A stretch of DNA of 64,000 nucleotides from a virus. This document shows positions 1 through 64,000 of the stretch, piece after piece. A program made the translations under genes and the position numbers. Numbering within the stretch: position 1 is the first letter of the stretch; each line of letters opens with the position of its first letter. The notes under the pieces were generated by a model. It searched no databases. It saw nothing but the letters and a program-made list of their open reading frames with translations, and was not told the origin of the DNA. Location of the stretch: the IMG/VR virus record IMGVR_UViG_3300047564_004450, positions 1 through 64,000 of that record. The stretch is one strand, 5' to 3'.

Positions 1-905
1 ACATTGATGGAATTCGTGAACCAGTTGCTGGTTCTCTGATGTACGGAAACAACATCATCTCTGGTGCCGTTGTTCCTTCTTCTAATGCGATTGGTCTGCA
101 CTTCTACCCCATCTGGGAAGCTGCATCTCTTGATGAATGGCTTTATAACGGTGGACCTTTCCAACTTGTTGTATTTCACTTCCTCATCGGCATCTATGCT
201 TACATGGGACGTGAATGGGAACTCTCCTATCGTCTGGGTATGCGTCCTTGGATCTGCGTTGCTTATAGTGCTCCTGTTGCTGCTGCATCTGCTGTATTCC
301 TGGTCTATCCTTTCGGTCAAGGTTCTTTCTCTGATGCGATGCCTTTGGGTATCTCTGGTACGTTTAACTACATGCTTGTCTTCCAAGCAGAACACAATAT
401 CCTGATGCACCCCTTCCACATGCTTGGAGTTGCTGGTGTGTTCGGTGGTTCACTCTTCAGTGCTATGCACGGTTCACTGGTGACTTCTTCACTGGTTCGT
501 GAAACTACTGAAACCGAATCTCAGAACTATGGTTACAAGTTCGGTCAAGAAGAAGAGACCTACAACATTGTTGCTGCTCACGGGTATTTCGGTCGTCTGA
601 TCTTCCAATATGCTTCGTTCAACAACTCTCGTTCACTGCACTTCTTCCTTGCTGCCTGGCCTGTTGTAGGCATCTGGTTTACTGCTCTTGGTGTTAGCAC
701 CATGGCATTCAACCTGAATGGTTTCAACTTCAACCAGAGCATCATTGATGGTCAGGGTCGTGTGCTCAACACTTGGGCAGATGTTCTGAACCGTGCTGGA
801 CTTGGAATGGAAGTAATGCACGAGCGCAATGCTCACAACTTCCCTCTGGACCTTGCTGCTGCTGAGTCAACTCCTGTTGCTCTGACTGCTCCTGCCATTG
901 GTTGA
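1..905 (+). CDS. psbA: Photosystem II D1 protein, 5' end missing
   Basis: The frame is open from base 3 and carries the last 300 of about 359 residues of D1, so only the first ~59 are cut off by the window edge. D1 is the reaction-centre subunit that binds the chlorophylls, QB and the Mn cluster and is rapidly photodamaged. Visible landmarks are His118 (in the VVFHFL segment), the NILMHPFHM helix holding His190, His195 and His198, and a C-terminal LDLAAAES segment with the processing site after Ala344. Residue 130 is Glu (MGREW), the form found in high-light D1:2 isoforms. The phage copy is known in this virus group to sustain photosynthesis during infection. Composition is more GC-rich than most neighbours. 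Identity is certain. Confidence 0.98.
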
Positions 906-930
906 TATAAAACTGAATAACTGATATAAT
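902..930 (+). promoter_or_regulatory. Sigma-70-like promoter overlapping the psbA stop codon
   Basis: TTGATA (902-907), 17-bp spacer, TATAAT (925-930). The -35 box overlaps the psbA stop codon and the predicted start near 937 lies inside the 5' arm of the next terminator, so a transcript begun here would lack a complete terminator stem and could read into the small gene at 959. Prediction from sequence only. Confidence 0.55.
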
Positions 931-931
931 T

Positions 932-957
932 AAGAGGGTATAACAACCCTCTTTTTT
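932..957 (+). terminator. Intrinsic terminator after psbA
   Basis: An 8-bp stem, AAGAGGGT (932-939) with ACCCTCTT (946-953), loop ATAACA, running into a T-tract to 957. It sits 26 bp after the psbA stop codon, so psbA messages started upstream should end here. Confidence 0.85.
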
Positions 958-958
958 T

Positions 959-1081
959 ATGTCTCATAATCCTCAACACGAACCTATGGAACCCTGGGTA
1001 ATCTGGGCAGGAGTAGGTATGATGGTATTTACGATCCTTGTGTTTGTCCTGTTCACTCTCGGTCAGATTTATTGGGGATGA
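959..1081 (+). CDS. Small single-span membrane peptide, 40 aa
   Basis: The start codon follows directly on the T-run of the psbA terminator; the product reads MSHNPQHEPMEPWVIW and then a single hydrophobic span of about 24 residues (roughly 12-36, rich in Val, Phe, Leu and Met) ending in QIYWG. No Shine-Dalgarno is obvious. I do not recognise it as a known low-molecular-weight photosystem subunit, although its size and single helix resemble that class. Its place between psbA and psbD suggests, without proving, a role at the thylakoid or inner membrane. It could also be non-coding, but the clear membrane-peptide composition argues for a gene. Confidence 0.6.
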   Translation: MSHNPQHEPMEPWVIWAGVGMMVFTILVFVLFTLGQIYWG

Positions 1082-1094
1082 GCACTAATACTCA

Positions 1095-1128
1095 TTGACT
1101 TCTTTGTTAAGAAGTGTTAAGATAAATA
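1095..1128 (+). promoter_or_regulatory. psbD promoter: overlapping early and late boxes
   Basis: TTGACT (1095-1100), 17 bp, TAAGAT (1118-1123) fits a sigma-70-like promoter. A T4-type late box ATAAATA (1122-1128) overlaps the -10, so psbD could be read both early and late. It lies just before the AGGAGG ribosome binding site of psbD. Confidence 0.5.
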
Positions 1129-1149
1129 CTGTAAATAAATGAGGAGGAT

Positions 1150-2211
1150 ATGGTTTCATCAGCACTAACACAATCAAATTCACAGAGAGGATGGTTCGAT
1201 GTACTCGATGACTGGCTTAAAAGAGATCGTTTCGTTTTTGTTGGCTGGTCTGGACTTCTTCTTTTTCCCACTGCTTACCTTGCTCTTGGTGGTTGGCTTA
1301 CTGGGACAACTTTCGTTACGAGTTGGTATACTCACGGGTTGGCAAGTTCCTATCTGGAGGGTGCAAACTTTCTTACTGCGGCAGTTTCTACTCCAGCAGA
1401 TTCTATGGGTCATTCTCTTATGCTTCTCTGGGGTCCTGAGTCTCAAGGGGATATCGTCAGGTGGTTCCAACTTGGGGGACTCTGGCCTTTTGTGGCACTC
1501 CACGGGGCTTTCGCTCTAATTGGATTTATGCTTCGTCAGTTTGAGATTGCCCGTCTTGTAGGCATTCGTCCTTACAATGCAATCGCATTCTCTGGTCCTA
1601 TTGCAGTATTCGTTTCTGTGTTCCTGATGTATCCACTGGGTCAATCCAGTTGGTTCTTTGCTCCCTCTTTTGGAGTCGCAGCAATCTTCAGGTTCCTTCT
1701 GTTTCTTCAGGGTTTCCACAACTGGACCCTCAACCCCTTCCATATGATGGGAGTTGCTGGTATACTGGGTGGAGCACTGCTCTGTGCTATTCACGGAGCA
1801 ACTGTAGAAAACACACTATTTGAAGACAGTGAACAAGCAAACACATTCAAGGCATTTGAACCGACTCAAGAGGAAGAGACGTATTCTATGGTTACGGCTA
1901 ACAGATTCTGGAGTCAGATCTTCGGTATTGCTTTTAGCAATAAGCGTTGGCTTCATTTCTTCATGTTATTTGTGCCTGTCATGGGTCTTTGGACTTCCAG
2001 CATTGGTATCATTGGTCTTGCCCTTAATCTTCGTGCTTACGATTTTGTGAGTCAGGAGATTCGTGCAGCAGAAGATCCTGAGTTTGAAACGTTCTACACA
2101 AAGAATATTCTACTCAATGAAGGTCTTCGTGCCTGGATGGCACCAGTAGACCAACCTCATGAGAACTTTGTGTTCCCTGAGGAAGTTCTACCAAGAGGTA
2201 ACGCACTTTAA
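1150..2211 (+). CDS. psbD: Photosystem II D2 protein
   Basis: A complete 353-residue D2 protein, the usual length, partner of D1 in the photosystem II reaction centre (binds P680, pheophytin, QA and non-haem iron). Recognisable parts are the [16 protein letters not shown] start, the LYPLGQSSW-type Tyr-D helix (here MYPLGQSSW), the [13 protein letters not shown] helix with the P680 His ligand, and the C-terminal [19 protein letters not shown] segment. The start at 1150 is fixed by GAGGAGG six to seven bases upstream. It follows psbA with one small gene between and shares its GC-rich codon use. Cyanophages with psbD nearly always carry psbA too. No disabling change seen. Confidence 0.98.
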
Positions 2212-2220
2212 AATAAATAG

Positions 2221-2248
2221 AGGAGTTCCACAAGAACTCCTTTTTTTT
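2221..2248 (+). terminator. Intrinsic terminator after psbD
   Basis: A perfect 8-bp stem AGGAGTTC (2221-2228) / GAACTCCT (2234-2241), loop CACAA, then eight T (2241-2248). It begins 10 bp after the psbD stop codon. Confidence 0.88.
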
Positions 2249-2323
2249 ATGCTTCTAATACTCGCAACTTTTATTGCTTTCGGGATTTTCATGTTTGTAT
2301 TGTCTATTGCACAAGACATATAA
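2249..2323 (+). CDS. Tiny hydrophobic peptide, 24 aa
   Basis: A 24-residue reading frame starts on the last T of the psbD terminator, as the 40-residue one does after psbA. The peptide reads MLLILATFIAFGIF, then MFVLSIAQDI: almost one uninterrupted membrane helix with a short acidic tail. It is near the size of the smallest photosynthetic subunits (PetN, PsbT, PsaM), but I cannot match it to any of them. No clear ribosome binding site. It may be real by analogy with the psbA downstream gene, or chance. Confidence 0.4.
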   Translation: MLLILATFIAFGIFMFVLSIAQDI

Positions 2324-2330
2324 TTATAAT
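2319..2330 (+). promoter_or_regulatory. Possible -10 boxes upstream of the ATP-grasp gene
   Basis: Two consecutive TATAAT hexamers (2319-2324 and 2325-2330). The best -35 candidate, TTGTCT at 2300-2305, is 19 bp from the second, so the promoter is only tentative. Confidence 0.35.
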
Positions 2331-2352
2331 TATGTAAAACTTTTATATTTTT

Positions 2353-3243
2353 ATGAAACTCTGGATGTTATGTAATCGTCTCACAAAGGAAACTTATGAG
2401 AGAGATCGATTTATAGAAGAATCAAATAAATATGGTATCGATTTTTCTGTAGTTTATGCAGATGAATTGGATTTGATTGTATCGCGGGATGATCGTAAAT
2501 CAATTCGATATCTTAATGATGCTGTTGCTCTTCCTGATGTAGTTCTTGCTCGTACTGGAAGTAGTACTGGATATTATAATCTTTCCGTGCTTCGTCAGTT
2601 TGAAAGGTTGAATGTCCCTACACTTCCCAATTCAAATTCGATTGAAGCTGCAAAGGATAAGATGTATGCTATGCAAATTTTTGGGCAGGCGGGTCTTCCC
2701 ATTCCCAAAACAATGCTTACTCGGTTTCCAAGTAATAGTGACTTAGTTGAAAAGCAAGTAGGTTTTCCCTGCGTTATGAAAGTTGTCACGGGATCTCACG
2801 GTGCTGGAGTTTATCTTTGTGAAAATGCAAAGCAATTTGAAGATCTTTCAGAACTTATTTCATCAATAGATTTTAAAAGTTCCATGATTGTTCAAGAATA
2901 TATTGATCAATCGAAGGGACGAGATATTCGTGTGATTGTTGTAGGTGGTAGGGTTATTGGTGCGATGCAAAGGAAATCAGTTGATGGATCTTTTAAAGCA
3001 AATATATCCAGAGGTGGAGTTGGTGAAGGTATTGAAGTAGATGATCAGATGGAACTTTTGGCAATTCAAGTTGCTAAGGTTCTTGATCTTGATATTGCTG
3101 GTGTTGATCTTTTATTTCATGAGGATGGTTATAAAATTTGTGAGGCAAACTCTGCTCCAGGGTTTAAAGGATTTGAAGAAGCACTTGAGATCAATGTTCC
3201 TCAAAAGATTTTTGATTATGCGAAGCTTAGATCAAAGGAATAA
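2353..3243 (+). CDS. RimK-like ATP-grasp ligase
   Basis: A 296-residue protein with the layout of the RimK/glutathione-synthetase ATP-grasp family, which joins a carboxylate to an amine (RimK adds glutamates to the C-terminus of ribosomal protein S6). Visible features: N-terminal substrate domain, PTLPNSNSIEAAKDKMY linker, ATP-binding VMKVVTGSHGAGVYL segment, IVQEYID and the RDIRVIVVGGRVIGAMQR core, then GVDLL and the metal-binding CEANSAPGFKGFEEA end. All elements look intact. RimK-like genes are known in cyanophages, but the target is not: it could be S6, another host protein or a small peptide. It lies just upstream of a glycan-modifying fusion gene. Confidence 0.85.
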   Translation: MKLWMLCNRLTKETYERDRFIEESNKYGIDFSVVYADELDLIVSRDDRKSIRYLNDAVALPDVVLARTGSSTGYYNLSVLRQFERLNVPTLPNSNSIEAAKDKMYAMQIFGQAGLPIPKTMLTRFPSNSDLVEKQVGFPCVMKVVTGSHGAGVYLCENAKQFEDLSELISSIDFKSSMIVQEYIDQSKGRDIRVIVVGGRVIGAMQRKSVDGSFKANISRGGVGEGIEVDDQMELLAIQVAKVLDLDIAGVDLLFHEDGYKICEANSAPGFKGFEEALEINVPQKIFDYAKLRSKE

Positions 3244-3246
3244 ATA
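3239..3246 (+). promoter_or_regulatory. Possible T4-type late promoter
   Basis: AATAAATA overlaps the stop codon of the ATP-grasp gene, about 25 bp before the start of the multi-domain glycan enzyme. It matches the late-box core ATAAATA, but in an AT-rich genome this may be chance. Confidence 0.35.
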
Positions 3247-3271
3247 AGTTAAAAAATAAGTGATTTGTAAA

Positions 3272-5551
3272 ATGATTGAAGATATTAGAGTTTTGTTTTT
3301 GGATGAAAATAAAGAAAAGGTATGGGAAACTGATTATATTGTAGATACTTTATTGCCATCGGACAAAAATAAAGAATTGACCTTCTCACCTACAATAGAA
3401 AATGTTCATGGATTGTTTGATGTTTTAGTTTTTAATTGTAGAAAGAAATCATTTAATGAAATCATAAACATTGTAAACATAGTAAACCCCAAAATAATAA
3501 TTCAATTATCCGATGAATATAAGAATGAAGATTTAAATCATTACAATAGATTATCAAAATATTGTAATCTTTATCTCAGACAATATCATCATGAAGGATA
3601 TGAGTATTTTGAAAATACTGCTCATATCCCTTTGGGTTATTGTAATGATGCTGGTTTAGATTTTATGGATTTTTTCCCAGATTCATTTGAAAAAATACCA
3701 AAAATAAAAAATAGATCTTATAATTGGGGATGGGTGGGAGATATGAAAAATGATAGATGGGAGATGTTGGATAAATTTTCCCAAATACATTCTCATACCT
3801 ATGCCACTAATACTTCAAAAGATGATATGATTGAAAGATATCTTCAATCAAAATTTGTTCCTTGTGGACGAGGAAATTCTACTTTAGATTGCTATAGATT
3901 GTACGAAGCATCAATGTGTGGGTCTATACCATGCGTAGTTGGATCCGTTAATGAAATATCGCAAACTTTTAAATATGAAGAATCTCCTCCATGGATTTTG
4001 GGCAGAAGTTGGGATGAAGTAGTTCATAAATGCAAACTTCTTTTACATGATGAGGAAAAATTACAAGAAGTTCAAAATGAAGTTCTTAAATGGTGGCATA
4101 ATAGAATAATGAAAATTAATAAAAAGGTTTCTAATTCTTTAAATGAAAACAGAATAGATTTAGAAAATATTGAAGATGAAATAGCATTAGATCATTATTG
4201 GCAAGATGATAGTATTTTTGGAGAAAACTGGTTTTCATATCCAAATTTGTATAAGAACGTAGTTAATTTGGCGAAAGATGGTGATATTTTTGTTGAAGTT
4301 GGTGCATGGAAAGGTAGATCAACTTCCTGCCTTGCTGTAGAAATTGCTAATTCCAAAAAAGATATTACTTTATACGTTATTGATACGTGGGAAGGTAGCA
4401 TAGAGCATTTAAATAATTCGGAAAAAGAATCTTTGCCAACTCTTTATGAAACATTCATGGCAAATATGAAGCCAGTTGAAAAATATTATTTTCCTCTAAA
4501 AATGACATCCGAAGAAGCATCAAAAAAATTCAAAGATAAGTCTTTAAAATTTGTTTTCTTGGATGCTTCTCATGAATATGAAGATGTAAAAAGAGATATT
4601 CAAAATTGGATTTCAAAAGTAAAGCCTGGTGGAATATTGGCAGGACATGATTATTATCCAGATGATGGAAGATATGATTGGTTTCCTGGGGTAAAACAAG
4701 CAGTTAATGAAACGATCAAAGATTTTGATATTAGTGAACTCTGTTTTATTCATAATGTAATTGATGATAATAAGATAAAGTTTGAAGGATTTCCATCTGT
4801 AAATTATATAAGCATAGAAGAAACGGAAGATAGAAGAAATATTTTACATAAAAAATTTGAAGAATATGGGATTGAAAATGTAACTCCCAGAATATATAAA
4901 AGATATAATGATGAAGAACATAAAATAGAATCTCAACTTTTACACAGATTAAGTATTGGAAGTAGAGGTCCAGTTACTTCCCATTTGAAGGCCATTAAAG
5001 AATGGTATTATGAAACCAATGAACCGTATACTTTTATTTGTGAGGATGACTTGGGATTTCAAACTGTAAAGTATTGGAACTTTACATGGAAAGAATTTTT
5101 TAATTCTCTGCCAGAGGATTGGGAATGTGTTCAGTTGTGTTTATTGCGAGAAGATTTTCACAGATTCAGCATTGGATTCAGAAACAGATGTTGGTGTGAT
5201 TGGTCTGGATGTGCCTACTTAATAAGTAGAGAACATGCAAGAAAATTGGTAGAAACATATTATCCAAATGATACCTTTACTCTAGATTATGTTGGACAGG
5301 ATATGTTTGCCAGAGAGGAATGGGCTAGAATACCTGTGATTGAAACTATAATATATTCAAACTTTGGGAAAGTTTATTCGTTCCCATTATTTGTTGAGGA
5401 TATTCAAAATTGCCCTTCAAGTTATTTTAATGCCACTGGAATAAGAACTGGAGAAACTGATCATCATCATCAAAATTCATTTAATATTTCCTTAGAATGG
5501 TGGAGATCAAATGCACAATTTAAAACTATAGACCAGTTAAAAGTCATTTGA
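3272..5551 (+). CDS. Three-domain glycan enzyme: exostosin-like + methyltransferase + GT25-like
   Basis: A 759-residue fusion. Residues ~100-270 resemble exostosin-type (GT47) transferases, with PCGRGNSTLDCYRLYEA then MCGSIPCVVG (193-225). Residues ~310-490 are a class I SAM-dependent methyltransferase: the glycine-rich FVEVGAWKGRST motif (337-351), IDTW, LDASHEYEDVKRD and KPGGILAGHDY (about 426-461). Residues ~505-759 look like a GT25 (LPS-type) glycosyltransferase: ISIEETEDRRN, SHLKAI and the FICEDD metal site, then a WSGCAYLISR segment. I chose ATG 3272 over a GTG twelve bases upstream; neither has a strong ribosome binding site. Likely role: build and methylate a glycan on a virion or host surface molecule. 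The substrate is unknown. Confidence 0.75.
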   Translation: MIEDIRVLFLDENKEKVWETDYIVDTLLPSDKNKELTFSPTIENVHGLFDVLVFNCRKKSFNEIINIVNIVNPKIIIQLSDEYKNEDLNHYNRLSKYCNLYLRQYHHEGYEYFENTAHIPLGYCNDAGLDFMDFFPDSFEKIPKIKNRSYNWGWVGDMKNDRWEMLDKFSQIHSHTYATNTSKDDMIERYLQSKFVPCGRGNSTLDCYRLYEASMCGSIPCVVGSVNEISQTFKYEESPPWILGRSWDEVVHKCKLLLHDEEKLQEVQNEVLKWWHNRIMKINKKVSNSLNENRIDLENIEDEIALDHYWQDDSIFGENWFSYPNLYKNVVNLAKDGDIFVEVGAWKGRSTSCLAVEIANSKKDITLYVIDTWEGSIEHLNNSEKESLPTLYETFMANMKPVEKYYFPLKMTSEEASKKFKDKSLKFVFLDASHEYEDVKRDIQNWISKVKPGGILAGHDYYPDDGRYDWFPGVKQAVNETIKDFDISELCFIHNVIDDNKIKFEGFPSVNYISIEETEDRRNILHKKFEEYGIENVTPRIYKRYNDEEHKIESQLLHRLSIGSRGPVTSHLKAIKEWYYETNEPYTFICEDDLGFQTVKYWNFTWKEFFNSLPEDWECVQLCLLREDFHRFSIGFRNRCWCDWSGCAYLISREHARKLVETYYPNDTFTLDYVGQDMFAREEWARIPVIETIIYSNFGKVYSFPLFVEDIQNCPSSYFNATGIRTGETDHHHQNSFNISLEWWRSNAQFKTIDQLKVI

Positions 5552-5576
5552 TCATTTGTTTTTTATGTGCTATAAT
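5548..5576 (+). promoter_or_regulatory. Sigma-70-like promoter for the glutaredoxin cluster
   Basis: TTGATC (5548-5553), exactly 17 bp, TATAAT (5571-5576), giving a predicted start about 17 bp before the glutaredoxin start codon. It overlaps the end of the preceding gene. Confidence 0.6.
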
Positions 5577-5599
5577 TCCATCTCAACCTTAAAACTAAA

Positions 5600-5842
5600 A
5601 TGAAATTTACTGTATATTCAAAAAATGGATGCCCATACTGTGAAAAAATTCAAAGGGTATTGGGTTTGACAAATGTTGATCACACGATTTATTATTTGGA
5701 TGAAGACTTTACTAAAGAAGAATTTTTAGAAAAATTTGGAAGTGAATCTTCCTTTCCTCAGGTAATTTTAGATAATGATGTTTCTCTGGGGGGATGTATT
5801 GAAACCGTAAAATTTTTAAAAGAAAATAAAATAGTAAGTTGA
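5600..5842 (+). CDS. Glutaredoxin
   Basis: An 80-residue thioredoxin-fold protein of classic glutaredoxin size. It has the dithiol active site CPYC (Cys11, Cys14), the cis-proline loop FPQV (Pro53) and the GGC segment (residues 64-66) that contacts glutathione. It would reduce disulfides with glutathione; a plausible partner is phage ribonucleotide reductase, which is not in this window. It heads a run of tightly packed small genes: its stop codon overlaps the next start (TGATG). Confidence 0.92.
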   Translation: MKFTVYSKNGCPYCEKIQRVLGLTNVDHTIYYLDEDFTKEEFLEKFGSESSFPQVILDNDVSLGGCIETVKFLKENKIVS

Positions 5843-6045
5843 TGCAAGAAAACAATGATAAAACAGATCTAAATAAAGAAGAACCTCACATAAATCGGGG
5901 GTTTGAATTAATGTTACGGCAACATGGAGGGAAAAAAGTTTTCAAATCTAAAACATTTAATTTTAGATTTGAAAAAACATTATCTCTCCTAAAAAGAGAG
6001 ATACAAATAAACTTTGATTTCGGAATTGATATTAAAAAAAAGTAA
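5842..6045 (+). CDS. Hypothetical basic protein, 67 aa
   Basis: Starts at the ATG overlapping the glutaredoxin stop codon, so the two are probably translationally coupled. The product is hydrophilic and Lys-rich, ends in KKK, and contains the fragment RGFELMLRQHGGKKVFKSK. No domain recognised. An in-frame TTG just before the ATG is a less likely start. Confidence 0.6.
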   Translation: MQENNDKTDLNKEEPHINRGFELMLRQHGGKKVFKSKTFNFRFEKTLSLLKREIQINFDFGIDIKKK

Positions 6046-6065
6046 CTCTCTAAGGAGGAAAACCA

Positions 6066-6308
6066 ATGGAAGTACTGCCTTTTGTTGTAACCTTTACTGT
6101 TTTATTCACAGTAATGTTTTTTATTCTTGGGGGAGTTGTTGGTTGGATAGCAAAAGAATTTTTAAATGAAAAATTCTTTAAGTTGCCTCATAACATACAT
6201 CCAGAAATGCTCGACGAAAATGGCAATATATTGCCAGATCAAACTATAGCTGTTAATTTTTATCCTGAATCATACTATGACTACAACGAAGACGAAGACG
6301 AAGATTGA
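6066..6308 (+). CDS. Single-span membrane protein, 80 aa
   Basis: A strong ribosome binding site (AAGGAGG, about 6 bases before ATG) sets the start. Residues 4-28 form one hydrophobic span (FVVTFTVLFTVMFFILGG), followed by a soluble tail with an IHPEMLDENG motif and a very acidic end (NEDEDED). The tail probably faces the cytoplasm. The end overlaps the next gene by 32 bp in another frame, within a GAAGAC repeat. Function unknown. Confidence 0.7.
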   Translation: MEVLPFVVTFTVLFTVMFFILGGVVGWIAKEFLNEKFFKLPHNIHPEMLDENGNILPDQTIAVNFYPESYYDYNEDEDED

Positions 6309-6861
6309 ATGGTCTGTTCCAAAACTTCAGCCAAATCCATTCATGCACGAAATTCTTGGAGCTGTTTCTAAGCAAAGAACAGTAGCTCAAAAAGTAGAGA
6401 CTCTCCAAGCATATAAAAATCCTGCTCTCACTACGATTCTTATTATGAATTTTGATGAGAGTGTTGTCTCTATTTTGCCAGAGGGAGATGTTCCTTATGC
6501 TGGTGTTGATGAGCAAACTTCTGTTGGCGGAAACCTTAGTGATCTTGTCAATAGTAAAACTAAGAATCAAGGTTTAAAGACCAGTGGTTATTATGGAACT
6601 GAAGATTTTGTAGAAGAAAAAAACAAAACTTCCATTCGTAATGAATATCAAAATTTTTATATTTATTGCAGAAACGGCAATAATCAAATTACTCAAATGA
6701 AAAAAGAAACCATGTTTATTAACATGCTTTCTGGATTGCATCCGTTTGAAGCTGAAATTATGATTTTGGTAAAAGATAAGAAGTTGCAAAATAAATATAA
6801 AATAACAAAGGACATTATATCCCAAGCCTATCCTGAAATTACTTGGGGAGGAAGGTCTTGA
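6277..6861 (+). CDS. Conserved T4-type protein of unknown function (DUF6433-like)
   Basis: A 194-residue protein whose middle (EILGAVSKQRTVAQKVETLQ, then a LLPEG-like ILPEGDVPY motif) resembles a family conserved across T4-like phages of marine bacteria, which I recall as DUF6433; that assignment is from memory. The second half, with SGLHPFEAEIMILVKDK and the end AYPEITWGGR, is also typical. No enzymatic motif. The start at 6277 lies inside the preceding gene. It is in an early-type cluster of small genes rather than a virion block, so a regulatory or replication-linked role is more likely than a structural one. Confidence 0.6.
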   Translation: MTTTKTKTKIEWSVPKLQPNPFMHEILGAVSKQRTVAQKVETLQAYKNPALTTILIMNFDESVVSILPEGDVPYAGVDEQTSVGGNLSDLVNSKTKNQGLKTSGYYGTEDFVEEKNKTSIRNEYQNFYIYCRNGNNQITQMKKETMFINMLSGLHPFEAEIMILVKDKKLQNKYKITKDIISQAYPEITWGGRS

Positions 6862-6887
6862 ATGTAAATACGGAGGTAGACGTAAAA

Positions 6888-7193
6888 ATGGAATCTTGGT
6901 CTTCTGAAGAAAAGAAAAATCTGCCTCCAAAATATGGTTGCACTATTTTAGTTGAAAACGCAACCATGGAACAATTGAAAGATCCATCATGGCCTCTTGA
7001 TGCATACATTATAAAGTATGAGATAGAAAATAAAATTTTTATGGACCTTTGTAGAGGTACAAGAGTAAAAATATTTGATTTATATTATGATAAGTTTGGT
7101 CCTGGAGTTGTTCGGGACATTGGATGGGGATATGGAAAAGTTAACCCAAAACTTTGGGGGTATCAATCAAAAAGTAAAAATAAAAAGAAATGA
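6888..7193 (+). CDS. Hypothetical protein, 101 aa
   Basis: I start this at ATG 6888, preceded by GGAGG (6872-6876), rather than at an upstream TTG inside the previous gene. The product begins MESWSSEEKK and has a compact middle (MDLCRGTRVKIFDLYYDKFG) and a basic end with RDIGWGYGKVNPKLWGY. No domain recognised. Its stop overlaps the next start by 4 bp (ATGA), so the two are coupled. Confidence 0.65.
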   Translation: MESWSSEEKKNLPPKYGCTILVENATMEQLKDPSWPLDAYIIKYEIENKIFMDLCRGTRVKIFDLYYDKFGPGVVRDIGWGYGKVNPKLWGYQSKSKNKKK

Positions 7194-7396
7194 AAGGATT
7201 CTCGGATAAAAAGGAAGAAGAGGTTGGAAAAATTCAATCTATTATCAATCAAGCAGAAGTAACTAAATTAATTAAAAGATATAAAAAAATTAGAAAATTT
7301 AAAAAATCTAATATCCATACTATAAATAAACTCGACGGAAGAGAAGATATCGTCCAAAAATTAGTAAATGAATATATGGAGAATAATCCAGAATAA
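7190..7396 (+). CDS. Hypothetical basic helical protein, 68 aa
   Basis: ATGA overlap with the gene before it and TAATG overlap with speD after it mark it as a coupled gene in the same operon. It is very Lys- and Ile-rich (for example TKLIKRYKKIRKFKKSN) and looks helical; nucleic-acid binding is possible from charge alone. No family recognised. Confidence 0.55.
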   Translation: MKGFSDKKEEEVGKIQSIINQAEVTKLIKRYKKIRKFKKSNIHTINKLDGREDIVQKLVNEYMENNPE

Positions 7397-7722
7397 TGGG
7401 CAAGCATTACTTACTCAATCTCTACGGATGCTCATTCGTTCTTTTGAACGATGAGCATTTTCTTATTGATCTACTTGAAAATGCAGCGGCAGCAAGTGGA
7501 GCAACTGTATGTCAAACGATTTATAAGAAGTTTGATCCTCAAGGGGTTACGGTAATTTGTTTACTTTCAGAAAGTCATATTAGTATTCATACATGGCCAG
7601 AGGAAGGAAAGGCAGCATGTGATGTTTATACTTGTGGTGATTGTCAACCAAAAATTGGATGTGATATAATCATTCAACAACTCTACGCAACCAATCATAC
7701 ATTGAGTTATATTGAAAGGTAA
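7396..7722 (+). CDS. speD: S-adenosylmethionine decarboxylase proenzyme
   Basis: A 108-residue class 1B SpeD, which decarboxylates S-adenosylmethionine to supply aminopropyl groups for spermidine synthesis. The self-cleavage site ESHISIHTWPE is present: Ser60 would become the pyruvoyl group, and His65 and the Cys of DVYTCG (Cys80) match the family's processing and catalytic residues. It is slightly shorter than most bacterial forms but looks complete. speD is a recurrent cyanophage auxiliary gene; the polyamine may help DNA packaging or host physiology. It is the last gene of its operon, followed by an inverted repeat. Confidence 0.93.
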   Translation: MGKHYLLNLYGCSFVLLNDEHFLIDLLENAAAASGATVCQTIYKKFDPQGVTVICLLSESHISIHTWPEEGKAACDVYTCGDCQPKIGCDIIIQQLYATNHTLSYIER

Positions 7723-7740
7723 TTGTAACAAGTGTTACAA
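7723..7740 (+). repeat. Inverted repeat after speD
   Basis: A perfect 7-bp dyad, TTGTAAC (7723-7729) / GTTACAA (7734-7740), loop AAGT. No T-run follows, so it is a weak terminator at best; it may be an operator for the promoter that begins seven bases later. Confidence 0.5.
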
Positions 7741-7746
7741 ACTGAC

Positions 7747-7775
7747 TTGACTACATAAATAATGAGGATTAGAAT
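7747..7775 (+). promoter_or_regulatory. Sigma-70-like promoter of the riboswitch transcript
   Basis: TTGACT (7747-7752), 17 bp, TAGAAT (7770-7775). The expected start near 7782 coincides with the first base of the predicted aptamer. A late-type ATAAATA (7755-7761) lies in the spacer. Confidence 0.6.
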
Positions 7776-7782
7776 GCCTCTA

Positions 7783-7833
7783 CGTTCATTTGCTATTTGC
7801 AAATAGCAAACGGAAGTAAGCCGACTCGGAACG
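7783..7833 (+). promoter_or_regulatory. Probable glutamine riboswitch (glnA / downstream-peptide type)
   Basis: Stem P1 pairs CGTTC (7783-7787) with GAACG (7829-7833). Inside is a perfect 22-base palindrome (7789-7810) forming P2, then the conserved ACGGAAGTAAG segment (from 7810) and a short CCG/CGG stem (7821-7829). CGTTCA, then ACGGAAGTA, then GGAACG, in this order, is the signature of glutamine-binding RNAs known from cyanobacteria and cyanophages. A 50-residue peptide gene starts 12 bases downstream, as expected for the downstream-peptide class. The match is from memory of the consensus, not from a covariance search. Confidence 0.7.
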
Positions 7834-7845
7834 GATCGTTCATCT

Positions 7846-7998
7846 ATGGAAGCACTCATTCTAACTTGTTTACAAGCACAATTGATTGTTTCTCGGGTTA
7901 ATGCATACTCATTGCCAAAGCAGATCCGAAATGATTTGATTTGGGAGGTGAAGCAAATATCTCCGAAGGAGTGCAAAATAGACGCAAAAGCCGACTGA
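7846..7998 (+). CDS. Riboswitch-downstream peptide, 50 aa
   Basis: A 50-residue peptide beginning MEALILTCLQAQLIVSRVNA and ending ECKIDAKAD, the kind of short conserved product found after glutamine riboswitches in marine picocyanobacteria and their phages. No typical Shine-Dalgarno precedes it; the purine-rich bases 7827-7835 lie in the 3' side of the aptamer, so ligand binding could control their access. By analogy with small glutamine-synthetase inactivating factors controlled by such switches it may act in nitrogen metabolism, but I see no direct sequence link to those proteins. Confidence 0.65.
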   Translation: MEALILTCLQAQLIVSRVNAYSLPKQIRNDLIWEVKQISPKECKIDAKAD

Positions 7999-8008
7999 AG
8001 GAACGCTC
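7981..8008 (+). promoter_or_regulatory. Second aptamer-like 3' element
   Basis: ACG-C, AAGCCGACT and GAAGGAACGC (7997-8006) repeat the 3' half of the upstream aptamer (which has AAGCCGACT, then CGGAACG). GAACG at 8001-8005 can pair with a second CGTTC at 7837-7841, placing the peptide gene inside the loop. The element overlaps the end of that gene and precedes the gene at 8038. It may be a second, degenerate switch. Confidence 0.35.
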
Positions 8009-8037
8009 TTTAACCTAAAAACTAAGGAGAAAACCTA

Positions 8038-8196
8038 ATGTCACAAGCAACTTATAGGGGTTGTCAGTATAATACCGACACACCTAAAGAAGAATATCGT
8101 AAGTGGTATTCTAAAACACATGCACCAGCACATCCACAAAATACATACCGTGGAATTCCCTATCGTCCTTGCAATAATGGGGAGGTGGCAAAATGA
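8038..8196 (+). CDS. Small DUF4278-like protein, 52 aa
   Basis: AAGGAG (8024-8029) with 8-base spacing gives a strong start. The peptide contains two YRG motifs (QATYRGCQY near the start and NTYRGIPYRP near the end), a hallmark of short cyanobacterial DUF4278-type proteins found in picocyanobacteria and their phages. Function of that family is unknown. It overlaps the next start by 4 bp. Confidence 0.6.
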   Translation: MSQATYRGCQYNTDTPKEEYRKWYSKTHAPAHPQNTYRGIPYRPCNNGEVAK

Positions 8197-8300
8197 TTGT
8201 CAAATTAAATCCTCTTCAGATTATTAAAGATAAAAAAGAAAAAGACGAAAAACTTAAAGAAGCACAATTGAATATGGCAAAGCAACCACAAGTTGCTTAA
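8193..8300 (+). CDS. Hypothetical charged peptide, 35 aa
   Basis: Coupled to the previous gene by an ATGA overlap; GGAGG just upstream serves as ribosome binding site. The peptide is Lys/Glu-rich (IIKDKKEKDEKLKEAQ) and probably one helix. It is the last gene before a strong terminator. Function unknown. Confidence 0.5.
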   Translation: MIVKLNPLQIIKDKKEKDEKLKEAQLNMAKQPQVA

Positions 8301-8306
8301 TAAATT

Positions 8307-8336
8307 AGAGAGGGACTTGACTCCCTCTCTTTTTTT
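8307..8336 (+). terminator. Intrinsic terminator
   Basis: A perfect 9-bp stem AGAGAGGGA (8307-8315) / TCCCTCTCT (8322-8330), loop CTTGAC, then a T-run to 8336. It ends the riboswitch transcript. Confidence 0.88.
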
Positions 8337-8345
8337 GTGTAAAAT
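8317..8345 (+). promoter_or_regulatory. Sigma-70-like promoter inside the terminator
   Basis: TTGACT (8317-8322) begins in the terminator loop and is followed after 17 bp by TAAAAT (8340-8345). Transcription would start near 8352, 18 bases before the next gene. Same terminator-promoter nesting as after psbA. Confidence 0.55.
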
Positions 8346-8369
8346 GTACATGTCGAACAAATATATTTC

Positions 8370-8519
8370 ATGGATAAAGAAAAGGTTTCGTGGATAATAG
8401 AAAACATGGAAATTCTTATTTCCATGCTTAAAGAAGAAGTTAAAACCGAATCAAATGATTTTCAAACTTTTCTTCCACCAGATCTTGATGATGACATTGA
8501 ATACTACGAGGAGGATTAA
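8370..8519 (+). CDS. Hypothetical acidic protein, 49 aa
   Basis: First gene after the nested promoter. Begins MDKEKVSWIIENMEILISM and ends in a very acidic stretch (DLDDDIEYYEED). The GAGGAGG in its last codons is the ribosome binding site of the next gene, so the two are co-transcribed. No family recognised. Confidence 0.55.
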   Translation: MDKEKVSWIIENMEILISMLKEEVKTESNDFQTFLPPDLDDDIEYYEED

Positions 8520-8521
8520 AA

Positions 8522-8710
8522 ATGTACGAAACATTAACTGAATTTGAAAGAGCACTTGCTCGATTTGGAGATAAAGTTCAATATATTGTTGGACTTGAAG
8601 TATCTGATAAAATGTCTCCCGAAGTTGCATATCAGGAGATTAAAGATATGATGAAGGAACTCAAAAAACTTCGTAAAAAAGAAAAAGATAGTTGGGAGAT
8701 TGAAGAATGA
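8522..8710 (+). CDS. Hypothetical helical protein, 62 aa
   Basis: Strong GAGGAGG ribosome binding site within the preceding gene. Residues 30-60 form a charged helix (KDMMKELKKLRKKEKD) that could be a coiled coil. It overlaps the thyX start by 4 bp (ATGA). Function unknown. Confidence 0.65.
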   Translation: MYETLTEFERALARFGDKVQYIVGLEVSDKMSPEVAYQEIKDMMKELKKLRKKEKDSWEIEE

Positions 8711-9381
8711 ATACAAAACTAATTGCTATCACTCAGGGTGCTGGTGATCTGATTGAACAGAATGCTCAAGAGGTAATCTCTTACATTGCCCGTGTCAGCA
8801 ACCCAAACAATCAACTCAACTTTGATACTGCTGCTGGATTGCTTCGGTATTGTATCAAGCATGAGCACTGGAGCATCTTTGAACATGCCTTTATGACCCT
8901 GGAGATCAACACTACCAGGGGCATTGCTGCCCAGATCCTCAGGCATCGTTCATTCACCTTCCAGGAGTTCTCACAGAGGTATGCTGATAGCTCTTTGCTT
9001 GGGGATATTCCCGTTCCTGAACTTCGTCGTCAGGACACCAAGAATCGTCAGAATAGTATTGATGATGTAGATCCTTATATTCTACAAAAATATGAAATGC
9101 TGAATCAAGACTATTTTAAACGAGGAATGGATCTGTATAAGCAAATGTTGGATGATGGTATTGCTAAAGAATGTGCTAGATTCATTCTTCCTCTTGCAAC
9201 ACCTACACGAATCTATATGACTGGTTCTTGTCGTTCTTGGATTCATTATATTCAACTTCGTTCTGAAAATGGAACACAGCAGGAGCATATGGATATTGCT
9301 AAAGAATGTCAGTGTATTTTTGCTGGACAATTTCCCAATGTTGCAGAAGCATTGGAGTGGAATACACATAATAAATACTGA
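8707..9381 (+). CDS. thyX: Flavin-dependent thymidylate synthase
   Basis: A 224-residue ThyX, which makes dTMP from dUMP using FAD, NADPH and methylene-tetrahydrofolate. The diagnostic RHRX7S motif is intact (R79-H-R81, then Ser89), followed by the QRYAD segment; the SCRSWIHYIQLR region supplies further dUMP/FAD contacts. It is widespread in cyanophages and supports DNA synthesis. The first ~350 bp are GC-rich with host-like codons, while the rest is AT-rich like the phage, a break near 9060 suggesting a mosaic origin. Start fixed by overlap with the previous gene. Confidence 0.95.
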   Translation: MNTKLIAITQGAGDLIEQNAQEVISYIARVSNPNNQLNFDTAAGLLRYCIKHEHWSIFEHAFMTLEINTTRGIAAQILRHRSFTFQEFSQRYADSSLLGDIPVPELRRQDTKNRQNSIDDVDPYILQKYEMLNQDYFKRGMDLYKQMLDDGIAKECARFILPLATPTRIYMTGSCRSWIHYIQLRSENGTQQEHMDIAKECQCIFAGQFPNVAEALEWNTHNKY

Positions 9382-9400
9382 TACACATTATTATTAGAAA

Positions 9401-9652
9401 ATGGCAACATATCCTGTTATTCACATTACAACTGGTGAACAAAAAGAAGTGGAAATGAGTATCCATGATTGGGATCAATGGAAAAAAGATAACCCAGAAT
9501 GGACACGGGATTGGTCTGATCCATCAACTTGCCCTTCAGCAGGGGAAGTTGGTGAATGGCGTGATAAACTTGAAAATAAACATTCTGGTTGGAAAGAAGT
9601 TTTAGATAAAGCTGCAAAATCTGCTGGATCCAAAAATCAAATTAGAAGGTAA
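9401..9652 (+). CDS. Conserved phage protein, 83 aa
   Basis: A small hydrophilic, Trp-rich protein (SIHDWDQWKKDNPEWTRDW) ending in SGWKEVLDKAAKSAG. The pattern of a short beta start, a charged middle and a GWKEVL-type end recalls small FmdB-like proteins of T4-type marine phages, but the cysteines of a zinc ribbon are missing, so I give no function. It lies directly before phoH. Confidence 0.6.
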   Translation: MATYPVIHITTGEQKEVEMSIHDWDQWKKDNPEWTRDWSDPSTCPSAGEVGEWRDKLENKHSGWKEVLDKAAKSAGSKNQIRR

Positions 9653-9660
9653 GAAATTCT

Positions 9661-10419
9661 ATGGCAAGAAAAAGAAGGGGACCGACCGAAAATCAAGTTG
9701 GTGTTGGGTTGACACCGAAACAATTAAGAAGAAAAAAACCAATCAATGTAGATCTTTTAAAAGATATTACCCCCTTAACAGATAATCAAGAACGATTATT
9801 CAATGCCTATGAAGAAAATAAACATTTAGTTGCATATGGCGCAGCAGGAACTGGAAAAACATTTATCACACTCTATAATTCTTTATGTGATGTTTTGGAT
9901 GAAAGATCACCATACGAAAAGATTTATTTGGTAAGGTCACTAGTTCCCACAAGGGAAATTGGATTTCTTCCAGGATCTCATGATGACAAAGCAGATCTTT
10001 ATCAGATCCCATATAAAAACATGGTAAAAGCAATGTTTGATGTGTATGATGAAGCTGCAGAAGAGATGCTCTATGCAAATCTGAAGACACAAGGAACTAT
10101 TAGTTTTTGGTCAACTTCATTTATTCGTGGAACGACATTTGAAAATGCGATTATTATTGTTGATGAATTTCAAAACTTGAACTTTCATGAGCTTGATAGT
10201 ATAATTACAAGAGTTGGAGAAAACTCTAAGATCATGTTCTGTGGAGACACAAGGCAAAGTGATCTCACAAAACAATACGAACGATCTGGAGTTGTTGATT
10301 TTATGAGGATCTTGCAGCAAATGCCTTCCTTTGAAATGATTCATTTTGAAGTTGATGACATTGTAAGATCTGGACTTGTTAAAGAATACCTTACTAAAAA
10401 AACGGAGCTTGATCTTTAA
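9661..10419 (+). CDS. phoH: PhoH-like ATPase
   Basis: A 252-residue P-loop ATPase of the PhoH family: Walker A GAAGTGKT (residues 60-67), Walker B IIIVDEFQN (Asp-Glu 168-169) and the GDTRQSDL motif that follows. PhoH is one of the commonest genes of marine phages. Its role is unsettled: linked to phosphate stress in bacteria, and related to helicase/RNA-processing NTPases. Placement next to replication genes favours a nucleic-acid role. Its stop overlaps the next start by one base (TAATG). Confidence 0.93.
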   Translation: MARKRRGPTENQVGVGLTPKQLRRKKPINVDLLKDITPLTDNQERLFNAYEENKHLVAYGAAGTGKTFITLYNSLCDVLDERSPYEKIYLVRSLVPTREIGFLPGSHDDKADLYQIPYKNMVKAMFDVYDEAAEEMLYANLKTQGTISFWSTSFIRGTTFENAIIIVDEFQNLNFHELDSIITRVGENSKIMFCGDTRQSDLTKQYERSGVVDFMRILQQMPSFEMIHFEVDDIVRSGLVKEYLTKKTELDL

Positions 10420-11117
10420 TGTTTACACATGTTGATTTGAATCTTCCCAATCTTAAAAGGGAAACTATAGATGGAATTCGATATTATAAAATCCCAGGAC
10501 AAGAAAATCTCCAAAGGCTGGTGTCGATTACTTCAGTCACCAGCCATTATAATAAAGAAAAATTTTCTGAATGGAGAGAAAAGGTAGGAGAAAAAGAAGC
10601 AAATCGTATCTGTAAAGAATCTACTTCTATTGGAACAGATACTCATACACTTACTGAACAATATCTTAAAAATCTTGATTGCAATTCTGATGTTCTTCCT
10701 ATGTCTGAAATGCTATTTCAGATTATGGTTCCTGCCCTAAACAACATAAATAATATTCACGCACTTGAAGGTTCCCTTTATAGCTCATCTCTCGGGATTG
10801 CTGGAACTACCGATTGTATCGGAGAATATACTGGAGATAATGGAATACCAGAATTAGCAATAATTGACTTCAAAACCTCAAAGTATCCAAAACCAAGAAA
10901 ATGGATTGAAGATTATTTCGTCCAATGTTGTGCGTATGCATGTATGCTTCATGAATTAACAGGTCTTTCTGTTAAAAAATTTGTTATTATCATGGGTTGC
11001 CGAGATGGCGAACTCCGTGTTTATGAAGAGTACGATAAGAAAAAATATTTTAATCTCTTGCTTAAATATATCAAAAAATTTGTTAATGATAAGGTAATGG
11101 ATTATGAGTGTATTTGA
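10419..11117 (+). CDS. PD-(D/E)XK exonuclease
   Basis: A 232-residue nuclease of the PD-(D/E)XK superfamily, similar to cyanophage exonucleases related to Cas4/MGME1. The active-site pattern is visible: Glu in ALEGSLYS, Asp in AGTTDCIGEY, the IDFKTSK strand with Asp and Lys, and the Gln of the VQCCAYACML helix. It would resect DNA ends in recombination-dependent replication. It overlaps phoH by one base and gene 33 by 14 bp. Confidence 0.8.
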   Translation: MFTHVDLNLPNLKRETIDGIRYYKIPGQENLQRLVSITSVTSHYNKEKFSEWREKVGEKEANRICKESTSIGTDTHTLTEQYLKNLDCNSDVLPMSEMLFQIMVPALNNINNIHALEGSLYSSSLGIAGTTDCIGEYTGDNGIPELAIIDFKTSKYPKPRKWIEDYFVQCCAYACMLHELTGLSVKKFVIIMGCRDGELRVYEEYDKKKYFNLLLKYIKKFVNDKVMDYECI

Positions 11118-11415
11118 CAATTTCATAGATTTAAATTTAGAAAATACAATGGATAAAGAATATAAACAGGAAATTAAAAAAGTCCTACAGGAAAAATTTT
11201 ATTGTCCGTCCAGGTTTGCTCAAGAAATTGAGAAAGTTGTTCAAGAAGAAAAAGTTTCTTACATTGATGCTATCATTTATTTCTGCGATAGAAATAAAAT
11301 TGATTTGGAATCAGTTCCAAAACTTCTTTCAAAACCATTGAAAGAAAAGATTAAATGCGAAGCAATTCATCTTAATTTTCTAAAGAAAACCTCTAAAGCA
11401 CGATTGGTATTTTGA
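11104..11415 (+). CDS. 33: Late transcription co-activator gp33
   Basis: A 103-residue protein matching T4 gp33, which bridges RNA polymerase and the sliding clamp to activate late transcription. The typical core is present: YIDAIIYFCDRNKIDLESV followed by KPLKEKIKCEAIHLNFL. The gene order 33-59-(...)-32 is that of T4. It predicts late promoters of the kind seen before the structural genes. A second in-frame Met (residue 16) is a possible alternative start. Confidence 0.8.
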   Translation: MSVFDNFIDLNLENTMDKEYKQEIKKVLQEKFYCPSRFAQEIEKVVQEEKVSYIDAIIYFCDRNKIDLESVPKLLSKPLKEKIKCEAIHLNFLKKTSKARLVF

Positions 11416-12008
11416 ATCTTAATCCGTTAGAATGTTATAGGACTTATATTGCAATTAAGAATCACTTTACTCAGAAAAAATATGATTTTCACAAATACAA
11501 TGGTAAAGTGAAAGCTTCTTTGCAATCTTTTTACAATCGAAAAGACAGGTTCTGGTTTGAAAAAATGTCCAGAACAAAAACTGAAGAAGAAATTAAAAAC
11601 TTTTTTGTTGCCAATTTTGCATCTTGTGATGATCCCCAGACCTTATGGATTGGGGAAATCATTAAGAATGGAGAGCAGAACTATAAGAACTGGCAAAAGA
11701 AACTTCAATCTTTAACTTATATCTTCAAAGAAGAATTGGATGTTATATTTTCTGATGGAGATTTTGTTTCCAACTTCAAAGTCATTGGATCTAAACACCC
11801 ACGTATAATTAAACTTTATCTATCTGGAAAAGTTTCATTAGAAACTCTTGTTATTCTCAACAGGGTTTTAAAATACAAATCAAATTATGACAAGAATCTT
11901 ATCGATCCAATATGGGAATTTACTTCCATGAAGATAGAAAAGTATTCTCCTTTTATACATATTGACATGGATAAGTACAAAAATATAATTAAGGAGTTTA
12001 TCAAGTGA
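11412..12008 (+). CDS. 59: DNA helicase loader gp59
   Basis: A 198-residue protein resembling T4 gp59, which loads gp41 helicase on forked DNA covered with gp32. The N-terminal YRTYIAIKNHFTQKKYDFHKYNG region matches the gp59 start, and the WIGEI and LKLYLSGKVSLETLVIL-like stretches follow. No ATG precedes the conserved part: translation most likely starts at TTG 11412, overlapping the gene 33 stop (TTGA). It directly follows gene 33, as in T4. Confidence 0.85.
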   Translation: MNLNPLECYRTYIAIKNHFTQKKYDFHKYNGKVKASLQSFYNRKDRFWFEKMSRTKTEEEIKNFFVANFASCDDPQTLWIGEIIKNGEQNYKNWQKKLQSLTYIFKEELDVIFSDGDFVSNFKVIGSKHPRIIKLYLSGKVSLETLVILNRVLKYKSNYDKNLIDPIWEFTSMKIEKYSPFIHIDMDKYKNIIKEFIK

Positions 12009-12331
12009 GTTTTTTTAATTCTGAAATTGTACGAGCAGAAATGACTGAGATTACAATTCTCCAGGAAGATATCTATAAAAATATTTTTAAATTTCCAACA
12101 ATGAATTTAGATGAAAAGAAGTTTCATGTTGGGTTACTTGAAAAACTTCTTGAAAAGCAAAGGATTTTATATACCAGATTATCTCTTTCTGATGACCCAG
12201 AAGCAATTGAATTTAAAGAAAAAATTCAAAGGCAAGCAGTGATGATGGGAATGCAAGAGAATATAGATATTGGTGTGATTTTTAATAATATGGAATCCAT
12301 GATTAAAGTCATGAAAGATGTTTTATCATAA
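12005..12331 (+). CDS. DUF1825 family protein
   Basis: A 108-residue all-helical protein opening with FFNSEIVRAEMTEI and continuing with a LEKLLEKQRILYTRLSLS segment, like the cyanobacterial DUF1825 family that cyanophages also carry. Function is unknown. It starts at GTG overlapping the gene 59 stop by 4 bp, so it is translated with the replication genes. The presence of a cyanobacterial family between genes 59 and 32 points to host-derived ancestry. Confidence 0.75.
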   Translation: MSFFNSEIVRAEMTEITILQEDIYKNIFKFPTMNLDEKKFHVGLLEKLLEKQRILYTRLSLSDDPEAIEFKEKIQRQAVMMGMQENIDIGVIFNNMESMIKVMKDVLS

Positions 12332-12339
12332 AATAAATT

Positions 12340-13068
12340 ATGACGTATAATATAAGTAATACATGTCAAATAGAAAATCTTTCAAATATCTATGAGCATG
12401 TTTTTGGATTTCCTTATGAGGGGTTTTTTGTTGAAGTTGGAGCTTATGACGGAGAATTCTGCTCCAATACAAGTGGACTTTCTGATTTTGGGTGGAATGG
12501 ATTATACATAGAACCAATTCAAAGGTCGTATGAACTTTGTTATAATAGGCATTATTATAACAAAGCCGAAGTAATTCGTTGTTCTATTGGGTCTGTTGAG
12601 GGAGAAATAAATTTCTATAACTCTTACAGTAGATCAATGGACAAAGATAGTCAAGATTGTTTATATTATCAATATTCAACATCAGATATGTCTGAAGTTT
12701 TAAGAACTCCAGACATAGAATGGATGAGTCATATATCTTATGATATTGTAAAGGTTCCTCAATATAGACTGGAAGTAATTTTAAAAGAACACAATGTACC
12801 AAAAAATTTTGATATCTTAGTAGTTGATGTTGAAGGGAATGAGTACGATGTTATGAAATCTTTTTCTATTGATTTTTGGAAACCAAAAATGATTATAATA
12901 GAATTAAAAGAATTAAATGAAAAATATCAAAACTTTTTGGATTACATAGAAGAATGTAAATTGATAAGAAAAAAAATAATTTCTCATGGATATAAAGAAA
13001 TATATAAAGATGATATAAACACTATATTTTTAGATACAGGGCTTGACATCCCTTCTTGCCACTGGTAG
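12340..13068 (+). CDS. FkbM-type methyltransferase
   Basis: A 242-residue SAM-dependent methyltransferase: motif I FFVEVGAYDGE (about residues 28-38), an acidic residue after strand 2 (YIEPI), and the FkbM-typical DILVVDVEGNEYDVMKSF segment (about 158-175). FkbM enzymes usually methylate sugar or polyketide hydroxyls. It sits between DUF1825 and gene 32, where T4 has no such gene, so it looks like an insertion into the replication block. Its AT-rich codon use contrasts with gene 32. It could act with the other glycan enzymes at 3272 and 38503. Confidence 0.85.
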   Translation: MTYNISNTCQIENLSNIYEHVFGFPYEGFFVEVGAYDGEFCSNTSGLSDFGWNGLYIEPIQRSYELCYNRHYYNKAEVIRCSIGSVEGEINFYNSYSRSMDKDSQDCLYYQYSTSDMSEVLRTPDIEWMSHISYDIVKVPQYRLEVILKEHNVPKNFDILVVDVEGNEYDVMKSFSIDFWKPKMIIIELKELNEKYQNFLDYIEECKLIRKKIISHGYKEIYKDDINTIFLDTGLDIPSCHW

Positions 13069-13071
13069 GAT
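13043..13071 (+). promoter_or_regulatory. Sigma-70-like promoter of gene 32
   Basis: Consensus TTGACA (13043-13048), 17 bp, TAGGAT (13066-13071), with the -10 overlapping the stop codon of the preceding gene. It gives gene 32 its own transcript with a leader of about 37 bases. Confidence 0.65.
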
Positions 13072-13114
13072 AAAGTCGTCGTAAAGGCCAAATCTCAAAC
13101 AATCCGTAAAACAC

Positions 13115-14062
13115 ATGTCTGATTTTTCTAAACTCAAAAAGCAATCCTCTCTTGGTTCTCTCACCGAAAAACTGGTGAAAGAAGTTGAAAAACTGAATAG
13201 TGGAAATGGCACTGATGATCGTCTCTGGAAACCTGCAATGGGTAAGGACGGTGTTGGTTCTGCCGTTATCCGATTCCTGCCTGCCCCTCCCGATGAAGAT
13301 CTTCCTTGGGTGAAGATGTATTCTCATGGATTCCAAGGTCCTGGTGGATGGTACATCGAAAATTCTCTCACCACAATTAGCAAAGAAGATCCCGTTGCAA
13401 AACTGAATCGTGGTCTTTGGAACACTGGTGATCCTAAAGATCAGGAAACAGTCCGTAAGCAAAAGCGTAAACTGTCCTACTACAGCAACATCTACGTTGT
13501 AAAGGATCCCGCAAATCCTCAGAATGAAGGTAAAGTATTTCTCTTCAAGTATGGTAAAAAGATCTTTGATAAGATCCTGAATGCAATGCAACCAGAGTTT
13601 GAAGACGAAGAACCCATCAATCCTTTTGATTTTTGGGCAGGAGCAAACTTCCGTCTGAAGATTCGTAAGGTGGAAGGTTACTGGAACTACGACAAATCTG
13701 AATTTGATACTGCTGGTCCTCTTCTTGAAGACGATGAAGCACTGGAAGCAATCTGGAAGAAAGAGTATTCTCTTTCTGCAATCCTTGCTCCTGATCAATT
13801 CAAGTCCTATGAAGAACTTGAGAAGCGCATGAATTATGTCCTTGGCATCAATCGTGTTGCTCCCAAAGCATCTACTCACGATGAAGAGGAAGAGTATGAA
13901 TCTTATGCTCCTAAGAAAACTAGTGAGGAAGATGTTCTGAGGGAACTTGAAAATTCTTACAAGAAGAGTAAGGATGTTGCTCCTGCAAAACAAACTGATC
14001 TAGAAGAAAATGATGATGAAGACGATTATCTTCGCAAGTTCCAAGGTCTTCTTGATGATTGA
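13115..14062 (+). CDS. 32: Single-stranded DNA-binding protein gp32
   Basis: A 315-residue T4 gp32 homologue that coats ssDNA in replication, recombination and repair. The Lys-rich start, the OB-fold core (FLPAPPDEDLPW, FWAGANFRLKIRK) and an acidic C-terminal tail ending EDDYLRKFQGLLDD, used by T4 gp32 to bind partners such as gp59, are all present. The protein has no cysteine at all, so the zinc site of T4 gp32 (one His, three Cys) cannot exist. Codons are GC-rich, consistent with high expression. It has its own promoter and ends in a terminator inside the convergent gene 53. Confidence 0.95.
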   Translation: MSDFSKLKKQSSLGSLTEKLVKEVEKLNSGNGTDDRLWKPAMGKDGVGSAVIRFLPAPPDEDLPWVKMYSHGFQGPGGWYIENSLTTISKEDPVAKLNRGLWNTGDPKDQETVRKQKRKLSYYSNIYVVKDPANPQNEGKVFLFKYGKKIFDKILNAMQPEFEDEEPINPFDFWAGANFRLKIRKVEGYWNYDKSEFDTAGPLLEDDEALEAIWKKEYSLSAILAPDQFKSYEELEKRMNYVLGINRVAPKASTHDEEEEYESYAPKKTSEEDVLRELENSYKKSKDVAPAKQTDLEENDDEDDYLRKFQGLLDD

Positions 14063-14854
14063 TTAATCTTCAAAATCTACAGTAGATCCTCTTTTCAAGG
14101 TTCCAGACACATACTGTTTGGAACCTTTTTTGTATTCAAGATTTTCTTCCATTTGATCTATAAGAATTCCCAAATATTCTCTCTTTAAAACAAAGATCTG
14201 TCTTTTTTCTTCGTTAATTTTTAATTCATACTCATAATTTGATACTTCTTTTATCACACTATTGTAAAGAACATCTTTACCAGTTCCGTAGTCAAAAAAT
14301 TGAAGGTACGTTGGTTTAAGTTTCAAATAATTTGGGTTTGGAACTTCTACATCAATAATCGTAGTTATTTCAGTTCTGGGGTCATATAATTCTTGCTTTT
14401 CTATAATAGTTTGTTCAAAATCAATGTATTGATTTGAAACTTGAAGTCCAGCTGGAACTATGACAACTCCTTGACTATCTTTTATTTCTAAAGTTTCATA
14501 ATATCTCGGTGAATATAATTCTTGAAAATTGCCATACTTCTCCATTAAATATGCTTCAAAATTTAATTGAGATAATGGCCATTCGGAATACATGTCAATA
14601 ATATTATTTGATAGTAAAATAACCCAGTCAAGATTTTGATCTTCATAAACTTTATATGCAACATTATCTGGTCTATCATCGCCTTCAATAATATAACGAT
14701 CAAATACTGTGATGTTATTAAACAAATCTTCTCTTATGCTTCCCCTCACGAAAAAATTTTTAACTTTGATGAAGTCTGAGGAACCTATTTTGCCTGGACC
14801 TCTTGAGATGTATTCAAAATCTGGAATATATCTGAAATAGTTGTTATCTGACAT
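14063..14854 (-). CDS. 53: Baseplate wedge protein gp53
   Basis: A 263-residue homologue of T4 gp53, the wedge subunit that joins wedges round the hub. The conserved front half is clear: a FDRYIIEGDDRPDNVAYKVY stretch, then LDWVILLSNNI and MYSEWPLS. It is the last gene of a minus-strand trio (4-48-53), one base after gene 48. Its stop codon abuts the gene 32 stop with no gap, and its C-terminal codons also encode the gene 32 terminator. Confidence 0.92.
   Translation of the reverse strand: MSDNNYFRYIPDFEYISRGPGKIGSSDFIKVKNFFVRGSIREDLFNNITVFDRYIIEGDDRPDNVAYKVYEDQNLDWVILLSNNIIDMYSEWPLSQLNFEAYLMEKYGNFQELYSPRYYETLEIKDSQGVVIVPAGLQVSNQYIDFEQTIIEKQELYDPRTEITTIIDVEVPNPNYLKLKPTYLQFFDYGTGKDVLYNSVIKEVSNYEYELKINEEKRQIFVLKREYLGILIDQMEENLEYKKGSKQYVSGTLKRGSTVDFED
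14097..14131 (+). terminator. Gene 32 terminator encoded within gene 53
   Basis: A 13-bp stem with one G-T pair (14097-14109 with 14115-14127), loop CATAC, followed by six T (14126-14131). It lies 35 bases after the gene 32 stop codon, inside the 3' coding part of the oppositely oriented gene 53. Confidence 0.85.
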
Positions 14855-14855
14855 T

Positions 14856-16079
14856 TTAGTAACCTATTGCATGATTGTCTTCAAAGTAATCTGTATCATA
14901 AAGTGGTTCTATTTCTTGAAACTGTAAGTTTAATGTATATGCCACCATAGTTCCTTCCGAATCATTATATGTTGCATACTGTCCAAGTGGAGTATAATCA
15001 GTAGTAAAAGAAAGTAACGCACATGCTTTTGTTTTGCCAGAAATTTTTGGACTTATTTTCCCAATTGATGGGTGAATTTGGGATCCTTTTAAATACTGAA
15101 TTGTGAATACGTGAGGTGCTTTTAAAAAGGCAGCACTGGCATCTCTTCTTACTGCCATATGCCTCTTAAAATATTTTATAATTGTTTTTATGGTAGCTGC
15201 TTCAGTTTTATCCCTTGCACTCATCTTAAAAGTCATTTGGAACTGTCTTAACTGTGGACCTTGAAATAACAACTCAAGGTTGGGGTTTAATATTTTTGCT
15301 GCTGTTCTTGCTAATATATCAGGTCTTCCGACAGCAGCTCCAGCAGCAAGTTCTCTCATTTCAGCTTGTTGCTGCTGAAGAAAGTTTGCTGCTTGTGTTT
15401 GAGATTCTTGTGCAACTACGGTAGGTTCTTTTCCTTCTGCTATTAATTGTCTAGCTTTATCTAATCCAGCCTGCTCTGCTGGATTTAATGTTCCCTCACC
15501 CCATTTAACAACATTTGTATCTGTTATTGGTCCTTGAACTGCAATATAGATTGAAGCATCTTTAATAAGAAATTCAGATTTTTTTCCTGGTATAATTTCG
15601 ACCGCAGTAAATCTTACTTTATCTTGAGCATCAGTCATATTGACTGGATACTGGAATCTTTTTCCAGCCGCAGTAGTTTGGGATTGTTGGGTTACTGTTG
15701 GTTCTACTTTTCTCGCATCTTGCTCCAAATTAGTGGGATCTATTCCACTATTAGATTGAGATTTGAATGAATTTGAATTATTAGCTGCAGTTTTCTGTGC
15801 GTCTGAACCATTGGATGAGATTAATCTATATGTCAATCCATTTGCAGTTGATTGTAATGTTGTTTTATTTGATCCTATTTGCTGATCTAAAGCATTATTT
15901 TTTGTGGTCCAGGATGTATCATTTAAATTTCTTTCGTATATTACATTACTAGTTCCCTTTTGAACTATTTGCTGCTTTCCGTCTAAGGTTGTTATAAGTT
16001 CCGTCTGAACATTTTGAGATCCTATTACTCCGATTCTATAAGATGATCCTTCTTGTTTCCAACCTATTGGAAGAGCCAT
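14856..16079 (-). CDS. 48: Baseplate tail-tube cap gp48
   Basis: A 407-residue homologue of T4 gp48, which caps the baseplate hub and helps start the tail tube. The C-terminal half holds the conserved part: LELLFQGPQLRQFQMTFKM, then IIKYFKRHMAVRRD and the LLSFTTDYTPLGQYATYND segment. The middle is Gln/Ala-rich (EQAGLDKARQLIAEGKEP) and looks like an inserted helix. Two overlapping late boxes lie 18 bases before its start. Confidence 0.9.
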   Translation of the reverse strand: MALPIGWKQEGSSYRIGVIGSQNVQTELITTLDGKQQIVQKGTSNVIYERNLNDTSWTTKNNALDQQIGSNKTTLQSTANGLTYRLISSNGSDAQKTAANNSNSFKSQSNSGIDPTNLEQDARKVEPTVTQQSQTTAAGKRFQYPVNMTDAQDKVRFTAVEIIPGKKSEFLIKDASIYIAVQGPITDTNVVKWGEGTLNPAEQAGLDKARQLIAEGKEPTVVAQESQTQAANFLQQQQAEMRELAAGAAVGRPDILARTAAKILNPNLELLFQGPQLRQFQMTFKMSARDKTEAATIKTIIKYFKRHMAVRRDASAAFLKAPHVFTIQYLKGSQIHPSIGKISPKISGKTKACALLSFTTDYTPLGQYATYNDSEGTMVAYTLNLQFQEIEPLYDTDYFEDNHAIGY

Positions 16080-16096
16080 TTTTTAGTTTATTGCAG

Positions 16097-16110
16097 TATT
16101 TATATTTATA
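16097..16110 (-). promoter_or_regulatory. Late promoter before gene 48
   Basis: Read on the minus strand the sequence is TATAAATATAAATA: two overlapping copies of the T4 late consensus TATAAATA. It overlaps the end of gene 4 and lies 18 bases before gene 48. Confidence 0.75.
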
Positions 16111-16561
16111 GTCCCAAATCGTCTTCCGTTATTACCTTAAAATGAATTAATCTGCTTTCACAAAAATCTTGTGCTGCCTTCCATTTTGCTTTATTTTTTT
16201 CGTAAGTTAATACTTCATTAATGTATGTTTTATTTCTTTTTCCTGTAGTTTTTTGTGGCTTTACCGTCTGCCTTTTTGGTTTAACTTCTATAATGTATCT
16301 ACTTATTTTTCCATCAGATTCTTCAATTTTCATATAGAAATCTGGGAAATATCTACGAACTCTTTCTGTAGTTGGGTCATAATAAGGTATAAAAAATTCC
16401 TCACTTCCCCACTCAAGTATATTTTCTTTTCTATCACAATACTTCATGAATTTCAATTCCCATGAAGATCTGTATATAATATTATTTACATCGCCCTTGT
16501 ATTTTTCTGGATTCCTTGGGTGAAATTTTCCTTGATGATATTTACCTTCTCTTTCTCGCAT
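16106..16561 (-). CDS. 4: Head completion protein gp4
   Basis: A 151-residue homologue of T4 gp4 (gp50), which completes the filled head and is related to phage head-completion nucleases. Key parts: IIYRSSWELKFMKYCD near residues 29-44, RRYFPDFYM, and a YIIEVKPKRQT strand resembling the E-x-K core of a nuclease fold. First gene of the minus-strand late operon, with a perfect TATAAATA 25 bp upstream. Confidence 0.9.
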   Translation of the reverse strand: MREREGKYHQGKFHPRNPEKYKGDVNNIIYRSSWELKFMKYCDRKENILEWGSEEFFIPYYDPTTERVRRYFPDFYMKIEESDGKISRYIIEVKPKRQTVKPQKTTGKRNKTYINEVLTYEKNKAKWKAAQDFCESRLIHFKVITEDDLGL

Positions 16562-16585
16562 ACATATTATATAAGTCTTTAATCG

Positions 16586-16593
16586 TATTTATA
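16586..16593 (-). promoter_or_regulatory. Late promoter of the gene 4-48-53 operon
   Basis: TATAAATA on the minus strand, the exact T4 late consensus, 25 bases before gene 4 and just in front of the divergent gene 54 start codon. Confidence 0.75.
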
Positions 16594-16594
16594 G

Positions 16595-17407
16595 ATGCCT
16601 TTACGAGCACCTAAACCAGATGTTGCAAGGACAGATGTAACTTATTGGAAAGGTATATTTGCAAAACCTTCCTTAACATCGTTTTATCAATGTTGGTTTT
16701 ATCCTACAGAAAAATCTAAATCGTGGATAAAAGAAAGAGGATTAGATTTTAAGAGCCTTGAAGAAAACATATCATTTCTCTGTTCAGAAGCTTCTCTTCC
16801 TGGGTCCCAACTTGCTACTAATGAAATTCTTTCGGACTATACTGGAGTTACAGAAAGACATCCATATAGGAGGCAATTTGATGAAAGAATGGACTTTACA
16901 TTTTATGTTGATCATTATGGAGCTAGAGGAGCTGGTGGTTCGGGAAATAGTCATAACATAATTTGGTTTTTTGAAAATTGGATACAACATGTAGTAGATG
17001 AGTCGATTATTCCAGTTGGAGACAGACCATCAAGTGAAGATGGAAATTATTTTTATAGAGTTGCTTTTCCAACAGACTATCAAACTGATATTTTTATTAA
17101 TAAGTTTGAACGAGATTTTACTGGAACTTATTTGTCATATAGATTTCATAAAGCCTATCCAATTTCCATAGCATCGATGCCAGTTTCTTATGATTCTTCT
17201 CAAATTTTAAAATGTACGGTTTCTTTTTCATTCACAAGATATACTGTCAATAGATACGTTTATAATATTGCCAGTCAGGTCAGAGATAATCCATTACTTA
17301 ATAATCTCCCAGCAACTCTTAATCCATTGAGAAGAAGAGTTGATGAGAATATTGTTGACACGACTAGAGCCGTTATTGACAGTGTTGCAGGATTCCTTAG
17401 ATACTGA
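16595..17407 (+). CDS. 54: Baseplate tail-tube initiator, gp54-like
   Basis: A 270-residue protein related to tail-tube proteins. The SFYQCWFYPT start, CSEASLPGSQLATNEI and a DERMDFTFYVD strand are typical of gp19/gp54 folds, and the order next to 48, 26 and 51 favours gp54, which starts tube assembly on the baseplate. It is shorter than T4 gp54 (about 320). It could instead be a second tube-like protein. First gene of the rightward hub operon. Confidence 0.7.
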   Translation: MPLRAPKPDVARTDVTYWKGIFAKPSLTSFYQCWFYPTEKSKSWIKERGLDFKSLEENISFLCSEASLPGSQLATNEILSDYTGVTERHPYRRQFDERMDFTFYVDHYGARGAGGSGNSHNIIWFFENWIQHVVDESIIPVGDRPSSEDGNYFYRVAFPTDYQTDIFINKFERDFTGTYLSYRFHKAYPISIASMPVSYDSSQILKCTVSFSFTRYTVNRYVYNIASQVRDNPLLNNLPATLNPLRRRVDENIVDTTRAVIDSVAGFLRY

Positions 17408-17448
17408 TATATATAATAAACACATTGCCTGAATTGGTTTAACTAATT

Positions 17449-18171
17449 ATGCCATTACCTAAAATTTCTACACCATCATACGAATTATCTTTACCTTCTT
17501 CTGGTCAAAAAGTTTCATATAGACCATTTTTGGTTAGAGAAGAAAAGCTTTTAGTTCTTGCTTTAGAATCTGAAGATAATAAAGAAATTACTACAGCAGT
17601 GAAGCAAGTAATTAAAAATTGTATTGAATCTCCAAAAAGTATAAAAGTTGAATCTTTACCGACATTTGACATTGAATATTTGTTTTTAAATATTAGAGGA
17701 AAGTCTGTAGGAGAAGTCGTTGAAGTTAATATTATCTGTCCAGACGATAATGTGACGCAAGTTCCTATTGAAATTCCCATCAATCAAATTGAAGTTGAAA
17801 AAAACGAAAAGCATACTACAAAAATCAAAGTAGATGATTCTATTACTATGGAAATGAAGTATCCATCCTTGGATCAATTTATTAAAACAAATTTTGATTT
17901 TTCTCAAGACAATAATGTGGAGCAATCTTTTGAATTGATTGCCTCATGCATCGATAAAATTTACACTGAAGAAGAGGTTTGGGATTCTGCAGATGTCACT
18001 AAAAAAGAACTTGTAGACTTCCTGGATCAAATGAATTCTGTTCAATTTAAGCAAATTGAAACATTCTTTGAAACTATGCCCAAATTGACTCATAAGGTAA
18101 AAATAACAAATCCAAACACAAAAGTTAAGAGTGAAGTCATTCTGGAGGGACTTTCTGCTTTTTTCGCGTAG
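17449..18171 (+). CDS. 26: Baseplate hub protein gp26
   Basis: A 240-residue homologue of T4 gp26, a hub assembly component also related to the gp24-like 'baseplate protein' family. Conserved: the SYRPFLVREEKLLVLALES front, FDIEYLFLNIRGKSVGEVV and an acidic helix-rich C-terminal half ending FFETMPKLTHKV. The next gene starts two bases after its stop codon, as for genes 26-51 in T4. Confidence 0.88.
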   Translation: MPLPKISTPSYELSLPSSGQKVSYRPFLVREEKLLVLALESEDNKEITTAVKQVIKNCIESPKSIKVESLPTFDIEYLFLNIRGKSVGEVVEVNIICPDDNVTQVPIEIPINQIEVEKNEKHTTKIKVDDSITMEMKYPSLDQFIKTNFDFSQDNNVEQSFELIASCIDKIYTEEEVWDSADVTKKELVDFLDQMNSVQFKQIETFFETMPKLTHKVKITNPNTKVKSEVILEGLSAFFA

Positions 18172-18173
18172 GC

Positions 18174-18359
18174 ATGTCTCATATGGATTTGGAAAATTAT
18201 TATAGATTAAATTTTGCCTTAATCCAATTCCATAAATATTCTTTGACTGAAATAGAAAATATGATGCCTTGGGAAAGAGACATCTATGTTATGATGTTAG
18301 AAGAGCATCTTGAAGAAGAAGAATTAAAACGCAAGACAGCAAACAAAAATGGATTCTAA
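18174..18359 (+). CDS. 51: Baseplate hub assembly chaperone, gp51-like
   Basis: A 61-residue protein with the ENMMPWERDIYVMMLEEHL core expected of the small gp51-type hub chaperone, placed right after gene 26 as in T4. T4 gp51 is needed to assemble the hub but is not in the virion. It is shorter than T4 gp51. It overlaps the next gene start by 11 bp. Confidence 0.7.
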   Translation: MSHMDLENYYRLNFALIQFHKYSLTEIENMMPWERDIYVMMLEEHLEEEELKRKTANKNGF

Positions 18360-21300
18360 AAGCCCAGCAACTCAAGTAATAGATCAATATCTTATTGACT
18401 TGCTGGGTCTTCAAGATGAATACGAACTTAATTGGGAAGATTATTTTCGATCATTAAGAGAAGCATCTATTGCTGCTCGCATGAGTGATACAAAATATAC
18501 TTCAGATCAATCTAAATTAATTACGGATGAATTAAAAAGAGTAAAATCTGAAGATAAGTCTACAGTATTTACAACTGGTGTAAAGAAAAAGAAAGTAAAT
18601 AAAACAAAAGTAAACGCATCAAAAGTAACTTCAATAAGTACTTTTGTTCAAAAGCAAAGAAAAAGCCCTGCTGCAAATATAAAGCCAGCACAAAATTTAC
18701 TTCCACCTTCTTTTGAACAGAAAGAACCCCCTCAAAATTTATTACCACAATCAAAAAAAGAAAATATTTCTGCTCCTACTGAAAAAAGGGGAGAAAGGAT
18801 TTCTTTAATAAAATTGTTACAAAGTATTGATAAGACTTTAGGATCAATATTAAAAACTCTTCAAGATGGATTTAAATTTGATCAAAAAAGTTCTGAAGAA
18901 GATAGAAAAGGTAGAGAGAGAGGAAGAAGATCAGAAAGTGAAAAACGATTAGAAGGTGGACTTGGTAAAGGTTTAAAGACAATTATAGGTGCAGCTTCTA
19001 AAGCATTATCTCCACTCCAGGATATATTTGACAGAATTAAAAACTTTATAGTATGGGTTTTGCTTGGAAAAGCATTTAATATGTTTATTAAATGGTTTAG
19101 TGATCCTGCAAACCAAAAAACTTTTAACACAATTGTAAAATTTCTTTCAGATCATTGGCTTCTTTTAGTTGGTTCCTATCTGGCATTCGGAACTTCAATA
19201 GGAAGATTAGTTACTGGTCTTATTGGTAAATTAGCTGGATTTACTATTAAAATGGGCATAGTTATTGCCCAAAAACTCCTTCCATTAATAGGAAAAATGG
19301 GAGGTAAAGGTAAACTTGCTTTACTTGCTGCGGGTGGATTGGCTGTTGCTGGTGCAGCTCGTGCCTTAGGTGGAAATAAAAACACTGAAGTAGATACTCC
19401 AAGCAAGGAAGAAACTGCTCCAATACCAAAACCAGAAACACCCTCTACAAGTGGATATGCTAAAGGTGGATTAATTGGTTCTGAAAAATCTTCTCCTTCT
19501 GAGAAAAAAGTTAAAGAATTTGGACTTCCTATTCCACTTGAACTTTTACTTGGAGGACCAGCATATCTTCCATTCCTTGCAGCTAAAAAAGGTTTAGAAA
19601 ATTTTGATGGCATTAAAGAAGCTGGGTTAAGTGCTACTAAAAAAGCATCTAAATTTAATCCAATATCTTTGTTAGCAAATCAATTCGGTGCGTTTGGGAA
19701 AGATAAAAATCAAAAATCTTCAGTACCTAAATTTGAATCTGGTGGAGTTGTAGGAGAAAGAAATAAAAAATCTTTCCCATTATTAGAAGCTTTAAAATAT
19801 ACACCACTTGGATTAGCATTTCAATCGGGAAAATTTGGTGCAGAAAATTTAGGAAAGGCAGTATCTGGCGGTGCTGGATTAGTAGGTAAGGGTTTAGAAC
19901 TTGGAGGAAAGGCATCTAAAAAAGCACTTGAATTTAGTCCTTTGGGATTACTGCTAAAAGCAGGAAAATTTGGTGCCGAAAATTTGGGCAAAGGTTTAGA
20001 ACTTGGAGGAAAGGCATCTAAAAAAGCACTTGAATTTAGTCCTTTAGGATTAGCATTTAAAGCAGGAAAATTTGGTGCAGAAAATTTAGGGAAGGCAGTA
20101 TCTAGTGCTGCTGGATTGGCAGGTAAAGCATTTTCGGGATTTGGGAAAGTTGCTTCTGGAGCTGGAGATTTAGTAAAAAGTGGAATAAAAAATACTGTAA
20201 AATTATCCACTTTACCATTAACAGTTGGACTATCTGGATTAAAAGGCGCATCGGATATAGTAAAAGGTGGTATTCTTAAAAATCCAAAAATACAATCAGA
20301 ATTAGATAAACTTTCAAAACAAGCAAAAGCAACTGGATTAAATCAAGATCCTAAATTTATTGCTTTAGGTGGAATTGGAGGACTTGCATCAATCATTGCA
20401 GAAAAGTCTGGTCCATTAATTTCACAGCAAGTAAAAAATCAAAATTCCCAGACAAAAACAGGAGGATTTGCTTCTGGTGGCGTGATTGGAACAGACTTGA
20501 CAAATGGAATTCCAATTACTGGCGCTGGAAAAGATAATACTCTCATAAAAGCAAAAACTGGTGATGCAGTTCTTACTGAAAAAGATCAGAGTGTATTATC
20601 AAAAGTAATAAGTGGTGGTGGAATTGGTGCATTTGGTGGACCACTTGGTTCAATGATGGGTGGAGGAATGGGTCTTCTCGGAAATAAGAATAGAGAAGAT
20701 ACTACAATTGCTGTAAGAAAAGGAGAAGCAATTTTAACTCCAGAACATCAAACTTCTATATTTCAAAAATTTGGAGTCAATATTCCAGAATGGTTATCGG
20801 GAAGAAAACCAAATAAAGTTGATTCTGATAAAATAAAAACCAAAACTGGGGTTGGATTTTCCAATGGAGGAATTGTTGGTGGATATGCTTCTGGTGGTAT
20901 AGTTGGTGGAACTTCGGTATTAGATCTTGGAAAAAAAATGTCTGGTGATCCAGATCATAAATTTGATCCAACATTAGCACAGTCAATCCCTCTTCTTTAT
21001 AGAATGCTTCAAAGTGGAAGATTTAAGGAGAAGGGTTGGGGAGATAAAAAATTCATGGATCAATTGACCGCAAGGTTACTTGTGGAATCTAAGAATTTTA
21101 GTAGAGCTAAAGAAATGTACAATTCGGATCCAAGAGATCCGAAAGGAAAGGAAGGTTATCATTATTTTTCTGGTTATTCTGGAATGATTGGAAATAAAAA
21201 TGCAGATGATGCATATAATTTCCGTGGAAGAGGAGCAATACAATTAACTGGAAGAGATAATTATCAGGGATTTAATAAATGGTTAGCAAGAAATGGTCAT

Positions 21301-24111
21301 AAGGGAGTTGATGTAATTAAAAATCCAGATCTTTTATCTAAAGATCCAAAAGTTCAAGCATTATCCACACTATATTATCTTGAAGATAGAGAGAAAACAT
21401 TTGGTGTTAATTTTGCCGATATGGCAAAAAAGGGTGATAGCAAATCATTTACTTACAATATAAATGGTGGATATAATCATCTTGCCGAAACTCAAGATAA
21501 TCTACGAAGAATTCAAGGATTATCTGGTGGTGTAAACTATGGCAAAGGTTTTGCACCAGCAGCACCAAAACCTGCAGCACCAGCACCAAGAAATCCAATA
21601 ATGAACATTGCTTCCAGGGCAATGTCATCTATTGGAAATTTCTTTGCTCCTCCAGCATCTGCAGCACCAAAACCTGCAGCACCAAAACCTGCAGCACCAA
21701 AACCAAAAAGATGGGCAATAGATCCTAGAGGGTGGGTTGGCAAGCAAGGTGGTGGAATCGTTAAAAAGCAAGGTGGTGGCATCGTTAAGAAGCAAGGTGG
21801 TGGATTGTCTTCTGGAAAAACAAAAAATATAATGGAAATATTGAGAGAACTTTATGGAATGAGATCTGATTCCTTAGAAAGGCAGGGAAGAACGAATGAT
21901 GCTTATGGACTGAGAGCATCTAAATTAGAAAATTCAAATAAAAACTTCAACGATAAAATTCTAGATTTTTATAATAAATTTATTTTTAATAGAAATAAAT
22001 CTTTCAACGCAAACAAACCTGTTGCTAAAAATGTTCCAAAGAATAGAGGTCCATTTGGTGCAGATTTGGGATTGAAAATAAATCCAATAAAAACAAATTA
22101 TAATTTTAAACCAAGTCAAAATAAGAACCTTGTAAGTACGGCATTTAATCCAAATGTAAAATTAAATGTTCAGCAACCTAAGAAGCAATCTATATCTGAT
22201 AGTTTAAGGGAACTTCGTGAAATGAGAGCAAGGTCACTTGATAGACAAGGTGACACATTGGGTGCATTGGGAGTAAGAGCATCTAATTATAATTTGCCAA
22301 AAATTGATACAAGTAAGTTAAAAGTAGATCCTAAAAAGGCTTATGGAAGTAATTTAAATCTTTCAACTCCCACACCTTCAGCACCACCTCCTCCATCAAT
22401 AGATTCTGCAACAAACTTGCCGATTAAAACAACTACTGATGCCCCACCTCCACCGATTCAACAGAAAGCTGGTGGTGGAATAATTAAAAAAATTACGTCA
22501 GGGATTGGTGGGTTTTTTCAACAAAATAGAAAGAGAGACATTGCTAGAAAAGCTATTAAAAAAACTACTAGCAAATCTTCAGGTATAAAATCTGGAGTTT
22601 CTACTATTACTGGAAAAAAATCTCCATCAGAAAATCAAAAGAAAGGATTTTGGGGAAATGTTTCCGATACAATATCTGGAATAAATTCTGGAGTAAAAAC
22701 AACAAAAGAATCACTTGAAAAAGGAAAATATTTAAAATCTGCAGCAAATTTTTTTGGAGGAATCCCTAAACGAGTTTCAAATATTGGATCTGGAATAGCA
22801 AAAAATCCAAAAATGATGAAAATTGGTGGGGCATTTGGCAAGTTTGGTGGAAGAATGGTTCCTGGTTTAGGCGTTGCTGCAAGTGCTGCTGATGCTGCGG
22901 CAAGAGCAGAGAGGGGTGATAAATTTGGTGCTGCCTTAGCTGGATTTGGTGCTGCATCTGGAGCAACAACACTTGCAACATCTGGTGCGTCATTGACTGG
23001 AGTTGGTGCTGCAATTCCTGCAATTGCTGAAGCAGCATCTATGGTATCTGATGTAGCATTATTAGGAAAAGATATCTGGGACATTTCTACAGCAAAAGAT
23101 CCAGTAAATAAGAAAAAAGATTCTGATGAAAAAAATAAAAAGCAAACGAGTAGATTATACAAAGATACTCTTACATCTAAGGCTGCTAGAATGCAAGGGG
23201 GTGGATTAGTTAATTTTGGTGGAGGTAGAGTTAATATTGCAAATCCCGAAAAATATTATCAGAATCAATTAGAGTCTATGCTTGGTTCTCAATTTGGAGT
23301 TAATTTAAGTACACCACAATCAAGACCAGATAGCATTCAACCATTCCAGCAATTTGGATCTGGACTTGGATCCTTAGGTGAAAGGGCAAGAAATATATTT
23401 TCACCACTTACTAATTTATTTGGAGGGAGAAGAAATCAAGCATTCCCACAACCACAATCTGCTCCAATAGCACCTACATTACCACAAATGCCACAGGTTG
23501 TTCCTTCTCCCCCAAAGTCAATTCAACCTTCTCCATCAACTTTGTTAGCACCTGTTAAAAAATCCTTGATGCAACAGCAGGCAGATGAACTTCGTGCCAT
23601 GAGAGCAAATTCTTTAGAAAGACAGGGGAGAAGTGCAGATGCTTATGGATTGAAAGCATTTGGAAGTGGAAAGGATTTTTCATCATTTTTTGCGAGGGGA
23701 ATGATAATGGAAAATACTGGTATGAATATGCCAGGAGGAACTGCAGACAGACAACTAACTGCTTTACAACCTGGAGAATATGTAGTTCCTAAAGATACTG
23801 TCGATAGAGTTGGTAAAGGTTTCCTAGATAGTATAGTTGGATCAACAGATTCAAATTCTGCTGCATCTAAAATTGGCGTAAAACCAAATAATGTTGGGAA
23901 TAAAATAAAACCATATACATCTAATGGTGGTGGATTACCATCAATGATTAAATTGCCACCCATCACCGAAAACCTACCCACTCAATCAGTACCAGGAGGA
24001 GCAGTCCAAGGGCAACAAGAAGTTGCATTTAATTCAATTTGTACAAACAAAAGTGCTGCAATTGAAAGAAAACGAATTATGGATACTTTAGGATTCATTA
24101 ATCACATTTAG
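18349..24111 (+). CDS. Giant tail-hub protein with GH19 lysozyme/chitinase-like domain
   Basis: A 1920-residue protein. The N-terminus (to ~190) is charged and helical; residues ~225-345 hold hydrophobic helices. Gly/Ala-Lys repeats follow, including 34-residue tandem units near 515-590. Residues ~870-1050 form a GH19-like hydrolase: candidate catalytic Glu913 in LLVESKNF and the RGRGAIQLTGRDNY motif (959-972). Three copies of a LRE-MRA-SLERQG-DAYGLRA repeat start near 1161, 1281 and 1742. Tape-measure-like PGEYVVPKDTV and KGEAILTPEHQ motifs recur. It probably lies in the tail tube or hub and cuts peptidoglycan on entry. Its N-terminal plan resembles the next protein. Which T4 gene it replaces (29?) is unclear. 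Confidence 0.75.
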   Translation: MDSKSPATQVIDQYLIDLLGLQDEYELNWEDYFRSLREASIAARMSDTKYTSDQSKLITDELKRVKSEDKSTVFTTGVKKKKVNKTKVNASKVTSISTFVQKQRKSPAANIKPAQNLLPPSFEQKEPPQNLLPQSKKENISAPTEKRGERISLIKLLQSIDKTLGSILKTLQDGFKFDQKSSEEDRKGRERGRRSESEKRLEGGLGKGLKTIIGAASKALSPLQDIFDRIKNFIVWVLLGKAFNMFIKWFSDPANQKTFNTIVKFLSDHWLLLVGSYLAFGTSIGRLVTGLIGKLAGFTIKMGIVIAQKLLPLIGKMGGKGKLALLAAGGLAVAGAARALGGNKNTEVDTPSKEETAPIPKPETPSTSGYAKGGLIGSEKSSPSEKKVKEFGLPIPLELLLGGPAYLPFLAAKKGLENFDGIKEAGLSATKKASKFNPISLLANQFGAFGKDKNQKSSVPKFESGGVVGERNKKSFPLLEALKYTPLGLAFQSGKFGAENLGKAVSGGAGLVGKGLELGGKASKKALEFSPLGLLLKAGKFGAENLGKGLELGGKASKKALEFSPLGLAFKAGKFGAENLGKAVSSAAGLAGKAFSGFGKVASGAGDLVKSGIKNTVKLSTLPLTVGLSGLKGASDIVKGGILKNPKIQSELDKLSKQAKATGLNQDPKFIALGGIGGLASIIAEKSGPLISQQVKNQNSQTKTGGFASGGVIGTDLTNGIPITGAGKDNTLIKAKTGDAVLTEKDQSVLSKVISGGGIGAFGGPLGSMMGGGMGLLGNKNREDTTIAVRKGEAILTPEHQTSIFQKFGVNIPEWLSGRKPNKVDSDKIKTKTGVGFSNGGIVGGYASGGIVGGTSVLDLGKKMSGDPDHKFDPTLAQSIPLLYRMLQSGRFKEKGWGDKKFMDQLTARLLVESKNFSRAKEMYNSDPRDPKGKEGYHYFSGYSGMIGNKNADDAYNFRGRGAIQLTGRDNYQGFNKWLARNGHKGVDVIKNPDLLSKDPKVQALSTLYYLEDREKTFGVNFADMAKKGDSKSFTYNINGGYNHLAETQDNLRRIQGLSGGVNYGKGFAPAAPKPAAPAPRNPIMNIASRAMSSIGNFFAPPASAAPKPAAPKPAAPKPKRWAIDPRGWVGKQGGGIVKKQGGGIVKKQGGGLSSGKTKNIMEILRELYGMRSDSLERQGRTNDAYGLRASKLENSNKNFNDKILDFYNKFIFNRNKSFNANKPVAKNVPKNRGPFGADLGLKINPIKTNYNFKPSQNKNLVSTAFNPNVKLNVQQPKKQSISDSLRELREMRARSLDRQGDTLGALGVRASNYNLPKIDTSKLKVDPKKAYGSNLNLSTPTPSAPPPPSIDSATNLPIKTTTDAPPPPIQQKAGGGIIKKITSGIGGFFQQNRKRDIARKAIKKTTSKSSGIKSGVSTITGKKSPSENQKKGFWGNVSDTISGINSGVKTTKESLEKGKYLKSAANFFGGIPKRVSNIGSGIAKNPKMMKIGGAFGKFGGRMVPGLGVAASAADAAARAERGDKFGAALAGFGAASGATTLATSGASLTGVGAAIPAIAEAASMVSDVALLGKDIWDISTAKDPVNKKKDSDEKNKKQTSRLYKDTLTSKAARMQGGGLVNFGGGRVNIANPEKYYQNQLESMLGSQFGVNLSTPQSRPDSIQPFQQFGSGLGSLGERARNIFSPLTNLFGGRRNQAFPQPQSAPIAPTLPQMPQVVPSPPKSIQPSPSTLLAPVKKSLMQQQADELRAMRANSLERQGRSADAYGLKAFGSGKDFSSFFARGMIMENTGMNMPGGTADRQLTALQPGEYVVPKDTVDRVGKGFLDSIVGSTDSNSAASKIGVKPNNVGNKIKPYTSNGGGLPSMIKLPPITENLPTQSVPGGAVQGQQEVAFNSICTNKSAAIERKRIMDTLGFINHI
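19891..20094 (+). repeat. Two tandem near-identical 102-bp units inside the giant hub gene
   Basis: The segments starting at 19891 and 19993 are almost identical over about 85 bp and encode a 34-residue unit (LELGGKASKKALEFSPLGL, then KAGKFGAENLGKG). A partial third unit starts upstream, near 19790. Likely to vary in copy number. Confidence 0.75.
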
Positions 24112-24129
24112 CAGAGGAATTAAAGAAAA

Positions 24130-27100
24130 ATGGCTGCAGGAGCTTTAGTAAAAATAACTGGCACAGCAATAAAATCTTCCAAGTTTTTGGGAAAAAACAC
24201 AGTTAAAAATACTGGCGCAATTACTACAGCTCAAAAAACAAAAAAAATTCCGACCGAAAATTCTTCTAAATTGACAAAGAGAAATATTTCTCAGGGGTTT
24301 GATTTTGCTAGTGGAGTTTATGATGCTTTTAAAAAGAAAGAAGAAGCACCCCAAAAAACTTCTTCCAGTAATGATATTTTAAAAATTGTACAATCGATCG
24401 AAAAAAAAGTAATTAAAATTGATTTATTATTGAAAAATAAATTAGAATTTTTCAAAAAAAATCAATCCAAAAAAAGAACGGATGCTGAAAGGGAAAGATT
24501 TAAATCGCAAGAAGAAAAATTAGAATCCCCCAAAAAGTTTGATGTAAAAGAAAATCTCTCTAAATCTTTACCAAAAACTTCACTTTTTGATATAGTAAAG
24601 AGATTTATTTTCTTCACTACATTGGGTTGGTTATATGATAAAATTATTCCATTAGTTCCCGCACTTATAAAAACTTTTGGCAAGATTATGCAAGTAGCAT
24701 ATTTTGCCATGGAAGTCTTTGGCGGACTGGCAAATATTTTAACTAAATTTGTAGCTGGTGGAATAAGGTTAGTTAATGGTTTAACAAAAACATTAGCAGT
24801 AATATCGGGAGCAAGAACTGATAAAGAAATTCAAGACTTTGAGAAGAAATTTAATAGGATGATTGATCTTACCATATTGGCAGCAATGCTTGCTGGTGAT
24901 ATGGGATTTGATATTTTTGATTTTCTTAAAAAAGGCAACAAAGGAAAAGGAGGTGCTCAAGCAGCGAGAGGGGCAAAGGGTGTTCTTAAGGGAGGAGTCG
25001 GTAGATCAATAAAAAGAATAGCAATAAAACTAGGAGGAAAGGGAGGAGGAAAAGTTGCTCAAAGGTTAACAAAAGGCGTTTCATCTTTTGCAAATAAAGC
25101 AACTGGAGGAATTTTTGCCAGGGGTGGTGGAAGAGCACTTACGAGACTTGCGATAAAGGTAGGTGGAAAAGGTGGTGGGCAATTTGTAAAGGGAGCTGGA
25201 AAGTTTTTAGGTAAAGCTGCTGGACCAATTGCTGCTGTAGCAATGGCAGCATGGGATTTTACCAGCAGAAAAGCATCTGGACAAAGTAATTTACAAGCTG
25301 GAGTTGGAACTGCTGCTGGAGTTGGTGGAGCACTTGCTGGTGCCAAAGGTGGGGCAGTCGTTGGAGCAGCAATAGGAAGTATTATTCCAGGTCTTGGAAC
25401 TGTTTTAGGTGGTATAATAGGCGGGGCAATAGGTGCTGGTGCAGGTGCATGGGCAGCAAGTGGTATTGCAGATAAAGCTACTGGGGCAAATAAAGCAGTT
25501 CCAAAGGAACCAACAATTCCAAATGCTGGATACAGTCTTGGTGGAATAATTAGAAAGTATGAGAACGGTGGAGTTATAAGACCGACAAGACAAAAACCAC
25601 AAGAAACACAAGTAGGAAAAGATGTTGGTGGTTATAATGAAATATCAAAACTTTTCCCAGATCCAACTGGAGCAGGGAAAGGTACTGGGGGAGGAAGTAC
25701 TGAAGGTATTAAATCAAACAATCAAATGGTTTGGTGGAATCCTTTTACTTGGGGAAGTAAAGAACAACCTCAACAAACACAAGAATCTGAGCCAACTATA
25801 GATGGACCATCTGGTGGTGCTTTAAAATCATTAAAAGATACTTCATCTACTTTCAAAAAAATTCCATTTGTAGGTGAATTGATGGGCATCTCAGTTGATA
25901 TTGCGATGGGACAAAAACCAGACAAATCTTTTTATTCAAGAATTTCTAAAGGACTTGTTTTTCTAGCTCAAAAATTATCAACTACAAAATCTTTGAATCT
26001 TGTTTCAGATGTGGGTGGAGAAGTTCAGAGATTGGCAACAGGTGGAATTGCAGAAACTGTAAATCAAGATTTTACAAACATAAGATTTACTGAAAAGTCT
26101 GTAGAGGAAGTTTCAGATACTTTGTCAGTTATAATGGAAAAGGGTGCAAATGATGCATTAACTGATATTAGAAAAGAAATTTTAAGATCAAAAATTTCTA
26201 TTTCTAAAAAAAGTGTTGATGACTCTAGAGGTGGAAGTAGTGGTGGAGGAAGTGATCCAAATTTTGGTGGAGGTGCTGAAGTAACACCTGGAGATGATTC
26301 TGGTGGTAATTACGATGATACTCCCCATGGACAACCTGGAGGAGCTCCTGTAAAAACAACATCTGGATTTAATGGCGGCAAAGGAAATAAAAGTAGAAAA
26401 ATATTTTTACATTGGACCGCAGGATCGTATTCTACTCCATTTAGTAATTATCACACTACATTTTTGGGGGATGGTCGTGCTGTTAGATACACACCTTATG
26501 GTGAAGATAAGGGAACGCATACTGGAGGAGGAAATACAAATTCGGTAGGTCTTTCTATTGCTGCAATGGGTGGAGAAGGGACGGGCCCAAATAATTTTGG
26601 AAAGTACCCCCCAACATCTGCCCAAGTAAGTGCTATGGCACTTGAAGCAGCAAGATTAGCAGTTGCTTGGGGATGGGACGAATCTACAATTGATTCTAAT
26701 GTAAGAACTCATGGAGAATGGGAAAGATTTGGAACTAGTACTGGAATTCTTTCTGGAAAACCACAGAGATGGGATTTAGATAAACTTCAACAATCTGACC
26801 AAAACAATAGTGGAGGAAATAAACTCCGCAAGATGATAAAAGGATACTTTAAACAATTAAAGAAAGGATCATCCACAGATTCTTCTACTGGAACTACTAA
26901 AGTAACCTCAAGCGGTGCTACTTTACGAGAGATGTCTTTAGCATCGGCGACAGAAGTTGTTGGTGATATTAAATCTGGAGCTGGAGCTGGATCTAGAGGT
27001 GTTGAAGTATCTGGTGGTGGAGCAGATTTTTGGGCTCTTGCTGCTATTGCTTCTCTTGAAAATGGAAATCCTCAAGGACAAGCAGATGTTGCTCAGTCAA

Positions 27101-30100
27101 TTTATAACAGATTATTATCAAAATTAAATTTTGGGCAATCTTCTAATACTATTAAAGGACATATTATAGCACCAAAACAGTATTCACCTGTTCATGAAAG
27201 TAACCCAGCATTATGGGCAGCAATTGTTGATAAAGAAAGTGCTATAAAAGCCGTAGAGTCTCATAAAAATGGTAAAGGAAGAGGTAAAAAAATAGTAGAA
27301 GAAGCATCTAAAAATATAAAGAATCCAGGATTGCAGCAATCTGCAAAAGAATTTATTGGTGGAAGAACAGATTTTTGGGCAACAAGTATTGGTATGCCCT
27401 CTTCTGGACATAGTTTTATAGTAAGACATGGACACAGATTTGGTTATTTTGCTGGACCAGCTGCGATAGCATACGGAAGAAAAAATCCACCAGTTGCTGA
27501 GGTTCCATCTCTTGGAGTAAATGTAACTATAAAACCAGGAAAACCCCAAAAACCCGAATCCAACGCTGATGCAGGTGATAAATCAAATAAACCTTCTGGA
27601 CCTAAAACATTTCCACTTCCTAAGGGAAGGGTAGGAACTGATTCTGGGCAAGTATGGGGAGCACCAAGATCTTATGGACCACATGCTGGAGTTGATGTTG
27701 TTGAAAATCCACCTTATGGTGATCCTAAAATACCAGTAGTTGCATATAGATCTGGAAAAGTAATTAATTCTACCCCAGATTATCCATATCAAAGGTCTGG
27801 ATATACATCAAACTTATCGATTGATCATGGAGGTGGATTAAAAGTAACATACTTGCACATGACACCTGGATTAAAACCAGGAGATACAGTCCAATCGGGT
27901 CAAAAACTTGGTAAGTTGATACCACTGGGATCCGCTCCTGATTTTATGCAAACTCATTTGCATTTCCAAGCATATCAAGATAACAAATTAATAAATCCAA
28001 CTAATATTTTAAAATCTGCATTCCATGGTAGTTTTGTTTCCAAGGAAGGAACTTATCAACTTCATGAAGGTGAGTTTGTCGTAGATAAAGATAGTGTTAA
28101 TCTTTTGGGAATTGATTTTTTTAAATCCCTTAACTCAATTGAAAATAAAATTTCTCTAAATAAAATCGCTCCAGATTTAATCTCAAGGATACAAGAAACA
28201 ACAAGAGGAGGAGCATATTTAAGTCAGCATTATCCAGATGAAAAACATGCAGAAGAAATTGATTCTTCCAATCCAAGTTCATCAAAAGAAACATCGTCAA
28301 ATCTTGAGTTAGCTATCAAAAATGAAGAATCAAAGGCAGAAAAAGAAGATGAGAAGGAAGATGAAAAAGAAGATGATAAGAAGCAAAGAGTAAAAGTAAT
28401 CCCAGCAAGTCACCCCCAAACGGGAAGAGGATTTGCAATCAAAGGAGTTACTGATGGTAATGGAAGACCTTTAATTCTTTCTAAGGGTGGAATAAAAGCA
28501 TTTGGTGAAATGATGCAGGACTCAAAAGGTGCTGTAAAGGGATCTGACGTTGCAAGTGGAAAAAGAAGTGTTGCTCATAATAGGAAAGTTGGTGGAGTTC
28601 CAAATTCAAATCATCTTGGAGGGAACGCTTTAGATATTCATGGAACATCAGAACCATGGATGAGAAGACATGGAAAGACATATGGTTGGATAGTTAATGA
28701 TTACCCAGGATCTCATGGAGGTCACTTTGATTATAAAGGTGATGATAAAGATTCTGGGGGAGATACTTTAGCAACAATGTCTTCAGACTCTACAATTGAT
28801 TCTGTAACTGATTACAGTACGTCTCCTTCTCGGGGAGGCGGAAGTGGTGGTGGAGGGGGAGGTGGTGCCCCTTCTGGTGGTGGAGGGGGAGGTGGTGCCC
28901 CTCCTGGGAATGATCCAGTAGACATTGAAGCAGAGCCAACTGAGACATTGATACCTGGAAAACCATCAAAATCAAAACCAGGATCAAAAGGTGAAGAAGA
29001 TTTAACTTTAGATATACTTGGAAGTTATGAAGGTCTTAGACTTGAAGCATATCCAGATGCAATTTATGGATGGGGGGTTCCGACAATTGGATTTGGTGCT
29101 ACAAAAATAAATGGAAGACCAGTAAAGGCAGGGGATAAAATTACAAAAGAGCAAGCATATGCATTGAAAAAACATGATATGGAAAGGCATAAAGATAGAG
29201 TTGTTCAACAATTGGGCAAAGAATCTTTAGATAAACTTCCAGCACATGTTAGAATTCCTCTTATGTCAATAGCATTTAATTATGGAAGCCTTCCATCTGG
29301 TGTTTCTGAAAGAGTTAAATCTGGATTGGCTAAAGGAGATTACACTGAACTCGCTGATTATATTGAAAATAGATTGGGACGCCATGATAAGGGAATTAAT
29401 CAATGGAGAAGAAGTGACGAAGCAAAAATTATAAGAACTGGAAAAAGTGGCAGGTTGCAAGGATTTGATGCAAGTCCAAATGCAATAGCAAAACTTGAAA
29501 GAGATGAAAAATCAAAGGATGGAGAAAGACCCACAGAAGCTGGTGGAGATCCTGGTGACATTGAAAAGGATCAGCAGATTGCAGGATCAACAAAGGATAA
29601 AAGATATGGAAGATTAGGAGTTCCAAATACCGATGGTCAAGATACTGGTGCTGACCTTGAATTGTTTGGAAGAAGAGGTGAAATTGGAAAAAGCTTTGGC
29701 GATAATGATAAGAGTGGGCCATATGGAAATAGAGGTGTAGAAATTTCTTTCCCATATGAATTGGTCTACTTAGATAAAATTCCAGGAGGAAGAAATGCTG
29801 GAAGGAAATCTATAGATGTTGATGGCACTCAAAGAAGAGTTTATAAAGGTGCAGAAGGTTCTGCTGGATTTGGAAATGTTGGATCTTATTTTTATAAGGA
29901 CCCAAGAACTGGAAAAATGTTTGAAGTTATGATGGGACATGGAAATAAACCATTTAAGAAATTTAAAAATGGTGAAAAAATCCCAGCAGGAACAGTTGTT
30001 GGATGGCAGGGTGCTTCTGGATCTAGTGACAGTATGCAGGGTGGTGTCTATGATCACGTATCTTTCCATGTTAATGCAGTTGATGGTGGTGATCCTGGTC

Positions 30101-30588
30101 CAATTTTTGACAAGTTTGTTAATTCTTTATTAGGTGGTGAAGGTGCAAGAATAACTGCAAGAAGAAGGGAAGAGAAAAAAGCACAAGCAGAAATTGCAAA
30201 GAAAAAAGCAAAAGAAGAAAAGAAAAGTCCTATTGCTAAAGCACAAAAGGCAGGAGGAAATCTTGTTTCTAGCATTGCTTCATCGGTTTCATCTTTCTTC
30301 GGATTTGGAAATAAATCCAAAAAACCATCTGCAGCAAAACCATCGGGCAAACCAAAAATTGTAAAGGCGCAGGGTGGTGGTCAAATAGGATCATCTAATA
30401 TTAAAGAAAAGCAAATAAATAAATTTGCAGACTATGAAAATCCATTTGAATCTGGAACAGTATATTATCAAGAAAAGATTAAATATATTACAGTCCCACA
30501 GCAGAATACTTCTAGAGGGCAAATGAAAGTATCATCAGGAGCAAAACCTGAACAAACAGACAACTCTTATAATTTAAGAAGACAGTAA
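24130..30588 (+). CDS. Giant tail protein with multiple peptidoglycan-hydrolase domains
   Basis: A 2152-residue protein. After an N-terminal helical part come a glycine-zipper hydrophobic stretch (~390-445) and at least five enzyme domains. Amidase_2 (~740-890): His761 in FLHWTAG, His861, Asp882. SleB-type hydrolase (~960-1120): Glu977 and APKQYSP. M23 peptidase (~1160-1295): His1185-x3-Asp1189 and His1276-Leu-His1278. M15 peptidase (~1420-1540): SNHLGGNALDIHG and His1532. GH24 lysozyme (~1625-1785): Glu1634 and Asp1643 in T4 lysozyme spacing, Thr1652. A second M23-like domain (~1820-1990) keeps HVSFHV but lost the first His. Clearly tail-associated by position before gene 27; it would open the cell wall at infection, glycan and peptide bonds alike. 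Confidence 0.8.
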   Translation: MAAGALVKITGTAIKSSKFLGKNTVKNTGAITTAQKTKKIPTENSSKLTKRNISQGFDFASGVYDAFKKKEEAPQKTSSSNDILKIVQSIEKKVIKIDLLLKNKLEFFKKNQSKKRTDAERERFKSQEEKLESPKKFDVKENLSKSLPKTSLFDIVKRFIFFTTLGWLYDKIIPLVPALIKTFGKIMQVAYFAMEVFGGLANILTKFVAGGIRLVNGLTKTLAVISGARTDKEIQDFEKKFNRMIDLTILAAMLAGDMGFDIFDFLKKGNKGKGGAQAARGAKGVLKGGVGRSIKRIAIKLGGKGGGKVAQRLTKGVSSFANKATGGIFARGGGRALTRLAIKVGGKGGGQFVKGAGKFLGKAAGPIAAVAMAAWDFTSRKASGQSNLQAGVGTAAGVGGALAGAKGGAVVGAAIGSIIPGLGTVLGGIIGGAIGAGAGAWAASGIADKATGANKAVPKEPTIPNAGYSLGGIIRKYENGGVIRPTRQKPQETQVGKDVGGYNEISKLFPDPTGAGKGTGGGSTEGIKSNNQMVWWNPFTWGSKEQPQQTQESEPTIDGPSGGALKSLKDTSSTFKKIPFVGELMGISVDIAMGQKPDKSFYSRISKGLVFLAQKLSTTKSLNLVSDVGGEVQRLATGGIAETVNQDFTNIRFTEKSVEEVSDTLSVIMEKGANDALTDIRKEILRSKISISKKSVDDSRGGSSGGGSDPNFGGGAEVTPGDDSGGNYDDTPHGQPGGAPVKTTSGFNGGKGNKSRKIFLHWTAGSYSTPFSNYHTTFLGDGRAVRYTPYGEDKGTHTGGGNTNSVGLSIAAMGGEGTGPNNFGKYPPTSAQVSAMALEAARLAVAWGWDESTIDSNVRTHGEWERFGTSTGILSGKPQRWDLDKLQQSDQNNSGGNKLRKMIKGYFKQLKKGSSTDSSTGTTKVTSSGATLREMSLASATEVVGDIKSGAGAGSRGVEVSGGGADFWALAAIASLENGNPQGQADVAQSIYNRLLSKLNFGQSSNTIKGHIIAPKQYSPVHESNPALWAAIVDKESAIKAVESHKNGKGRGKKIVEEASKNIKNPGLQQSAKEFIGGRTDFWATSIGMPSSGHSFIVRHGHRFGYFAGPAAIAYGRKNPPVAEVPSLGVNVTIKPGKPQKPESNADAGDKSNKPSGPKTFPLPKGRVGTDSGQVWGAPRSYGPHAGVDVVENPPYGDPKIPVVAYRSGKVINSTPDYPYQRSGYTSNLSIDHGGGLKVTYLHMTPGLKPGDTVQSGQKLGKLIPLGSAPDFMQTHLHFQAYQDNKLINPTNILKSAFHGSFVSKEGTYQLHEGEFVVDKDSVNLLGIDFFKSLNSIENKISLNKIAPDLISRIQETTRGGAYLSQHYPDEKHAEEIDSSNPSSSKETSSNLELAIKNEESKAEKEDEKEDEKEDDKKQRVKVIPASHPQTGRGFAIKGVTDGNGRPLILSKGGIKAFGEMMQDSKGAVKGSDVASGKRSVAHNRKVGGVPNSNHLGGNALDIHGTSEPWMRRHGKTYGWIVNDYPGSHGGHFDYKGDDKDSGGDTLATMSSDSTIDSVTDYSTSPSRGGGSGGGGGGGAPSGGGGGGGAPPGNDPVDIEAEPTETLIPGKPSKSKPGSKGEEDLTLDILGSYEGLRLEAYPDAIYGWGVPTIGFGATKINGRPVKAGDKITKEQAYALKKHDMERHKDRVVQQLGKESLDKLPAHVRIPLMSIAFNYGSLPSGVSERVKSGLAKGDYTELADYIENRLGRHDKGINQWRRSDEAKIIRTGKSGRLQGFDASPNAIAKLERDEKSKDGERPTEAGGDPGDIEKDQQIAGSTKDKRYGRLGVPNTDGQDTGADLELFGRRGEIGKSFGDNDKSGPYGNRGVEISFPYELVYLDKIPGGRNAGRKSIDVDGTQRRVYKGAEGSAGFGNVGSYFYKDPRTGKMFEVMMGHGNKPFKKFKNGEKIPAGTVVGWQGASGSSDSMQGGVYDHVSFHVNAVDGGDPGPIFDKFVNSLLGGEGARITARRREEKKAQAEIAKKKAKEEKKSPIAKAQKAGGNLVSSIASSVSSFFGFGNKSKKPSAAKPSGKPKIVKAQGGGQIGSSNIKEKQINKFADYENPFESGTVYYQEKIKYITVPQQNTSRGQMKVSSGAKPEQTDNSYNLRRQ

Positions 30589-30589
30589 A

Positions 30590-31930
30590 ATGGGAGTAAA
30601 TGCAGCTGCTCAGGGTGGAGAATGTCAAATAGATGTATTTGATATAACTTCAAATTATTCTGGAAAAAGTGTAGACATTAGAGAAGGAGTAATTTCCTTA
30701 GCAATATATGAAAGTTTGCTTGATAGCACAGTTAGAGTTAATGTAGCATATATTGATACTGGTTATGGTGGGGGGAAGGCATTAAGTGAATCTGGATTCA
30801 ATAACAGTGTTGGGGAAAAAACTGAACTTGTAGTAAGGCAATTTTTAGATGGTAAAATTATAAAATTAATTTTTAAAGGTGACTATCAATTAAGAACTTC
30901 TAATAATTCTAGAGAAGCCATGAATGGTGGAAGTACAACTATGACTTCTGTTAATACATGGTTTTATTCAAAAGAATCTATGGATAATCATTTAATTGAT
31001 AAAAGAGTTGTAAAAAAATATGAACGAAAAATATCTGATAATGTATTTACGATTCTGAAAGATGTATTAGGAACAAAAAAATCAATATACACAGATGCGT
31101 CAAAAAATGATTTTAATTTTTTAGGTGGGAATGAAAAGCCATTTCATAAAGTAACTTGGTTATGTAAAAGAACTGTCCCTGAAGGAATTGGAGGGCAAGG
31201 AATATTGGCGGGATATTTATTTTATGAAATTGCTAATGATAATGTTCGTAATGCTGGAGGATATTATTTTAAATCCGTAGACATATTATTTTCTCAGGCT
31301 CCAGTGAAGAAATTTATTTTATCAAATACGAATGAAATTCCTAATGGATATGATGCAAAAATTATCAATCACGTAGAGAAAACAAGTATAGATTTAGATG
31401 ATCATTTAGTTTCTGGATCTTTATTTAAACGTAATTTAGAAACTTTTGAACCTTTTAAGAACAAATATTCAAAGGATGATTTCGATTACAAGGCACAAAA
31501 TCTTATAGTTAATAATGGTGGTAAAGAATTTTGGAAAATTGCAACTGATATAAATTTCCAAAATAATGTTACAAGATATTCTAGTAAAATGTTTGATACT
31601 GGAACTTTGCCAACGGGAAGGACTTGGGGGGAACAGAAAAAAGAATCCAAAGAAATTAATTTCGACATGGATGAAATATTGAGGCAGTCAACAAATAGAT
31701 ATAATCAATTAGGAACGATAAGATTAGATATAACTATAGCAATAGATTTGACTTTACATGTGGGAGATATGATTTTTTGCGATTTCCCAGAAATTGGGGA
31801 TTCAAAAACACAAAGGCCAAGTAAGAATAAAAGTGGACTATATATGATAATGGATCTTTGTCATAGAATTACAGATAAGGGATCGTGGACGGGTTTGCAT
31901 TTAGTTAGAGATACAATTTACAGAAAATAG
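30590..31930 (+). CDS. 27: Baseplate hub subunit, gp27-like
   Basis: A 446-residue protein placed one base after the multi-hydrolase gene. The front half (CQIDVFDITSNYSGKSVDIREG, then YESLLDSTVRVNVAY) and the C-terminal RLDITIAIDLTLHVGDMIFCDF plus SGLYMIMDLCHRI segments are typical of gp27/hub proteins that form the torus under the tail tube. Position before gene 5 supports this. T4 gp27 is 391 residues; this one is a little longer. Confidence 0.8.
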   Translation: MGVNAAAQGGECQIDVFDITSNYSGKSVDIREGVISLAIYESLLDSTVRVNVAYIDTGYGGGKALSESGFNNSVGEKTELVVRQFLDGKIIKLIFKGDYQLRTSNNSREAMNGGSTTMTSVNTWFYSKESMDNHLIDKRVVKKYERKISDNVFTILKDVLGTKKSIYTDASKNDFNFLGGNEKPFHKVTWLCKRTVPEGIGGQGILAGYLFYEIANDNVRNAGGYYFKSVDILFSQAPVKKFILSNTNEIPNGYDAKIINHVEKTSIDLDDHLVSGSLFKRNLETFEPFKNKYSKDDFDYKAQNLIVNNGGKEFWKIATDINFQNNVTRYSSKMFDTGTLPTGRTWGEQKKESKEINFDMDEILRQSTNRYNQLGTIRLDITIAIDLTLHVGDMIFCDFPEIGDSKTQRPSKNKSGLYMIMDLCHRITDKGSWTGLHLVRDTIYRK

Positions 31931-31948
31931 TAACTAAGGAGGAATCTT

Positions 31949-32161
31949 ATGGAAAGCATAGAAAAGCACATTGAAGTAGACAAAGATATTCTTGATAATC
32001 CCACGACTTCACCTCAAACTCGCAGGCATATTGAAGGTGAATTGGAGCAATTAGAGATGTATCATGAAAGACATCCAGAAGATCATCACGATCCATCATC
32101 TCTTGAATTATATTGTGATTCAAATCCAGATGCTTTAGAGTGTAGAATTTACGAAGATTAA
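31949..32161 (+). CDS. cp12: CP12-like Calvin-cycle inhibitor
   Basis: A 70-residue protein whose C-terminal LELYCDSNPDALECRIYED reproduces the CP12 end that inserts into GAPDH: Cys56 and Cys65 keep the C-x8-C spacing of the redox disulfide. CP12 ties GAPDH to phosphoribulokinase and shuts the Calvin cycle; phage copies are thought to divert NADPH and ribose to nucleotide synthesis. The N-terminal Cys pair is absent and the central helix reads RRHIEGELEQLEM in place of the usual AWDxVEEL. A strong AAGGAGG precedes it. Remarkably, it lies inside the baseplate operon, between genes 27 and 5. Confidence 0.85.
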   Translation: MESIEKHIEVDKDILDNPTTSPQTRRHIEGELEQLEMYHERHPEDHHDPSSLELYCDSNPDALECRIYED

Positions 32162-32166
32162 TCTTT

Positions 32167-35100
32167 ATGTCAGGACAAGGAACTTTATTTAATTCCGATT
32201 CAAGTGGAGTGAATTTGACTTACATGTGGTTTGGTCAAATAGTTGACGAATCTACATGGGTTGAGAATCTTGCTAGAGAAGATGGAAAACATAGCCTTAG
32301 ATCTAGAGATGATTTTCAAGGTTATGGATATAGGTATAAAGTAAGAATTTTTGGTAGAGATTTGGAGGATAAAGAAAAAGGAACTCCAGATGAAGAGCTT
32401 TATATGGCAGAAGTCTCACTTCCAGTAACTGCTGGAAGTGGTCATGGGGGGTCTGTCCAAACTCCAAATTTAAGACAAGGAAATTATGTATTTGGTTTTT
32501 ACAAAGATGGTGTAGAAGCAACAGAGCCCATTATATTTGGATTGCTGCCAAATCATGCACAGACAAGACTTTTTGGTGGAGATCCAGATAAAGGATTTTT
32601 CTCAAGAACTGGATTTGTTGGAAGAAATGGATCCGATGATGTTGCCACTAAAAATTTATTAGGAGAAGGTCCAGACGCGGGAGTTCCTTTTAGTGAATCT
32701 GCTGGAGGAAATTATGTATTGGATGTTAGAGATATTGACATTTTAAAAGAACAACGAACTCATTATCTTCCAAAAACATATGCATGTGATGCAAAATCGG
32801 GAGGTGCTCTTTCTGCAATTCAAAAAGTTATAAAGGATGTTCAGGCACTTATTAATAAGATAAAAGCAGCTGCAGATACTTTTGCTGGAGCAGTTTCTGA
32901 TGTAATAAATGGCATCAATTCACTTATCGAAGATGTCGCATTATTAGTAACTGATCTCATGAAAGGCATTATTGATAAAATGAGAGGATTTGCAGAAAAT
33001 ATTCTCAATAAAACTTTAATTTTAATCCAAGCAAATCTTCCCCCAAACTTAACACCAGCAGCTAATGAAGGTGCTCAAGTAGTTGTTGATATCTTAGCAT
33101 GTGTTTTTAATAAGATAATTAAAGGTCTTTTGGGTGCAGTATTTAAACTCTTAAATGGTCTTCTTGGCAAGGCCATGGATACCGCACAATGTTTAATTGA
33201 GTCATTTATGGGAAGTTTATTGGGCGGAATATTGGGCCCAATAGCAAATGCTCTTTCTCAAATAGGTGATGTTTTGGGATCTATTTTGGGGGGCCTTAGT
33301 GGAATAATGAGTGGAATATTTAATGCACTGAGTTCGATTTTGGGAATCATTGCATTTTTGACTTGTGATGAAGATGCTGATTGTAGTGCTGGAGATGGTT
33401 GGAGTTTTTGGTATGGTGATTCATCTAGTAATATTAGCATACCAAATCTAAGTAACATAATACAATTAAACGCATTTAGTGGTGGAGTAACTGGTGGTGT
33501 ATCAGCATGTCTTGCAAACTCCAAAAAACCAAAGAAAGCAAAACCACCAAAAGTTAAGTTTATAGGTGGTGGTGGAATTGGTGCGATTGGAAATCCAATT
33601 ATTAGCCCACAGGGAGAAATATTGGGAGTAGATATTATTGATGGGGGAACAGGATATACATCATCACCAACTGTAGTATTAAGTGATGATGGTCCTGGAA
33701 GTGGAACCGTTTTATATGCAAGATTAGAGAATGATAATACGTTTTTTGGAGGAACTGGTGGAGAAACTAGTAGAAATCCAGATTCTGCAAATACACAAAC
33801 AGAACCTACTGTAAGGGATGTTCCTTTAAAGATAAATTCAAAATCAACCCTGCCAACTTTTACAGTAAATCCAATTTCACCTCCATCTGGAGCAACTCCT
33901 TTAGGGACTGGAGAACCTTTAACATATTCAAATGTCCCAGTAAATGTTGGGGGAAATGGCGGAACTCCTATTACCGTTGGGGGATCTGGGGGAAATCCAT
34001 TAACATATAATCAAAGACCTGTGACTGATGGAGGAACTGGGTTTTCATTATTTGTAGGTGGTGATGGAACTCCAGTCATTACAAATGCTGGACCTTTAGT
34101 TCTCGGTGGAACTGGAGGAACACCAGTTAATGTTGGAGGTAATGGAGGATCTCAACTTCAAGGACTGACAAACAATCAAAATATAATAGCAAGTGTAGAT
34201 ATACCATTATTTGAAGGCGTAGAAAATATTGTTATTTTGCAAGGTCCATATACTGGAGAATTTAATGGAAGAGGCACATATGAAAATGGATCTTTCAAAG
34301 GCAATGGAACATTAAATGGAAAAACTAATTTGGGTCAAGATTTTAGTTTAGGTGGATCCTTTAGTGGATTCGATACTTTATTAGTTGGTTCTGGTCAAGG
34401 TTCTTTCAAAGGAACTGGTCAGGTTATAAACAGTAGATTTGTTGGTGAGGGAATATTTACTGCCGACGTAAAAAATATCTCAAATTTGTTAAATAATTCT
34501 CCAAATTCTGAAGATCAATTTGGAAAAAATATTACTACATTGCCAAATGGAACTAAAATTGAATCTAATCCAGATGGAACTGGGTCAATAACAACACCAA
34601 ATGGAAATATAACAGCAGTATCATTTGTAAAAATTGGAGCCACCTCTGGATCTCCAGTCACTGTAAATGGGGTTCCCGTCATTTTAAATGGAGAACTCGC
34701 CACAGTCGGTGGAAATGGCGGAACTATACTTAGAGTAGATTTACAATGCACTGGCAATTTAGCAACTTCTGGGGGATATCCTGTACAAGTTGCTGGAATA
34801 AATGTCTGTAGTGGAAATTCTGGAATACCTTTAGTCGCAGGAGCAAATTCTTTAAATTCTCCTGCAGTCGCAAATGGAGTCCCATTAAATTCTAATGCGG
34901 GCGTAATAAGATCAGCAGAAGATTTGGGATCATCTGCTGGTGGAGTAAGTGTTCCAGGAACTTTTTCTGGTCCAGATGGTTCTCCGATCCAGGAAGTTGT
35001 TGTTATAGATCCTGGAGTTGGTTATTTGCCAGCACCAGATGGATCCATTTATGCCGATGGGGTTAAGTTTTCAAATCCAGAAGATACAATAATATTCGAT

Positions 35101-35706
35101 GAAAATAGTGGATATAGTGTTTATCCACCAAATACTACAATTCCTGTTCTTGTTGGAAATGTGGCATATTTACCAACAGGAACACTTGCTGGAGTATATG
35201 ATAATGAAGGCAATGAACTTCAATCATTAACTGGATTTGGACAAGAAACGGGGATAACAATCCAAAACAATGGACTGATAACTACACCAAATACAAATAT
35301 AGTTGATTTAAGTAATCAAATCACTAATCCATCTTCTAGTGATGGATCTTATCCTGTCGTTTTGATATTAAATGATGTTTTAATAGCAAATCCTGGAATT
35401 AATTATTCAGCAAATGATAAAATTGAATTGCAACCAAATTCTGGTTCTATATTAGAACCGAAATATGATAAGTTTGGAAGACTTGAATCGGTAAATATTG
35501 TAAATCCAGGAATAGGATTTACAAGTGTACCTAAAATCTTTATTAGATCCAATACTGGAATTAATGCAGTTATTAAGCCAATATTTGGAGTTAAGAGAAT
35601 TGGTAATGATCTAAATGAATTAACTGACGAAAGAATTGGAACAGATCCCAATGTGTCTTTGATCCAAATTATAGATTGTGTAGGAAAAATTTCTAGGAGA
35701 CCTTAA
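32167..35706 (+). CDS. 5: Baseplate hub gp5-like protein: OB domain with long repeat tail
   Basis: A 1179-residue protein. Residues ~15-180 match the gp5/VgrG OB-fold domain that plugs the hub (MWFGQIVDE, YRYKVRIFGRD, AEVSLPVTAGSGHGG, GNYVFGFY). No lysozyme domain follows, unlike T4 gp5. Residues ~215-400 are hydrophobic helices (GLLGKAMDTAQCLIESFMG and onward). Then come Gly-rich GGxGGTPxxVGG repeats (~585-680), MORN-like strands (YTGEFNGRGTYENGSF) and DGGTGYTSSP-type beta modules to the end. The spike that T4 gp5 has at its C-terminus is the separate next gene, which overlaps by one base. Confidence 0.78.
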   Translation: MSGQGTLFNSDSSGVNLTYMWFGQIVDESTWVENLAREDGKHSLRSRDDFQGYGYRYKVRIFGRDLEDKEKGTPDEELYMAEVSLPVTAGSGHGGSVQTPNLRQGNYVFGFYKDGVEATEPIIFGLLPNHAQTRLFGGDPDKGFFSRTGFVGRNGSDDVATKNLLGEGPDAGVPFSESAGGNYVLDVRDIDILKEQRTHYLPKTYACDAKSGGALSAIQKVIKDVQALINKIKAAADTFAGAVSDVINGINSLIEDVALLVTDLMKGIIDKMRGFAENILNKTLILIQANLPPNLTPAANEGAQVVVDILACVFNKIIKGLLGAVFKLLNGLLGKAMDTAQCLIESFMGSLLGGILGPIANALSQIGDVLGSILGGLSGIMSGIFNALSSILGIIAFLTCDEDADCSAGDGWSFWYGDSSSNISIPNLSNIIQLNAFSGGVTGGVSACLANSKKPKKAKPPKVKFIGGGGIGAIGNPIISPQGEILGVDIIDGGTGYTSSPTVVLSDDGPGSGTVLYARLENDNTFFGGTGGETSRNPDSANTQTEPTVRDVPLKINSKSTLPTFTVNPISPPSGATPLGTGEPLTYSNVPVNVGGNGGTPITVGGSGGNPLTYNQRPVTDGGTGFSLFVGGDGTPVITNAGPLVLGGTGGTPVNVGGNGGSQLQGLTNNQNIIASVDIPLFEGVENIVILQGPYTGEFNGRGTYENGSFKGNGTLNGKTNLGQDFSLGGSFSGFDTLLVGSGQGSFKGTGQVINSRFVGEGIFTADVKNISNLLNNSPNSEDQFGKNITTLPNGTKIESNPDGTGSITTPNGNITAVSFVKIGATSGSPVTVNGVPVILNGELATVGGNGGTILRVDLQCTGNLATSGGYPVQVAGINVCSGNSGIPLVAGANSLNSPAVANGVPLNSNAGVIRSAEDLGSSAGGVSVPGTFSGPDGSPIQEVVVIDPGVGYLPAPDGSIYADGVKFSNPEDTIIFDENSGYSVYPPNTTIPVLVGNVAYLPTGTLAGVYDNEGNELQSLTGFGQETGITIQNNGLITTPNTNIVDLSNQITNPSSSDGSYPVVLILNDVLIANPGINYSANDKIELQPNSGSILEPKYDKFGRLESVNIVNPGIGFTSVPKIFIRSNTGINAVIKPIFGVKRIGNDLNELTDERIGTDPNVSLIQIIDCVGKISRRP

Positions 35707-36383
35707 TGACAAAAAAAATTAATGAGCAAAAGAAAACATCTCAAAGTGGAGCTAAAACAAATCAGAATCATTTAGTATATGGAAATAAAAATGGTCAAAT
35801 AGAATTTGGACATCTCCATTTGGCAAGTGGAAGTAAAGTTGATGCTGACGTAACTTCTGGGGTGATGCTTCAAGCACATGACTCTAGGCATTATATGACA
35901 ATGGATAATGACGGGGCAAGGCCAGGATGGACATCAAATCGTTCTCCTGGTCCATATCAAATTTGGTGTGCTTCAGATCATGCTGGAAAAATTGGTGCAA
36001 GTGCTGTAGGTGGGGATTGGCCTGGAGTTGGATTTTTCTTACTGGCAGAAAATGGAGATATAATTATTCGTGCTCCTAAGGGCAGAATTCGTATGTCTGC
36101 AATGGACATAGATATAAGAGCAGAAGGACCAGATCTGACAAGAGGAACAATAAATCTTGATTCAAATGAATCGGTAAATATTAAAACTGGAAACTTTGAT
36201 GTTAAGGCTCAAAAGGGAATAACAATATTTTGCCCCAAATCTATTAATATAGCATCAAATACTTCATTAAATTTTATTGGAAATTTCGTATCTGGATTAA
36301 CAGCTGGATGTCAATTTAAACCTGATAAATTGAATCCAGTTACAACTTTAACAATGTTACTTAAGCAAAATTATTTTGGTTAA
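35706..36383 (+). CDS. Central spike protein (gp5 C-terminal beta-helix)
   Basis: A 225-residue protein whose second half is an array of short beta strands (NGDIIIRAPKGRIRMSAMDI, then NESVNIKTGNFDVKAQKG and SINIASNTSLNFIGNF), the pattern of the triple-stranded beta-helix of gp5/VgrG spikes. The front half (RHYMTMDNDGARPGW) resembles the linking domain. Start overlaps the OB-fold gene stop (TAATG). It most likely forms the trimeric needle under the baseplate. No PAAR tip domain seen here. Confidence 0.78.
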   Translation: MTKKINEQKKTSQSGAKTNQNHLVYGNKNGQIEFGHLHLASGSKVDADVTSGVMLQAHDSRHYMTMDNDGARPGWTSNRSPGPYQIWCASDHAGKIGASAVGGDWPGVGFFLLAENGDIIIRAPKGRIRMSAMDIDIRAEGPDLTRGTINLDSNESVNIKTGNFDVKAQKGITIFCPKSINIASNTSLNFIGNFVSGLTAGCQFKPDKLNPVTTLTMLLKQNYFG

Positions 36384-36386
36384 TTT

Positions 36387-37205
36387 ATGGCATACGCAGT
36401 AGACGATATTACAGCATCCCATCAATTGAATGTGGGAGCTGGATATCCCCCAGCTTTATTGTTGGGACCAGCAAGAATTAGAGGTTCTAGTTTTATTGAG
36501 GGTCCGTCTGTATTTGGAAATCCTTTTATTTGGCCAAATGTTTGGGCAACTGTAATGATTGGTCCAAATACAAATTTAGATTCTCCACCTACTTTTGCCC
36601 CAGGTGCTTTATGTTGGGGTGGACCAGCATTGAATAATCCATATTCTTTAGCAACTATTGGAAATTCTGGTTTTTTTGGCAACGTTGATGTAGCTGGAAA
36701 TGTTTGTGCTGGATTTAATATAGTAGCACAGGGAGAAGTTGTTTCTAGGTGCGGTGCTCACATTCTATCGTTGAAAAAGAATTTTGATATTAAACATCCA
36801 ACAAAAAATGGATGGAGATTGAGACATACTTGCCCAGAAGGTCCAAGTAATGATGTTTATATTAGAGGAAAAGTTGCAAGTAAAGATTACATTGAATTAC
36901 CAGAATATTGGAGGGGGTTAGTTGATCACACAACAATCACTGTAAATTTGACTCCAATCGGTGCCCATCAAGATGTAATCGTAAAAAGAATCGATGAGAA
37001 TAAAGTGTATCTTCAATCAAAAGGAGGTATGCCAATCAATTGCTTCTATCACATTTATGGTGAAAGAAAAGATGGTGATAAATTAATCCCCGAATATAAA
37101 GGATTTAATCCCCAAGATTATCCAGGAGACAATACAGAATATTCTATTGTTGGATGGAATTACGACCAACGTGAAGATCAAACAACTAATCTTAAGAGGG
37201 CATAA
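36387..37205 (+). CDS. Virion protein sharing a C-terminal domain with its neighbour
   Basis: A 272-residue protein. Residues ~1-120 are a Gly/Pro/Ala-rich N-terminal domain. The rest is a module common in cyanophage fibres: KNFDIKHPTKNGWRLRH, then DVYIRGKV, LPEYWRGLVD, VNLTPIGAHQDV and INCFYHIYGERKD. The next gene carries the same module. Likely a spike-tip or short-fibre protein attached to the baseplate; no enzyme motif. Confidence 0.7.
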   Translation: MAYAVDDITASHQLNVGAGYPPALLLGPARIRGSSFIEGPSVFGNPFIWPNVWATVMIGPNTNLDSPPTFAPGALCWGGPALNNPYSLATIGNSGFFGNVDVAGNVCAGFNIVAQGEVVSRCGAHILSLKKNFDIKHPTKNGWRLRHTCPEGPSNDVYIRGKVASKDYIELPEYWRGLVDHTTITVNLTPIGAHQDVIVKRIDENKVYLQSKGGMPINCFYHIYGERKDGDKLIPEYKGFNPQDYPGDNTEYSIVGWNYDQREDQTTNLKRA

Positions 37206-37207
37206 TT

Positions 37208-37870
37208 ATGGCTGGAACAAATATGACTCCAAGAACGGTTGCAAAACCGAACTGCAGACCAAAACAAATATGGGCAATACCATATGGAAGTTTTATAAGA
37301 CCTCTACTTCCATATACGGGGGATGACAATAGAAGTTTTGATGTTTTCAATGGGTGCCAATTATATTATCATGATAGAGTTTTCGTTAATGATTTGAGAT
37401 GGACTGATGGATGTGGTGGGACATTATCATCAAGATCTTGCGTTTGGAATGCTAAAAAAAGTTTTGATATTCCCCATCCAACAAGAGATGGGCATAGATT
37501 AAGGCATGTATGTTTAGAAGGTCCAGATGCTGATGTTTATATTAAAGGAAAATTGGCAGAAGGAAATGTTATTAAACTTCCCGACTATTGGCCAAAATTA
37601 GTTAATTTAGATACTATAAATGTTACTTTAACACCGATTGGTGTATATCAAGAATTATTTGTTGAAGCAGTCCAATGGGGAACAAGAGTAATTGTTAAAA
37701 ATAATTTGGGCGGACCAATAAATTGTTACTATCAAATTATGGCAGAACGAATTGATGTTGAGAAAAATATTTCAGAATATGAGGGGTTGACGCCAATGGC
37801 ATATCCAGGAGATAATAGTGGTAGTACTATTAATGAAGGTCTGATATTTGATGGAGAATACAATTCATGA
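37208..37870 (+). CDS. Virion protein, paralogue of the preceding one
   Basis: A 220-residue protein with the same C-terminal module (KSFDIPHPTRDGHRLRH, DVYIKGKL, LPDYWPKLVN, VTLTPIGVYQELFV, INCYYQIMAERID) but an unrelated Cys-containing N-terminal part. The pair looks like a duplication in which the N-terminal domain diverged or was swapped. The end overlaps the next gene by 20 bp. Confidence 0.7.
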   Translation: MAGTNMTPRTVAKPNCRPKQIWAIPYGSFIRPLLPYTGDDNRSFDVFNGCQLYYHDRVFVNDLRWTDGCGGTLSSRSCVWNAKKSFDIPHPTRDGHRLRHVCLEGPDADVYIKGKLAEGNVIKLPDYWPKLVNLDTINVTLTPIGVYQELFVEAVQWGTRVIVKNNLGGPINCYYQIMAERIDVEKNISEYEGLTPMAYPGDNSGSTINEGLIFDGEYNS

Positions 37871-38534
37871 GGTATGTCCTCTAATTGTTTATCAAGGTAC
37901 AATTAGAACACACAAAGAATTTAAAGAAAAATATCTTGATGAACTTCGTGATTATTGGTTTAATGGATATGTACATGAAAGTCCAGAATGCTCTGGTAAA
38001 ATTTTTGCACATTTGAATGAAAACTATTCCGATTTTTTTTCCGAATTGAAAAGGAATGTTGATGGTTATTTTGATACACTCTCAGTTGATCATTCAAAAT
38101 TATCTTACCATGTAGTCAAAACTTGGGTAGGTTATCATGGAGATAATGAAACTCCATCAGTATCCCCACATACGCATAACGAATCGAATTTAAGTTTTGT
38201 TTATTATCTCAAAACAGATCCAACTTCAGATAAATTTTGCGTTTCTGTTCAGGGAGATAATAAAAATGAATGCATACGTGGACTTTTTGAAACTGCAGAA
38301 AAGCATAATTTAATTAAGCAATATAATAGATACAATTGTAGTGTCTATACGATTACTCCTGTTGAAGGAACTGTTGTAATTTTTCCAAGCAATATTGGAC
38401 ACTTCACTCAACAATATATTGATAGAGCAGATGAACGAATTGTTGTTGCTGGAGATATTAGAATAACTTTATCTGAAGATTCTTTCTATCATCATCAAGG
38501 ATCTACTCACCCGTCTCAGTGGCTTTCATTATAA
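37851..38534 (+). CDS. Putative 2OG-Fe(II) oxygenase
   Basis: A 227-residue protein with the pattern of phage 2-oxoglutarate/iron oxygenases: PHTHNESNLSFVYYLKTD (iron-binding His and an acidic residue) and VIFPSNIGHFTQQY with a later Arg (second His and 2OG contact). Such enzymes are frequent in cyanophages; substrates are mostly unknown. I use ATG 37851 rather than a TTG one codon earlier. Downstream of two fibre genes it may hydroxylate a virion protein. The 3' end overlaps a convergent gene by 32 bp. Confidence 0.75.
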   Translation: MENTIHEVCPLIVYQGTIRTHKEFKEKYLDELRDYWFNGYVHESPECSGKIFAHLNENYSDFFSELKRNVDGYFDTLSVDHSKLSYHVVKTWVGYHGDNETPSVSPHTHNESNLSFVYYLKTDPTSDKFCVSVQGDNKNECIRGLFETAEKHNLIKQYNRYNCSVYTITPVEGTVVIFPSNIGHFTQQYIDRADERIVVAGDIRITLSEDSFYHHQGSTHPSQWLSL

Positions 38535-39339
38535 AATCAAGTTCTTCCTGAGTAATTTGCCCATGTTCAAACCATCCCAATGGATTGTCCATTTGAGTCA
38601 TAAATTGCATCTCTCTTAATTGGGTTGACCATTCGGTATCTTTATATCTCCATTCTATTTCGGGATCCATGCAAATATTATCCAAACCAATATATTTTTT
38701 GACATAATCCATTAGGGTCATTTCTCTTACCGAAATATCAGTCAACCCCTTTGAATGCATTTCTTGTAACTTTTCGTAAGTTGCAAGATATTTTTGCATA
38801 TATTTTGAATTTCCATATGCGAAATCTGGATATAATCCTTCATTTATTGTACATGGACCTGGATCTACGCATAAATCTGGTATTACTAAGTTTTCGTTTC
38901 TATACAATTTTATATTTCTAACATATACATCTGGCCTAGCTCTAATAATAATATCATAATCTTCCAAATTTATTAATTCAAGGGAGAGATATACTGTATG
39001 CCAACTTAAAATATTTCTTTCTGCCCACTCTCTAGGAATTCTTTCAATGGAAATGGTGTTAAACTTAAAATCTAACTGATAATTATCATCTCTAAAAATA
39101 TATTTTTTTGGTTTATAATATTCCAAGATTTTTGCTATATTAAAATATTCCAAATCATCCTTTCGATCATCAATAATATGACCTTCTTCAGTGTCATATT
39201 CTCTTATACTATCCAAATTATGATTAAATGATGAGATATATACATCGGGATTGTATCTATCAAGTATTTCCTGTTTAATAGTTGGGAAAAAATCTTCCCA
39301 GTCTCTCATATGTCCAGTAAGGATCAACGCAACTTTCAT
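38503..39339 (-). CDS. Glycosyltransferase-like protein
   Basis: A 278-residue protein starting at MKVALILTGHMRDW (I discard 22 upstream residues that have no support). It has the layout of a family of GT-A-like proteins: LILTGHMRDWEDFF front, NPDVYISSFNHN, and YDIIIRARPDVYV, where the R-x-D pair is the likely nucleotide-sugar/metal site. Lone minus-strand gene between the hub operon and the tRNA region; it overlaps the convergent oxygenase gene by 32 bp. Substrate unknown. Confidence 0.7.
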   Translation of the reverse strand: MKVALILTGHMRDWEDFFPTIKQEILDRYNPDVYISSFNHNLDSIREYDTEEGHIIDDRKDDLEYFNIAKILEYYKPKKYIFRDDNYQLDFKFNTISIERIPREWAERNILSWHTVYLSLELINLEDYDIIIRARPDVYVRNIKLYRNENLVIPDLCVDPGPCTINEGLYPDFAYGNSKYMQKYLATYEKLQEMHSKGLTDISVREMTLMDYVKKYIGLDNICMDPEIEWRYKDTEWSTQLREMQFMTQMDNPLGWFEHGQITQEELDFIMKATETGE

Positions 39340-39344
39340 GGGGC

Positions 39345-39373
39345 TTGACGACGGGCAAGGGGTGTAGTACAAT
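39345..39373 (+). promoter_or_regulatory. Sigma-70-like promoter
   Basis: TTGACG (39345-39350), 17 bp, TACAAT (39368-39373). Faces away from the glycosyltransferase-like gene and would start about 25 bases before the next gene. Confidence 0.65.
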
Positions 39374-39404
39374 ATGTAGGTACTCAACTGACGGACCCCC
39401 CTCA

Positions 39405-39569
39405 ATGCAAGTGGATAGAGAAGTCAGCAATGATCTTGTCGCAATGCAAGAAGACGTAGCAGCACACTTCACACAGGAAAATTTCCCTCTAAGTGGTGAA
39501 GCATACTGGACTATGGTAGAATGCATTGCACATGCAAAGCTGAAACAAATTCAAGGTTTTATTGACTGA
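39405..39569 (+). CDS. Hypothetical acidic protein, 54 aa
   Basis: First gene after the promoter at 39345; I start it at ATG 39405, since upstream in-frame codons lie in the promoter. The product begins MQVDREVSNDLVAMQEDV and is helical and acidic. It is followed immediately by the next start codon. Function unknown. Confidence 0.6.
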   Translation: MQVDREVSNDLVAMQEDVAAHFTQENFPLSGEAYWTMVECIAHAKLKQIQGFID

Positions 39570-39761
39570 ATGAATTACAAAGAACTTAAAGAAATCCCAA
39601 CAAAGACAACTCCAGAAAATGTAAGAGAAGCAAACGAAGCATTATTCAATTGCAAAATGACTCTTCCTGCTGCAGCAAAACATTGCGGTATGACTCAAAA
39701 AGAAATGAAATTAACTTTCTTTGAATACTTGAAGTATAATCCTCCCACTTACTCAAGTTGA
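39570..39761 (+). CDS. Small helix-turn-helix-like protein, 63 aa
   Basis: Starts at the base after the previous stop codon, so it is co-translated. The second half (KMTLPAAAKHCGMTQKEMKL) has the look of a helix-turn-helix, with the AAAKHCGMT turn; the N-terminus is EIPTKTTPENVREANEALF. It may be a small DNA-binding regulator; such short HTH proteins recur in cyanophages. Not proven. Confidence 0.6.
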   Translation: MNYKELKEIPTKTTPENVREANEALFNCKMTLPAAAKHCGMTQKEMKLTFFEYLKYNPPTYSS

Positions 39762-39766
39762 ATTTA

Positions 39767-39787
39767 AATACTCGGTTTCCGAGTATT
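39767..39787 (+). terminator. Hairpin between the HTH gene and the tRNA cluster
   Basis: A perfect 9-bp stem AATACTCGG / CCGAGTATT with loop TTT, three bases before the first tRNA. The T-run after it is poor, so it may act as a weak terminator or as a tRNA processing signal. Confidence 0.5.
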
Positions 39788-39790
39788 CTT

Positions 39791-39866
39791 GCTCCTTTAG
39801 CTATCTGGTGAAAGCACCCGACTCATAATCGGTATCAGGTGGGTTCGATCCCCTCAAGGAGCACCA
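39791..39866 (+). tRNA. tRNA-Met (CAT anticodon)
   Basis: Acceptor stem GCTCCTT / AAGGAGC, anticodon loop CTCATAA (CAT), GGTTCGATC T-loop and an encoded CCA end. The first base pair is intact, so it is not an initiator type. A CAT anticodon could also be an isoleucine tRNA that needs lysidine; sequence alone does not decide. Confidence 0.85.
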
Positions 39867-39947
39867 GCCCCTGTGGTGAAACGGTAAACACAGTTGACTC
39901 AAAATCAACCGCCTACGGGTTTGTCAGTTCAAATCTGACTAGGGGCA
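39867..39947 (+). tRNA. tRNA-Leu (CAA)
   Basis: Begins on the base after the CCA of tRNA-Met. Acceptor GCCCCTG / TAGGGGC, anticodon stem GTTGA/TCAAC with loop CTCAAAA (CAA), long variable arm as in leucine tRNAs, discriminator A, no encoded CCA. Confidence 0.9.
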
Positions 39948-39948
39948 C

Positions 39949-39977
39949 TTGACAATCAAAGCAAGACCTGCTATGAT
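39949..39977 (+). promoter_or_regulatory. Strong promoter with inverted repeat, before tRNA-Ile
   Basis: Consensus TTGACA (39949-39954), 17 bp, TATGAT (39972-39977). TGACAATC (39950-39957) and GATTGTCA (39975-39982) are exact reverse complements, so the two promoter boxes sit in a dyad that could bind a repressor. Confidence 0.65.
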
Positions 39978-39994
39978 TGTCATATACGAGAAAT

Positions 39995-40066
39995 GCTTCT
40001 GTCGCCTATAGGTTAAGGCCCTCTGCTTATAACGGAGTGAACGGGGTTCAAGTCCCTGCAGAAGCA
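39995..40066 (+). tRNA. tRNA-Ile (TAT)
   Basis: Acceptor GCTTCTG / CAGAAGC, D-stem GCC/GGC, anticodon stem CTCTG/CGGAG with loop CTTATAA (anticodon TAT), T-stem CGGGG/CCCTG, discriminator A, no encoded CCA. It reads AUA directly, which bacteria normally do with a lysidine-modified CAU tRNA. Confidence 0.85.
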
Positions 40067-40070
40067 CCTC

Positions 40071-40153
40071 GGGACGGTGGTGGAATCGGTAGACACACCA
40101 GACTTAAAATCTGTCGGGCATTGCCTGTGGGGGTTCAAGTCCCCCTCGTCCTA
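40071..40153 (+). tRNA. tRNA-Leu (TAA)
   Basis: Acceptor GGGACGG / TCGTCCT, anticodon loop CTTAAAA (TAA) on stem CAGA/TCTG, long variable arm (GGGCATTGCC hairpin), T-loop GTTCAAGTC, discriminator A, no CCA encoded. Confidence 0.9.
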
Positions 40154-40154
40154 C

Positions 40155-40162
40155 TATAAATA
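40155..40162 (+). promoter_or_regulatory. Late promoter after the tRNA-Leu gene
   Basis: TATAAATA, the exact T4 late consensus, begins two bases after tRNA-Leu and lies 25 bases before the gene at 40187. Confidence 0.7.
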
Positions 40163-40186
40163 CTTAAAATAAGATCCAAGAATCTT

Positions 40187-40471
40187 ATGATATACCGAGT
40201 AAGTACTTGTTTTTGCTGGTATGATCCACAAGAACCTGGATCAAAAAAATACGTTGTTAAAATGTATTTTATTGAAAACTATCCTTATACATTCGATGAT
40301 ATTCCAGAAATCTCTCTTTGGGATCCAACTTTAGAGATGGAAGCTAATAAATATAAAGTATTCACACCACATGATCTTTATATGTCTTCTTCATATTTAA
40401 TAGCAGAAGAAGCACACCCATGTTTATTTCCAATTGAAGTTGATTACCCAGACCTCGTTCCAAAAGATTGA
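40187..40471 (+). CDS. Hypothetical protein, 94 aa
   Basis: A protein rich in Tyr, Pro and acidic residues (MIYRVSTCFCWYDPQEPGSK; later DIPEISLWDPTLEMEANKY). A perfect late box and a small hairpin (AAGAT/ATCTT) precede it, so it is probably a late gene set among the tRNAs. No Shine-Dalgarno or family recognised. Confidence 0.65.
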   Translation: MIYRVSTCFCWYDPQEPGSKKYVVKMYFIENYPYTFDDIPEISLWDPTLEMEANKYKVFTPHDLYMSSSYLIAEEAHPCLFPIEVDYPDLVPKD

Positions 40472-40475
40472 GGAC

Positions 40476-40504
40476 TTGACAAAAAACCACAAGTGTCTTA
40501 TAGT
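40476..40504 (+). promoter_or_regulatory. Strong sigma-70-like promoter for the second tRNA pair
   Basis: Consensus TTGACA (40476-40481), 17 bp, TATAGT (40499-40504). The nearest product is tRNA-Thr, 78 bases past the expected start. Confidence 0.7.
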
Positions 40505-40510
40505 ATACAA

Positions 40511-40588
40511 GTAACTGAGAAATCGGTTGCAATCTCCTAAGACAAAGGGGGAGTACAAAAGGTCCAGTTTATACGGACGCCCCCAATT
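40511..40588 (+). ncRNA. Structured leader before tRNA-Thr
   Basis: No gene fits here. The sequence can fold: GAGA (40517) with TCTC (40533), and a long hairpin GGGGG (40547-40551) with CCCCC (40580-40584) enclosing GTCC (40562-40565) and GGAC (40575-40578). It may be a processing leader for the tRNAs or an independent small RNA. Confidence 0.35.
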
Positions 40589-40663
40589 GCCTCTTTAGCT
40601 CAGTGGTAGAGCAACGGTTTTGTAAACCGTTGGTCATCGGTTCAAATCCGATAGGGGGCTCCA
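40589..40663 (+). tRNA. tRNA-Thr (TGT)
   Basis: Acceptor GCCTCTT / AGGGGGC (two G-T pairs), D-arm AGCTCAGTGGTAGAGC, anticodon stem ACGGT/ACCGT with loop TTTGTAA (TGT), T-loop GTTCAAATC, discriminator T and an encoded CCA. Confidence 0.93.
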
Positions 40664-40740
<77 letters not shown>

Positions 40741-40757
40741 ATAAAATCTATCATCAA

Positions 40758-40916
40758 ATGAAAATTAATCTCTGGCACTGTAAAGATATGAACTTGTGGA
40801 GATGGTCTCTTGTTGATGATAGAAGACCAATCTGTAAACAAGAAACTGGGCAAAGAGAAGATCTTAGATTAGCAATGCAAGACATTGCTGACACCGTAGA
40901 GTATTTAATAAAATAA
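40758..40916 (+). CDS. Hypothetical protein, 52 aa
   Basis: I start this at ATG 40758; the open frame upstream runs through tRNA-Pro and is not coding. The peptide begins MKINLWHCKDMNLWRWSLVD and ends in a helical REDLRLAMQDIADTVEYLIK. It has no clear ribosome binding site. Function unknown. Confidence 0.55.
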   Translation: MKINLWHCKDMNLWRWSLVDDRRPICKQETGQREDLRLAMQDIADTVEYLIK

Positions 40917-40932
40917 AAAATAAATTTCTATT

Positions 40933-40966
40933 TTGTTTTCGACTAAATAATCAGTAACGAAAACAA
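40933..40966 (+). promoter_or_regulatory. Late promoter inside a 9-bp inverted repeat
   Basis: CTAAATA (40943-40949), a common cyanophage late box, lies between TTGTTTTCG (40933-40941) and its exact reverse complement CGAAAACAA (40958-40966). It would drive the block of very large virion genes. Confidence 0.6.
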
Positions 40967-40979
40967 GTACGTTAATAAA

Positions 40980-43900
40980 ATGGGTCTCTCTAGATTAAGC
41001 AATTTTCTGAAGAATGTAAAGGGAAATATCATTTATGTAGATCCAAATAGTTTAGACTCTACAGATAGTGTAGAAAATCAGGGCAATTCTTTAACTAGAC
41101 CCTTTAAAACTATCCAAAGGGCACTTCTTGAGGCAGCTAGATTTTCTTATCAAAGAGGAAAGAAAAACGATAGATTTTTAAAAACTACAATCTTGTTATA
41201 TCCAGGAGATCATTATATTGATAACAGGCCAGGATATATACCAACTGGATCAAGTTTATTTTCTACCAGAAGTGGATTGGTAAATATCAATGCAAGTTTA
41301 GAGTTAGATTTTGAAAGTAATTTTGATATTTTAGATTCAGTAAATGATCTCTATAAATTTAACAGTGTTTATGGTGGAGTTATTGTACCAAGAGGTACAT
41401 CTATTGTGGGATTAGATCTTAGAAAAACTAAAATTCGTCCCCTATATGTTCCAAATCCAGAAAATAATGAGATTGAAAGAACTGCTCTTTTCAGAGTAAC
41501 TGGTGGTTGTTATTTTTGGCAGTTTACTGTTTTAGATGGAGATCCTAATGGATTAATTTTTTCGGATTATACTGGAAATCAAACTGTACCAAACTTCTCT
41601 CACCACAAATTAACAGTATTTGAATATGCGGATGGAATAAATTCGGTTAAAATTGAAGATGACTTTTTAACATATTCTACAGATCGAACTGATCTACAAA
41701 TGTATTATGAAAAAATTGGATTAGGATATGGCGCAGGTAGAACAATATCCCCAGACTATCCATCAGATGTTGATATTGAACCAGTTGTTGATGAATTCCG
41801 AGTGGTTGGTTCTAGAGGATCTGAAGTAGGAATAAGTCAAATAAGATCTGGAAATGGAATAGTAGGAACAACTGAAATTACTGTTACTTTAGATAGAGAA
41901 GTAAATGAATTAAGTGTAGATACTGCTATACAAATTAGTGGAGTTACTGAGCCTGGTTATAATGGACAATATGCTGTTTCTGAAGTTGTAGATAATCAAA
42001 CATTTAAATATATTGTTGCAACAGTACCAGAGCAAATAAACCCCAATGCATCAAATGCAAGAGTAAGTATTACTGTAGATACTGTAAGTTCAGCATCTCC
42101 ATATATTTTTAACTGTTCTCTTAGATCAGTATATGGAATGTGTGGATTACATGCCGATGGAAAAAATGCCACAGGATTCCAAAGCATGGTTGTTGCACAG
42201 TTCACTGGAATTGGACTTCAAAAAGATGATAGAGCTTTCGTAAGATATGATAAAGCACAGGGAATTTATATTTCAAATGAACCAAATGGACATACAAATT
42301 CCTTATCTAGATTTAAACCTTCATATGAAAACTATCACATTAAAGCATCTAATAATGCTTTCTTACAGTTAGTTTCTGTATTTGCTATTGGTTTTGCAAA
42401 TCATTTCTTAGCAGAATCTGGTGGTGATCATTCAATTACAAACTCAAACTCCAACTTTGGAGCCAAATCTTTAGTCTCAAACGGATTTAGAGATTCATCT
42501 TTCATAAGAGATGATTGCGGTTATATTACTCATATTGTAGCACCAAAAGAAATAGATTCTGAAGAGCAAACTCTTGAGTATGTTCCTATAGACGTTCAAT
42601 TAACTCGTACAATCAACAACGCATCTAGATTGTATATTTACAATGAGAATGATATCAATAGCCCACCAGATTATATTTTAAATGGATATAGATTTGGTGC
42701 TTCAAAAAATGAAAAATTATACCTTCAAATAAATGATCCTTCATCTGGTCTGGGTATTTTCACCGCAGACGTTGTTATGGGTGATACTCAAAGTACTACT
42801 GCCAATCCAGATCTTTTCAATATTGTTGCAGAAAAAACATACAGAGTAGGACAAAGCAATGTTGGCATCAATTCTATCGTAAATAATACAATAGAATTTA
42901 TTTCTGAACATTCATTTAGACCAGGAGAATCTGTTACATTAGTGCCAAAGAGTGGATCACTTCCAGATGGCATTTCCCCTGGAAAAACTTATTATGTAAT
43001 TAATGACTCATTAAGAACTATCAAATTATCATCAAATCAACAAGATGCTATTAATGGTGCTGAGCAAGTAGTCTTTAATAATAAAGGTGGAATAATAGAT
43101 GTTATTAGTAGAGTTACAGACAAAAAACCAAATGATCCTGGAAGTCCATTAAAATTTGACTCATCTGCTGTTGTATCTTTAGGAGGAAAAACAGCTGGGT
43201 GGTATATTTTATGTAATCCATTGACTAACACAGTCTTTACTAAATATCAGTCCTTATATCCATCTGGACCATTCCCAGAAGTAGTTTCTTCCAGAACTTT
43301 TATAAAAAGAACTCCAGATAAAAGGTCTAATGATGATAAAATTTATAAATTTAGATATGTTCTTCCAAAAGACAGTACATTTACTTCTAGACCTCCTTTG
43401 GATGGATATATTTTACAAGATTCATCATCAACAAATGCATCAGATGTTGTAGAATTATCAAAATATTTTCCACAAGCATCGGTAACTTTGACAAACCCCA
43501 CTGAATTAAGAAATCTTAGATATATTTCAAATGCAGTTTGGGTATCTAACACTGTTACAGTCACGACCGAACTCCCCCACAACTTAAACGAAGGTTCTCA
43601 AGTTTCAATTTATAATATTATTACCGACAACAATCCTGAAGGAGAATTTAATAAAGGATATAATGGAACATTTGAAGTAATTGATGTAAGTAGTTCTAGA
43701 GAATTTTCTTATCTTTTGCCAGTTAATCCTGGGTTATTTGATAACAATATTAATACAAGAGATCCAGAATCTTTACCAAGATATGTAAATAGAAAATTAA
43801 AAAATACATATCAAATTTTTAGAAGTGAAGAAATACAACCTTATGAAAAAGACAGGCAAGATGGAATTTATCATATAACCTTAACAAATTCTTCCAATTC

Positions 43901-46900
43901 ACCTTCAGTATCTCCATTTACTGAGTTATCATTCTCTCAACCAATTCAAAATCTTTACCCACAATTAAATAGAGATAATCCAAATTCAGACCCAACTGAA
44001 TCTTTCTGTTATGCATTGCCAGATCCTATCGGACAAGTTTCAATAAATGATCCCCAGAATAGCATAACAAAAGAAACACTTTATAAAAATCTACAAGACC
44101 TTAAATTTGGGTTTGACATTTTCGATATCGGTTCTTCCTCTGGAACTTCACACACAATTTATACATCAAGAGAGCATAATTTAAATTCTATTCTAGAAGT
44201 ATCAATTACCAATTCTGGACAAAATTATGTTCCTGGAACATATTATAATATTTCTTTAGTTGGATTCGCTGGTTCAACTACGGGAACAAAGGCAACAGCA
44301 ATTGTTAATATTAATGCAAGTGGGGTTGTAAATTCTGTTACTATATTAGATGGCGGAAGTGCATACGGAATAGGAAACACATTATCTGCTGTAGGATTAT
44401 CTACAGGTGCATCATGGACAAATTCAAATTCAGCATTGTTTACGGTATCAAATATTAATAATTCGCAAGGAATTGTAATTAATGTTTCGTCAGTAAAATC
44501 AGTATCAAAAACTTATGATCAATATAATGGTAATTATATTGTTACTTCTGTTAAAACTGGATTCCCCAAACAAATTGAAGTGGAATCCCAAAAAACTTTA
44601 ACTCAAGTTTTACCTTCAATTGGAGATGCATCTGATAATGCCATTGGAAATATTTCTGGAACTGCGTTAAATGTAAATTCGATCTCTTATGATCGAATTA
44701 GTGGTGTAGGAACTGTTGGTTTTACTACAACACATCCATTTAAATCTGGATCAACAATATCACTTTATGGAGCTACTAATAGTTTTTATAATGATAAAAA
44801 CTTTGTTGTAACTAGAGTTAATAGTCAATTAAGTGTAAGAATTAATGTAGGAAAATCAAATTCTTCACAATCGACTAGTGGAACTATTAAAGCAATTCCA
44901 GTAAATTATGCTGCAAGTGGAGGGGATATTAATTTAAGAGATGAATACTCATCTGGAAGATTGAAGTATATTTATGATAAATTTACTGGATATGTAGGTA
45001 CTCAACTTAATAACACTTCCAGTGACTCCACTCCTCTTGTTTTATATAACTCAACTTTAATTAGTGAATTAAAACTTGGCGATTATTTATTGGTTAACAA
45101 TGAGATAATGAGAATATCTCAAAGAGTTACAAGTAATAGTATTAGTGTTATTAGAGCTTTACTTGGAACTAAAAGAGAAACTCATCAAAGGAATTCTACA
45201 GTTCAAAAAATTAAAGTATTCCCAATCGAGTTTAGAAGAAATTCAATTATTCGTGCATCTGGACATACTTTTGAATATCTTGGATTTGGTCCAGGTAATT
45301 ATTCAACTGCATTGCCCGAAAGACAAGATAGAGTATTAAGTCCTCAAGAAGTAATATTGTCCCAATCCACCAAAATTGATGGAGGAACTATCTTATATTC
45401 AGCAATGAATAGTGATGGAGATTTTTATAATAATAACAGAAAATTAACAAGTACTGGAAAGGATCAGATTTTTGAGTCTCCTATCCCAACAGTAACTGGA
45501 GAAGAACCTCTAGAATTAACTTCTGAAGGTGGATATAATATAACTACACCAGAAGAAATTGTTGTAAACAGATCTATTAAAGTTAATGGAGGAAAAGAAT
45601 CAAATCTTATTTCCGAATTTAATGGTCCAACAATATTTAATGAGAAGATAACTTCCACTTCAGAGAATGGATTAGAATTGAGAAAACTGAATATTAGAGG
45701 TGATTTGGATATTTCCAGAGAAATTGGAATATCGACAACAAGACCAACAACTGCAGCAAACGTTGGAGATAGAGTTTTAAATGCACTTCCTCAGATTGGA
45801 GGTAATGTTGGGTGGGTATATGCCACAGATCCTACAGATAATCAAATAAAATGGCAAGAATATGGATGGATAAATGACAGTTTGTATGGCGTTGATGTAA
45901 CATCCTCTGCATTAGTTGATGCTGAATTAACCAGAATTCTTAGATTTGAATCTGGCAATAATGTAAACATTACGCAGCAATATAATGAATCAACGGGAAT
46001 AACAACAGTTACATTTGCATTAACTCAAGGAGCTGCCAACAAAGTAGGTATTGTTACTGGAAACGATTTTGGTGAATATTTTCCAACTCTCACTCCATCT
46101 GGCGCTCCAGCATTTGCAACTAAAGAGGTTATTAACTTTGTTGGTTCATCTTTAGGATTTGGTGTTAAAGTTATTTCGGAATATGGACAGGACCTAAACT
46201 CTGTTGGTATTGCAACCATTAAATTCCAATCACCCGTTTTCCCAATTAATTTTGGTACTGGCACAGAACTTCCTGGAACAGCTCCAAATCAGGGACTTGG
46301 GGATCCAATTTTTGCAGTTAGAAGTAATGGAACAAGAATAATCTATGACCAAAAATTAACTTCAAGTGCTACAAACTATGCCGTAGGAAGAAATAATAAT
46401 GTTTTATGGTGGAGTGTTCCTCAAAATGTCAATAGTTTCGGATATATATGGTATGCAGGAATAAACAGAGTTGCAGATTTAATAGTAGGTTCTGCAACTA
46501 CAACATTTAATGTATACGGTGGAATTGTAGCAAGAGATGTTGTCGAATCTACAAGATTTAGATCTACTGTTAATGATGGATCAACACCACCCTTTACAGT
46601 TTCTAGTAGTGTTTTAGTTTCTAATTTAAATGCTTCAAGAGTTCAGGGAGAACAACCTGAAGATTTAAATACTAATGCGTCTATTCCATCCAGAATTACA
46701 AATGCATCTAATCAGGTATATATTGCTGGAATTTCTACTGGATTACTAGATGGTCCTGGCGATGGAACTGGAACAGGAAGACCAGGATCTTTCTACACAA
46801 ATATACCCGCAAGATTGGGGTATAATCCTTTCAATAAGGCAGGAGATCAGGTAACTGGCATTTCCACATTCTTCCAAATCTCCGATGTTGTTAATACAAC

Positions 46901-47270
46901 ATCCAGCACAGTTTCAAACGTAATATCAGTTTCATTTGCTAATGGACCAATATTCAGAGTGGATGGAACGATAGGTTCTGTTGATACCCTAAATATAACA
47001 TCAGTTCCAACTACTCCAAATAGAACATACAACTATACTGTCGTTCTTAATGTAAGTGGGACTAGCAATTTGATAACAAAACTTCAAATAAATTCGACCA
47101 TCATTCCAGCATCAAACTTGAGATGGCTGAACGGAAATATACCTCCTACTTCAGTAAGTGTTTCAGATTCTTATATTATAGGATTTACTTTCTTCTGTGA
47201 TGCTTCTGGATCATTTACATCAAGTTCTTCTTATGTTTTGGGAGTATACGGTCAGTATTCTACATCATAA
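40980..47270 (+). CDS. Large virion protein with pectate-lyase-like N-terminus, 2096 aa
   Basis: Starts MGLSRLSNFLKNVKGNIIYV. Residues ~15-450 follow the plan of a right-handed beta-helix (IIYVDPNSLDS, RPFKTIQRALLEAARF, TTILLYPGDHYID), as in many phage fibres. The middle has beta modules of the FRPGESVTLVPKSG and NSGQNYVPGTYYN types; the C-terminal part (from ~1600) has a GWVYATDPTDNQIKWQEYGW block and ends in SYVLGVYGQYSTS. Related proteins are reported as virion structural proteins in T4-like cyanophages. Probably a long-fibre or baseplate-attached component. No cleaved signal or catalytic site found. Confidence 0.7.
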   Translation: MGLSRLSNFLKNVKGNIIYVDPNSLDSTDSVENQGNSLTRPFKTIQRALLEAARFSYQRGKKNDRFLKTTILLYPGDHYIDNRPGYIPTGSSLFSTRSGLVNINASLELDFESNFDILDSVNDLYKFNSVYGGVIVPRGTSIVGLDLRKTKIRPLYVPNPENNEIERTALFRVTGGCYFWQFTVLDGDPNGLIFSDYTGNQTVPNFSHHKLTVFEYADGINSVKIEDDFLTYSTDRTDLQMYYEKIGLGYGAGRTISPDYPSDVDIEPVVDEFRVVGSRGSEVGISQIRSGNGIVGTTEITVTLDREVNELSVDTAIQISGVTEPGYNGQYAVSEVVDNQTFKYIVATVPEQINPNASNARVSITVDTVSSASPYIFNCSLRSVYGMCGLHADGKNATGFQSMVVAQFTGIGLQKDDRAFVRYDKAQGIYISNEPNGHTNSLSRFKPSYENYHIKASNNAFLQLVSVFAIGFANHFLAESGGDHSITNSNSNFGAKSLVSNGFRDSSFIRDDCGYITHIVAPKEIDSEEQTLEYVPIDVQLTRTINNASRLYIYNENDINSPPDYILNGYRFGASKNEKLYLQINDPSSGLGIFTADVVMGDTQSTTANPDLFNIVAEKTYRVGQSNVGINSIVNNTIEFISEHSFRPGESVTLVPKSGSLPDGISPGKTYYVINDSLRTIKLSSNQQDAINGAEQVVFNNKGGIIDVISRVTDKKPNDPGSPLKFDSSAVVSLGGKTAGWYILCNPLTNTVFTKYQSLYPSGPFPEVVSSRTFIKRTPDKRSNDDKIYKFRYVLPKDSTFTSRPPLDGYILQDSSSTNASDVVELSKYFPQASVTLTNPTELRNLRYISNAVWVSNTVTVTTELPHNLNEGSQVSIYNIITDNNPEGEFNKGYNGTFEVIDVSSSREFSYLLPVNPGLFDNNINTRDPESLPRYVNRKLKNTYQIFRSEEIQPYEKDRQDGIYHITLTNSSNSPSVSPFTELSFSQPIQNLYPQLNRDNPNSDPTESFCYALPDPIGQVSINDPQNSITKETLYKNLQDLKFGFDIFDIGSSSGTSHTIYTSREHNLNSILEVSITNSGQNYVPGTYYNISLVGFAGSTTGTKATAIVNINASGVVNSVTILDGGSAYGIGNTLSAVGLSTGASWTNSNSALFTVSNINNSQGIVINVSSVKSVSKTYDQYNGNYIVTSVKTGFPKQIEVESQKTLTQVLPSIGDASDNAIGNISGTALNVNSISYDRISGVGTVGFTTTHPFKSGSTISLYGATNSFYNDKNFVVTRVNSQLSVRINVGKSNSSQSTSGTIKAIPVNYAASGGDINLRDEYSSGRLKYIYDKFTGYVGTQLNNTSSDSTPLVLYNSTLISELKLGDYLLVNNEIMRISQRVTSNSISVIRALLGTKRETHQRNSTVQKIKVFPIEFRRNSIIRASGHTFEYLGFGPGNYSTALPERQDRVLSPQEVILSQSTKIDGGTILYSAMNSDGDFYNNNRKLTSTGKDQIFESPIPTVTGEEPLELTSEGGYNITTPEEIVVNRSIKVNGGKESNLISEFNGPTIFNEKITSTSENGLELRKLNIRGDLDISREIGISTTRPTTAANVGDRVLNALPQIGGNVGWVYATDPTDNQIKWQEYGWINDSLYGVDVTSSALVDAELTRILRFESGNNVNITQQYNESTGITTVTFALTQGAANKVGIVTGNDFGEYFPTLTPSGAPAFATKEVINFVGSSLGFGVKVISEYGQDLNSVGIATIKFQSPVFPINFGTGTELPGTAPNQGLGDPIFAVRSNGTRIIYDQKLTSSATNYAVGRNNNVLWWSVPQNVNSFGYIWYAGINRVADLIVGSATTTFNVYGGIVARDVVESTRFRSTVNDGSTPPFTVSSSVLVSNLNASRVQGEQPEDLNTNASIPSRITNASNQVYIAGISTGLLDGPGDGTGTGRPGSFYTNIPARLGYNPFNKAGDQVTGISTFFQISDVVNTTSSTVSNVISVSFANGPIFRVDGTIGSVDTLNITSVPTTPNRTYNYTVVLNVSGTSNLITKLQINSTIIPASNLRWLNGNIPPTSVSVSDSYIIGFTFFCDASGSFTSSSSYVLGVYGQYSTS

Positions 47271-47306
47271 TAAAAGTAAAATATATATTATAAAAGAAAT
47301 AATAAA

Positions 47307-50300
47307 ATGGCCTTTTACGGTTCTTCTGTTGCCAATTTATCACCTATTTTATTCAGAGGAAATTTATTTTCTGAAGGAGTAAACATAGTATTTTTTACTG
47401 ATGTTTCCTATTCAATGAATTTGGATTCCTCTGGAGTTAGTAATTATACTAGTCCCAGAACTAGTCCAGGTGGAAATATTTCAGTAGGATCAACTGTTTC
47501 TATGTTTTATGATGGAATATTTCCATCAACTCTTCAGAATGACTTATATACATTAAAAGTAGGAGCTCAGTTTCAATCATCACCAAATTTATATACGTAT
47601 ATTGATCAAACATTTAGATCAAAATCTTTTACACAATCTTTAACTCTAAACACGGAAACTACGACTTTTCCAAATCATTTTATTGTAGCCGATTCAAATT
47701 ATTTCAACGAAAGAAGTTTTAAAAACCTTTGGAAAAATCAATATATTAATAGTGATGAGGGCGTTTTTAACCTTGGATCATTAAGATATAATATAGCATC
47801 AAAAGTTTCAAGTGAGTCAACAGCAACAAGATTTAGTTCGTTTGATACTATAGATAATCCAGGACAGTATAGTGAAGACGTTCACGGAAATATTTGGTCT
47901 TTTTATTATAGTGGATCCAATAATGCTTCTGTTAATAATATAACAGAAGGATCTGTAAATACTTCATATATTGGTCAATTTTTAAATACTCCAATTAGAA
48001 GAAATTTACCGACATATGTAATTGCTGCATCTAATGAACAAGAAAATACCGCTTCAAATTTAATAGGTATTGGAATATCTACTAAAAATAATGTTGGTTA
48101 TACAACTGACAAATATAAATACAATTCCTCTGGATTTTATGTTAGAAGATATAGAGGATATTTTTTAGACGATCCAGATTCTCCAGATCCAGAGTCTTCT
48201 ATTGAAAGTTGGTTTACTAATAAAGCTATTCCACTTCCATTAGGTAATACTACAACTGGAGAATTTGAAGACGCTCCAGGTATGAACTGGTTTATTAATG
48301 GAACTCCCAATTCAACAGCAACTGCAGCAGCTGATTTGGGAGGTCAACCCAAAATCATTTATGAAGGATATACTGGAGGAGGAACTGCTGTTCTTAATAC
48401 AGATCCATCTTATGCAGGTATTGAAATTCCAAATTCTCAGATAACACCAGCAACCCAAAATTTAAGTTCTACGATTCAAAAGGGTGGATTTTGGGGACCA
48501 ATTTTTGAAATTGATCGATTAAGATCTGATATATCCAATTATACTATAATGATAGTTGGATACTTTGCTCCTCAGATATCGGGATCATTCACCTTTAGAA
48601 TTCAATCAACTGGAACTAGCTGTTTTTGGATTGGATCCGATGCAACAGGAATTGACGGATTTGGTCCAGATTCTAAAGTTTATAGTGGATATACAGTATC
48701 AAATTCTACAATTACTTGCCCAGATAACTCTGGCACAAGAGATAATTTACTACAGAATCCAGATAGTGATTTAAATGATGTTTTTTCGGTCACATCTGCT
48801 AATTTAAACTTTACTTCAGGAAGATATTATCCATTCAGATTAATATTAGGCAATCCCAATGTTGGAACAAATAACTTTACTCCTGACGGAAGTTTAAATT
48901 TTAGTACTTCTTTAATAAATCCAAGTTTTGTTAGATTATTATTTGACGTTAATTCTGCTTCTGGAACTGGATCTAAAGAAAATTCTTACGTTCTTAACGG
49001 ATCTGGATATTTCTTTGGAGGACGGGAAGTTTGGGAAGAAGGATCTTTATTCTTTAGACCACCAATTCAAACAGTAACAAGAACGATAGAAGAAGAAGTA
49101 CAATATAGAAATCTTAGAGTTATCGGAATTAGTGGATATGAATCCAATGATGGATATGATGCCGTATTTGTAAAAAAGGCAGGGCAAGAATACATATATG
49201 CAAATCTATCAAAATATTCCTATACTTTTACAACATCACAAAATCCACCTTCTACTTGGAGATTCGCAAATTATTTTAAATCAATAGAGTATTCAATAAC
49301 TGATTCCACTTCTGGATTTACAAGACAAAACAATACGGTTACTGAAGATACAACTGTTGGAACTGGAGCATCTTTTAAAATTGATAAATTAAACGATAGA
49401 TACATCATACAAGTGAGACCAGGATTTGCTGGAACTGATTACAGAATTGGAGATAAATTTACAATTTCTGCATCTTCTTTGGGAGAAGATAATATAGAAA
49501 ATAATCTTGTAGTTGGAATTACAAGTGTGCAACCTTTAGAATATACTGTAACTGCTTTATTGAGTGATAATTTTGCAGAAAGAACGACTACAAATGCCAC
49601 ATTTACTGTAAGAAAAAATGAATTCAATAATAATAATTATTCCTTAACTTTACTTAATGGTGGAACAAATTATGAAAATGGGGATAAATTATTAATATCT
49701 GGAACGGAATTGGATGGAACATCGGCAAATAATATAACAATTACAGTAACTAATGTATTGTCGGGTGGTATAATAGATACTTATTCGGTATCGGGAACGC
49801 CCACAAATTACATAGACTATCAAGTACCTTTAAATGCATATTATCCAAAAACTGCAACTTTTTCATATGAACCTATTGATATAAGTTCAGTATATTATAG
49901 AAAAGGAACTAGTTTAGGAATAGGGTACACAACTGCAAGAATTACTGGTATTGCATATACAACTGGAAATATAATAGGATTAGCTCAAAGTTCATTTAAT
50001 ATTTCTGGAATTGCATATACTAATATCACTTCTAGCACTACGGGTATTGCATACTCTACCTCCAATATAGTTGGAATAGGATATACTATACTTTCTGTTA
50101 CAGGAGCTGGATTCACCCATGGAAATGTTGCAGGAATTGCTTACACGACATCTACGATTACAAATATTGGATTTACAAGTACTAGTGTAGTAAGTATTGG
50201 ATATACTGCACCAAACATTGTAAGTATTGGATATACAGCATTTGCAATTTCCTTTATTACATATCCAGATGCATATACTATAGTTGAGTATGATCCAGCA

Positions 50301-53300
50301 AATGATCAATGTCTTATTACTCTCAATCCTTCAGGTGCAGCATTACCTGGAAATATTGGGATTGGGGGAAAAGTTCTTGTAGCAGGAACTGGAGAACCTG
50401 CTTTAGATAATCAAAGTCTTTCTATTATTAATGTATTGAGTGATTATGAGATAGAAGTTTCTGCTCCAGGTCTTGGTGCAGGGCCAGTACAGAATCCTTT
50501 ACCTGCAAAATTAATTATTACTCAATTGGATAATGGGGTTAATAATAATGTTGGACTTGGTTCTGATGCATTATTACAAACATCAGCAGATCATACTTTT
50601 ATAACTGGAGATTCTATAATTATAAGAGGAACAACAGATTCAGATTGGAATTCAACTTTTACTGTAAAATCTGTAGAAAGTCCAACTCAAATTAAAATTG
50701 ATAATACTGGAAGAACTGAATTATTTGCAGCAACGACTATAGGATCTGGGTCAACTGTAGGATATAACCAATCAGAATTGGAATTAGTAGTACCAGTAAC
50801 ATTCAGAAATGTTGGAATTACAAGTATTGCTTATAATTTAAGAGAAGTATCTCCAGATAATGTAAATCCATATTTACTTAATTCATCACAAGGTTTTAAT
50901 CAATTTAATAATAACGGAGTAACTGCTAGTTATTTAGTTACAATTTTAGGGAATGGTTCAGGTTTAAATCTTGATAATTATTTACAAAATGGTGATATTG
51001 TTTATATTTTTGGTACTGGAACTGTGTTTGATTATACAAATACGGGATATGGACTTACAGTTACAAGTGTACAAGATGCTGGCATTGGTCAAGATAGATT
51101 TTCTTTTGAATTTGCAAGTCAAGGTGGAAGTGTTGCTTTTGGAAATGCGTCTGGAAGTTATTACATAGTCAACAAATTAATTCCAATTGTAGACGCACCT
51201 TCTCATGGATTTAGCAATGGACAATTAGTTTCAATAAGTGGAAATGAAAATAGTGTCTATAATAAAATTTGGCAAGTAGCACAGGCAGGAATTAATACTT
51301 TTAGACTTGCCGATTCTGTAACTGGCATTGTATCTACAGCAGCAGATTTAATTACAAATTTTGGAAATACTTTTAATCTTTCTGGCACTGCTTCTCAGTC
51401 AATTACTGAATATAAATTGTCAGTTGGAATGGCAATTACAGTATTTGGAGTCACTGGAGAATCAGCAATTTATAACGATGCATATGTAATTTCTGGAATT
51501 AAATCTTCATTTACGGAACCTTATGCATTTATTCTTAAAGAAAATCAAACGCCATCGACACTTGCTTTACAGGGTTCTTCTGGCAAAATAGGCATTCATA
51601 CAATTTCTGGAATTGCTACGGTAACATCTACGTCTTCTTTTGGATCAGTAGGAAGTTTAATTTCTATAAAAATTCAAGATTCTCCATCTTCGTTCTTCAA
51701 TAAAACATATACAAACGCAAGAATTCTAGATAGTACAAGAATTCTTCTCGGTTCTGATAGTTTTAGAAATCAAACTACACCAAATCCAAATGAATATGTA
51801 AGTTCTTCAAATGCAAATTCTAATACAATAGTTGGATTGGTTGGAGATTCATTGAAAGTAACTCATGGAACAATAACTCCATCTGGATATACTTTTGTCA
51901 ATGGAGCATCAATTGACATTTATGGTACTACTAATTTTAATGGAACATATACTATTAATAATGTAAATGGAAATATACTTAGTTTAAATTCTACATCAAA
52001 TAGCTCTACTAATTTTGCATTACGTGATACATCTGGAGGAATAGGTGTTAGAGGAATAGGTCCAGTTATATCATTTACGAATAGTTATTCTTTCCCGTCT
52101 CCGTATTTTGGACCCAATGGATCAAACATTCAAGTTAAATTGCAAGACACTGGAAAAACTGCATTAAACACGAATACGGCAAGAAATGCCAGAGTTATAT
52201 CTCCAACAAGTATATTATTGACAGATAATGGACTCAATCCTGCAGACTATAGTAATCCAGGAGCTGGGGGAACAATTGGTTTAATTGGTGCAAATTATTA
52301 TATTACTGTAAGTTCTGGAGCAAATTCTATTCCTGTTGGATCAACTGTTGGAATACAAAATGTTTTAGATCAAAATGGAAATGCTTTAATTGCAGACAAT
52401 TTATTTACAATTCAATCAAATTTTGGAAACGATACAGGTCTCATTGCAATTCCATCAAGTTCGTCATCATCAACTTCCAGTACAAACTTTGGTCTTAGAG
52501 GAAACAGTGGTATTCTTGGATTGAGAGCAAATGCTGTTGTAACTACAAGTTCAAATCATCCTTTTATTAATGGAGATTCTGTTCAAATTGAAAATACAAC
52601 TGGAAATTTAGGAATATTTAATAATACATTCACAATAACTTACGTTTCTCCAACTCAATTTATATTAAACAGTACGAATTCGACTCAATACACTGATGAT
52701 TTTACGAATGCAAATGCAACGGGAGGAATTGCTGGATTGGAAAATTATCCAGCAACTGTCACATCAACAAATCATCCCTTTACAACAGATCAAAGTGTTC
52801 AAATAGAAGGAACTGCTAATTTTAATGGTTCTTATACAATTACAAAAATAGATAATGATAGATTTACTCTTAATGGTAAAACAAACCCAACTAGTTACAC
52901 AGAAATATCGAATTCCACAATTGATCCAAATGGATTAATTACATTAAAAAATGCTGGACCAACAGTTACATATAATGGAACTCCAAGAGTTGTGGGAGGG
53001 ACTGATGTAGACTTCAAAACTGGAGATCAAGTACGAATTCAAAATTCAACCACATTTAATGGAACTTATACTGTTAAAAGATATACTAGCACAACTTTTG
53101 GAATTACACGTACCGATCCAGTATCATTTACTGGAATTAATGAAGGTTCTGGATCAATTGCTGGATTAGTTGGATCTAGTGTAAGAATTAGAACAGGCAC
53201 CGCACATGGTTTAATCGATGGGCAATCAATAAAAATTCAAAATACTTCAACAGGATTTGATAATAAACTATATACTGTTACTACAGTAGACGCAAATTTA

Positions 53301-56231
53301 TTTAATATTAGTAATACCGTAAGTACTGCTTCTACAAACTTTACAATAACATCCACTGTTGGATTGGTTGGTTATCAAAATTATCCAGCAATAGCAACAT
53401 TTTCAAATATAATTCCAAGTTCTTTTGCAGTTGGTTCTCAAATTGATATTGTAAATAATGATGGAACTGATACAGCATCTTCCCAACAATTATCTCTTCC
53501 TGGTCCATATACAATTGCTTGGAGGACTGATACTGGAGGATTAACAAGAGTAGGTCTTCAAGAAGCAATCAATCCTTCTAATTATTCTACTGTTGAGAAT
53601 AATTCTGGTCTTGGTTATACTGCTGGACTTAGAAATTCTCCAGCAATAATTAGATTTAATTCTATAGAATTTTCAAATTTAACATTTGATCTTCCATTAA
53701 TATTTGGGGATATTATATCAATTAATATCACTGGAACTGATAATTTTGATGGAGATTATAATGCAAAATATACTTCTTCAAATAGTTTAGAATTAATATC
53801 ACCATCAACAATAAATCCAAATGATTATTCTCCAAATGGAGATGTAAATGGAGTAGTTGGATTAGCAAATTCTGATAGAATTGTTCGTGTAAATGGAGGG
53901 CATGGATTTACTGCTGCAAATGTCGGTACAACTCAGGTGGATATTATAACTGGAAATATTACTTTGCAGAGTGATTTTGGAGGAACTTACTTTATTTCAG
54001 AAATATTAGACACTGAAAATTTTGCACTTTCTGGAACACAAAATCCTTCTGGATCTATTTCTTATACAACTATAGATACTGAAGGATATTATGTCATTTT
54101 TGATAGAGGTCCAATAGTTACGTCAACATTTTCTTTCGATGGATCTTTTGTATATCAGCAACATTTATTGGATCAAGGAGATGGAGTTACAATTACTAAT
54201 TCTTCACTTTCTGGATTTAATGGGAATAGGACAGTATTAAATGCACCAACTTCTACAGTATTTAGAATGAATGGCCCATATCCATCTCCAATTACATTGA
54301 ATGGTAGGCCAGATTATAAGATTTCTGGAACTTTACTTTATAATCAAAGAATAGGTCTTTCAAATGGAAATAGTAATGCCGCTGCTTCTTTAATAATTCG
54401 TAGGAATGCAACTGGCATAACTTCTAGTTATACAATTCAATCAATAGTTTCCACTGGTTCAAATTATAAAACAAATGAACTTTATCTAATTCCTGGGTCA
54501 AATCTTGGTGGAACAACTGGAACTCGTAATGATGCATTAGTAAAAATTGGATCTGTTGATGTAAATGGAGGAATTCAATCCACAAACTTATCAATTTTAA
54601 GACAAACATCTAATCCCACAATCTCTGTTCCAGATTCAAGTCTCGATTATGAATCTGCAAAAACAGCTTCTATTATAACTGGAACAGGTTCTGGATCTCA
54701 ATTCAGAATTGTTAGAGGGGGAATAAGAACTGCTGGGGTTACAACTTATTCTACAGTTGAGTTATTAAGTGGTGGATCTTTATATAATGTAAATGATGTT
54801 ATTAGAATACCTGGAAATCTTCTTGGGGGACAATCTGGAGATGGAACTACAAATACTCTTAGAAATGATCTTTTAATTTATATAGAACAAGTAATTTCTG
54901 GTGGAAGTATTTCTGGAACTGGATTTACATTTAGAGGAATATCAAGAGATAGTGCCCCATTGGTAAACTCTGGATTATCCACAATTTATTTGGATGGAGG
55001 AATTTCTAGAAGATCTAGGCCATTTGGATTAGAAAAAGTGTGGGATAATGTTAATGATTCTGGGCCACCACCAAATCAAGGGTTGTTAAGTCAAACTCAT
55101 GATATGCTTACATTGGCAGAAGCAAATAAAGGTGGCGTTGTTAAAATTGATAAAGTTTATACTTATGGAGACATTGAGAAGAAAGCAGAGATTCAAGAAC
55201 TATTTTTCTATAGCACTTCTTCTATAGGACATAGAGATTTGGCAGCAACAAACTTTGAAGCATCTATATTATATGATACGGGTGGAAAGAGTGGGATTGC
55301 TACAATTATATTTGATAATGATGCATTTGATCAATCCGTATTTTCAAATATTGTGGCCAATGACAACTTATATTTTATAACCTCAAGAAGAAGTAATCCA
55401 AATTTAGGTGTTCCATATTTAGATTATAGATTAATTAATAAATCATTGAATGTTATTCGTGCTAATACTAATTCTTCTACCGATAGTGGTTTTGATTTAG
55501 TTGACGAAGGTACACAACAATTCATCCCTCCATTTGCAACTAATAATCCTGGATTTGCTTTTGGAAGTAGAATAGATCAAATAGTTATTCAAACGGATAA
55601 CACAATAACTGCTTCTATTTCCGATGATCTTCCTTCTGGGTATAAAGCAATAATCATAAATGATAAATCAGTTTTGACCGTTAGATCTGATAATCATCCA
55701 TTTGTAAACGGGGAAATAGTCACTATTAGATTAAATAGATTATTTAATACAACTACATACGTTGAAGAGGGAACTGGAATAGCATATACTTCTTATAGAG
55801 TAAGAAATGCCACAACTTTTTCATTCCAATTAGAGGATGTTTCCACAGGAATCGGGTTAACTCCATCAACAATTATGCCTAATGGCAAAAAATTAATTGA
55901 TTATTTTGCTGAAGCATATGTTCCAAACACAAGCATTGCTTTATCTCCATGGACAACTGCAAATCGTTCAGAATTGTATGGAAATTCAAATACTTGGTCT
56001 AGGGTGGGATATCCAGTAATTTATGCTTCCGTTGATGTAGATGGAAATGCACCATCAACTGGAACTGGTGAGGGAGATATACAAAACGTAACTAGGTCAC
56101 TTTTAAGTATTGAGGGGGAAGCATATAAGTTGATTCCAGGTGGAAAAGATCCAGTCGATAACAGAGTTGGATTGGCAAAATTAATTGCTAAAGTTATATC
56201 AGACGCAACTCAGCAAAAATCAAATCCATAA
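47307..56231 (+). CDS. Giant virion protein with PA14-like domain and many beta repeats, 2974 aa
   Basis: At 8.9 kb the longest gene here. N-terminus MAFYGSSVANLSPILFRGNL, with a DVSYSM motif at residues 32-37 resembling a VWA metal site. Residues ~330-545 look like a PA14/GLEYA sugar-binding domain (SNYTIMIVGYFAPQISGSFT, CFWIGSDA). Residues ~870-982 are eleven copies of a 10-residue GIAYTTxNIV repeat. From ~1090 to ~2330 run many copies of a beta unit of the form NHPFTTDQSVQIEGTANFNG followed by SYTITKIDNDRFTL. DGG-Y modules and a C-terminal domain follow. Very likely a fibre or adhesin that sets host contact. No T4 counterpart recognised. Confidence 0.7.
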   Translation: MAFYGSSVANLSPILFRGNLFSEGVNIVFFTDVSYSMNLDSSGVSNYTSPRTSPGGNISVGSTVSMFYDGIFPSTLQNDLYTLKVGAQFQSSPNLYTYIDQTFRSKSFTQSLTLNTETTTFPNHFIVADSNYFNERSFKNLWKNQYINSDEGVFNLGSLRYNIASKVSSESTATRFSSFDTIDNPGQYSEDVHGNIWSFYYSGSNNASVNNITEGSVNTSYIGQFLNTPIRRNLPTYVIAASNEQENTASNLIGIGISTKNNVGYTTDKYKYNSSGFYVRRYRGYFLDDPDSPDPESSIESWFTNKAIPLPLGNTTTGEFEDAPGMNWFINGTPNSTATAAADLGGQPKIIYEGYTGGGTAVLNTDPSYAGIEIPNSQITPATQNLSSTIQKGGFWGPIFEIDRLRSDISNYTIMIVGYFAPQISGSFTFRIQSTGTSCFWIGSDATGIDGFGPDSKVYSGYTVSNSTITCPDNSGTRDNLLQNPDSDLNDVFSVTSANLNFTSGRYYPFRLILGNPNVGTNNFTPDGSLNFSTSLINPSFVRLLFDVNSASGTGSKENSYVLNGSGYFFGGREVWEEGSLFFRPPIQTVTRTIEEEVQYRNLRVIGISGYESNDGYDAVFVKKAGQEYIYANLSKYSYTFTTSQNPPSTWRFANYFKSIEYSITDSTSGFTRQNNTVTEDTTVGTGASFKIDKLNDRYIIQVRPGFAGTDYRIGDKFTISASSLGEDNIENNLVVGITSVQPLEYTVTALLSDNFAERTTTNATFTVRKNEFNNNNYSLTLLNGGTNYENGDKLLISGTELDGTSANNITITVTNVLSGGIIDTYSVSGTPTNYIDYQVPLNAYYPKTATFSYEPIDISSVYYRKGTSLGIGYTTARITGIAYTTGNIIGLAQSSFNISGIAYTNITSSTTGIAYSTSNIVGIGYTILSVTGAGFTHGNVAGIAYTTSTITNIGFTSTSVVSIGYTAPNIVSIGYTAFAISFITYPDAYTIVEYDPANDQCLITLNPSGAALPGNIGIGGKVLVAGTGEPALDNQSLSIINVLSDYEIEVSAPGLGAGPVQNPLPAKLIITQLDNGVNNNVGLGSDALLQTSADHTFITGDSIIIRGTTDSDWNSTFTVKSVESPTQIKIDNTGRTELFAATTIGSGSTVGYNQSELELVVPVTFRNVGITSIAYNLREVSPDNVNPYLLNSSQGFNQFNNNGVTASYLVTILGNGSGLNLDNYLQNGDIVYIFGTGTVFDYTNTGYGLTVTSVQDAGIGQDRFSFEFASQGGSVAFGNASGSYYIVNKLIPIVDAPSHGFSNGQLVSISGNENSVYNKIWQVAQAGINTFRLADSVTGIVSTAADLITNFGNTFNLSGTASQSITEYKLSVGMAITVFGVTGESAIYNDAYVISGIKSSFTEPYAFILKENQTPSTLALQGSSGKIGIHTISGIATVTSTSSFGSVGSLISIKIQDSPSSFFNKTYTNARILDSTRILLGSDSFRNQTTPNPNEYVSSSNANSNTIVGLVGDSLKVTHGTITPSGYTFVNGASIDIYGTTNFNGTYTINNVNGNILSLNSTSNSSTNFALRDTSGGIGVRGIGPVISFTNSYSFPSPYFGPNGSNIQVKLQDTGKTALNTNTARNARVISPTSILLTDNGLNPADYSNPGAGGTIGLIGANYYITVSSGANSIPVGSTVGIQNVLDQNGNALIADNLFTIQSNFGNDTGLIAIPSSSSSSTSSTNFGLRGNSGILGLRANAVVTTSSNHPFINGDSVQIENTTGNLGIFNNTFTITYVSPTQFILNSTNSTQYTDDFTNANATGGIAGLENYPATVTSTNHPFTTDQSVQIEGTANFNGSYTITKIDNDRFTLNGKTNPTSYTEISNSTIDPNGLITLKNAGPTVTYNGTPRVVGGTDVDFKTGDQVRIQNSTTFNGTYTVKRYTSTTFGITRTDPVSFTGINEGSGSIAGLVGSSVRIRTGTAHGLIDGQSIKIQNTSTGFDNKLYTVTTVDANLFNISNTVSTASTNFTITSTVGLVGYQNYPAIATFSNIIPSSFAVGSQIDIVNNDGTDTASSQQLSLPGPYTIAWRTDTGGLTRVGLQEAINPSNYSTVENNSGLGYTAGLRNSPAIIRFNSIEFSNLTFDLPLIFGDIISINITGTDNFDGDYNAKYTSSNSLELISPSTINPNDYSPNGDVNGVVGLANSDRIVRVNGGHGFTAANVGTTQVDIITGNITLQSDFGGTYFISEILDTENFALSGTQNPSGSISYTTIDTEGYYVIFDRGPIVTSTFSFDGSFVYQQHLLDQGDGVTITNSSLSGFNGNRTVLNAPTSTVFRMNGPYPSPITLNGRPDYKISGTLLYNQRIGLSNGNSNAAASLIIRRNATGITSSYTIQSIVSTGSNYKTNELYLIPGSNLGGTTGTRNDALVKIGSVDVNGGIQSTNLSILRQTSNPTISVPDSSLDYESAKTASIITGTGSGSQFRIVRGGIRTAGVTTYSTVELLSGGSLYNVNDVIRIPGNLLGGQSGDGTTNTLRNDLLIYIEQVISGGSISGTGFTFRGISRDSAPLVNSGLSTIYLDGGISRRSRPFGLEKVWDNVNDSGPPPNQGLLSQTHDMLTLAEANKGGVVKIDKVYTYGDIEKKAEIQELFFYSTSSIGHRDLAATNFEASILYDTGGKSGIATIIFDNDAFDQSVFSNIVANDNLYFITSRRSNPNLGVPYLDYRLINKSLNVIRANTNSSTDSGFDLVDEGTQQFIPPFATNNPGFAFGSRIDQIVIQTDNTITASISDDLPSGYKAIIINDKSVLTVRSDNHPFVNGEIVTIRLNRLFNTTTYVEEGTGIAYTSYRVRNATTFSFQLEDVSTGIGLTPSTIMPNGKKLIDYFAEAYVPNTSIALSPWTTANRSELYGNSNTWSRVGYPVIYASVDVDGNAPSTGTGEGDIQNVTRSLLSIEGEAYKLIPGGKDPVDNRVGLAKLIAKVISDATQQKSNP
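49917..50252 (+). repeat. Eleven 30-bp (10-residue) tandem repeats
   Basis: In frame within the giant virion gene, 112 codons read as units such as GIAYTTGNII, GIAYSTSNIV, GIGYTILSVT and SIGYTAPNIV; one unit has 12 residues. The period and alternating hydrophobic pattern fit a beta-solenoid. Confidence 0.8.
50583..54290 (+). repeat. Array of diverged FCCH-like beta repeats
   Basis: At protein level a unit of roughly 60-90 residues recurs: HPF-x-GDSVQIENT, FNGTYTI, then a FTL/FIL strand with NSTNPT-like loops and GGIxGL. The pattern resembles the small beta repeat often annotated in phages as an E1-FCCH domain. Copies differ too much to be recent DNA duplications. Confidence 0.65.
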
Positions 56232-56236
56232 CTATG

Positions 56237-56243
56237 ATAAATA
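56237..56243 (+). promoter_or_regulatory. Late promoter before the 1501-residue fibre gene
   Basis: ATAAATA, partly duplicated (ATAAATAAATA), 35 bp before the start codon, in the 46-bp gap between two virion genes. Confidence 0.6.
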
Positions 56244-56277
56244 AATAAGAATAAAAGAAGGGTGGATAGGGAAACCC

Positions 56278-59200
56278 ATGGCCTCAGTCAATAAAAACTT
56301 TGTTGTTAGAAATGGTCTTGAGGTAAATACCAATTTAATTTATGCTGACATTGATACTCAAAGAGTTGGAATAGGTTTAACTCAACCTTTAGCATCTTTT
56401 CATGTTTTAGGCGATGCAATAATAAATCCAAATTTAACGGTTTCGCAAACGTTATCTGCTGGAAATGTTGATTCATCTTCTGGTTTATTTGGATCTCTTT
56501 CTGCAGGATCTGCAAGTTTAACTGGCGCAACTATTGGAAACCTATCAGTATCAAATAGCGCCTTAATTTCTAATGATCTTACAGTTGGAGATACTCTTAC
56601 TGTTGGAAAATATGCTGGTGATGGATCAGGACTTGTTGGTATTGTAACTCAAATTGTTGCAGGACCTGGAATTAGTATTGATGAAACGCAAGTACCTGGA
56701 AAAGGTATTGTAACAATTCAATCTTTTGCGCCAGTAGGTAAAACAGTATTTGTTACTACAAATGGTGATGATGCAAATAGTGGGCTGAGTGAAGCAGATG
56801 CGAAGGCAACTATTAAAAGTGCAGCATCTGTTGCTTTAACAAGAGATACTATTAAAGTATATCCTGGGATTTATGTTGAAGAAAATCCAATAGTTTTAAA
56901 TGAACTTGTTGCTGTAGAAGGAACTGAACTAAGAAACGTTGTAATAACACCAAAATTTCCTGAAAAGGATATGTTTTATGTCAACAATGGTTGCCATATA
57001 ACTGATTTAAGTTTTATAGGAAAAAACGCAAGAGATGGAGCTGCAATGGTATCTCTTGAAAAACTTTTGGGCACAAAGGAAGATCGATATTTTGATGCCG
57101 CAAGAATGCTTAGATTTAATCTAGACTTTCTTGCAAATGAATCTGTTGCTTGGCTGCATAGTGGATATAGTGGTTATGCTGGAGATCATCTTGCACAAGA
57201 TGCTGCTAAAAAAATAGAAGCAAATATTGATTATATTGCTGCAGAAACTGTAGGATTTTTAACTGCTAGAAATGTAGGAACCCTTGGATATCTTGGAAGT
57301 AATGGTCAACCATTCGTTATTTCGGTCAATGGCGTTCCAACTGCCCCAGTAAATTGTGAAGATGATGTTAAAGATATATTAAAATCTTTAGTTAATGATT
57401 TAAAATCTGGAAGTAATAAAAAATCAATAGGTGCTGCTAGAACATATTTCAGTGATGCTGGTGCTCTTCTTCACATTACTGGCAATGATACTAATAACAA
57501 TAGTATTTTAAAAGCTACTGTAGATGCTTTAAGTTTTGCTGCTGGAATAGCAACTCATGTCGTTAATAACATTGATTGGGCAACATCCCCAGCAGCAGTT
57601 GGATTTGGAACTACGACATTTGCAAATAGCAATGCATATGGATCTAGAGGGGTATATCAGGACTTAAGTTACGATCCACTTCCTGGAAATTGCACACTTA
57701 CCATAGATGACGTTAAAACCAATATTGGTATTGTTACAAATACGTTATATCAACAATACATAAGTTCCAATGGATTAACATATCTTTCTGGGATTACTAC
57801 AACTTTTGGAGTTAATCTTGATGTAGAACAAGATTGCAGAGATGATATTAAGGATGTATGGAAAAGGATAGTACATGATTTAACTAGAGGTGGAAATAGT
57901 GAGGCAATAAACGCAGGAAGTGCTTATTATGATGATGACTGGAATTTAATTCCACAAATTCTTAAAAATCCACAAGAGGTCGAGCAAACAGTAGCAACCT
58001 TAGAACATTCATTTTTAATTGCAAGATCAATTATTAATAATAACAATTTTTCATATTTAAGTTCTAGAGCAGCAGGAATTTCTACATATGGAAAACTTGT
58101 TGTTAGTAATGTTTTGTATGATAATGAATGCGGATTTGCAACGGTTTTCATTCAAGATCAAAATGGGAATGATGTTACAGTAGAAGATGCTGATATAAGA
58201 CCAGGAGATCCAATTTATTTTGAGAATTTAATATTTGGTTGCGGAAGTGGTCCTGGTTTTTCAACTGCATATTTTCCATCAGAGGAAGCACAAACTGAAT
58301 ATGGTGGAAAATATTATGGAAATATTTTCTGCGTATTTAGACTTCCACAAGATAATGCATTTTTCTCTGCAAATCCAAACACATTTGAAGTTTTGGTAGG
58401 TCCATCCACAATTGCACATTATCATTCTGGAGATGGTAGTGCGGAAGCTGGATCTGTAGGATGGAGCACGATTACAGAATGGCCCTATTCATCTGGAACA
58501 ATTGAAAGAAGATCACAATTTACTAAATCTTTTACTCAAGTAAAAGATGCTGCTATTCAAAAAGATCCTTCTCTGGGTTGTGAGGAATTTTTCCCCCAAG
58601 GAGTAAACGAATCTATTGCTGGTTGCAAAAATGTAGTTTCTACAATTAGAAATTTGGTAGGTGTTGTAACTACAATAATTGGATATGGACAAACTTCAGG
58701 AATTACTACGTCATTCCCAGGAAATAGAGGGGAAGGTATCCCATTTAGTAATGTTAAGTTTGTATCTGGTGCTACTTATGACGAGGTATTTGGTAAAGTT
58801 ATAGTGACCGTACCTGGATTAAATGCAAGAAAGGGCGACAGAATAGAAATAAAGGATTTAGTATTTTCATGTTCTTCTGGAGGTCCAGTTTCCGAATCAG
58901 TATTTCCTTCAGGATTTTATGGATATAGATTTTATATTGATGATGTAAATGGGGATGACTATACATTAAATGTTGGAGTTTCTACATTACCTCATACTTA
59001 TGAAAGAGATGGTTATGTAATTGATAGGACGTTTAACATAACCAGTGCTCCATATGACCATACTTCTGGAATTGTTACAATTACCGCCCCAGGAGCTTAT
59101 GTTTCAAGAGAAGATATTGTAACTATTCGTGATCTTACTTATTCTTGCAGCAGTGGGGGTCCAACGATTACAGCAACTTTCCCATCAGAATCTATTCAAA

Positions 59201-60783
59201 CTGAATTCGGCGGAAAGTTTTATGGAAATGATTTTAAAGTTGTAGATATTATTTCCGATAGATTATATAATGCCACAAATTGTCAATATACTCATACAAC
59301 AGGAGTAACAACAATTACAGTAACTGATCCAAATTTTTCAGTTTCTGTTGATGATTTAATAGAAATAAGAGATTTTGAATTTACTTGTGCCAGTGGTGCT
59401 CAAACAACACCAATTTATCCATCTGGAAAATTTGGTTATGTATTTAAAGTTTATGGAGTTAATGGAAATGATCTCACAATTAATACTGGGGTAGGACCTT
59501 TCCCACACACATATGTTTCTGGCGGAACAGTTAGAAATGTAACACAAAGAAAGAGTTCAACTTTCACTTTAGATGTTGGAATTTCAACAATACCTCATAC
59601 TTATATTGGAGATGGTTATATAATTCCTCCATATTCCCCAGGTGTTGGGCCAATTACACAAGGACCTTATATCAGAAATTGCACTAATTTTGTCGGTAAC
59701 AGTATAGGAATGAAAGTTGATGGATTTGATGCAGAACCTGGATATGAAGATGATATTGGCGTAACTGGAACAATGAGTGTTGACTCATATACTCAATATA
59801 ATCAAGGTGGCATAGGCGTTTCTATTACTAATGGCGGTTATTCTCAGTTAGTTTCTATCTTTACTATCTGTGATGATATTGCAATTTTCACTGGATCTGG
59901 TGGACAGTGTGACCTTACAAACTCTAATGCTTCTTTTGGAAATTATGGATTATATTCCAGTGGTGTTGGTGATGCAAATACAAAATCAATTTATCACATG
60001 ACAGGTTTTGTTGATGAAAGGGCAGAAGTTGAACAAGATAGAGTAATTATTGCTGGGGTAGGTACATATAGACCATATGATGGACAAGCACTTTATTTTG
60101 GTGAATTGTTCAAGAGTGTTAAGAGATTAAATGTTATTGATGGTGGAAGTGGATACAGTGCTTTAGTTCCCCCAAATGTTTCTATTGAACTTCCTCCCGA
60201 AAATGCAAGAGGAATTCGTGCTGAAGGAAGTGTAAACGTAGATCCTGTAACGGGAGCAATAACTTCAATTGATGTTATTAGTGAAGGAAGTCAGTATAGA
60301 AATGTTCCTATAGTAACTATTGATCCCCCATTTGCTGGGGGAACACAAGCAATAGCTCAAGCTGAAATGGAACCTATATATTATTTTGTAGAGTCTGCCA
60401 CTATTCCGTGGAATAATGGAATTACTGGAATATCAACAGTTGTTCTTACGCAGAATCTAAATAATACAATAGAAGAAGATACTACTGTATATTTTTCTAG
60501 ACTAAGTTTGCAAATTGCAACAACAATTTCTTTTGAATGGGTTGGAGCAGGAACAGACATTAATAAAGCAAAACCTGCACTTGGGGGTGTGACAATTGCC
60601 GAAAATGAAGTTGTGAAATTGAATGGAGGACAAGTTGTATTTACAAGTACAAATCAAGCAGGTAACTTTAGAATTGGAACTGATTTGACCATTAATCAGT
60701 TAACTGGAACAATTAGTGGAAGGGCATTCAGTCAAAGTCTATTGCAAACAGTAACACCACTCATCATCGCATTAGGTAAGTAA
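56278..60783 (+). CDS. Large fibre-like virion protein, 1501 aa
   Basis: N-terminus MASVNKNFVVRNGLEVNTNL with VGIGLTQPLASFHVLGD, the attachment-type start of many cyanophage fibres. Next a beta-helix segment (VFVTTNGDDANSGLSEADAK, IKVYPGIYVEENPIV), helical repeats around DAARMLRFNLDFLANESVAW, then four to five copies (~650-1125) of a module reading CSSGGPVSESVFPSG, YGYRFYIDDVNGDDYTLNV, STLPHTYERDGYV. The C-terminal part has GGSGYSALVPPNVSIELP modules and a QAGNFRIGTDLTINQLTG end. Probably a tail or capsid fibre; it is co-oriented and nearly contiguous with the two following genes. Confidence 0.7.
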   Translation: MASVNKNFVVRNGLEVNTNLIYADIDTQRVGIGLTQPLASFHVLGDAIINPNLTVSQTLSAGNVDSSSGLFGSLSAGSASLTGATIGNLSVSNSALISNDLTVGDTLTVGKYAGDGSGLVGIVTQIVAGPGISIDETQVPGKGIVTIQSFAPVGKTVFVTTNGDDANSGLSEADAKATIKSAASVALTRDTIKVYPGIYVEENPIVLNELVAVEGTELRNVVITPKFPEKDMFYVNNGCHITDLSFIGKNARDGAAMVSLEKLLGTKEDRYFDAARMLRFNLDFLANESVAWLHSGYSGYAGDHLAQDAAKKIEANIDYIAAETVGFLTARNVGTLGYLGSNGQPFVISVNGVPTAPVNCEDDVKDILKSLVNDLKSGSNKKSIGAARTYFSDAGALLHITGNDTNNNSILKATVDALSFAAGIATHVVNNIDWATSPAAVGFGTTTFANSNAYGSRGVYQDLSYDPLPGNCTLTIDDVKTNIGIVTNTLYQQYISSNGLTYLSGITTTFGVNLDVEQDCRDDIKDVWKRIVHDLTRGGNSEAINAGSAYYDDDWNLIPQILKNPQEVEQTVATLEHSFLIARSIINNNNFSYLSSRAAGISTYGKLVVSNVLYDNECGFATVFIQDQNGNDVTVEDADIRPGDPIYFENLIFGCGSGPGFSTAYFPSEEAQTEYGGKYYGNIFCVFRLPQDNAFFSANPNTFEVLVGPSTIAHYHSGDGSAEAGSVGWSTITEWPYSSGTIERRSQFTKSFTQVKDAAIQKDPSLGCEEFFPQGVNESIAGCKNVVSTIRNLVGVVTTIIGYGQTSGITTSFPGNRGEGIPFSNVKFVSGATYDEVFGKVIVTVPGLNARKGDRIEIKDLVFSCSSGGPVSESVFPSGFYGYRFYIDDVNGDDYTLNVGVSTLPHTYERDGYVIDRTFNITSAPYDHTSGIVTITAPGAYVSREDIVTIRDLTYSCSSGGPTITATFPSESIQTEFGGKFYGNDFKVVDIISDRLYNATNCQYTHTTGVTTITVTDPNFSVSVDDLIEIRDFEFTCASGAQTTPIYPSGKFGYVFKVYGVNGNDLTINTGVGPFPHTYVSGGTVRNVTQRKSSTFTLDVGISTIPHTYIGDGYIIPPYSPGVGPITQGPYIRNCTNFVGNSIGMKVDGFDAEPGYEDDIGVTGTMSVDSYTQYNQGGIGVSITNGGYSQLVSIFTICDDIAIFTGSGGQCDLTNSNASFGNYGLYSSGVGDANTKSIYHMTGFVDERAEVEQDRVIIAGVGTYRPYDGQALYFGELFKSVKRLNVIDGGSGYSALVPPNVSIELPPENARGIRAEGSVNVDPVTGAITSIDVISEGSQYRNVPIVTIDPPFAGGTQAIAQAEMEPIYYFVESATIPWNNGITGISTVVLTQNLNNTIEEDTTVYFSRLSLQIATTISFEWVGAGTDINKAKPALGGVTIAENEVVKLNGGQVVFTSTNQAGNFRIGTDLTINQLTGTISGRAFSQSLLQTVTPLIIALGK

Positions 60784-60785
60784 AA

Positions 60786-61154
60786 ATGGCAGCAATTGCA
60801 CTTAATAAATTTAGAACAATTAGAACAAGAGTTACAACAAATAATGTTGGAATTTATACTTGTCCTATTGGTGTTGCTAGTATTATTATTAATTGGCAAA
60901 TTACCAATGTTTCTACGGGAAATTCTGTTGGAATATCAAGTATAACTGCTTTACATGCAAGGGATCCAGATCCAGTGACTGGAGTTGTCAGCTTTAAATT
61001 ATCAAATGGAGTAATTATTCCTCCAAATGATGGATATAATATTGTTGGTGATGGAAGACTTGCTTTGGAAACTGGTGATGTTCTTTTCATTTCCGCATCG
61101 GAAAATTGGAAACTTGAGTCCGTTTTAAGTGTATTAGAAACTGCAAAACAGTAA
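60786..61154 (+). CDS. Small virion protein, 122 aa
   Basis: Begins MAAIALNKFRTIRTRVTTNN two bases after the preceding stop codon. It is a beta-rich protein (VGIYTCPIGVASIIINWQIT; ALETGDVLFISASENW), a form seen often beside cyanophage fibre genes and likely a fibre-associated or capsid-decorating subunit. Single domain, no catalytic residues. Confidence 0.65.
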   Translation: MAAIALNKFRTIRTRVTTNNVGIYTCPIGVASIIINWQITNVSTGNSVGISSITALHARDPDPVTGVVSFKLSNGVIIPPNDGYNIVGDGRLALETGDVLFISASENWKLESVLSVLETAKQ

Positions 61155-61159
61155 GATAA

Positions 61160-63856
61160 ATGACAAGAAATAGATACAACACAGGAAGATCTCTCAGAAG
61201 AGATGCAACTGGAATTACCAGTGATAGATATAGTTACATTGGATTAGATCAGGTTGAACCTCATCTTGGTGATCCTTCGGTTGGTATCGCATCTACTGGT
61301 AATAATCCGCCAGGATTGGGACTTCCAAGATCAACTTATGTTTTAGCAGCTAGACCTGGAGATCCGAGAAGATATTGGATCGATCCATTTGATTTGGATA
61401 CTGACGGCATTCAAGGTCTGCAGGGAACTCAGGGTTCTCAAGGTATGCAAGGCAATCAAGGCACCCAAGGTATGCAGGGTCTACAGGGTGCCTTGAGTAA
61501 TTTCCAAGGAACCCAAGGGAGACAGGGAACTCAAGGTCTTCAGGGAAATCAAGGGAGACAAGGAACTCAAGGACTGCAAGGAGCACTTAGCAATTTCCAA
61601 GGAACTCAGGGAACAGCAAGTGGACAAGGTACTCAAGGTCTTCAAGGTCTTCAGGGAAATCAAGGAGTTCAAGGACCACAAGGAACTCAAGGATTCCAAG
61701 GGACAATAGGATCTCAGGGATACCAAGGTGTTCAAGGAATTGCAAATCAAGGTATTAGAGGAGATCAAGGTGTTCAAGGAGCTTTAAGTAATTTCCAAGG
61801 AACCCAAGGTGTTAATGGTCAACAAGGATTGCAAGGATTGCAAGGATTGTCCAACCAAGGTTTTCAGGGAATATCTGGACAAGCAGTATTTAAAGGAGAT
61901 CAAGGTGTTCAAGGTCTTCAAGGTGTTCAGGGTCCATTAAGTAATTTCCAAGGAACACAAGGAAGGCAAGGTCTTCAAGGTGTTCAAGGAGTTCAAGGTC
62001 TTCAGGGAAGGCAAGGTATTCAGGGTAATCAAGGTTTTCAAGGTGCCCAAGGATTTCCTGGAAGTGCTCAAGGAAATCAAGGAACACAGGGCGTTCAGGG
62101 ACAAATTGGAAACTTCCAAGGAACTCAAGGTAGACAAGGTGCTCAAGGAGTTCAAGGAGTTCAAGGTCTTCAGGGAAGGCAAGGTGGTCAAGGAGTTCAA
62201 GGAATTCAAGGCAGTCAAGGTTTTTCAGGAACTTCTCAAGGTGTTCAAGGAACACAAGGATCCCAAGGCGTTCAAGGTCCACTAAGTAATTTCCAAGGTG
62301 TCCAAGGTCTTCAAGGTCTTTCTGGATCTTTACAAGGTCTTCAAGGAGAACAAGGCGTTCAAGGACTGCAAGGACTGCAAGGAAATCAAGGCGTTTCTGG
62401 TCAAAGTTTTAATCAAGGTCTCCAAGGAAGGCAAGGTCTTCAAGGAGTTCAAGGTCAAATTGGAAACTTCCAAGGAACTCAAGGTGTTCAAGGAAGACAA
62501 GGAACACAAGGAACTATAGGAAATCAGGGATTCCAAGGAAGACAAGGAATACAAGGAACACAAGGTTTTCAAGGTGTTCAGGGGAATCAAGGTGTTCAGG
62601 GAAATCAAGGTATTCAAGGAAGAATTGGAACTTCTATTATTATTATTGGAACAGCCGCAAATATTTCCTCACAGTCTCCAGATCCATCCACTTACTTAAC
62701 AGCTACTTTTCCAGGTGCTCAACCAGGAAATGGTGTTGTTGATAGTGTTACCAATGAAGTCTGGGTATTGCAAGCCAATGGAACAACATGGGTTAATGTT
62801 GGAGATATTTCTATACAAGGTCTTCAAGGTCTTCAAGGTCCTCAAGGTGCTCAAGGATTCCAAGGAACACAAGGTAGACAAGGTGTTCAAGGTGTTCAAG
62901 GCATTCAAGGACTTCAAGGAAGACAAGGAAATCAAGGTGTTCAAGGTCTTCAAGGAATTCAAGGTCTTGCGGCAGCAAAACAATTGGGTGGTAAATTCTT
63001 ATATGATACTGTACAGACAATAGCAGATCCTACTGGAAATGGATATTTTAGACTTAGCACTGCCTGGACTGGAGCTTTTACTCAGTTTGCAATAGACGAA
63101 ACTGATTTTGAAGGAAATTCAATTGTATCGATACTGGATGCCGTTGAGGCTGTAAATAATCCACAAAAAGCTATCTTTACGTTTACAAAAATTGGAGACT
63201 CTAATACTTTTGCTTCATTCTTTGTTACCAATAGAATTACTGATGGAGCAGCATTCAGAAGTTATTTTGTAACGAAAATTAGTTCTAATGGATCTCCCGT
63301 TCTTAATGATCAATTTAATTTAGTAGTGTCATTTGTAGGTGCTCAAGGAACCCAAGGCAGACAAGGACTTCAAGGATTACAGGGAGTTCAAGGAAATCAA
63401 GGAGTTCAGGGCCTTCAGGGTGGAAACTCTGAAACATCTTTGATTGTTGCACTTGGAGATGAATTTACAAACATTGGAATTGGAACAAGTGTAGTAACAT
63501 TTAGGGTTCCATTTAAGTGTAGAATTACAGAACCACCAACAATTTCACTTTCATCTGCTGCAGTTGTTGGAATTACCAGTGTAGATGTTTTATATGCAGA
63601 TAGAAATGCTAGCCCAGCTTCCTTTAATTCTTGGACAAGTATATACTCAAGTCGGACAACAGTAGCAAATATCGCAGTAGGAAACTACCAAAGTGAAACT
63701 GGATTTGTTAATACCCCAACTCTCTTAAATTCACCAACAACATTCCCAAATCAAGTTTTAAATAGAAATGATCAATTAAGATTTGATATTACTGGAATAG
63801 GAACTGGAGGAAAGGGATTGAAAGCAATAGTTTATTATTCTAAGGTATCACCATAA
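61160..63856 (+). CDS. Collagen-like fibre protein, 898 aa
   Basis: Residues 83-490 are almost pure Gly-X-Gln triplets (GLQGTQGSQGMQGNQ and similar), broken by LSNFQGTQG or IGNFQGTQG every 30-70 residues. A globular part (~490-550), a second shorter repeat (~552-605), another globular domain (~610-725), a third short repeat and a beta C-terminal domain (~755-898, ending KAIVYYSKVSP) follow. The repeats should form a collagen-type triple helix with Gln in the Y position and almost no proline. Likely a trimeric fibre shaft with receptor-facing knobs. Repeats make four other frames open by chance; only this one is a gene. Confidence 0.8.
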   Translation: MTRNRYNTGRSLRRDATGITSDRYSYIGLDQVEPHLGDPSVGIASTGNNPPGLGLPRSTYVLAARPGDPRRYWIDPFDLDTDGIQGLQGTQGSQGMQGNQGTQGMQGLQGALSNFQGTQGRQGTQGLQGNQGRQGTQGLQGALSNFQGTQGTASGQGTQGLQGLQGNQGVQGPQGTQGFQGTIGSQGYQGVQGIANQGIRGDQGVQGALSNFQGTQGVNGQQGLQGLQGLSNQGFQGISGQAVFKGDQGVQGLQGVQGPLSNFQGTQGRQGLQGVQGVQGLQGRQGIQGNQGFQGAQGFPGSAQGNQGTQGVQGQIGNFQGTQGRQGAQGVQGVQGLQGRQGGQGVQGIQGSQGFSGTSQGVQGTQGSQGVQGPLSNFQGVQGLQGLSGSLQGLQGEQGVQGLQGLQGNQGVSGQSFNQGLQGRQGLQGVQGQIGNFQGTQGVQGRQGTQGTIGNQGFQGRQGIQGTQGFQGVQGNQGVQGNQGIQGRIGTSIIIIGTAANISSQSPDPSTYLTATFPGAQPGNGVVDSVTNEVWVLQANGTTWVNVGDISIQGLQGLQGPQGAQGFQGTQGRQGVQGVQGIQGLQGRQGNQGVQGLQGIQGLAAAKQLGGKFLYDTVQTIADPTGNGYFRLSTAWTGAFTQFAIDETDFEGNSIVSILDAVEAVNNPQKAIFTFTKIGDSNTFASFFVTNRITDGAAFRSYFVTKISSNGSPVLNDQFNLVVSFVGAQGTQGRQGLQGLQGVQGNQGVQGLQGGNSETSLIVALGDEFTNIGIGTSVVTFRVPFKCRITEPPTISLSSAAVVGITSVDVLYADRNASPASFNSWTSIYSSRTTVANIAVGNYQSETGFVNTPTLLNSPTTFPNQVLNRNDQLRFDITGIGTGGKGLKAIVYYSKVSP
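61406..62629 (+). repeat. G-X-Q coding repeat (9-bp period)
   Basis: Degenerate tandem triplets of the type CAAGGT/CAAGGA plus one variable codon run for 1.2 kb. Longer units ending in the LSNFQG interruption recur, so the array probably expands and shrinks by recombination. Confidence 0.85.
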
Positions 63857-63880
63857 TATTATTTTAAGAGGAATTAATTT

Positions 63881-64000
63881 ATGCCAGGTCCAGATGCTCA
63901 AGGTGGAATTCATTATATACTTGACACAACAAAGTTTCCAGTTATAGGTGAAGTAAGTTTTGCTTGTTCAACTAGGGAATATTTGTGGCAGGTTCCTGCT
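63881..64000 (+). CDS. Start of a virion-type gene, cut by window end
   Basis: ATG 63881 follows AAGAGGAATTAATTT, a good ribosome binding site. The 40 visible residues begin MPGPDAQGGIHYILDTTKF and stay open to the last base. Too short for a family call; its place after the collagen-like gene suggests another virion component. Confidence 0.55.
   Translation, partial: MPGPDAQGGIHYILDTTKFPVIGEVSFACSTREYLWQVPA

What the first reader, a model, noticed from the sequence alone, without database searches (positions are those of the whole stretch)
3272..5551. Fusion of exostosin-like transferase, methyltransferase and GT25-like transferase
Three glycan-active domains are joined in one 759-residue protein, ready to add, methylate and extend a sugar. 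This suggests a self-contained pathway for a capped glycan. Together with FkbM (12340) and the GT-like gene (38503) the phage has at least four glycan enzymes in this window.
Basis: partly seen in the sequence, partly recalled or inferred. Interest (0 to 1): 0.72.

Follow-up and report, generated by a model that had tools for sequence, protein, structure and literature searches.

The report
Shuffled three-part sugar enzyme in cyanophages
This virus of photosynthetic bacteria carries a single protein made of two sugar-adding enzymes with a sugar-methylating enzyme between them, and related viruses keep swapping these parts at the same spot in their genomes, which suggests a plug-in system for changing the sugar coat of the virus or its host.

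Summary
An uninterrupted 759-aa ORF (3272-5551, +) has three domains: residues 1-292, a GT-B transferase nearest RXYLT1/exostosin (GT47-like); 306-495, a Methyltransf_24 O-methyltransferase whose best solved match is the mycobacterial sugar-capping enzyme MeT1; 496-759, GT25. Scanned alone, the two GT domains pass their Pfam cut-offs; the methyltransferase passes in the whole protein. Motifs are intact, and all three domains are under purifying selection (dN/dS 0.08-0.34). The fusion recurs in five distinct versions from at least seven metagenomes, so it is no assembly error.

Two otherwise near-identical phages (flanks 87-98% nt) differ sharply here (68-73%). A late-promoter-like ATAAATA lies about 30 bp upstream in all four distinct N-M-C loci with complete upstream DNA.

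"Capped glycan" is plausible; "self-contained pathway" and the implied order of action are not shown. Acceptor unknown: virion protein slightly preferred over host LPS. Closest precedent: chlorovirus A064R (GT-GT-methyltransferase). New variant of a known kind.

The parts
3272..5551 (+). Fusion gene, 759 aa (N-M-C architecture); possible GTG start at 3260
   Evidence: identical protein in two other contigs, full-length homologues at 61-70%
3272..4147 (+). N module, residues 1-292: GT-B glycosyltransferase, RXYLT1/exostosin (GT47)-like
   Evidence: Pfam RXYLT1_C on the isolated domain 28.2 bits vs cut-off 27, 36 of 37 modules match; AlphaFold pLDDT 89.8; fold matches to GT-B enzymes incl. EXT1-EXT2 and PBCV-1 A075L
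3854..3943 (+). Conserved donor-site-like motif FVPCGRGNSTLDCYRLYEASMCGSIPCVVG (residues 195-224)
   Evidence: R-x-Y-E-x4-G-x-I-P in 35 of 39 N modules
4187..4756 (+). M module, residues 306-495: Methyltransf_24 (class I SAM) O-methyltransferase
   Evidence: PF13578 67.7 bits vs cut-off 26.3; phmmer to MeT1 E 1.6e-6; Foldseek E 9.7e-10 and VIA Z 17.8 to MeT1
4289..4321 (+). SAM-binding motif I FVEVGAWKGRS (residues 340-350)
   Evidence: motif present in 83 of 84 M modules
4757..5548 (+). C module, residues 496-759: glycosyltransferase family 25
   Evidence: PF01755 on the isolated domain 26.4 bits vs cut-off 24; phrog_2835 E 4.8e-37; C-module profile hits solved GT25 proteins E 5.8e-9
5042..5050 (+). 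EDD metal/donor motif of GT25 (residues 591-593)
   Evidence: present in 50 of 50 C modules compared; invariant in A1 and A4
3240..3246 (+). Late-promoter-like ATAAATA, 26-32 bp upstream of the start codon, overlapping the end of the RimK gene
   Evidence: same motif 33-39 bp upstream of the fusions in L003, L006 and L084 and 29 bp in L089; NATAAATA is the cyanophage late promoter (PMC2984593)
2353..3243 (+). RimK-family ATP-grasp ligase, directly upstream; conserved partner in L006 and L084, no match in L003
5600..5842 (+). Glutaredoxin (nrdC): fixed downstream border of the variable island
   Evidence: same border in cultivated phages
39..2211 (+). psbA (39-905) and psbD (1150-2211): fixed upstream border of the variable island
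12340..13068 (+).
   Evidence: PF05050 E 7e-20

Best explanation
The gene encodes a soluble trifunctional glycan-decorating enzyme. A GT-B (GT47/RXYLT1-like) transferase and a GT25 transferase (GT-A by family) each add a sugar, and the O-methyltransferase between them methylates a sugar hydroxyl, giving a short methylated oligosaccharide. It is one member of a shuffled module set (RXYLT1-like N, MT24 M, GT25 C, FkbM F, TPR T, WavE-like W, GT2) kept by T4-like cyanophages at one site, between psbA-psbD(-rimK) and glutaredoxin; swapping modules should change the glycan. Shown here: the domains, their folds or family membership, intact motifs, purifying selection on all three, the shuffling, the fixed site and the excess divergence. 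Inferred: that all three are active, the order of action, and the acceptor. My leaning for the acceptor: a phage structural protein glycosylated late in infection (about 45%), then the host's LPS or other surface glycan (about 40%), other or DNA (about 15%). The confidence below is for the core claim, a three-activity sugar transferase/methyltransferase in a module-shuffling locus.
For: Domains. N fold: (GT-B; 264 residues aligned to the methylmannose mannosyltransferase ManT at Z 13.2, EXT1-EXT2 at Z 13.7, Foldseek E 1.5e-5 to PBCV-1 A075L). M: MeT1 is the best match by sequence, Foldseek and VIA Z 17.8; sugar O-methyltransferases MycF, SpnH and NovP also listed. C: profile hits GT25 structures 8xlz E 5.8e-9, mimivirus R655 E 1.7e-6, COLGALT1 E 0.003; EDD in 50 of 50 modules. 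Selection: dN/dS 0.08-0.34 in every domain and pair. Shuffling: architecture census with Pfam confirmation of swapped modules, fixed site, at least 10 architecture changes on the N tree, N and C trees in conflict for L103 versus L091/L095 (AU p 0.003). Local divergence: window vs L006, psbA/psbD/RimK 93-98% and speD/thyX/phoH 87-95% nt, fusion 68-73%. Same phage on a longer contig: a 1241-aa GT2-GT25-FkbM-WavE protein next to a nucleotidyltransferase-HAD gene. Late-promoter-like motif.
Against: No activity, product or acceptor is known. The PDB shows no sequence relative of N, and the GT-B fold is shared by many GT families, so donor and linkage cannot be told. The full-length model is only moderate (pLDDT 73.6), and C was not folded alone. 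The ATAAATA enrichment is modest (6 of 35 starts, 1.8 expected; 9 of 2000 shuffles reach it); a single site has 5-28% chance in these AT-rich stretches. All full fusions are from uncultivated contigs.
Confidence: 0.74

Rival explanations
1. Host-surface remodelling: the enzyme alters the cyanobacterial LPS or other surface glycan during infection, to block other phages (superinfection exclusion) or grazers. Same chemistry, different acceptor from the virion reading.
For: Cyanophage LPS clusters are known and explained this way (P-SSM2: PMC2984593; jumbo phages: PMC7824862; pelagimyophages: PMC7029224). GT25 and WavE are LPS-synthesis families. Hypervariability fits surface antigens.
Against: A late-promoter-like motif upstream of all four distinct N-M-C fusions with complete upstream DNA fits late rather than early expression, which would be late for exclusion. 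The island holds no sugar-epimerase or export genes, unlike the published LPS clusters.
Confidence: 0.4
2. DNA modification: one or both GT domains glycosylate phage DNA, as T4 alpha- and beta-glucosyltransferases do, and the methyltransferase acts on DNA (phrog_2675 is labelled 'DNA methyltransferase').
For: The N fold also matches T4 AGT (Z 13.8) and BGT (E 4.7e-4); PHROG label.
Against: All are generic GT-B matches. M is closest to a sugar O-methyltransferase. A review states that cyanomyoviruses show no sign of modified nucleotides or glycosylated DNA (PMC2984593).
Confidence: 0.05
3. Assembly or gene-calling artefact: neighbouring genes joined by mistake, or a decaying fusion with dead domains.
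For: In L028 the M and C modules are separate ORFs, and in many contigs N is a separate ORF next to M-x-M proteins.
Against: Same protein at 100% in three contigs and the same architecture at 61-70% in others; no stops; all motifs intact; dN/dS 0.08-0.34 in each domain.
Confidence: 0.02

Closest known systems
Chlorovirus PBCV-1 A064R (638 aa, GT-GT-methyltransferase)
   Same: One viral, soluble protein joins two glycosyltransferases and one sugar O-methyltransferase; it builds the methylated end of a glycan on the major capsid protein (PMC9614988).
   Different: Order GT-MT-GT here against GT-GT-MT; domain 1 of A064R is GT34-like GT-A, here the first GT is a GT47/RXYLT1-like GT-B; eukaryotic algal virus, no shuffling locus described there; acceptor unknown here.
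PBCV-1 A075L (exostosin-annotated xylosyltransferase)
   Same: Related GT-B fold of the N module (Foldseek E 1.5e-5); viral capsid-glycan enzyme (PMC9614988).
   Different: Single-domain protein; no significant sequence match found.
MeT1 of Mycobacterium (methylmannose polysaccharide 1-O-methyltransferase)
   Same: Best match of the M module by sequence and fold; blocks one end of a polysaccharide (PMC9883506).
   Different: Stand-alone cellular enzyme; about 20% identity, so the substrate cannot be transferred.
Cyanophage LPS/capsule clusters (P-SSM2 and other Kyanoviridae)
   Same: Phage glycan genes, including GT25, in variable regions of T4-like cyanophages (PMC2984593, PMC7824862, PMC7029224).
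   Different: Those are clusters of mostly single-domain genes with sugar-synthesis enzymes; here modules are fused in one ORF at the psbD-glutaredoxin site, and the N module is absent from 50,697 phage records.

Membership tests
RXYLT1_C / exostosin GT47-like (N module) | Score above the curated Pfam cut-off | tested here: met
   RXYLT1_C 28.2 vs 27 bits on the isolated domain, 36 of 37 modules match; 26.7, just below, in the whole protein; exostosin GT47 itself matched by only 6 of 37
RXYLT1_C / exostosin GT47-like (N module) | GT-B fold | tested here: met
   AlphaFold pLDDT 89.8; VIA Z up to 15.3 over 257 residues to GT-B enzymes, EXT1-EXT2 Z 13.7
RXYLT1_C / exostosin GT47-like (N module) | Donor and linkage specificity (e.g. 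UDP-Xyl) | not testable with these tools
   -
Methyltransf_24 sugar O-methyltransferases | Family score and SAM-binding motif | tested here: met
   67.7 vs 26.3 bits; motif I in 83 of 84 modules
Methyltransf_24 sugar O-methyltransferases | Acts on a sugar hydroxyl | tested here: inconclusive
   Nearest solved relatives include sugar O-methyltransferases (MeT1, SpnH, MycF, NovP) but catechol and caffeoyl-CoA O-methyltransferases score nearly as high
Glycosyltransferase family 25 (C module) | Score above the curated Pfam cut-off | tested here: met
   26.4 vs 24 bits on the isolated domain, 17 of 22 modules match; 22.6, just below, in the whole protein; solved GT25 proteins E 5.8e-9
Glycosyltransferase family 25 (C module) | EDD motif | tested here: met
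   50 of 50 modules
A064R-type trifunctional viral glycan enzyme | Two GT domains and one methyltransferase in one polypeptide | tested here: met
A064R-type trifunctional viral glycan enzyme | Same domain order (GT-GT-MT) | tested here: not met
   GT-MT-GT here; so it works like A064R but is not filed as its homologue
A064R-type trifunctional viral glycan enzyme | Builds the methylated end of a capsid glycan | not testable with these tools
   -
Cyanophage LPS gene cluster (P-SSM2 type) | Multi-gene cluster with sugar epimerases or kinases beside the GTs | tested here: not met
   In the window the psbD-glutaredoxin island holds only RimK and the fusion; a nucleotidyltransferase-HAD gene lies elsewhere in the same phage
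DNA-glucosylating enzymes (T4 AGT/BGT) | Hydroxymethylated bases in the phage | not tested
   Literature only: no evidence of modified nucleotides in cyanomyoviruses (PMC2984593)

The most novel reading that the evidence does not exclude
A phage glycan 'assembly line': one dedicated locus in which catalytic modules are cut and joined into single proteins, so that recombination directly rewrites the methylated glycan on virions (or the host), giving phages a modular form of antigenic variation comparable in logic to modular biosynthetic enzymes.
Probability: 0.3. Interest if true: 0.78.

Novelty: new variant of a known kind. Interest (0 to 1): 0.56.

Why it matters
Trifunctional viral glycan enzymes are few; A064R is described as one of the few known with three transferase domains (PMC9614988). 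Here a comparable architecture appears in bacteriophages, not as one enzyme but as an interchangeable set at a fixed place beside the photosynthesis genes. If the modules are active, differences in domain order between near-identical phages become a natural experiment on how glycan structure follows module content, and on whether cyanophages decorate their own particles, a point that glycoproteomics of an isolate could settle. It also gives names to proteins that databases call 'hypothetical', 'glucosyltransferase' or 'DNA methyltransferase'.

Tried and rejected
N module against PDB sequences with a 37-row profile: only a chance ferritin match. N module in 50,697 phage records: no match. Genome scan for N: only two Bacteroidota loci, one a stand-alone 284-aa gene at 41% identity; patterns are strict, so this undercounts. 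NCBIfam: no match for the fusion. Sigma-70 promoter scan: no excess over shuffles. Idea that GT25 plus the 2OG oxygenase (37848) glycosylates hydroxylysine of the collagen-like tail fibre (61160-63856): dropped, because the repeats read mostly G-x-Q with hardly any lysine or proline (by eye). AU test of one F-N-C clade on N: p 0.0003, but not counted as evidence of swapping, because adding the second N of M-N-N-C removes the conflict (p 0.40). L111 (N-C at a contig edge) may be a truncated longer fusion and was left out of the test. N-F-C (L026) rests on one contig whose fetched DNA shows no border genes. Papers: no text naming such fusions in cyanophages was found, but the library lacks most subscription journals.

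Full report
What is there. The ORF at 3272-5551 (+) is open over 759 residues in a T4-like cyanophage context: psbA, psbD, a RimK-family ligase, the fusion, glutaredoxin, then speD, thyX, phoH, gp33 and gp32-like genes (gene order as in cultivated Kyanoviridae). The window's own record is a 66.7-kb virus contig; contig G001 (127.9 kb) holds the same region at 100%.

Three domains. Whole-protein Pfam scores are clear for the middle domain and marginal for the outer two. Scanned alone, the outer domains pass their cut-offs: RXYLT1_C 28.2 against 27 and Glyco_transf_25 26.4 against 24, with 36 of 37 and 17 of 22 relatives of each module also matching. The N module was modelled from 37 sequences at pLDDT 89.8 and is a GT-B transferase; Foldseek lists ManT, EXT1-EXT2 and PBCV-1 A075L among its best matches, VIA gives Z about 13-15 to many GT-B enzymes. 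The fold therefore fixes 'glycosyltransferase' but not the donor. The M module's best relative by sequence, Foldseek and VIA is MeT1, which blocks the 1-OH of a methylmannose polysaccharide (PMC9883506). The C module's profile hits solved GT25 proteins at E 5.8e-9, and its EDD motif is invariant in 50 modules.

Real and maintained. The same architecture occurs in five distinct versions from at least seven metagenomes. Between the four complete, distinct copies dN/dS is 0.08-0.34 in every domain, though synonymous sites are near saturation.

Module shuffling. Profiles built from the modules found, in 177 loci, the architectures N-M-C, N-C, N-F-C, F-N-C, M-N-N-C, M-M-N, M-C, C-M-T-F, C-T-F-W and others; F is FkbM, W WavE-like, T TPR. 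In L026 the MT24 module between the same N and C is replaced by FkbM; in L027 and L092 it is missing. Where flanks are available, N-M-C, N-C, F-N-C, M-N-N-C, M-M-N and M-C + C-T-F-W lie immediately upstream of the same glutaredoxin block, and several just downstream of psbA-psbD; N-F-C has no such flanks in the fetched DNA. Cultivated phages keep the two borders but have other genes between them, and no N module. On the N tree the architecture changes at least 10 times; the C modules of L091, L095 and L103 form one strongly supported group while their N modules do not (AU p 0.003; group chosen after seeing the trees). The two N modules of M-N-N-C fall in different N groups, so they are not a simple tandem copy.

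Excess divergence. Compared with L006, the window is 93-98% identical (nt) over psbA, psbD and RimK and 87-95% over speD, thyX and phoH, but 68-73% across the fusion and 76% in glutaredoxin. This is the pattern of a locally exchanged or fast-diversifying segment.

Expression. ATAAATA stands 26-32 bp before the start codon, and within 29-39 bp in L003, L006, L084 and L089. NATAAATA is the described cyanophage late promoter (PMC2984593), and gp33, the late-transcription co-activator, is encoded at 11104-11415. Over 35 starts of the window the motif occurs 6 times against 1.8 in shuffles (9 of 2000 reach it): suggestive, not proof.

Rest of the glycan equipment. The longer contig of the same phage carries a 1241-aa protein with GT2, galactosyltransferase-like, GT25, FkbM and WavE-like domains, beside a nucleotidyltransferase-HAD protein. 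FkbM at 12340 is confirmed.

Mechanism. Best reading: a soluble enzyme (no obvious membrane segment by eye) adding two sugars and one methyl group to a growing glycan; the nearest analogue is PBCV-1 A064R, whose two GT domains and methyltransferase make the methylated tip of the capsid glycan (PMC9614988). Sequential action in domain order is not shown. The acceptor is open: late-type promoter and the chlorovirus precedent favour virion proteins slightly; published cyanophage LPS clusters favour the host surface. DNA modification is unlikely.

Verdict. Observation confirmed; interpretation partly supported; new variant of a known kind (viral multi-domain glycan enzymes), with the module-shuffling island as the more interesting finding.

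Noticed in passing
L178:2098-5823 (G001:C1, same phage as the window): A 1241-aa protein with GT2, Glyco_transf_7C, GT25, FkbM, TPR-like and WavE domains, next to a fused NTP_transferase-HAD gene (156-1280) and a helicase that looks like uvsW.
   Followed up: partly
   Followed up: partly
window 37848-38534 (+): 2OG-Fe(II) oxygenase (PF13759) next to paired baseplate/fibre-like genes; possible protein or sugar hydroxylase.
   Followed up: partly
window 36387-37205 and 37208-37870: Two adjacent related genes: part of the first matches a second place about 1 kb downstream at 66-67% nt in two phages.
   Followed up: no
window 61160-63856 (+): Collagen-like tail fibre of G-x-Q repeats with almost no lysine or proline.
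   Followed up: no
window 2219-2243: Strong terminator-like hairpin directly after psbD, which would separate the RimK-fusion unit from psbA-psbD.
   Followed up: no
G007:C1:18378-19459, G008:C1:53552-54633, G013:C1:50102-51174, G006:C1:10645-11693: Photo_RC (psbA/psbD-type) genes split in two pieces in relatives, as expected for an intron or insertion.
   Followed up: no
L133:6019-6873 (Flavobacteriaceae bacterium GF1): Stand-alone bacterial homologue of the N module (41% identity) beside SusC/D-like genes and a peptidase-type ABC exporter; a possible source family.
   Followed up: partly
window 2353-3243 (+): RimK-family alpha-L-glutamate ligase directly upstream of the fusion (28 bp gap); protein 99% identical in L006 and 94% in L084, no match in L003; function in the phage unknown.
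   Followed up: no

Follow-up and report, generated by a model that had tools for sequence, protein, structure and literature searches.

The phage lambda gpG/gpGT chaperones are encoded with a −1 slippery heptamer near the end of the chaperone gene, which is followed by the gene for gpH, a single long helical protein with hydrophobic segments whose length scales with that of the tail. Mycobacteriophage LeBron has one tape measure (gp16, 1654 aa), which lies behind tail-assembly chaperones whose annotation joins them as a pair, and which contains a GE[FY]V module twice. T4 has separate genes for its short and long chaperones and one 590-aa gp29, downstream of gp27–gp28. In pelagiphage HTVC008M, a "putative tail tape measure" (687 aa) lies in the slot behind gp26/gp51, as does a 567-aa gene in Sinorhizobium phage phiM19. 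For T4-like cyanophages, no named tape measure was found in the literature surveyed, and the S-CREM2 products ORF208/ORF209, which resemble the proteins described here, were called endolysins.

The stretch of viral DNA analysed (64,000 nucleotides, hereafter the window) belongs to a T4-like cyanophage (Kyanoviridae), in which two giant genes, giant 1 (G1) and giant 2 (G2), sit side by side as adjacent intact ORFs. Such genes go under the names of hypothetical protein, endolysin or peptidase. The features of the cassette and its right-hand flank are as follows.

17449–18171, plus strand: gp26 homologue, short tail-assembly chaperone (phrog_150, E 2.8e-80)
18159–18165, plus strand: slippery heptamer T TTT TTC, in frame with gp26, followed by one codon and then the gp26 stop
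18174–18359, plus strand: gp51-like ORF, −1 frame relative to gp26, overlapping the start of G1; a frameshift would yield the long chaperone
18349–24111, plus strand: G1, putative tape-measure paralogue A (1920 aa)
18805–18954, plus strand: long charged helix of G1, aa 153–202 (AlphaFold model, hhalign)
19786–20185, plus strand: internal repeats of G1 (SPLGLxxKAGKFGAENLGK...), 102-bp unit
21073–21546, plus strand: GH19-like muralytic domain of G1, aa 909–1066 (phrog_181, 8.9e-18; PF00182, 0.0076)
23740–23871, plus strand: tape-measure C-terminal module of G1, LQPGEYVVPKDTVDRVGKGF, aa 1798–1841 (non-cyanophage tape-measure matches)
24130–30588, plus strand: G2, putative tape-measure paralogue B (2152 aa)
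24367–24525, plus strand: long charged helix of G2, aa 80–132, then hydrophobic helices (AlphaFold, hhalign)
26386–26715, plus strand: Amidase_2 domain of G2, aa 753–862 (PF01510, 1e-5)
27073–27276, plus strand: Hydrolase_2-like stretch of G2, aa 982–1049, under the cut-off (PF07486, 5.8e-4)
27679–27999, plus strand: Peptidase M23 domain of G2, aa 1184–1290 (PF01551, 1.4e-14)
28063–28098, plus strand: G2 motif HEGEFVVDKDSV, aa 1312
28549–28650, plus strand: Peptidase M15 domain of G2, matched aa 1474–1507 (PF08291, 8.6e-7)
29023–29364, plus strand: GH24 phage lysozyme domain of G2, aa 1632–1745 (PF00959, 1.5e-13)
30590–31930, plus strand: gp27-like tail hub protein, bounding the cassette on the right (phrog_350, 3.6e-54)
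32167–35706, plus strand: gp5-like protein with an OB fold (phrog_1922, 3.1e-67; Gp5_OB only weak in Pfam)

Other candidate tape measures in the window were set aside: the long ORFs at 40980–47270 and 56278–60783 belong to tail-fibre families, no match was found for that at 47307–56231, and the tape-measure matches of the gp5-like protein (aa 208–392) fell in a hydrophobic helical stretch and were taken as compositional.

The window gp26, which carries the database label "baseplate hub", is 63–69% identical to gp26 of B23, S-B05 and S-SCSM1; gp26 and gp51 are homologues of their T4 namesakes, the known chaperones of T4-like phages (a paper cited in PMC10885494). Directly upstream of G1, gp26/gp51 constitute a chaperone pair of the lambda G/GT type with a predicted −1 frameshift, combining an in-frame XXXYYYZ heptamer with an open −1 frame. 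The T-TTT-TTC heptamer was present in frame at the end of gp26 in 94/94 distinct cassettes, whereas a control FF pair within gp26 never took this form, and the −1 frame was open from gp26 into gp51 in 93/94; in the window, it stays open for 64 codons beyond the heptamer. A gp51 is annotated at the corresponding place in P-SSM2, S-PM2 and others. This arrangement, unlike the two chaperone genes of T4, matches that of lambda and puts G1 in the position of a tape measure, as in LeBron.

The original prediction, that the giants are paralogous in plan, was borne out by the profile–profile alignment of the N-termini that it had proposed (hhalign prob 99.2, E 6e-20, 128 columns), as well as by BLASTP of the N-terminal domains (E=2e-8). 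Shuffled profiles and unrelated families gave E > 0.1, and a reversed profile 7e-4. AlphaFold models of the N-terminal parts showed the same order in both proteins, namely a helix of 50–53 residues followed by more helices, with local pLDDT above 90, and hydropathy analysis located hydrophobic segments in both; in G1, the charged helix is followed by hydrophobic helices (aa 207–340), and this whole part is common to G2. Judging from these alignments of sequence, the common N-terminal plan exceeds mere composition, and the predicted structures are those of long helical proteins with hydrophobic segments. The giants had no sequence or fold match to T4 gp29 or to any solved tape measure, and Foldseek of the N-terminal models against the PDB returned nothing under E 1, which says little because both models have low pTM (0.31 and 0.28). 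The relationship extends to divergent cluster C (G1 against G2 N-termini, prob 96.9, E 1.3e-10) and to S-CREM2, whose giants have the module in common (48% over 54 aa, 4e-11). In 8/11 cyanophage records, the G2 profile matched exactly the pair (or trio) and nothing else. As far as could be tested, neither dissimilar N-termini nor a tape measure elsewhere, which would have counted against the prediction, was encountered.

Between gp26/gp51 and the gp27-like gene lie two large ORFs in 93/94 distinct cassettes and three giants in one, from a phage with a 284-kb genome; the duplication is old and nearly family-wide rather than peculiar to the window phage. The usual pair measures ~800 + ~990 aa, and that of the window is unusual in size. 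Lengths run from P-SSM2 (529 + 516 aa) through S-CREM2 to the clade of the window (up to 1959 + 2213 aa), in which G1 and G2 doubled together. S-CRM01 has a single mosaic giant of 864 aa. At the corresponding slot, the HTVC008M gene matched seven tape-measure PHROGs (best 8e-12) and the phiM19 gene also gave tape-measure PHROG matches (1.8e-5); unlike the giants, both are single copies without a paralogue.

Motifs of tape-measure proteins had been ascribed to both giants, which holds across the family for G1 and not for G2. The quoted motifs KGEAILTPEHQ (aa 791) and PGEYVVPKDTV (aa 1808) are present in G1 and HEGEFVVDKDSV (aa 1312) in G2, and GE[FY]VV occurs in G1 of 58/94 members against 2.3 expected from shuffling, whereas G2 has it in 3/94 against 3.2, as by chance; GE[FY]VV was therefore discarded as a signature of both. 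The G1 module aligned with the LeBron tape measure (E 2e-6) and, outside cyanophages, matched tape measures of mycobacteriophage, Clavibacter and Acinetobacter phages (E 2e-3), and the window G2 copy aligned with a mycobacteriophage tape measure (E 0.003). The sequence relationship to accepted tape measures, including the likeness to LeBron, lies in this C-terminal module only; Pfam PhageMin_Tail had no match in six genomes. Other phages commonly divide the roles of ruler and tail lysin. Together with the skewed motif counts, the place of G1 directly after the chaperones and the location of most of the window's enzymes in G2, this speaks for a reading in which G1 is the sole ruler and G2 is a former tape-measure copy, now packaged alongside it as an enzyme-carrying protein of the lumen or hub and ejected on infection. 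Yet G2 of cluster C also has the module, G2 of P-SSM2 lacks a detectable enzyme, and both giants are doubled in the window's clade and long in S-CREM2, so that we regard this reading as possible while leaning against it.

The GH19-like enzyme proposed for G1 was confirmed as a predicted domain covering ~8% of the protein: a weak Pfam match (E 0.0076) fell short of the gathering score, and the matches to PHROGs endolysin/chitinase profiles (8.9e-18) and solved endolysins were clear. In G2, the M23, GH24 lysozyme, M15 and Amidase_2 domains scored above Pfam cut-offs and Hydrolase_2 remained sub-threshold; a candidate second M23-like domain at the C-terminus was not confirmed. No lysozyme domain was detected in the window's gp5-like protein with Pfam or PHROGs. 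The enzymes of the giants differ between relatives, and the hydrolases, GH19 included, are interchangeable cargo. S-CREM2 has GH19 in the first giant and GH24 in the second, as in the window, and no enzyme domain was detected in the P-SSM2 pair. Because of this variation and the enzyme-free P-SSM2 pair, splitting of the hydrolase load, as originally suggested, does not explain the duplication.

The S-CREM2 pair shares slot, N-terminal plan and virion location with the window pair, is shorter, and contains long low-complexity stretches and ~13-residue repeats. Its authors read such proteins as virion-associated endolysins, perhaps packed in the capsid, rather than tape measures, in keeping with the enzyme domains of most members examined, their annotation as endolysin or lysozyme and their listing as virion-associated proteins. 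We consider this very unlikely, given the P-SSM2 pair, the location directly behind predicted frameshifting chaperones and the tape-measure PHROG matches of the HTVC008M and phiM19 slot genes. Published mass spectrometry identified homologues of both giants in virions, and their peptide density (0.047–0.049 per residue) equals that of gp27 and gp5 (0.049–0.059), a crude but hub-like value that also counts against the endolysin reading. The "hub" function named in the original prediction itself drew no support from anything tested.

Published tail lengths were compared with giant lengths for S-CREM2 (418 nm; 1565 + 1456 aa), S-SCSM1 (173 nm; 950 + 1131 aa), S-CREM1 (165 nm; 1016 + 991 aa), S-N03 (138 nm; 933 + 722 aa), S-H34 (129 nm; 936 + 735 aa) and S-SRM01 (~100 nm; 536 + 636 aa). 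The set is small, S-N03 and S-H34 are related to each other, and the measurements come from different groups. S-SZBM1 and Nanhaivirus ms29, with published tails and giants not located, were left out. Without S-CREM2, tail length followed the G1+G2 sum (r = 0.987, n = 5), G2 (r 0.94) and G1 (r 0.83), which argues against G1 as sole ruler since G2 performs about as well; gp5 and gp27 lengths showed no correlation. The per-chain ratio of these five, 0.14–0.19 nm per residue, fits the α-helical length seen for the phiCbK and Colossus tape measures. S-CREM2, with the longest giant pair among the isolates examined, lies off their line at 0.27–0.29, so scaling is not simple. An end-to-end junction of G1 and G2, with the summed length setting the tail, would account for the tightest fit and for the S-CREM2 sum of 0.138 nm per residue, close to a helix. 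The sum in the other five isolates, however, amounts to 0.077–0.085, about half a helix, and S-CRM01, with one 864-aa chain, has a normal published tail of 140–170 nm, as long as in two-chain phages; such a junction is accordingly disfavoured and, in our view, unlikely. Phylogeny-corrected covariation of G1 and G2 lengths, without the long clade, was modest (r 0.21, p 0.047; sign agreement 60/87), and that of G1 with gp5 similarly weak (r 0.24).

A search of 12 relatives that recovered the T4 positive control turned up no homologue of T4 gp29, and the gp29 profile had no significant match to either giant family (hhalign best prob 8.3), which by sequence places the giants outside the gp29 family. 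Replacement of gene 29, as originally envisaged, stands as to position and probable role; it cannot be shown as descent because gp29 and the giants lack detectable sequence similarity, and gp29 lies downstream of gp27–gp28 whereas the giants lie upstream of gp27. On the strength of the chaperone slot, the slippery site, the module, the tail scaling in a few isolates, the gp29 missing from those relatives and the virion location of homologues, we read the giants as paralogous tape-measure proteins derived from an old tandem duplication of a single tape-measure gene, with a probability of roughly three in four. The predicted duplicated tape measure is thus upheld in its paralogy, chaperone-adjacent slot and lack of gp29 in the 12 relatives, and its ruler role is inferred.

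The ancestral state would have been one tape-measure gene behind the chaperones, as in outlying relatives, before an old tandem duplication. During assembly, gp26 together with gp26-51, the product of −1 frameshifting, would coat the giants, by analogy with the G/GT system, and the tube would polymerise until the ruler is exhausted. The tube lumen would hold both chains, probably running alongside each other rather than end to end, an arrangement favoured by the α-helical per-chain ratio and the normal tail of single-giant S-CRM01. On infection, both giants may leave with the DNA, the hydrophobic helices contributing to a channel while the embedded hydrolases open the peptidoglycan. Tentatively, and at somewhat less than even odds, we propose a composite ruler, in which two paralogous chains (three in the 284-kb phage) co-assemble and jointly set tail length. 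Lambda has one long protein, whereas the cyanophages have two paralogous ones, either of which can bear hydrolases.

T4-like cyanophages rank among the most numerous viruses in the sea, and naming the pair as tape measures would close a family-wide annotation gap. It also suggests that the tape measures took over the muralytic load of the spike protein gp5, and raises the question of how two paralogous rulers measure one tail when other tailed viruses have one; the series from P-SSM2 through S-CREM2 to the window's clade, S-CRM01 with its one ruler and the phage with three make this question testable. If the ruler is composite, tail length would evolve by matched growth of two genes, and the window's clade, with tails estimated at ~270–410 nm from the ratios of short-tailed relatives, would possess contractile tails that rank with the longest known in the family.

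The window derives from the genome of a T4-like cyanophage and includes psbA, gp32, PhoH and T4-type baseplate genes. Its source record comprises 66,660 bases, and 16 kb of it recur in a longer IMG/VR contig (127,876 bases) with 15,998 of 16,000 bases identical. Photosystem II D1 is encoded by two tandem psbA frames, 39–905, which lacks the N-terminal part (profile positions 72–359 matched), and 1150–2211. A single ORF of 763 residues (3260–5551) joins a DNA-methyltransferase-like part to a following glucosyltransferase-like part. The tail region was annotated as follows:

17449–18171, gp26
18159–18165, slippery heptamer T-TTT-TTC, in frame at the end of gp26, identical in all 94 cassettes compared
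18174–18359, gp51-like ORF
18349–24111, giant 1 (1920 aa)
24130–30588, giant 2 (2152 aa)
30590–31930, gp27-like protein
32167–35706, gp5-like protein

Close to these tail genes lies a second tandem duplication, two adjoining ORFs (36387–37205 and 37208–37870) that both match phrog_17490, of unassigned function. An ORF of 2974 residues (47307–56231) between tail-fibre genes returned no PHROG match at 1e-5.

Of 119 loci with both borders, gp26/gp51 and the gp27-like gene, all hold two large genes in between except two loci (L063/L064) of one phage type on a 284-kb contig, in which a third paralogue (16366–19251; giant 2 profile E 3.5e-50) was added between giant 2 and the gp27-like gene. Isolates likewise carry the pair, except the pelagiphage HTVC008M, with one 687-residue gene in the slot, and S-CRM01, whose single 864-residue giant (L191:8419–11013) is a mosaic of giant 1 and giant 2 segments, as would result from recombination of the two into a single gene. 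Median sizes are 800 (giant 1) and 993 (giant 2) residues. The window's pair and those of the two closest relatives (1788 + 1971 and 1959 + 2213 residues) are about twice the usual size; maxima outside this long clade are 1104 and 1348.

The original prediction that the N-termini of the two giants are similar was borne out. BLASTP gave 28% identity over 211 residues (E 2e-8), and hhalign of N-terminal profiles built from the 94 distinct cassettes gave a probability of 99.2 (E 6e-20, 128 columns), while the controls failed, namely five column-shuffled profiles, the gp26 and gp27 profiles, and a reversed profile (E 7e-4, 25 columns). Even in the divergent cluster C, the two N-termini match one another (probability 96.9, E 1.3e-10). 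The predicted order of a charged helix and then hydrophobic helices was recovered in both AlphaFold models, of high local and low global confidence, the charged helix spanning 50–53 residues. When the giant 2 profile was searched over the whole records of eleven cyanophages and T4, it retrieved exactly the pair in seven of the eleven, a trio in the 284-kb record G010 and giant 2 alone in P-SSM2, with no match in the divergent S-CREM2 and S-PM2, nor in T4.

The last Phe-Phe of gp26 is coded T TTT TTC at a constant distance from the gene end in 94/94 genes, which are otherwise diverse (median identity 75% across the last 210 bases), and the other conserved Phe-Phe is never so coded. The −1 frame is open past the heptamer into gp51 in 93/94; S-SCSM1 (L005) retains the heptamer, but the frame closes after four codons. 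Comparable designs were found in Aeh1 (TTTTTTC), phiM19 and HTVC008M (both TTTTTTT). From sequence, a programmed frameshift is likely, and the absence of the first ~200 residues of T4 gp51 from cyanophage gp51 (PMC3037559) fits a product made in this way. A paper cited in PMC10885494 presents gp26 and gp51, by its title, as the chaperones of T4-like phages; that paper may also have described the cyanophage frameshift, for which we claim no priority. Lambda G/GT, next to which the tape-measure gene lies, has the same arrangement (PMC3556154).

The giants are read as putative tape measures because of these probably frameshifting chaperones, the slot, a C-terminal module and the failure to find a gp29 homologue in 12 relatives (T4 positive control, 4e-238). 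The slot gene of HTVC008M matches seven tape-measure PHROGs (best 8e-12) and that of phiM19 two (best 1.8e-5). The C-terminal 73 residues of giant 1 around PGEYVVPKDTV match 30 non-cyanophage records, weakly (E 2e-3 and above), from mycobacteriophages, Clavibacter phages and Acinetobacter phages; among the matches listed, all are annotated as tape measures but one hypothetical protein. In a comparison with just the LeBron tape measure, E was 2e-6 for giant 1 and 0.003 for giant 2. No fold match or solved structure was found in support of the assignment, and the part of the literature covered contained no prior report of paired tape measures in this family.

For seven isolates, the giants could be read and the tail length has been published. 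With S-CREM2 left out, they yielded 0.14–0.19 (giant 1) and 0.15–0.19 (giant 2) nm of tail per residue, and the single giant of S-CRM01 0.16–0.20; the phiCbK and Colossus tape measures reportedly fit the alpha-helical value (PMC3556154). S-CREM2 departs from these ratios (0.27–0.29 nm per residue of either chain). Its giants hold long Ser/Thr/Asn-rich stretches and ~13-residue repeats, which might be more extended in shape. Its giant 2 (L187:14622–18992) has many copies of a ~13-residue FQQSMGSVAPAGG-like repeat, possibly tape units, and its tail measures 418 nm.

Tail length correlates with the summed giant lengths (r 0.987, n=5 without S-CREM2, from few, non-independent numbers) and does not correlate with gp5 or gp27 length. 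After phylogenetic correction, giant 1 length covaries with giant 2 length at r 0.39 (p 0.0005), or at r 0.21 (p 0.047) once the long clade is excluded, and shows no covariation with gp27 length; giant 1 and gp5 also give a weak value (r 0.24, p 0.09, long clade excluded). Giant 2 could be a passenger or a second ruler beside giant 1 in one tail tube; within the tape-measure hypothesis, we lean only slightly towards the second ruler.

The anticipated GH19-like enzyme was detected as one domain in giant 1. In giant 2, M23, GH24, M15 and Amidase_2 domains were detected, and Hydrolase_2 matched weakly. The embedded enzymes are swappable between relatives: cluster C has GH19 and GH24, S-SCSM1 has glucosaminidase and VanY, giant 1 of S-CREM1 has VanY, S-SRM01 has M23, and none was detected in the P-SSM2 giants. 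No lysozyme domain was detected in the window's gp5-like protein, of which a hydrophobic helical stretch (aa 208–397) weakly matches tape-measure PHROGs.

Both giants have homologues among the virion proteins of S-SCSM1 and S-CREM2. By the crude measure of unique peptides per residue, the S-CREM2 giants gave 0.047 and 0.049, compared with 0.049 (gp5), 0.059 (gp27) and 0.32 (sheath), consistent with equal, hub-like copy numbers of the giants. Both chains are proposed to lie side by side in the tail lumen, with gp26 and gp26-51 as their chaperones, and their embedded hydrolases would be freed upon infection.

Follow-up and report, generated by a model that had tools for sequence, protein, structure and literature searches.

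Genomic context of gene B

The window analyzed here, a stretch of 64,000 nucleotides from a virus record of 66,660 bases (IMG/VR IMGVR_UViG_3300047564_004450), contains a block of tail genes in which two large neighbors, gene A (18349..24111) and gene B (24130..30588), are followed by the tail protein gene at the gp27 position, gene C (30590..31930), and by the gene of a gp5-like hub protein (32167..35706). These genes and their domains described below lie on the plus strand. Gene B is an intact open reading frame, with an ATG at 24130 and a stop at 30588, and is predicted to encode a multi-lysin scaffold protein of 2152 aa. Another IMG/VR contig, L002, contains this gene with 2 of its 6459 nt changed (10 over 26.4 kb), and this near-identical copy argues against an assembly fusion, which was rejected, though L002 and the present record may be assemblies that are closely related.

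The record harbors psbA/psbD-type genes, tRNAs, and T4-like gp32, gp53, gp48, gp4, and gp26, and the phage is a T4-like cyanophage. It is only distantly related to sequenced isolates; among these, gene C reaches at best 44% identity (Synechococcus phage B23). Given the psbA/psbD-type genes, the host is most likely a cyanobacterium. A reading of positions 39-905 and 1150-2211 as two copies of psbA was rejected, as their mutual identity of 35% fits psbA followed by psbD.

The order gp26, gp51, A, B, C, gp5 recurs at 80 loci anchored on gene C, at further loci and in annotated phages; S-CRM01, with a single gene at the place of A and B, is the exception among the annotated phages examined. Gene B of the window sits in this same block, accompanied by gp26, the gp51 position, A, C, and gp5. 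Gene C belongs to phrog_350 and corresponds to T4-GC 15 in P-SSM2 and Syn33, and its ortholog was detected in the S-SM1 virion (PMC3037559). The initial annotation had placed B in the tail hub by its position before gene 27; B does lie directly upstream of the gp27-position gene, but hhalign finds no relation between gene C and T4 gp27 (a single gp27 sequence), and a scan of genome contigs returned no relatives of gene C. The gene position, together with the proteomes of distant orthologs considered below, points to a hub location for B.

The gp5-like hub protein matches phrog_1922 (E 3e-67) and is without a detectable lysozyme domain. Phage_lysozyme was sought by Pfam in the gp5 of nine cyanophages, the window's included, and was found in none (0/9), with T4 gp5 as a control giving 48.5 bits; most of the nine retain a trace of Gp5_OB. 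Given this lack of a Phage_lysozyme match, the lysin function appears, as far as these sequences indicate, to have moved from gp5 to A and B in cyanophages.

Hydrolase domains of the gene B protein

The string of Amidase_2, SleB-type, M23, M15, and GH24 domains read in B by the initial annotation was recovered in full. Profile support for at least three domains had been named as the check on that reading, and Amidase_2, M23, M15_3, and Phage_lysozyme pass their Pfam cut-offs, the SleB-type domain being identified through its family profile. The Amidase_2 domain (aa 748-907; 26371..26850) is marginal in Pfam, at 26.3 bits against a cut-off of 26.0 (aa 753-862), and carries the Zn ligands H761, H861, and D882, which are conserved among 25 homologs found in the same gene slot. 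The profile of these homologs extends no further than peptidoglycan-recognition proteins, and weakly (E 0.005). For the SleB-type domain (aa 966-1105; 27025..27444), B taken alone scores 20.9 bits for Hydrolase_2/SleB (aa 982-1049), under the cut-off of 27; a profile of 19 homologs, 14 of which match Pfam Hydrolase_2, matches SleB in the PDB (4f55, E 1.8e-9), and the catalytic glutamate (Glu977) is present.

The M23 endopeptidase domain (aa 1161-1295; 27610..28014) scores 54.4 bits against a cut-off of 28.7 (aa 1184-1290), with H1185, D1189, H1243, H1276, and H1278 intact and key residues conserved (6/6). A region with an FHG/EGEFVV motif (aa 1295-1360; 28012..28209), lying between swapped lysins, is retained across relatives and resembles a motif in A too. 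The M15 peptidase domain (aa 1426-1537; 28405..28740) is matched by M15_3 at 29.5 bits against a cut-off of 23.2 (aa 1474-1507), and its homolog profile matches PDB 1lbu (E 7.7e-6). Its metal ligands (H1495, D1502, and H1532) are intact and conserved and it is without an obvious general base, His1529 occupying the spot where, we presume, an Asp might be expected in the family. The GH24 lysozyme domain (aa 1629-1775; 29014..29454) reaches 51.6 bits for Phage_lysozyme against a cut-off of 22.3 (aa 1632-1745) and matches the PDB lysozyme 6et6 (E 2e-11); E1634, D1643, and T1652 are present, and the first two bear out the T4 Glu-x8-Asp spacing reported earlier. Judged at the sequence level, B thus carries hydrolase domains with intact active sites, as would be expected of a virion-associated hydrolase. 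GH24, M23, and SleB may nonetheless have lost function recently, since these modules have no close relative.

A maintained M23-like family with a non-canonical site

For the sixth domain of B (aa 1801-2010; 29530..30159) the Pfam scan of the gene B protein gave no match. It had been described as a degenerate M23-like domain that lost its first His. Position 1838 is indeed Asp, but this is not the whole story, as the second His of HxH is replaced by Ser1978, and neither of the zinc-ligand motifs of M23 (HxxxD and HxH) is complete. The claim of degeneracy is not supported: the altered site, with the signature H..S.H.N, is common to 47 loci, and dN/dS against L004 is 0.06, indicating strong purifying selection. 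Across the 47 detected homologs position 1978 is Ser in 46 and Thr in one, and His1937, His1976, His1980, Asn1982, and Gln1960 are invariant. The first-His position is of Asp, Gln, or Glu type in nearly all aligned rows, with His in L020 only (a copy with a sub-threshold Pfam M23 match), and the aligned Asp is often Asn. At most of these 47 loci B is short (~570 aa) and has no other recognized enzyme-like domain. From the shared altered site and the low dN/dS it follows that the domain is a maintained family with a non-canonical site and not debris of this protein.

A profile built from 5 sequences of this family matches M23 structures (6yj1, E 3.3e-6), and one built from 22 sequences matches no M23 structure at 0.01; the AF2 model, made from 5 sequences, is poor (pLDDT 47). 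The safest reading is that of a binder or a different enzyme, maintained in non-canonical form.

Gene A and the paired scaffold

Gene A encodes a paralogous partner scaffold of 1920 aa with tape-measure-like motifs. The N-terminal scaffold domain of B (aa 89-227; 24394..24810) is homologous to that of A, as found by BLASTP (E 1e-7) and hhalign (99.1%, E 1.4e-18). AF2 models the B scaffold as long helices with low global confidence (pTM 0.25), and a Foldseek search of this model against the PDB gave no match. The two genes are adjacent, lie upstream of the phrog_350 gene, and have the N-terminal domain in common; 104 adjacent A-B pairs were counted among the loci examined. The lengths of A and B are correlated (r 0.94 in a set of 78 complete, distinct pairs, and 0.88 without the four largest), the points being non-independent because the loci are related by descent. 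No sequence relation to the T4 tape measure was found when the N-terminal profiles of A and B were aligned by hhalign with a single gp29 sequence, which is a weak test, and comparisons of A, B, and C with single T4 gp29, gp28, and gp27 sequences likewise gave nothing.

Gene A also contains a GH19/chitinase-type lysin domain (aa 906-1070; 21064..21558), which matches PHROG endolysin and chitinase families (E 9e-18 and 3e-17) and in Pfam is sub-threshold here and above the cut-off in orthologs. This lysin, in the gene adjoining B upstream, was absent from the initial annotation.

Module exchange among related phages

Against the sister phage L003, the amidase and M15 blocks of B are 91-95% identical and the scaffold ~50%; in the comparison with L004, identity is 87-94% for the M15 and M23-like blocks, and the remaining slots in both are unrelated, that is, replaced. 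The copies of the amidase (91% identity, dS 0.51), M15 (95%, dS 0.49), and M23-like domains (94%, dS 0.59) kept by sisters fall within a range of dS of about 0.5-0.7 for shared modules, compared with >1 for the scaffold, and this difference makes it most likely that the scaffolds had already diverged when the modules moved. For these three modules with close relatives dN/dS is 0.06-0.11. Domains of the GH24, SleB, GLUC, and M15 types are found in A of some phages and in B of others, and frequent sets elsewhere are Amidase_2 with SleB (17 B proteins), M23, GLUC with M15, and GH24.

Multi-lysin B proteins occur in the sister phages as well, with other enzymes, and B of this phage is not an isolated oddity. 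In a census of domains, whose counts are biased to the window as its seeds come mainly from there, six domains were detected in the window, three in each of two sisters, and 0-2 in all others. The window is extreme in module number, perhaps not the sole case, since the sisters show more domains by eye. The domains seen by eye, candidates only, are GH104-like, M15-like, and NlpC/P60-like in L003 and L004 and YkuD-like in L012; they have no credible Pfam match, and the two run against the PDB gave no significant match.

Virion association and proposed role

The initial annotation had named virion proteomics as a check, and this is partly answered by orthologs of A and B detected in purified virions of S-CREM2 and S-SCSM1, which are distant orthologs in other phages. 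The S-CREM2 proteome contains ORF208 (A) with 73 and ORF209 (B) with 71 unique peptides, counts comparable to those of hub and baseplate proteins (PMC10665884), and ORF213 and ORF214, the orthologs of A and B, were detected in S-SCSM1 virions (PMC9602691). Both papers label the proteins as "endolysins" or lytic enzymes (PMC10665884, PMC9602691), and the S-SCSM1 authors consider it possible that CsCl purification left some carry-over and that the proteins act in release (PMC9602691). By Pfam, A of S-CREM2 carries GH19 and B carries GH24; the N-terminal domain common to the pair is retained in A, with a weak match (E 2e-6), and B, having no match to the HMM of that domain, was assigned by its position and lysin content.

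Taken together, these data make it likely that B is a virion protein of the tail hub or tail-tube interior and that, with its paralog A, it forms a scaffold mounting peptidoglycan hydrolases for entry; the hub location, the entry action, and the enzymatic activity of each module are what we infer. Both proteins would sit at the tail hub or the end of the tube, and their modules would act after contraction, at the puncture site. GH24 and SleB would cut glycan strands, Amidase_2 the stem-peptide amide, and M23 and M15 the peptide part, with GH19 supplied by A adding to the set of B, so that the enzymes of A and B would stand in for the single gp5 lysozyme of T4. The modules would be exchanged between phages by recombination at linkers while the scaffold stays, and this phage and its close relatives would have accumulated an unusually large set. 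Such a mixture of enzymes may bring speed, or tolerance of variants in the host wall. The earlier suggestion that it could open any wall chemistry is an unsupported overclaim, the psbA/psbD-type genes pointing to a cyanobacterial host. A point against the proposed role is the large number of globular domains to be housed in, or released from, the tail tube.

A and B could instead be mainly tape-measure proteins, their length tracking that of the tail and the lysins being passengers. The glycine-rich and PGEYV tape-measure-like motifs, the PHROG tape-measure matches, and the correlation of A and B lengths would fit this, as would S-CREM2, with a tail of 418 nm, A/B of 1565/1456, and one Pfam lysin domain each, next to S-N03 (933/722, tail 138 nm) and S-H34 (936/735, tail 129 nm). 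Three tail lengths from loci related by descent are however no real test, and about 900 of the 2152 residues of the window's B are globular domains; we consider this account unlikely, and it is compatible with an entry scaffold rather than exclusive of it. It is a little less probable still that A and B are endolysins for the late release of progeny, with carry-over producing their virion signal, as public annotation and the wording of the S-CREM2 and S-SCSM1 papers would have it. A and B are very large for endolysins, they lie in the baseplate block before the gp27-position gene at nearly all loci, they have a long-helix scaffold domain in common, and their S-CREM2 peptide counts are on par with those of hub and baseplate proteins. 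That B is a mosaic of lysin domains from illegitimate recombination, several of them non-functional, would agree with its strong mosaicism, the non-canonical sixth domain, and the weak Pfam scores of two domains, but is very improbable given the intact metal ligands, the low dN/dS of three modules including the non-canonical one, and the sixth-domain site common to 47 loci.

Beyond the entry scaffold itself, we give about even chances to a joint reading in which T4-like cyanophages swapped the gp5 lysozyme for a two-protein rack, A and B, with modules interchangeable also between the two; the ancestral B may have had the M23-like domain only, and the window would represent the largest form of the system.

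Cyanophages rank among the most abundant viruses of the ocean, and there are few descriptions of how they breach the cyanobacterial wall. The likely wall-cutting machinery is located here in two genes mostly annotated as "hypothetical protein" or "endolysin", and the "tail lysozyme" annotation of cyanophage gp5 is suggested to be wrong. The phages form a natural series with differing enzyme sets on one scaffold, which allows direct tests of how wall-cutting chemistry affects entry and host range, and A and B are a source of co-evolved multi-enzyme proteins with predicted wall-cutting activity.

Comparison with known virion-associated lysins

Like T4 gp5, B would be a hub-associated wall-cutting enzyme with a GH24 fold and a presumed role in entry. 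In T4, however, one lysozyme is placed inside the spike, whereas here gp5 is without a lysozyme match and five enzymes are carried on a separate large protein; of the OB fold, lysozyme, and beta-helix spike that T4 gp5 combines, B has the lysozyme and no OB fold or spike. The claim that no described phage protein has the full set held up, in that none was found by a literal search of open-licence papers. Virion-associated lysins as such are already known, and what is new here is the paired-scaffold pattern and the extreme number of modules.

The closest counterparts, ORF208/209 of S-CREM2 and ORF213/214 of S-SCSM1, occupy the same A-B position and are found in virions; in the portions of these papers available to us they are not presented as a paralogous scaffold pair (PMC10665884, PMC9602691). 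S-CREM2 has one Pfam lysin domain per protein, compared with five enzymes in B of the window, and the S-SCSM1 paper names a single activity per protein (PMC9602691). Mycobacteriophage TM4 (PMC1796659) and enterococcal TMP-LT (PMC10194240) provide tail-interior proteins with a hydrolase that aids entry, as proposed here, but these tape-measure proteins have a single lytic activity and belong to a different phage group; in the enterococcal survey the tape-measure proteins carry lytic transglycosylases only (PMC10194240). The enterococcal virion lysins with NLPC/P60 and M23 (PMC10194240) combine two different wall-cutting domains in one protein, as B does, with two domains compared with five and on a different scaffold.

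Paired genes of the tail block and the gp5-like protein

Gene A (18349-24111), the partner of gene B, carries a GH19-type lysin domain and contains several copies of a tape-measure-like PGEYV motif. Across the loci in which the two genes are adjacent, the lengths of gene A and gene B are strongly correlated (r 0.94; 78 related pairs). The annotation of S-CRM01 shows a single gene of this pair between gp51 and gene C, the gene at the gp27 position, which indicates that the pair can be reduced.

Inspection by eye of gene B in three related phages (L003, L004 and L012) brought out additional wall-enzyme-like motifs, the candidates being GH104-like, M15-like and NlpC/P60-like motifs and an L,D-transpeptidase-like HN..GCVG; profile searches of these gene B sequences gave no confirmation of them.

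No lysozyme domain was detected in the gp5-like protein of the window (32167-35706; 1179 aa) or in eight other cyanophage counterparts, and several cyanophage gp5-like proteins in which such a domain is not detectable are annotated as "tail lysozyme".

Other genes in the window

Further downstream, two neighboring genes (36387-37205 and 37208-37870) both match PHROG families 17490 and 28536 and apparently represent a tandem duplication. A 300-aa ORF assigned to phrog_13607 (38503-39405) lies on the minus strand within an otherwise plus-strand block and is adjoined by six tRNA genes. Near the start of the window, a psbA-like gene (39-905), probably truncated by the start of the record, adjoins a psbD-like gene (1150-2211), with which it shares 35% identity.
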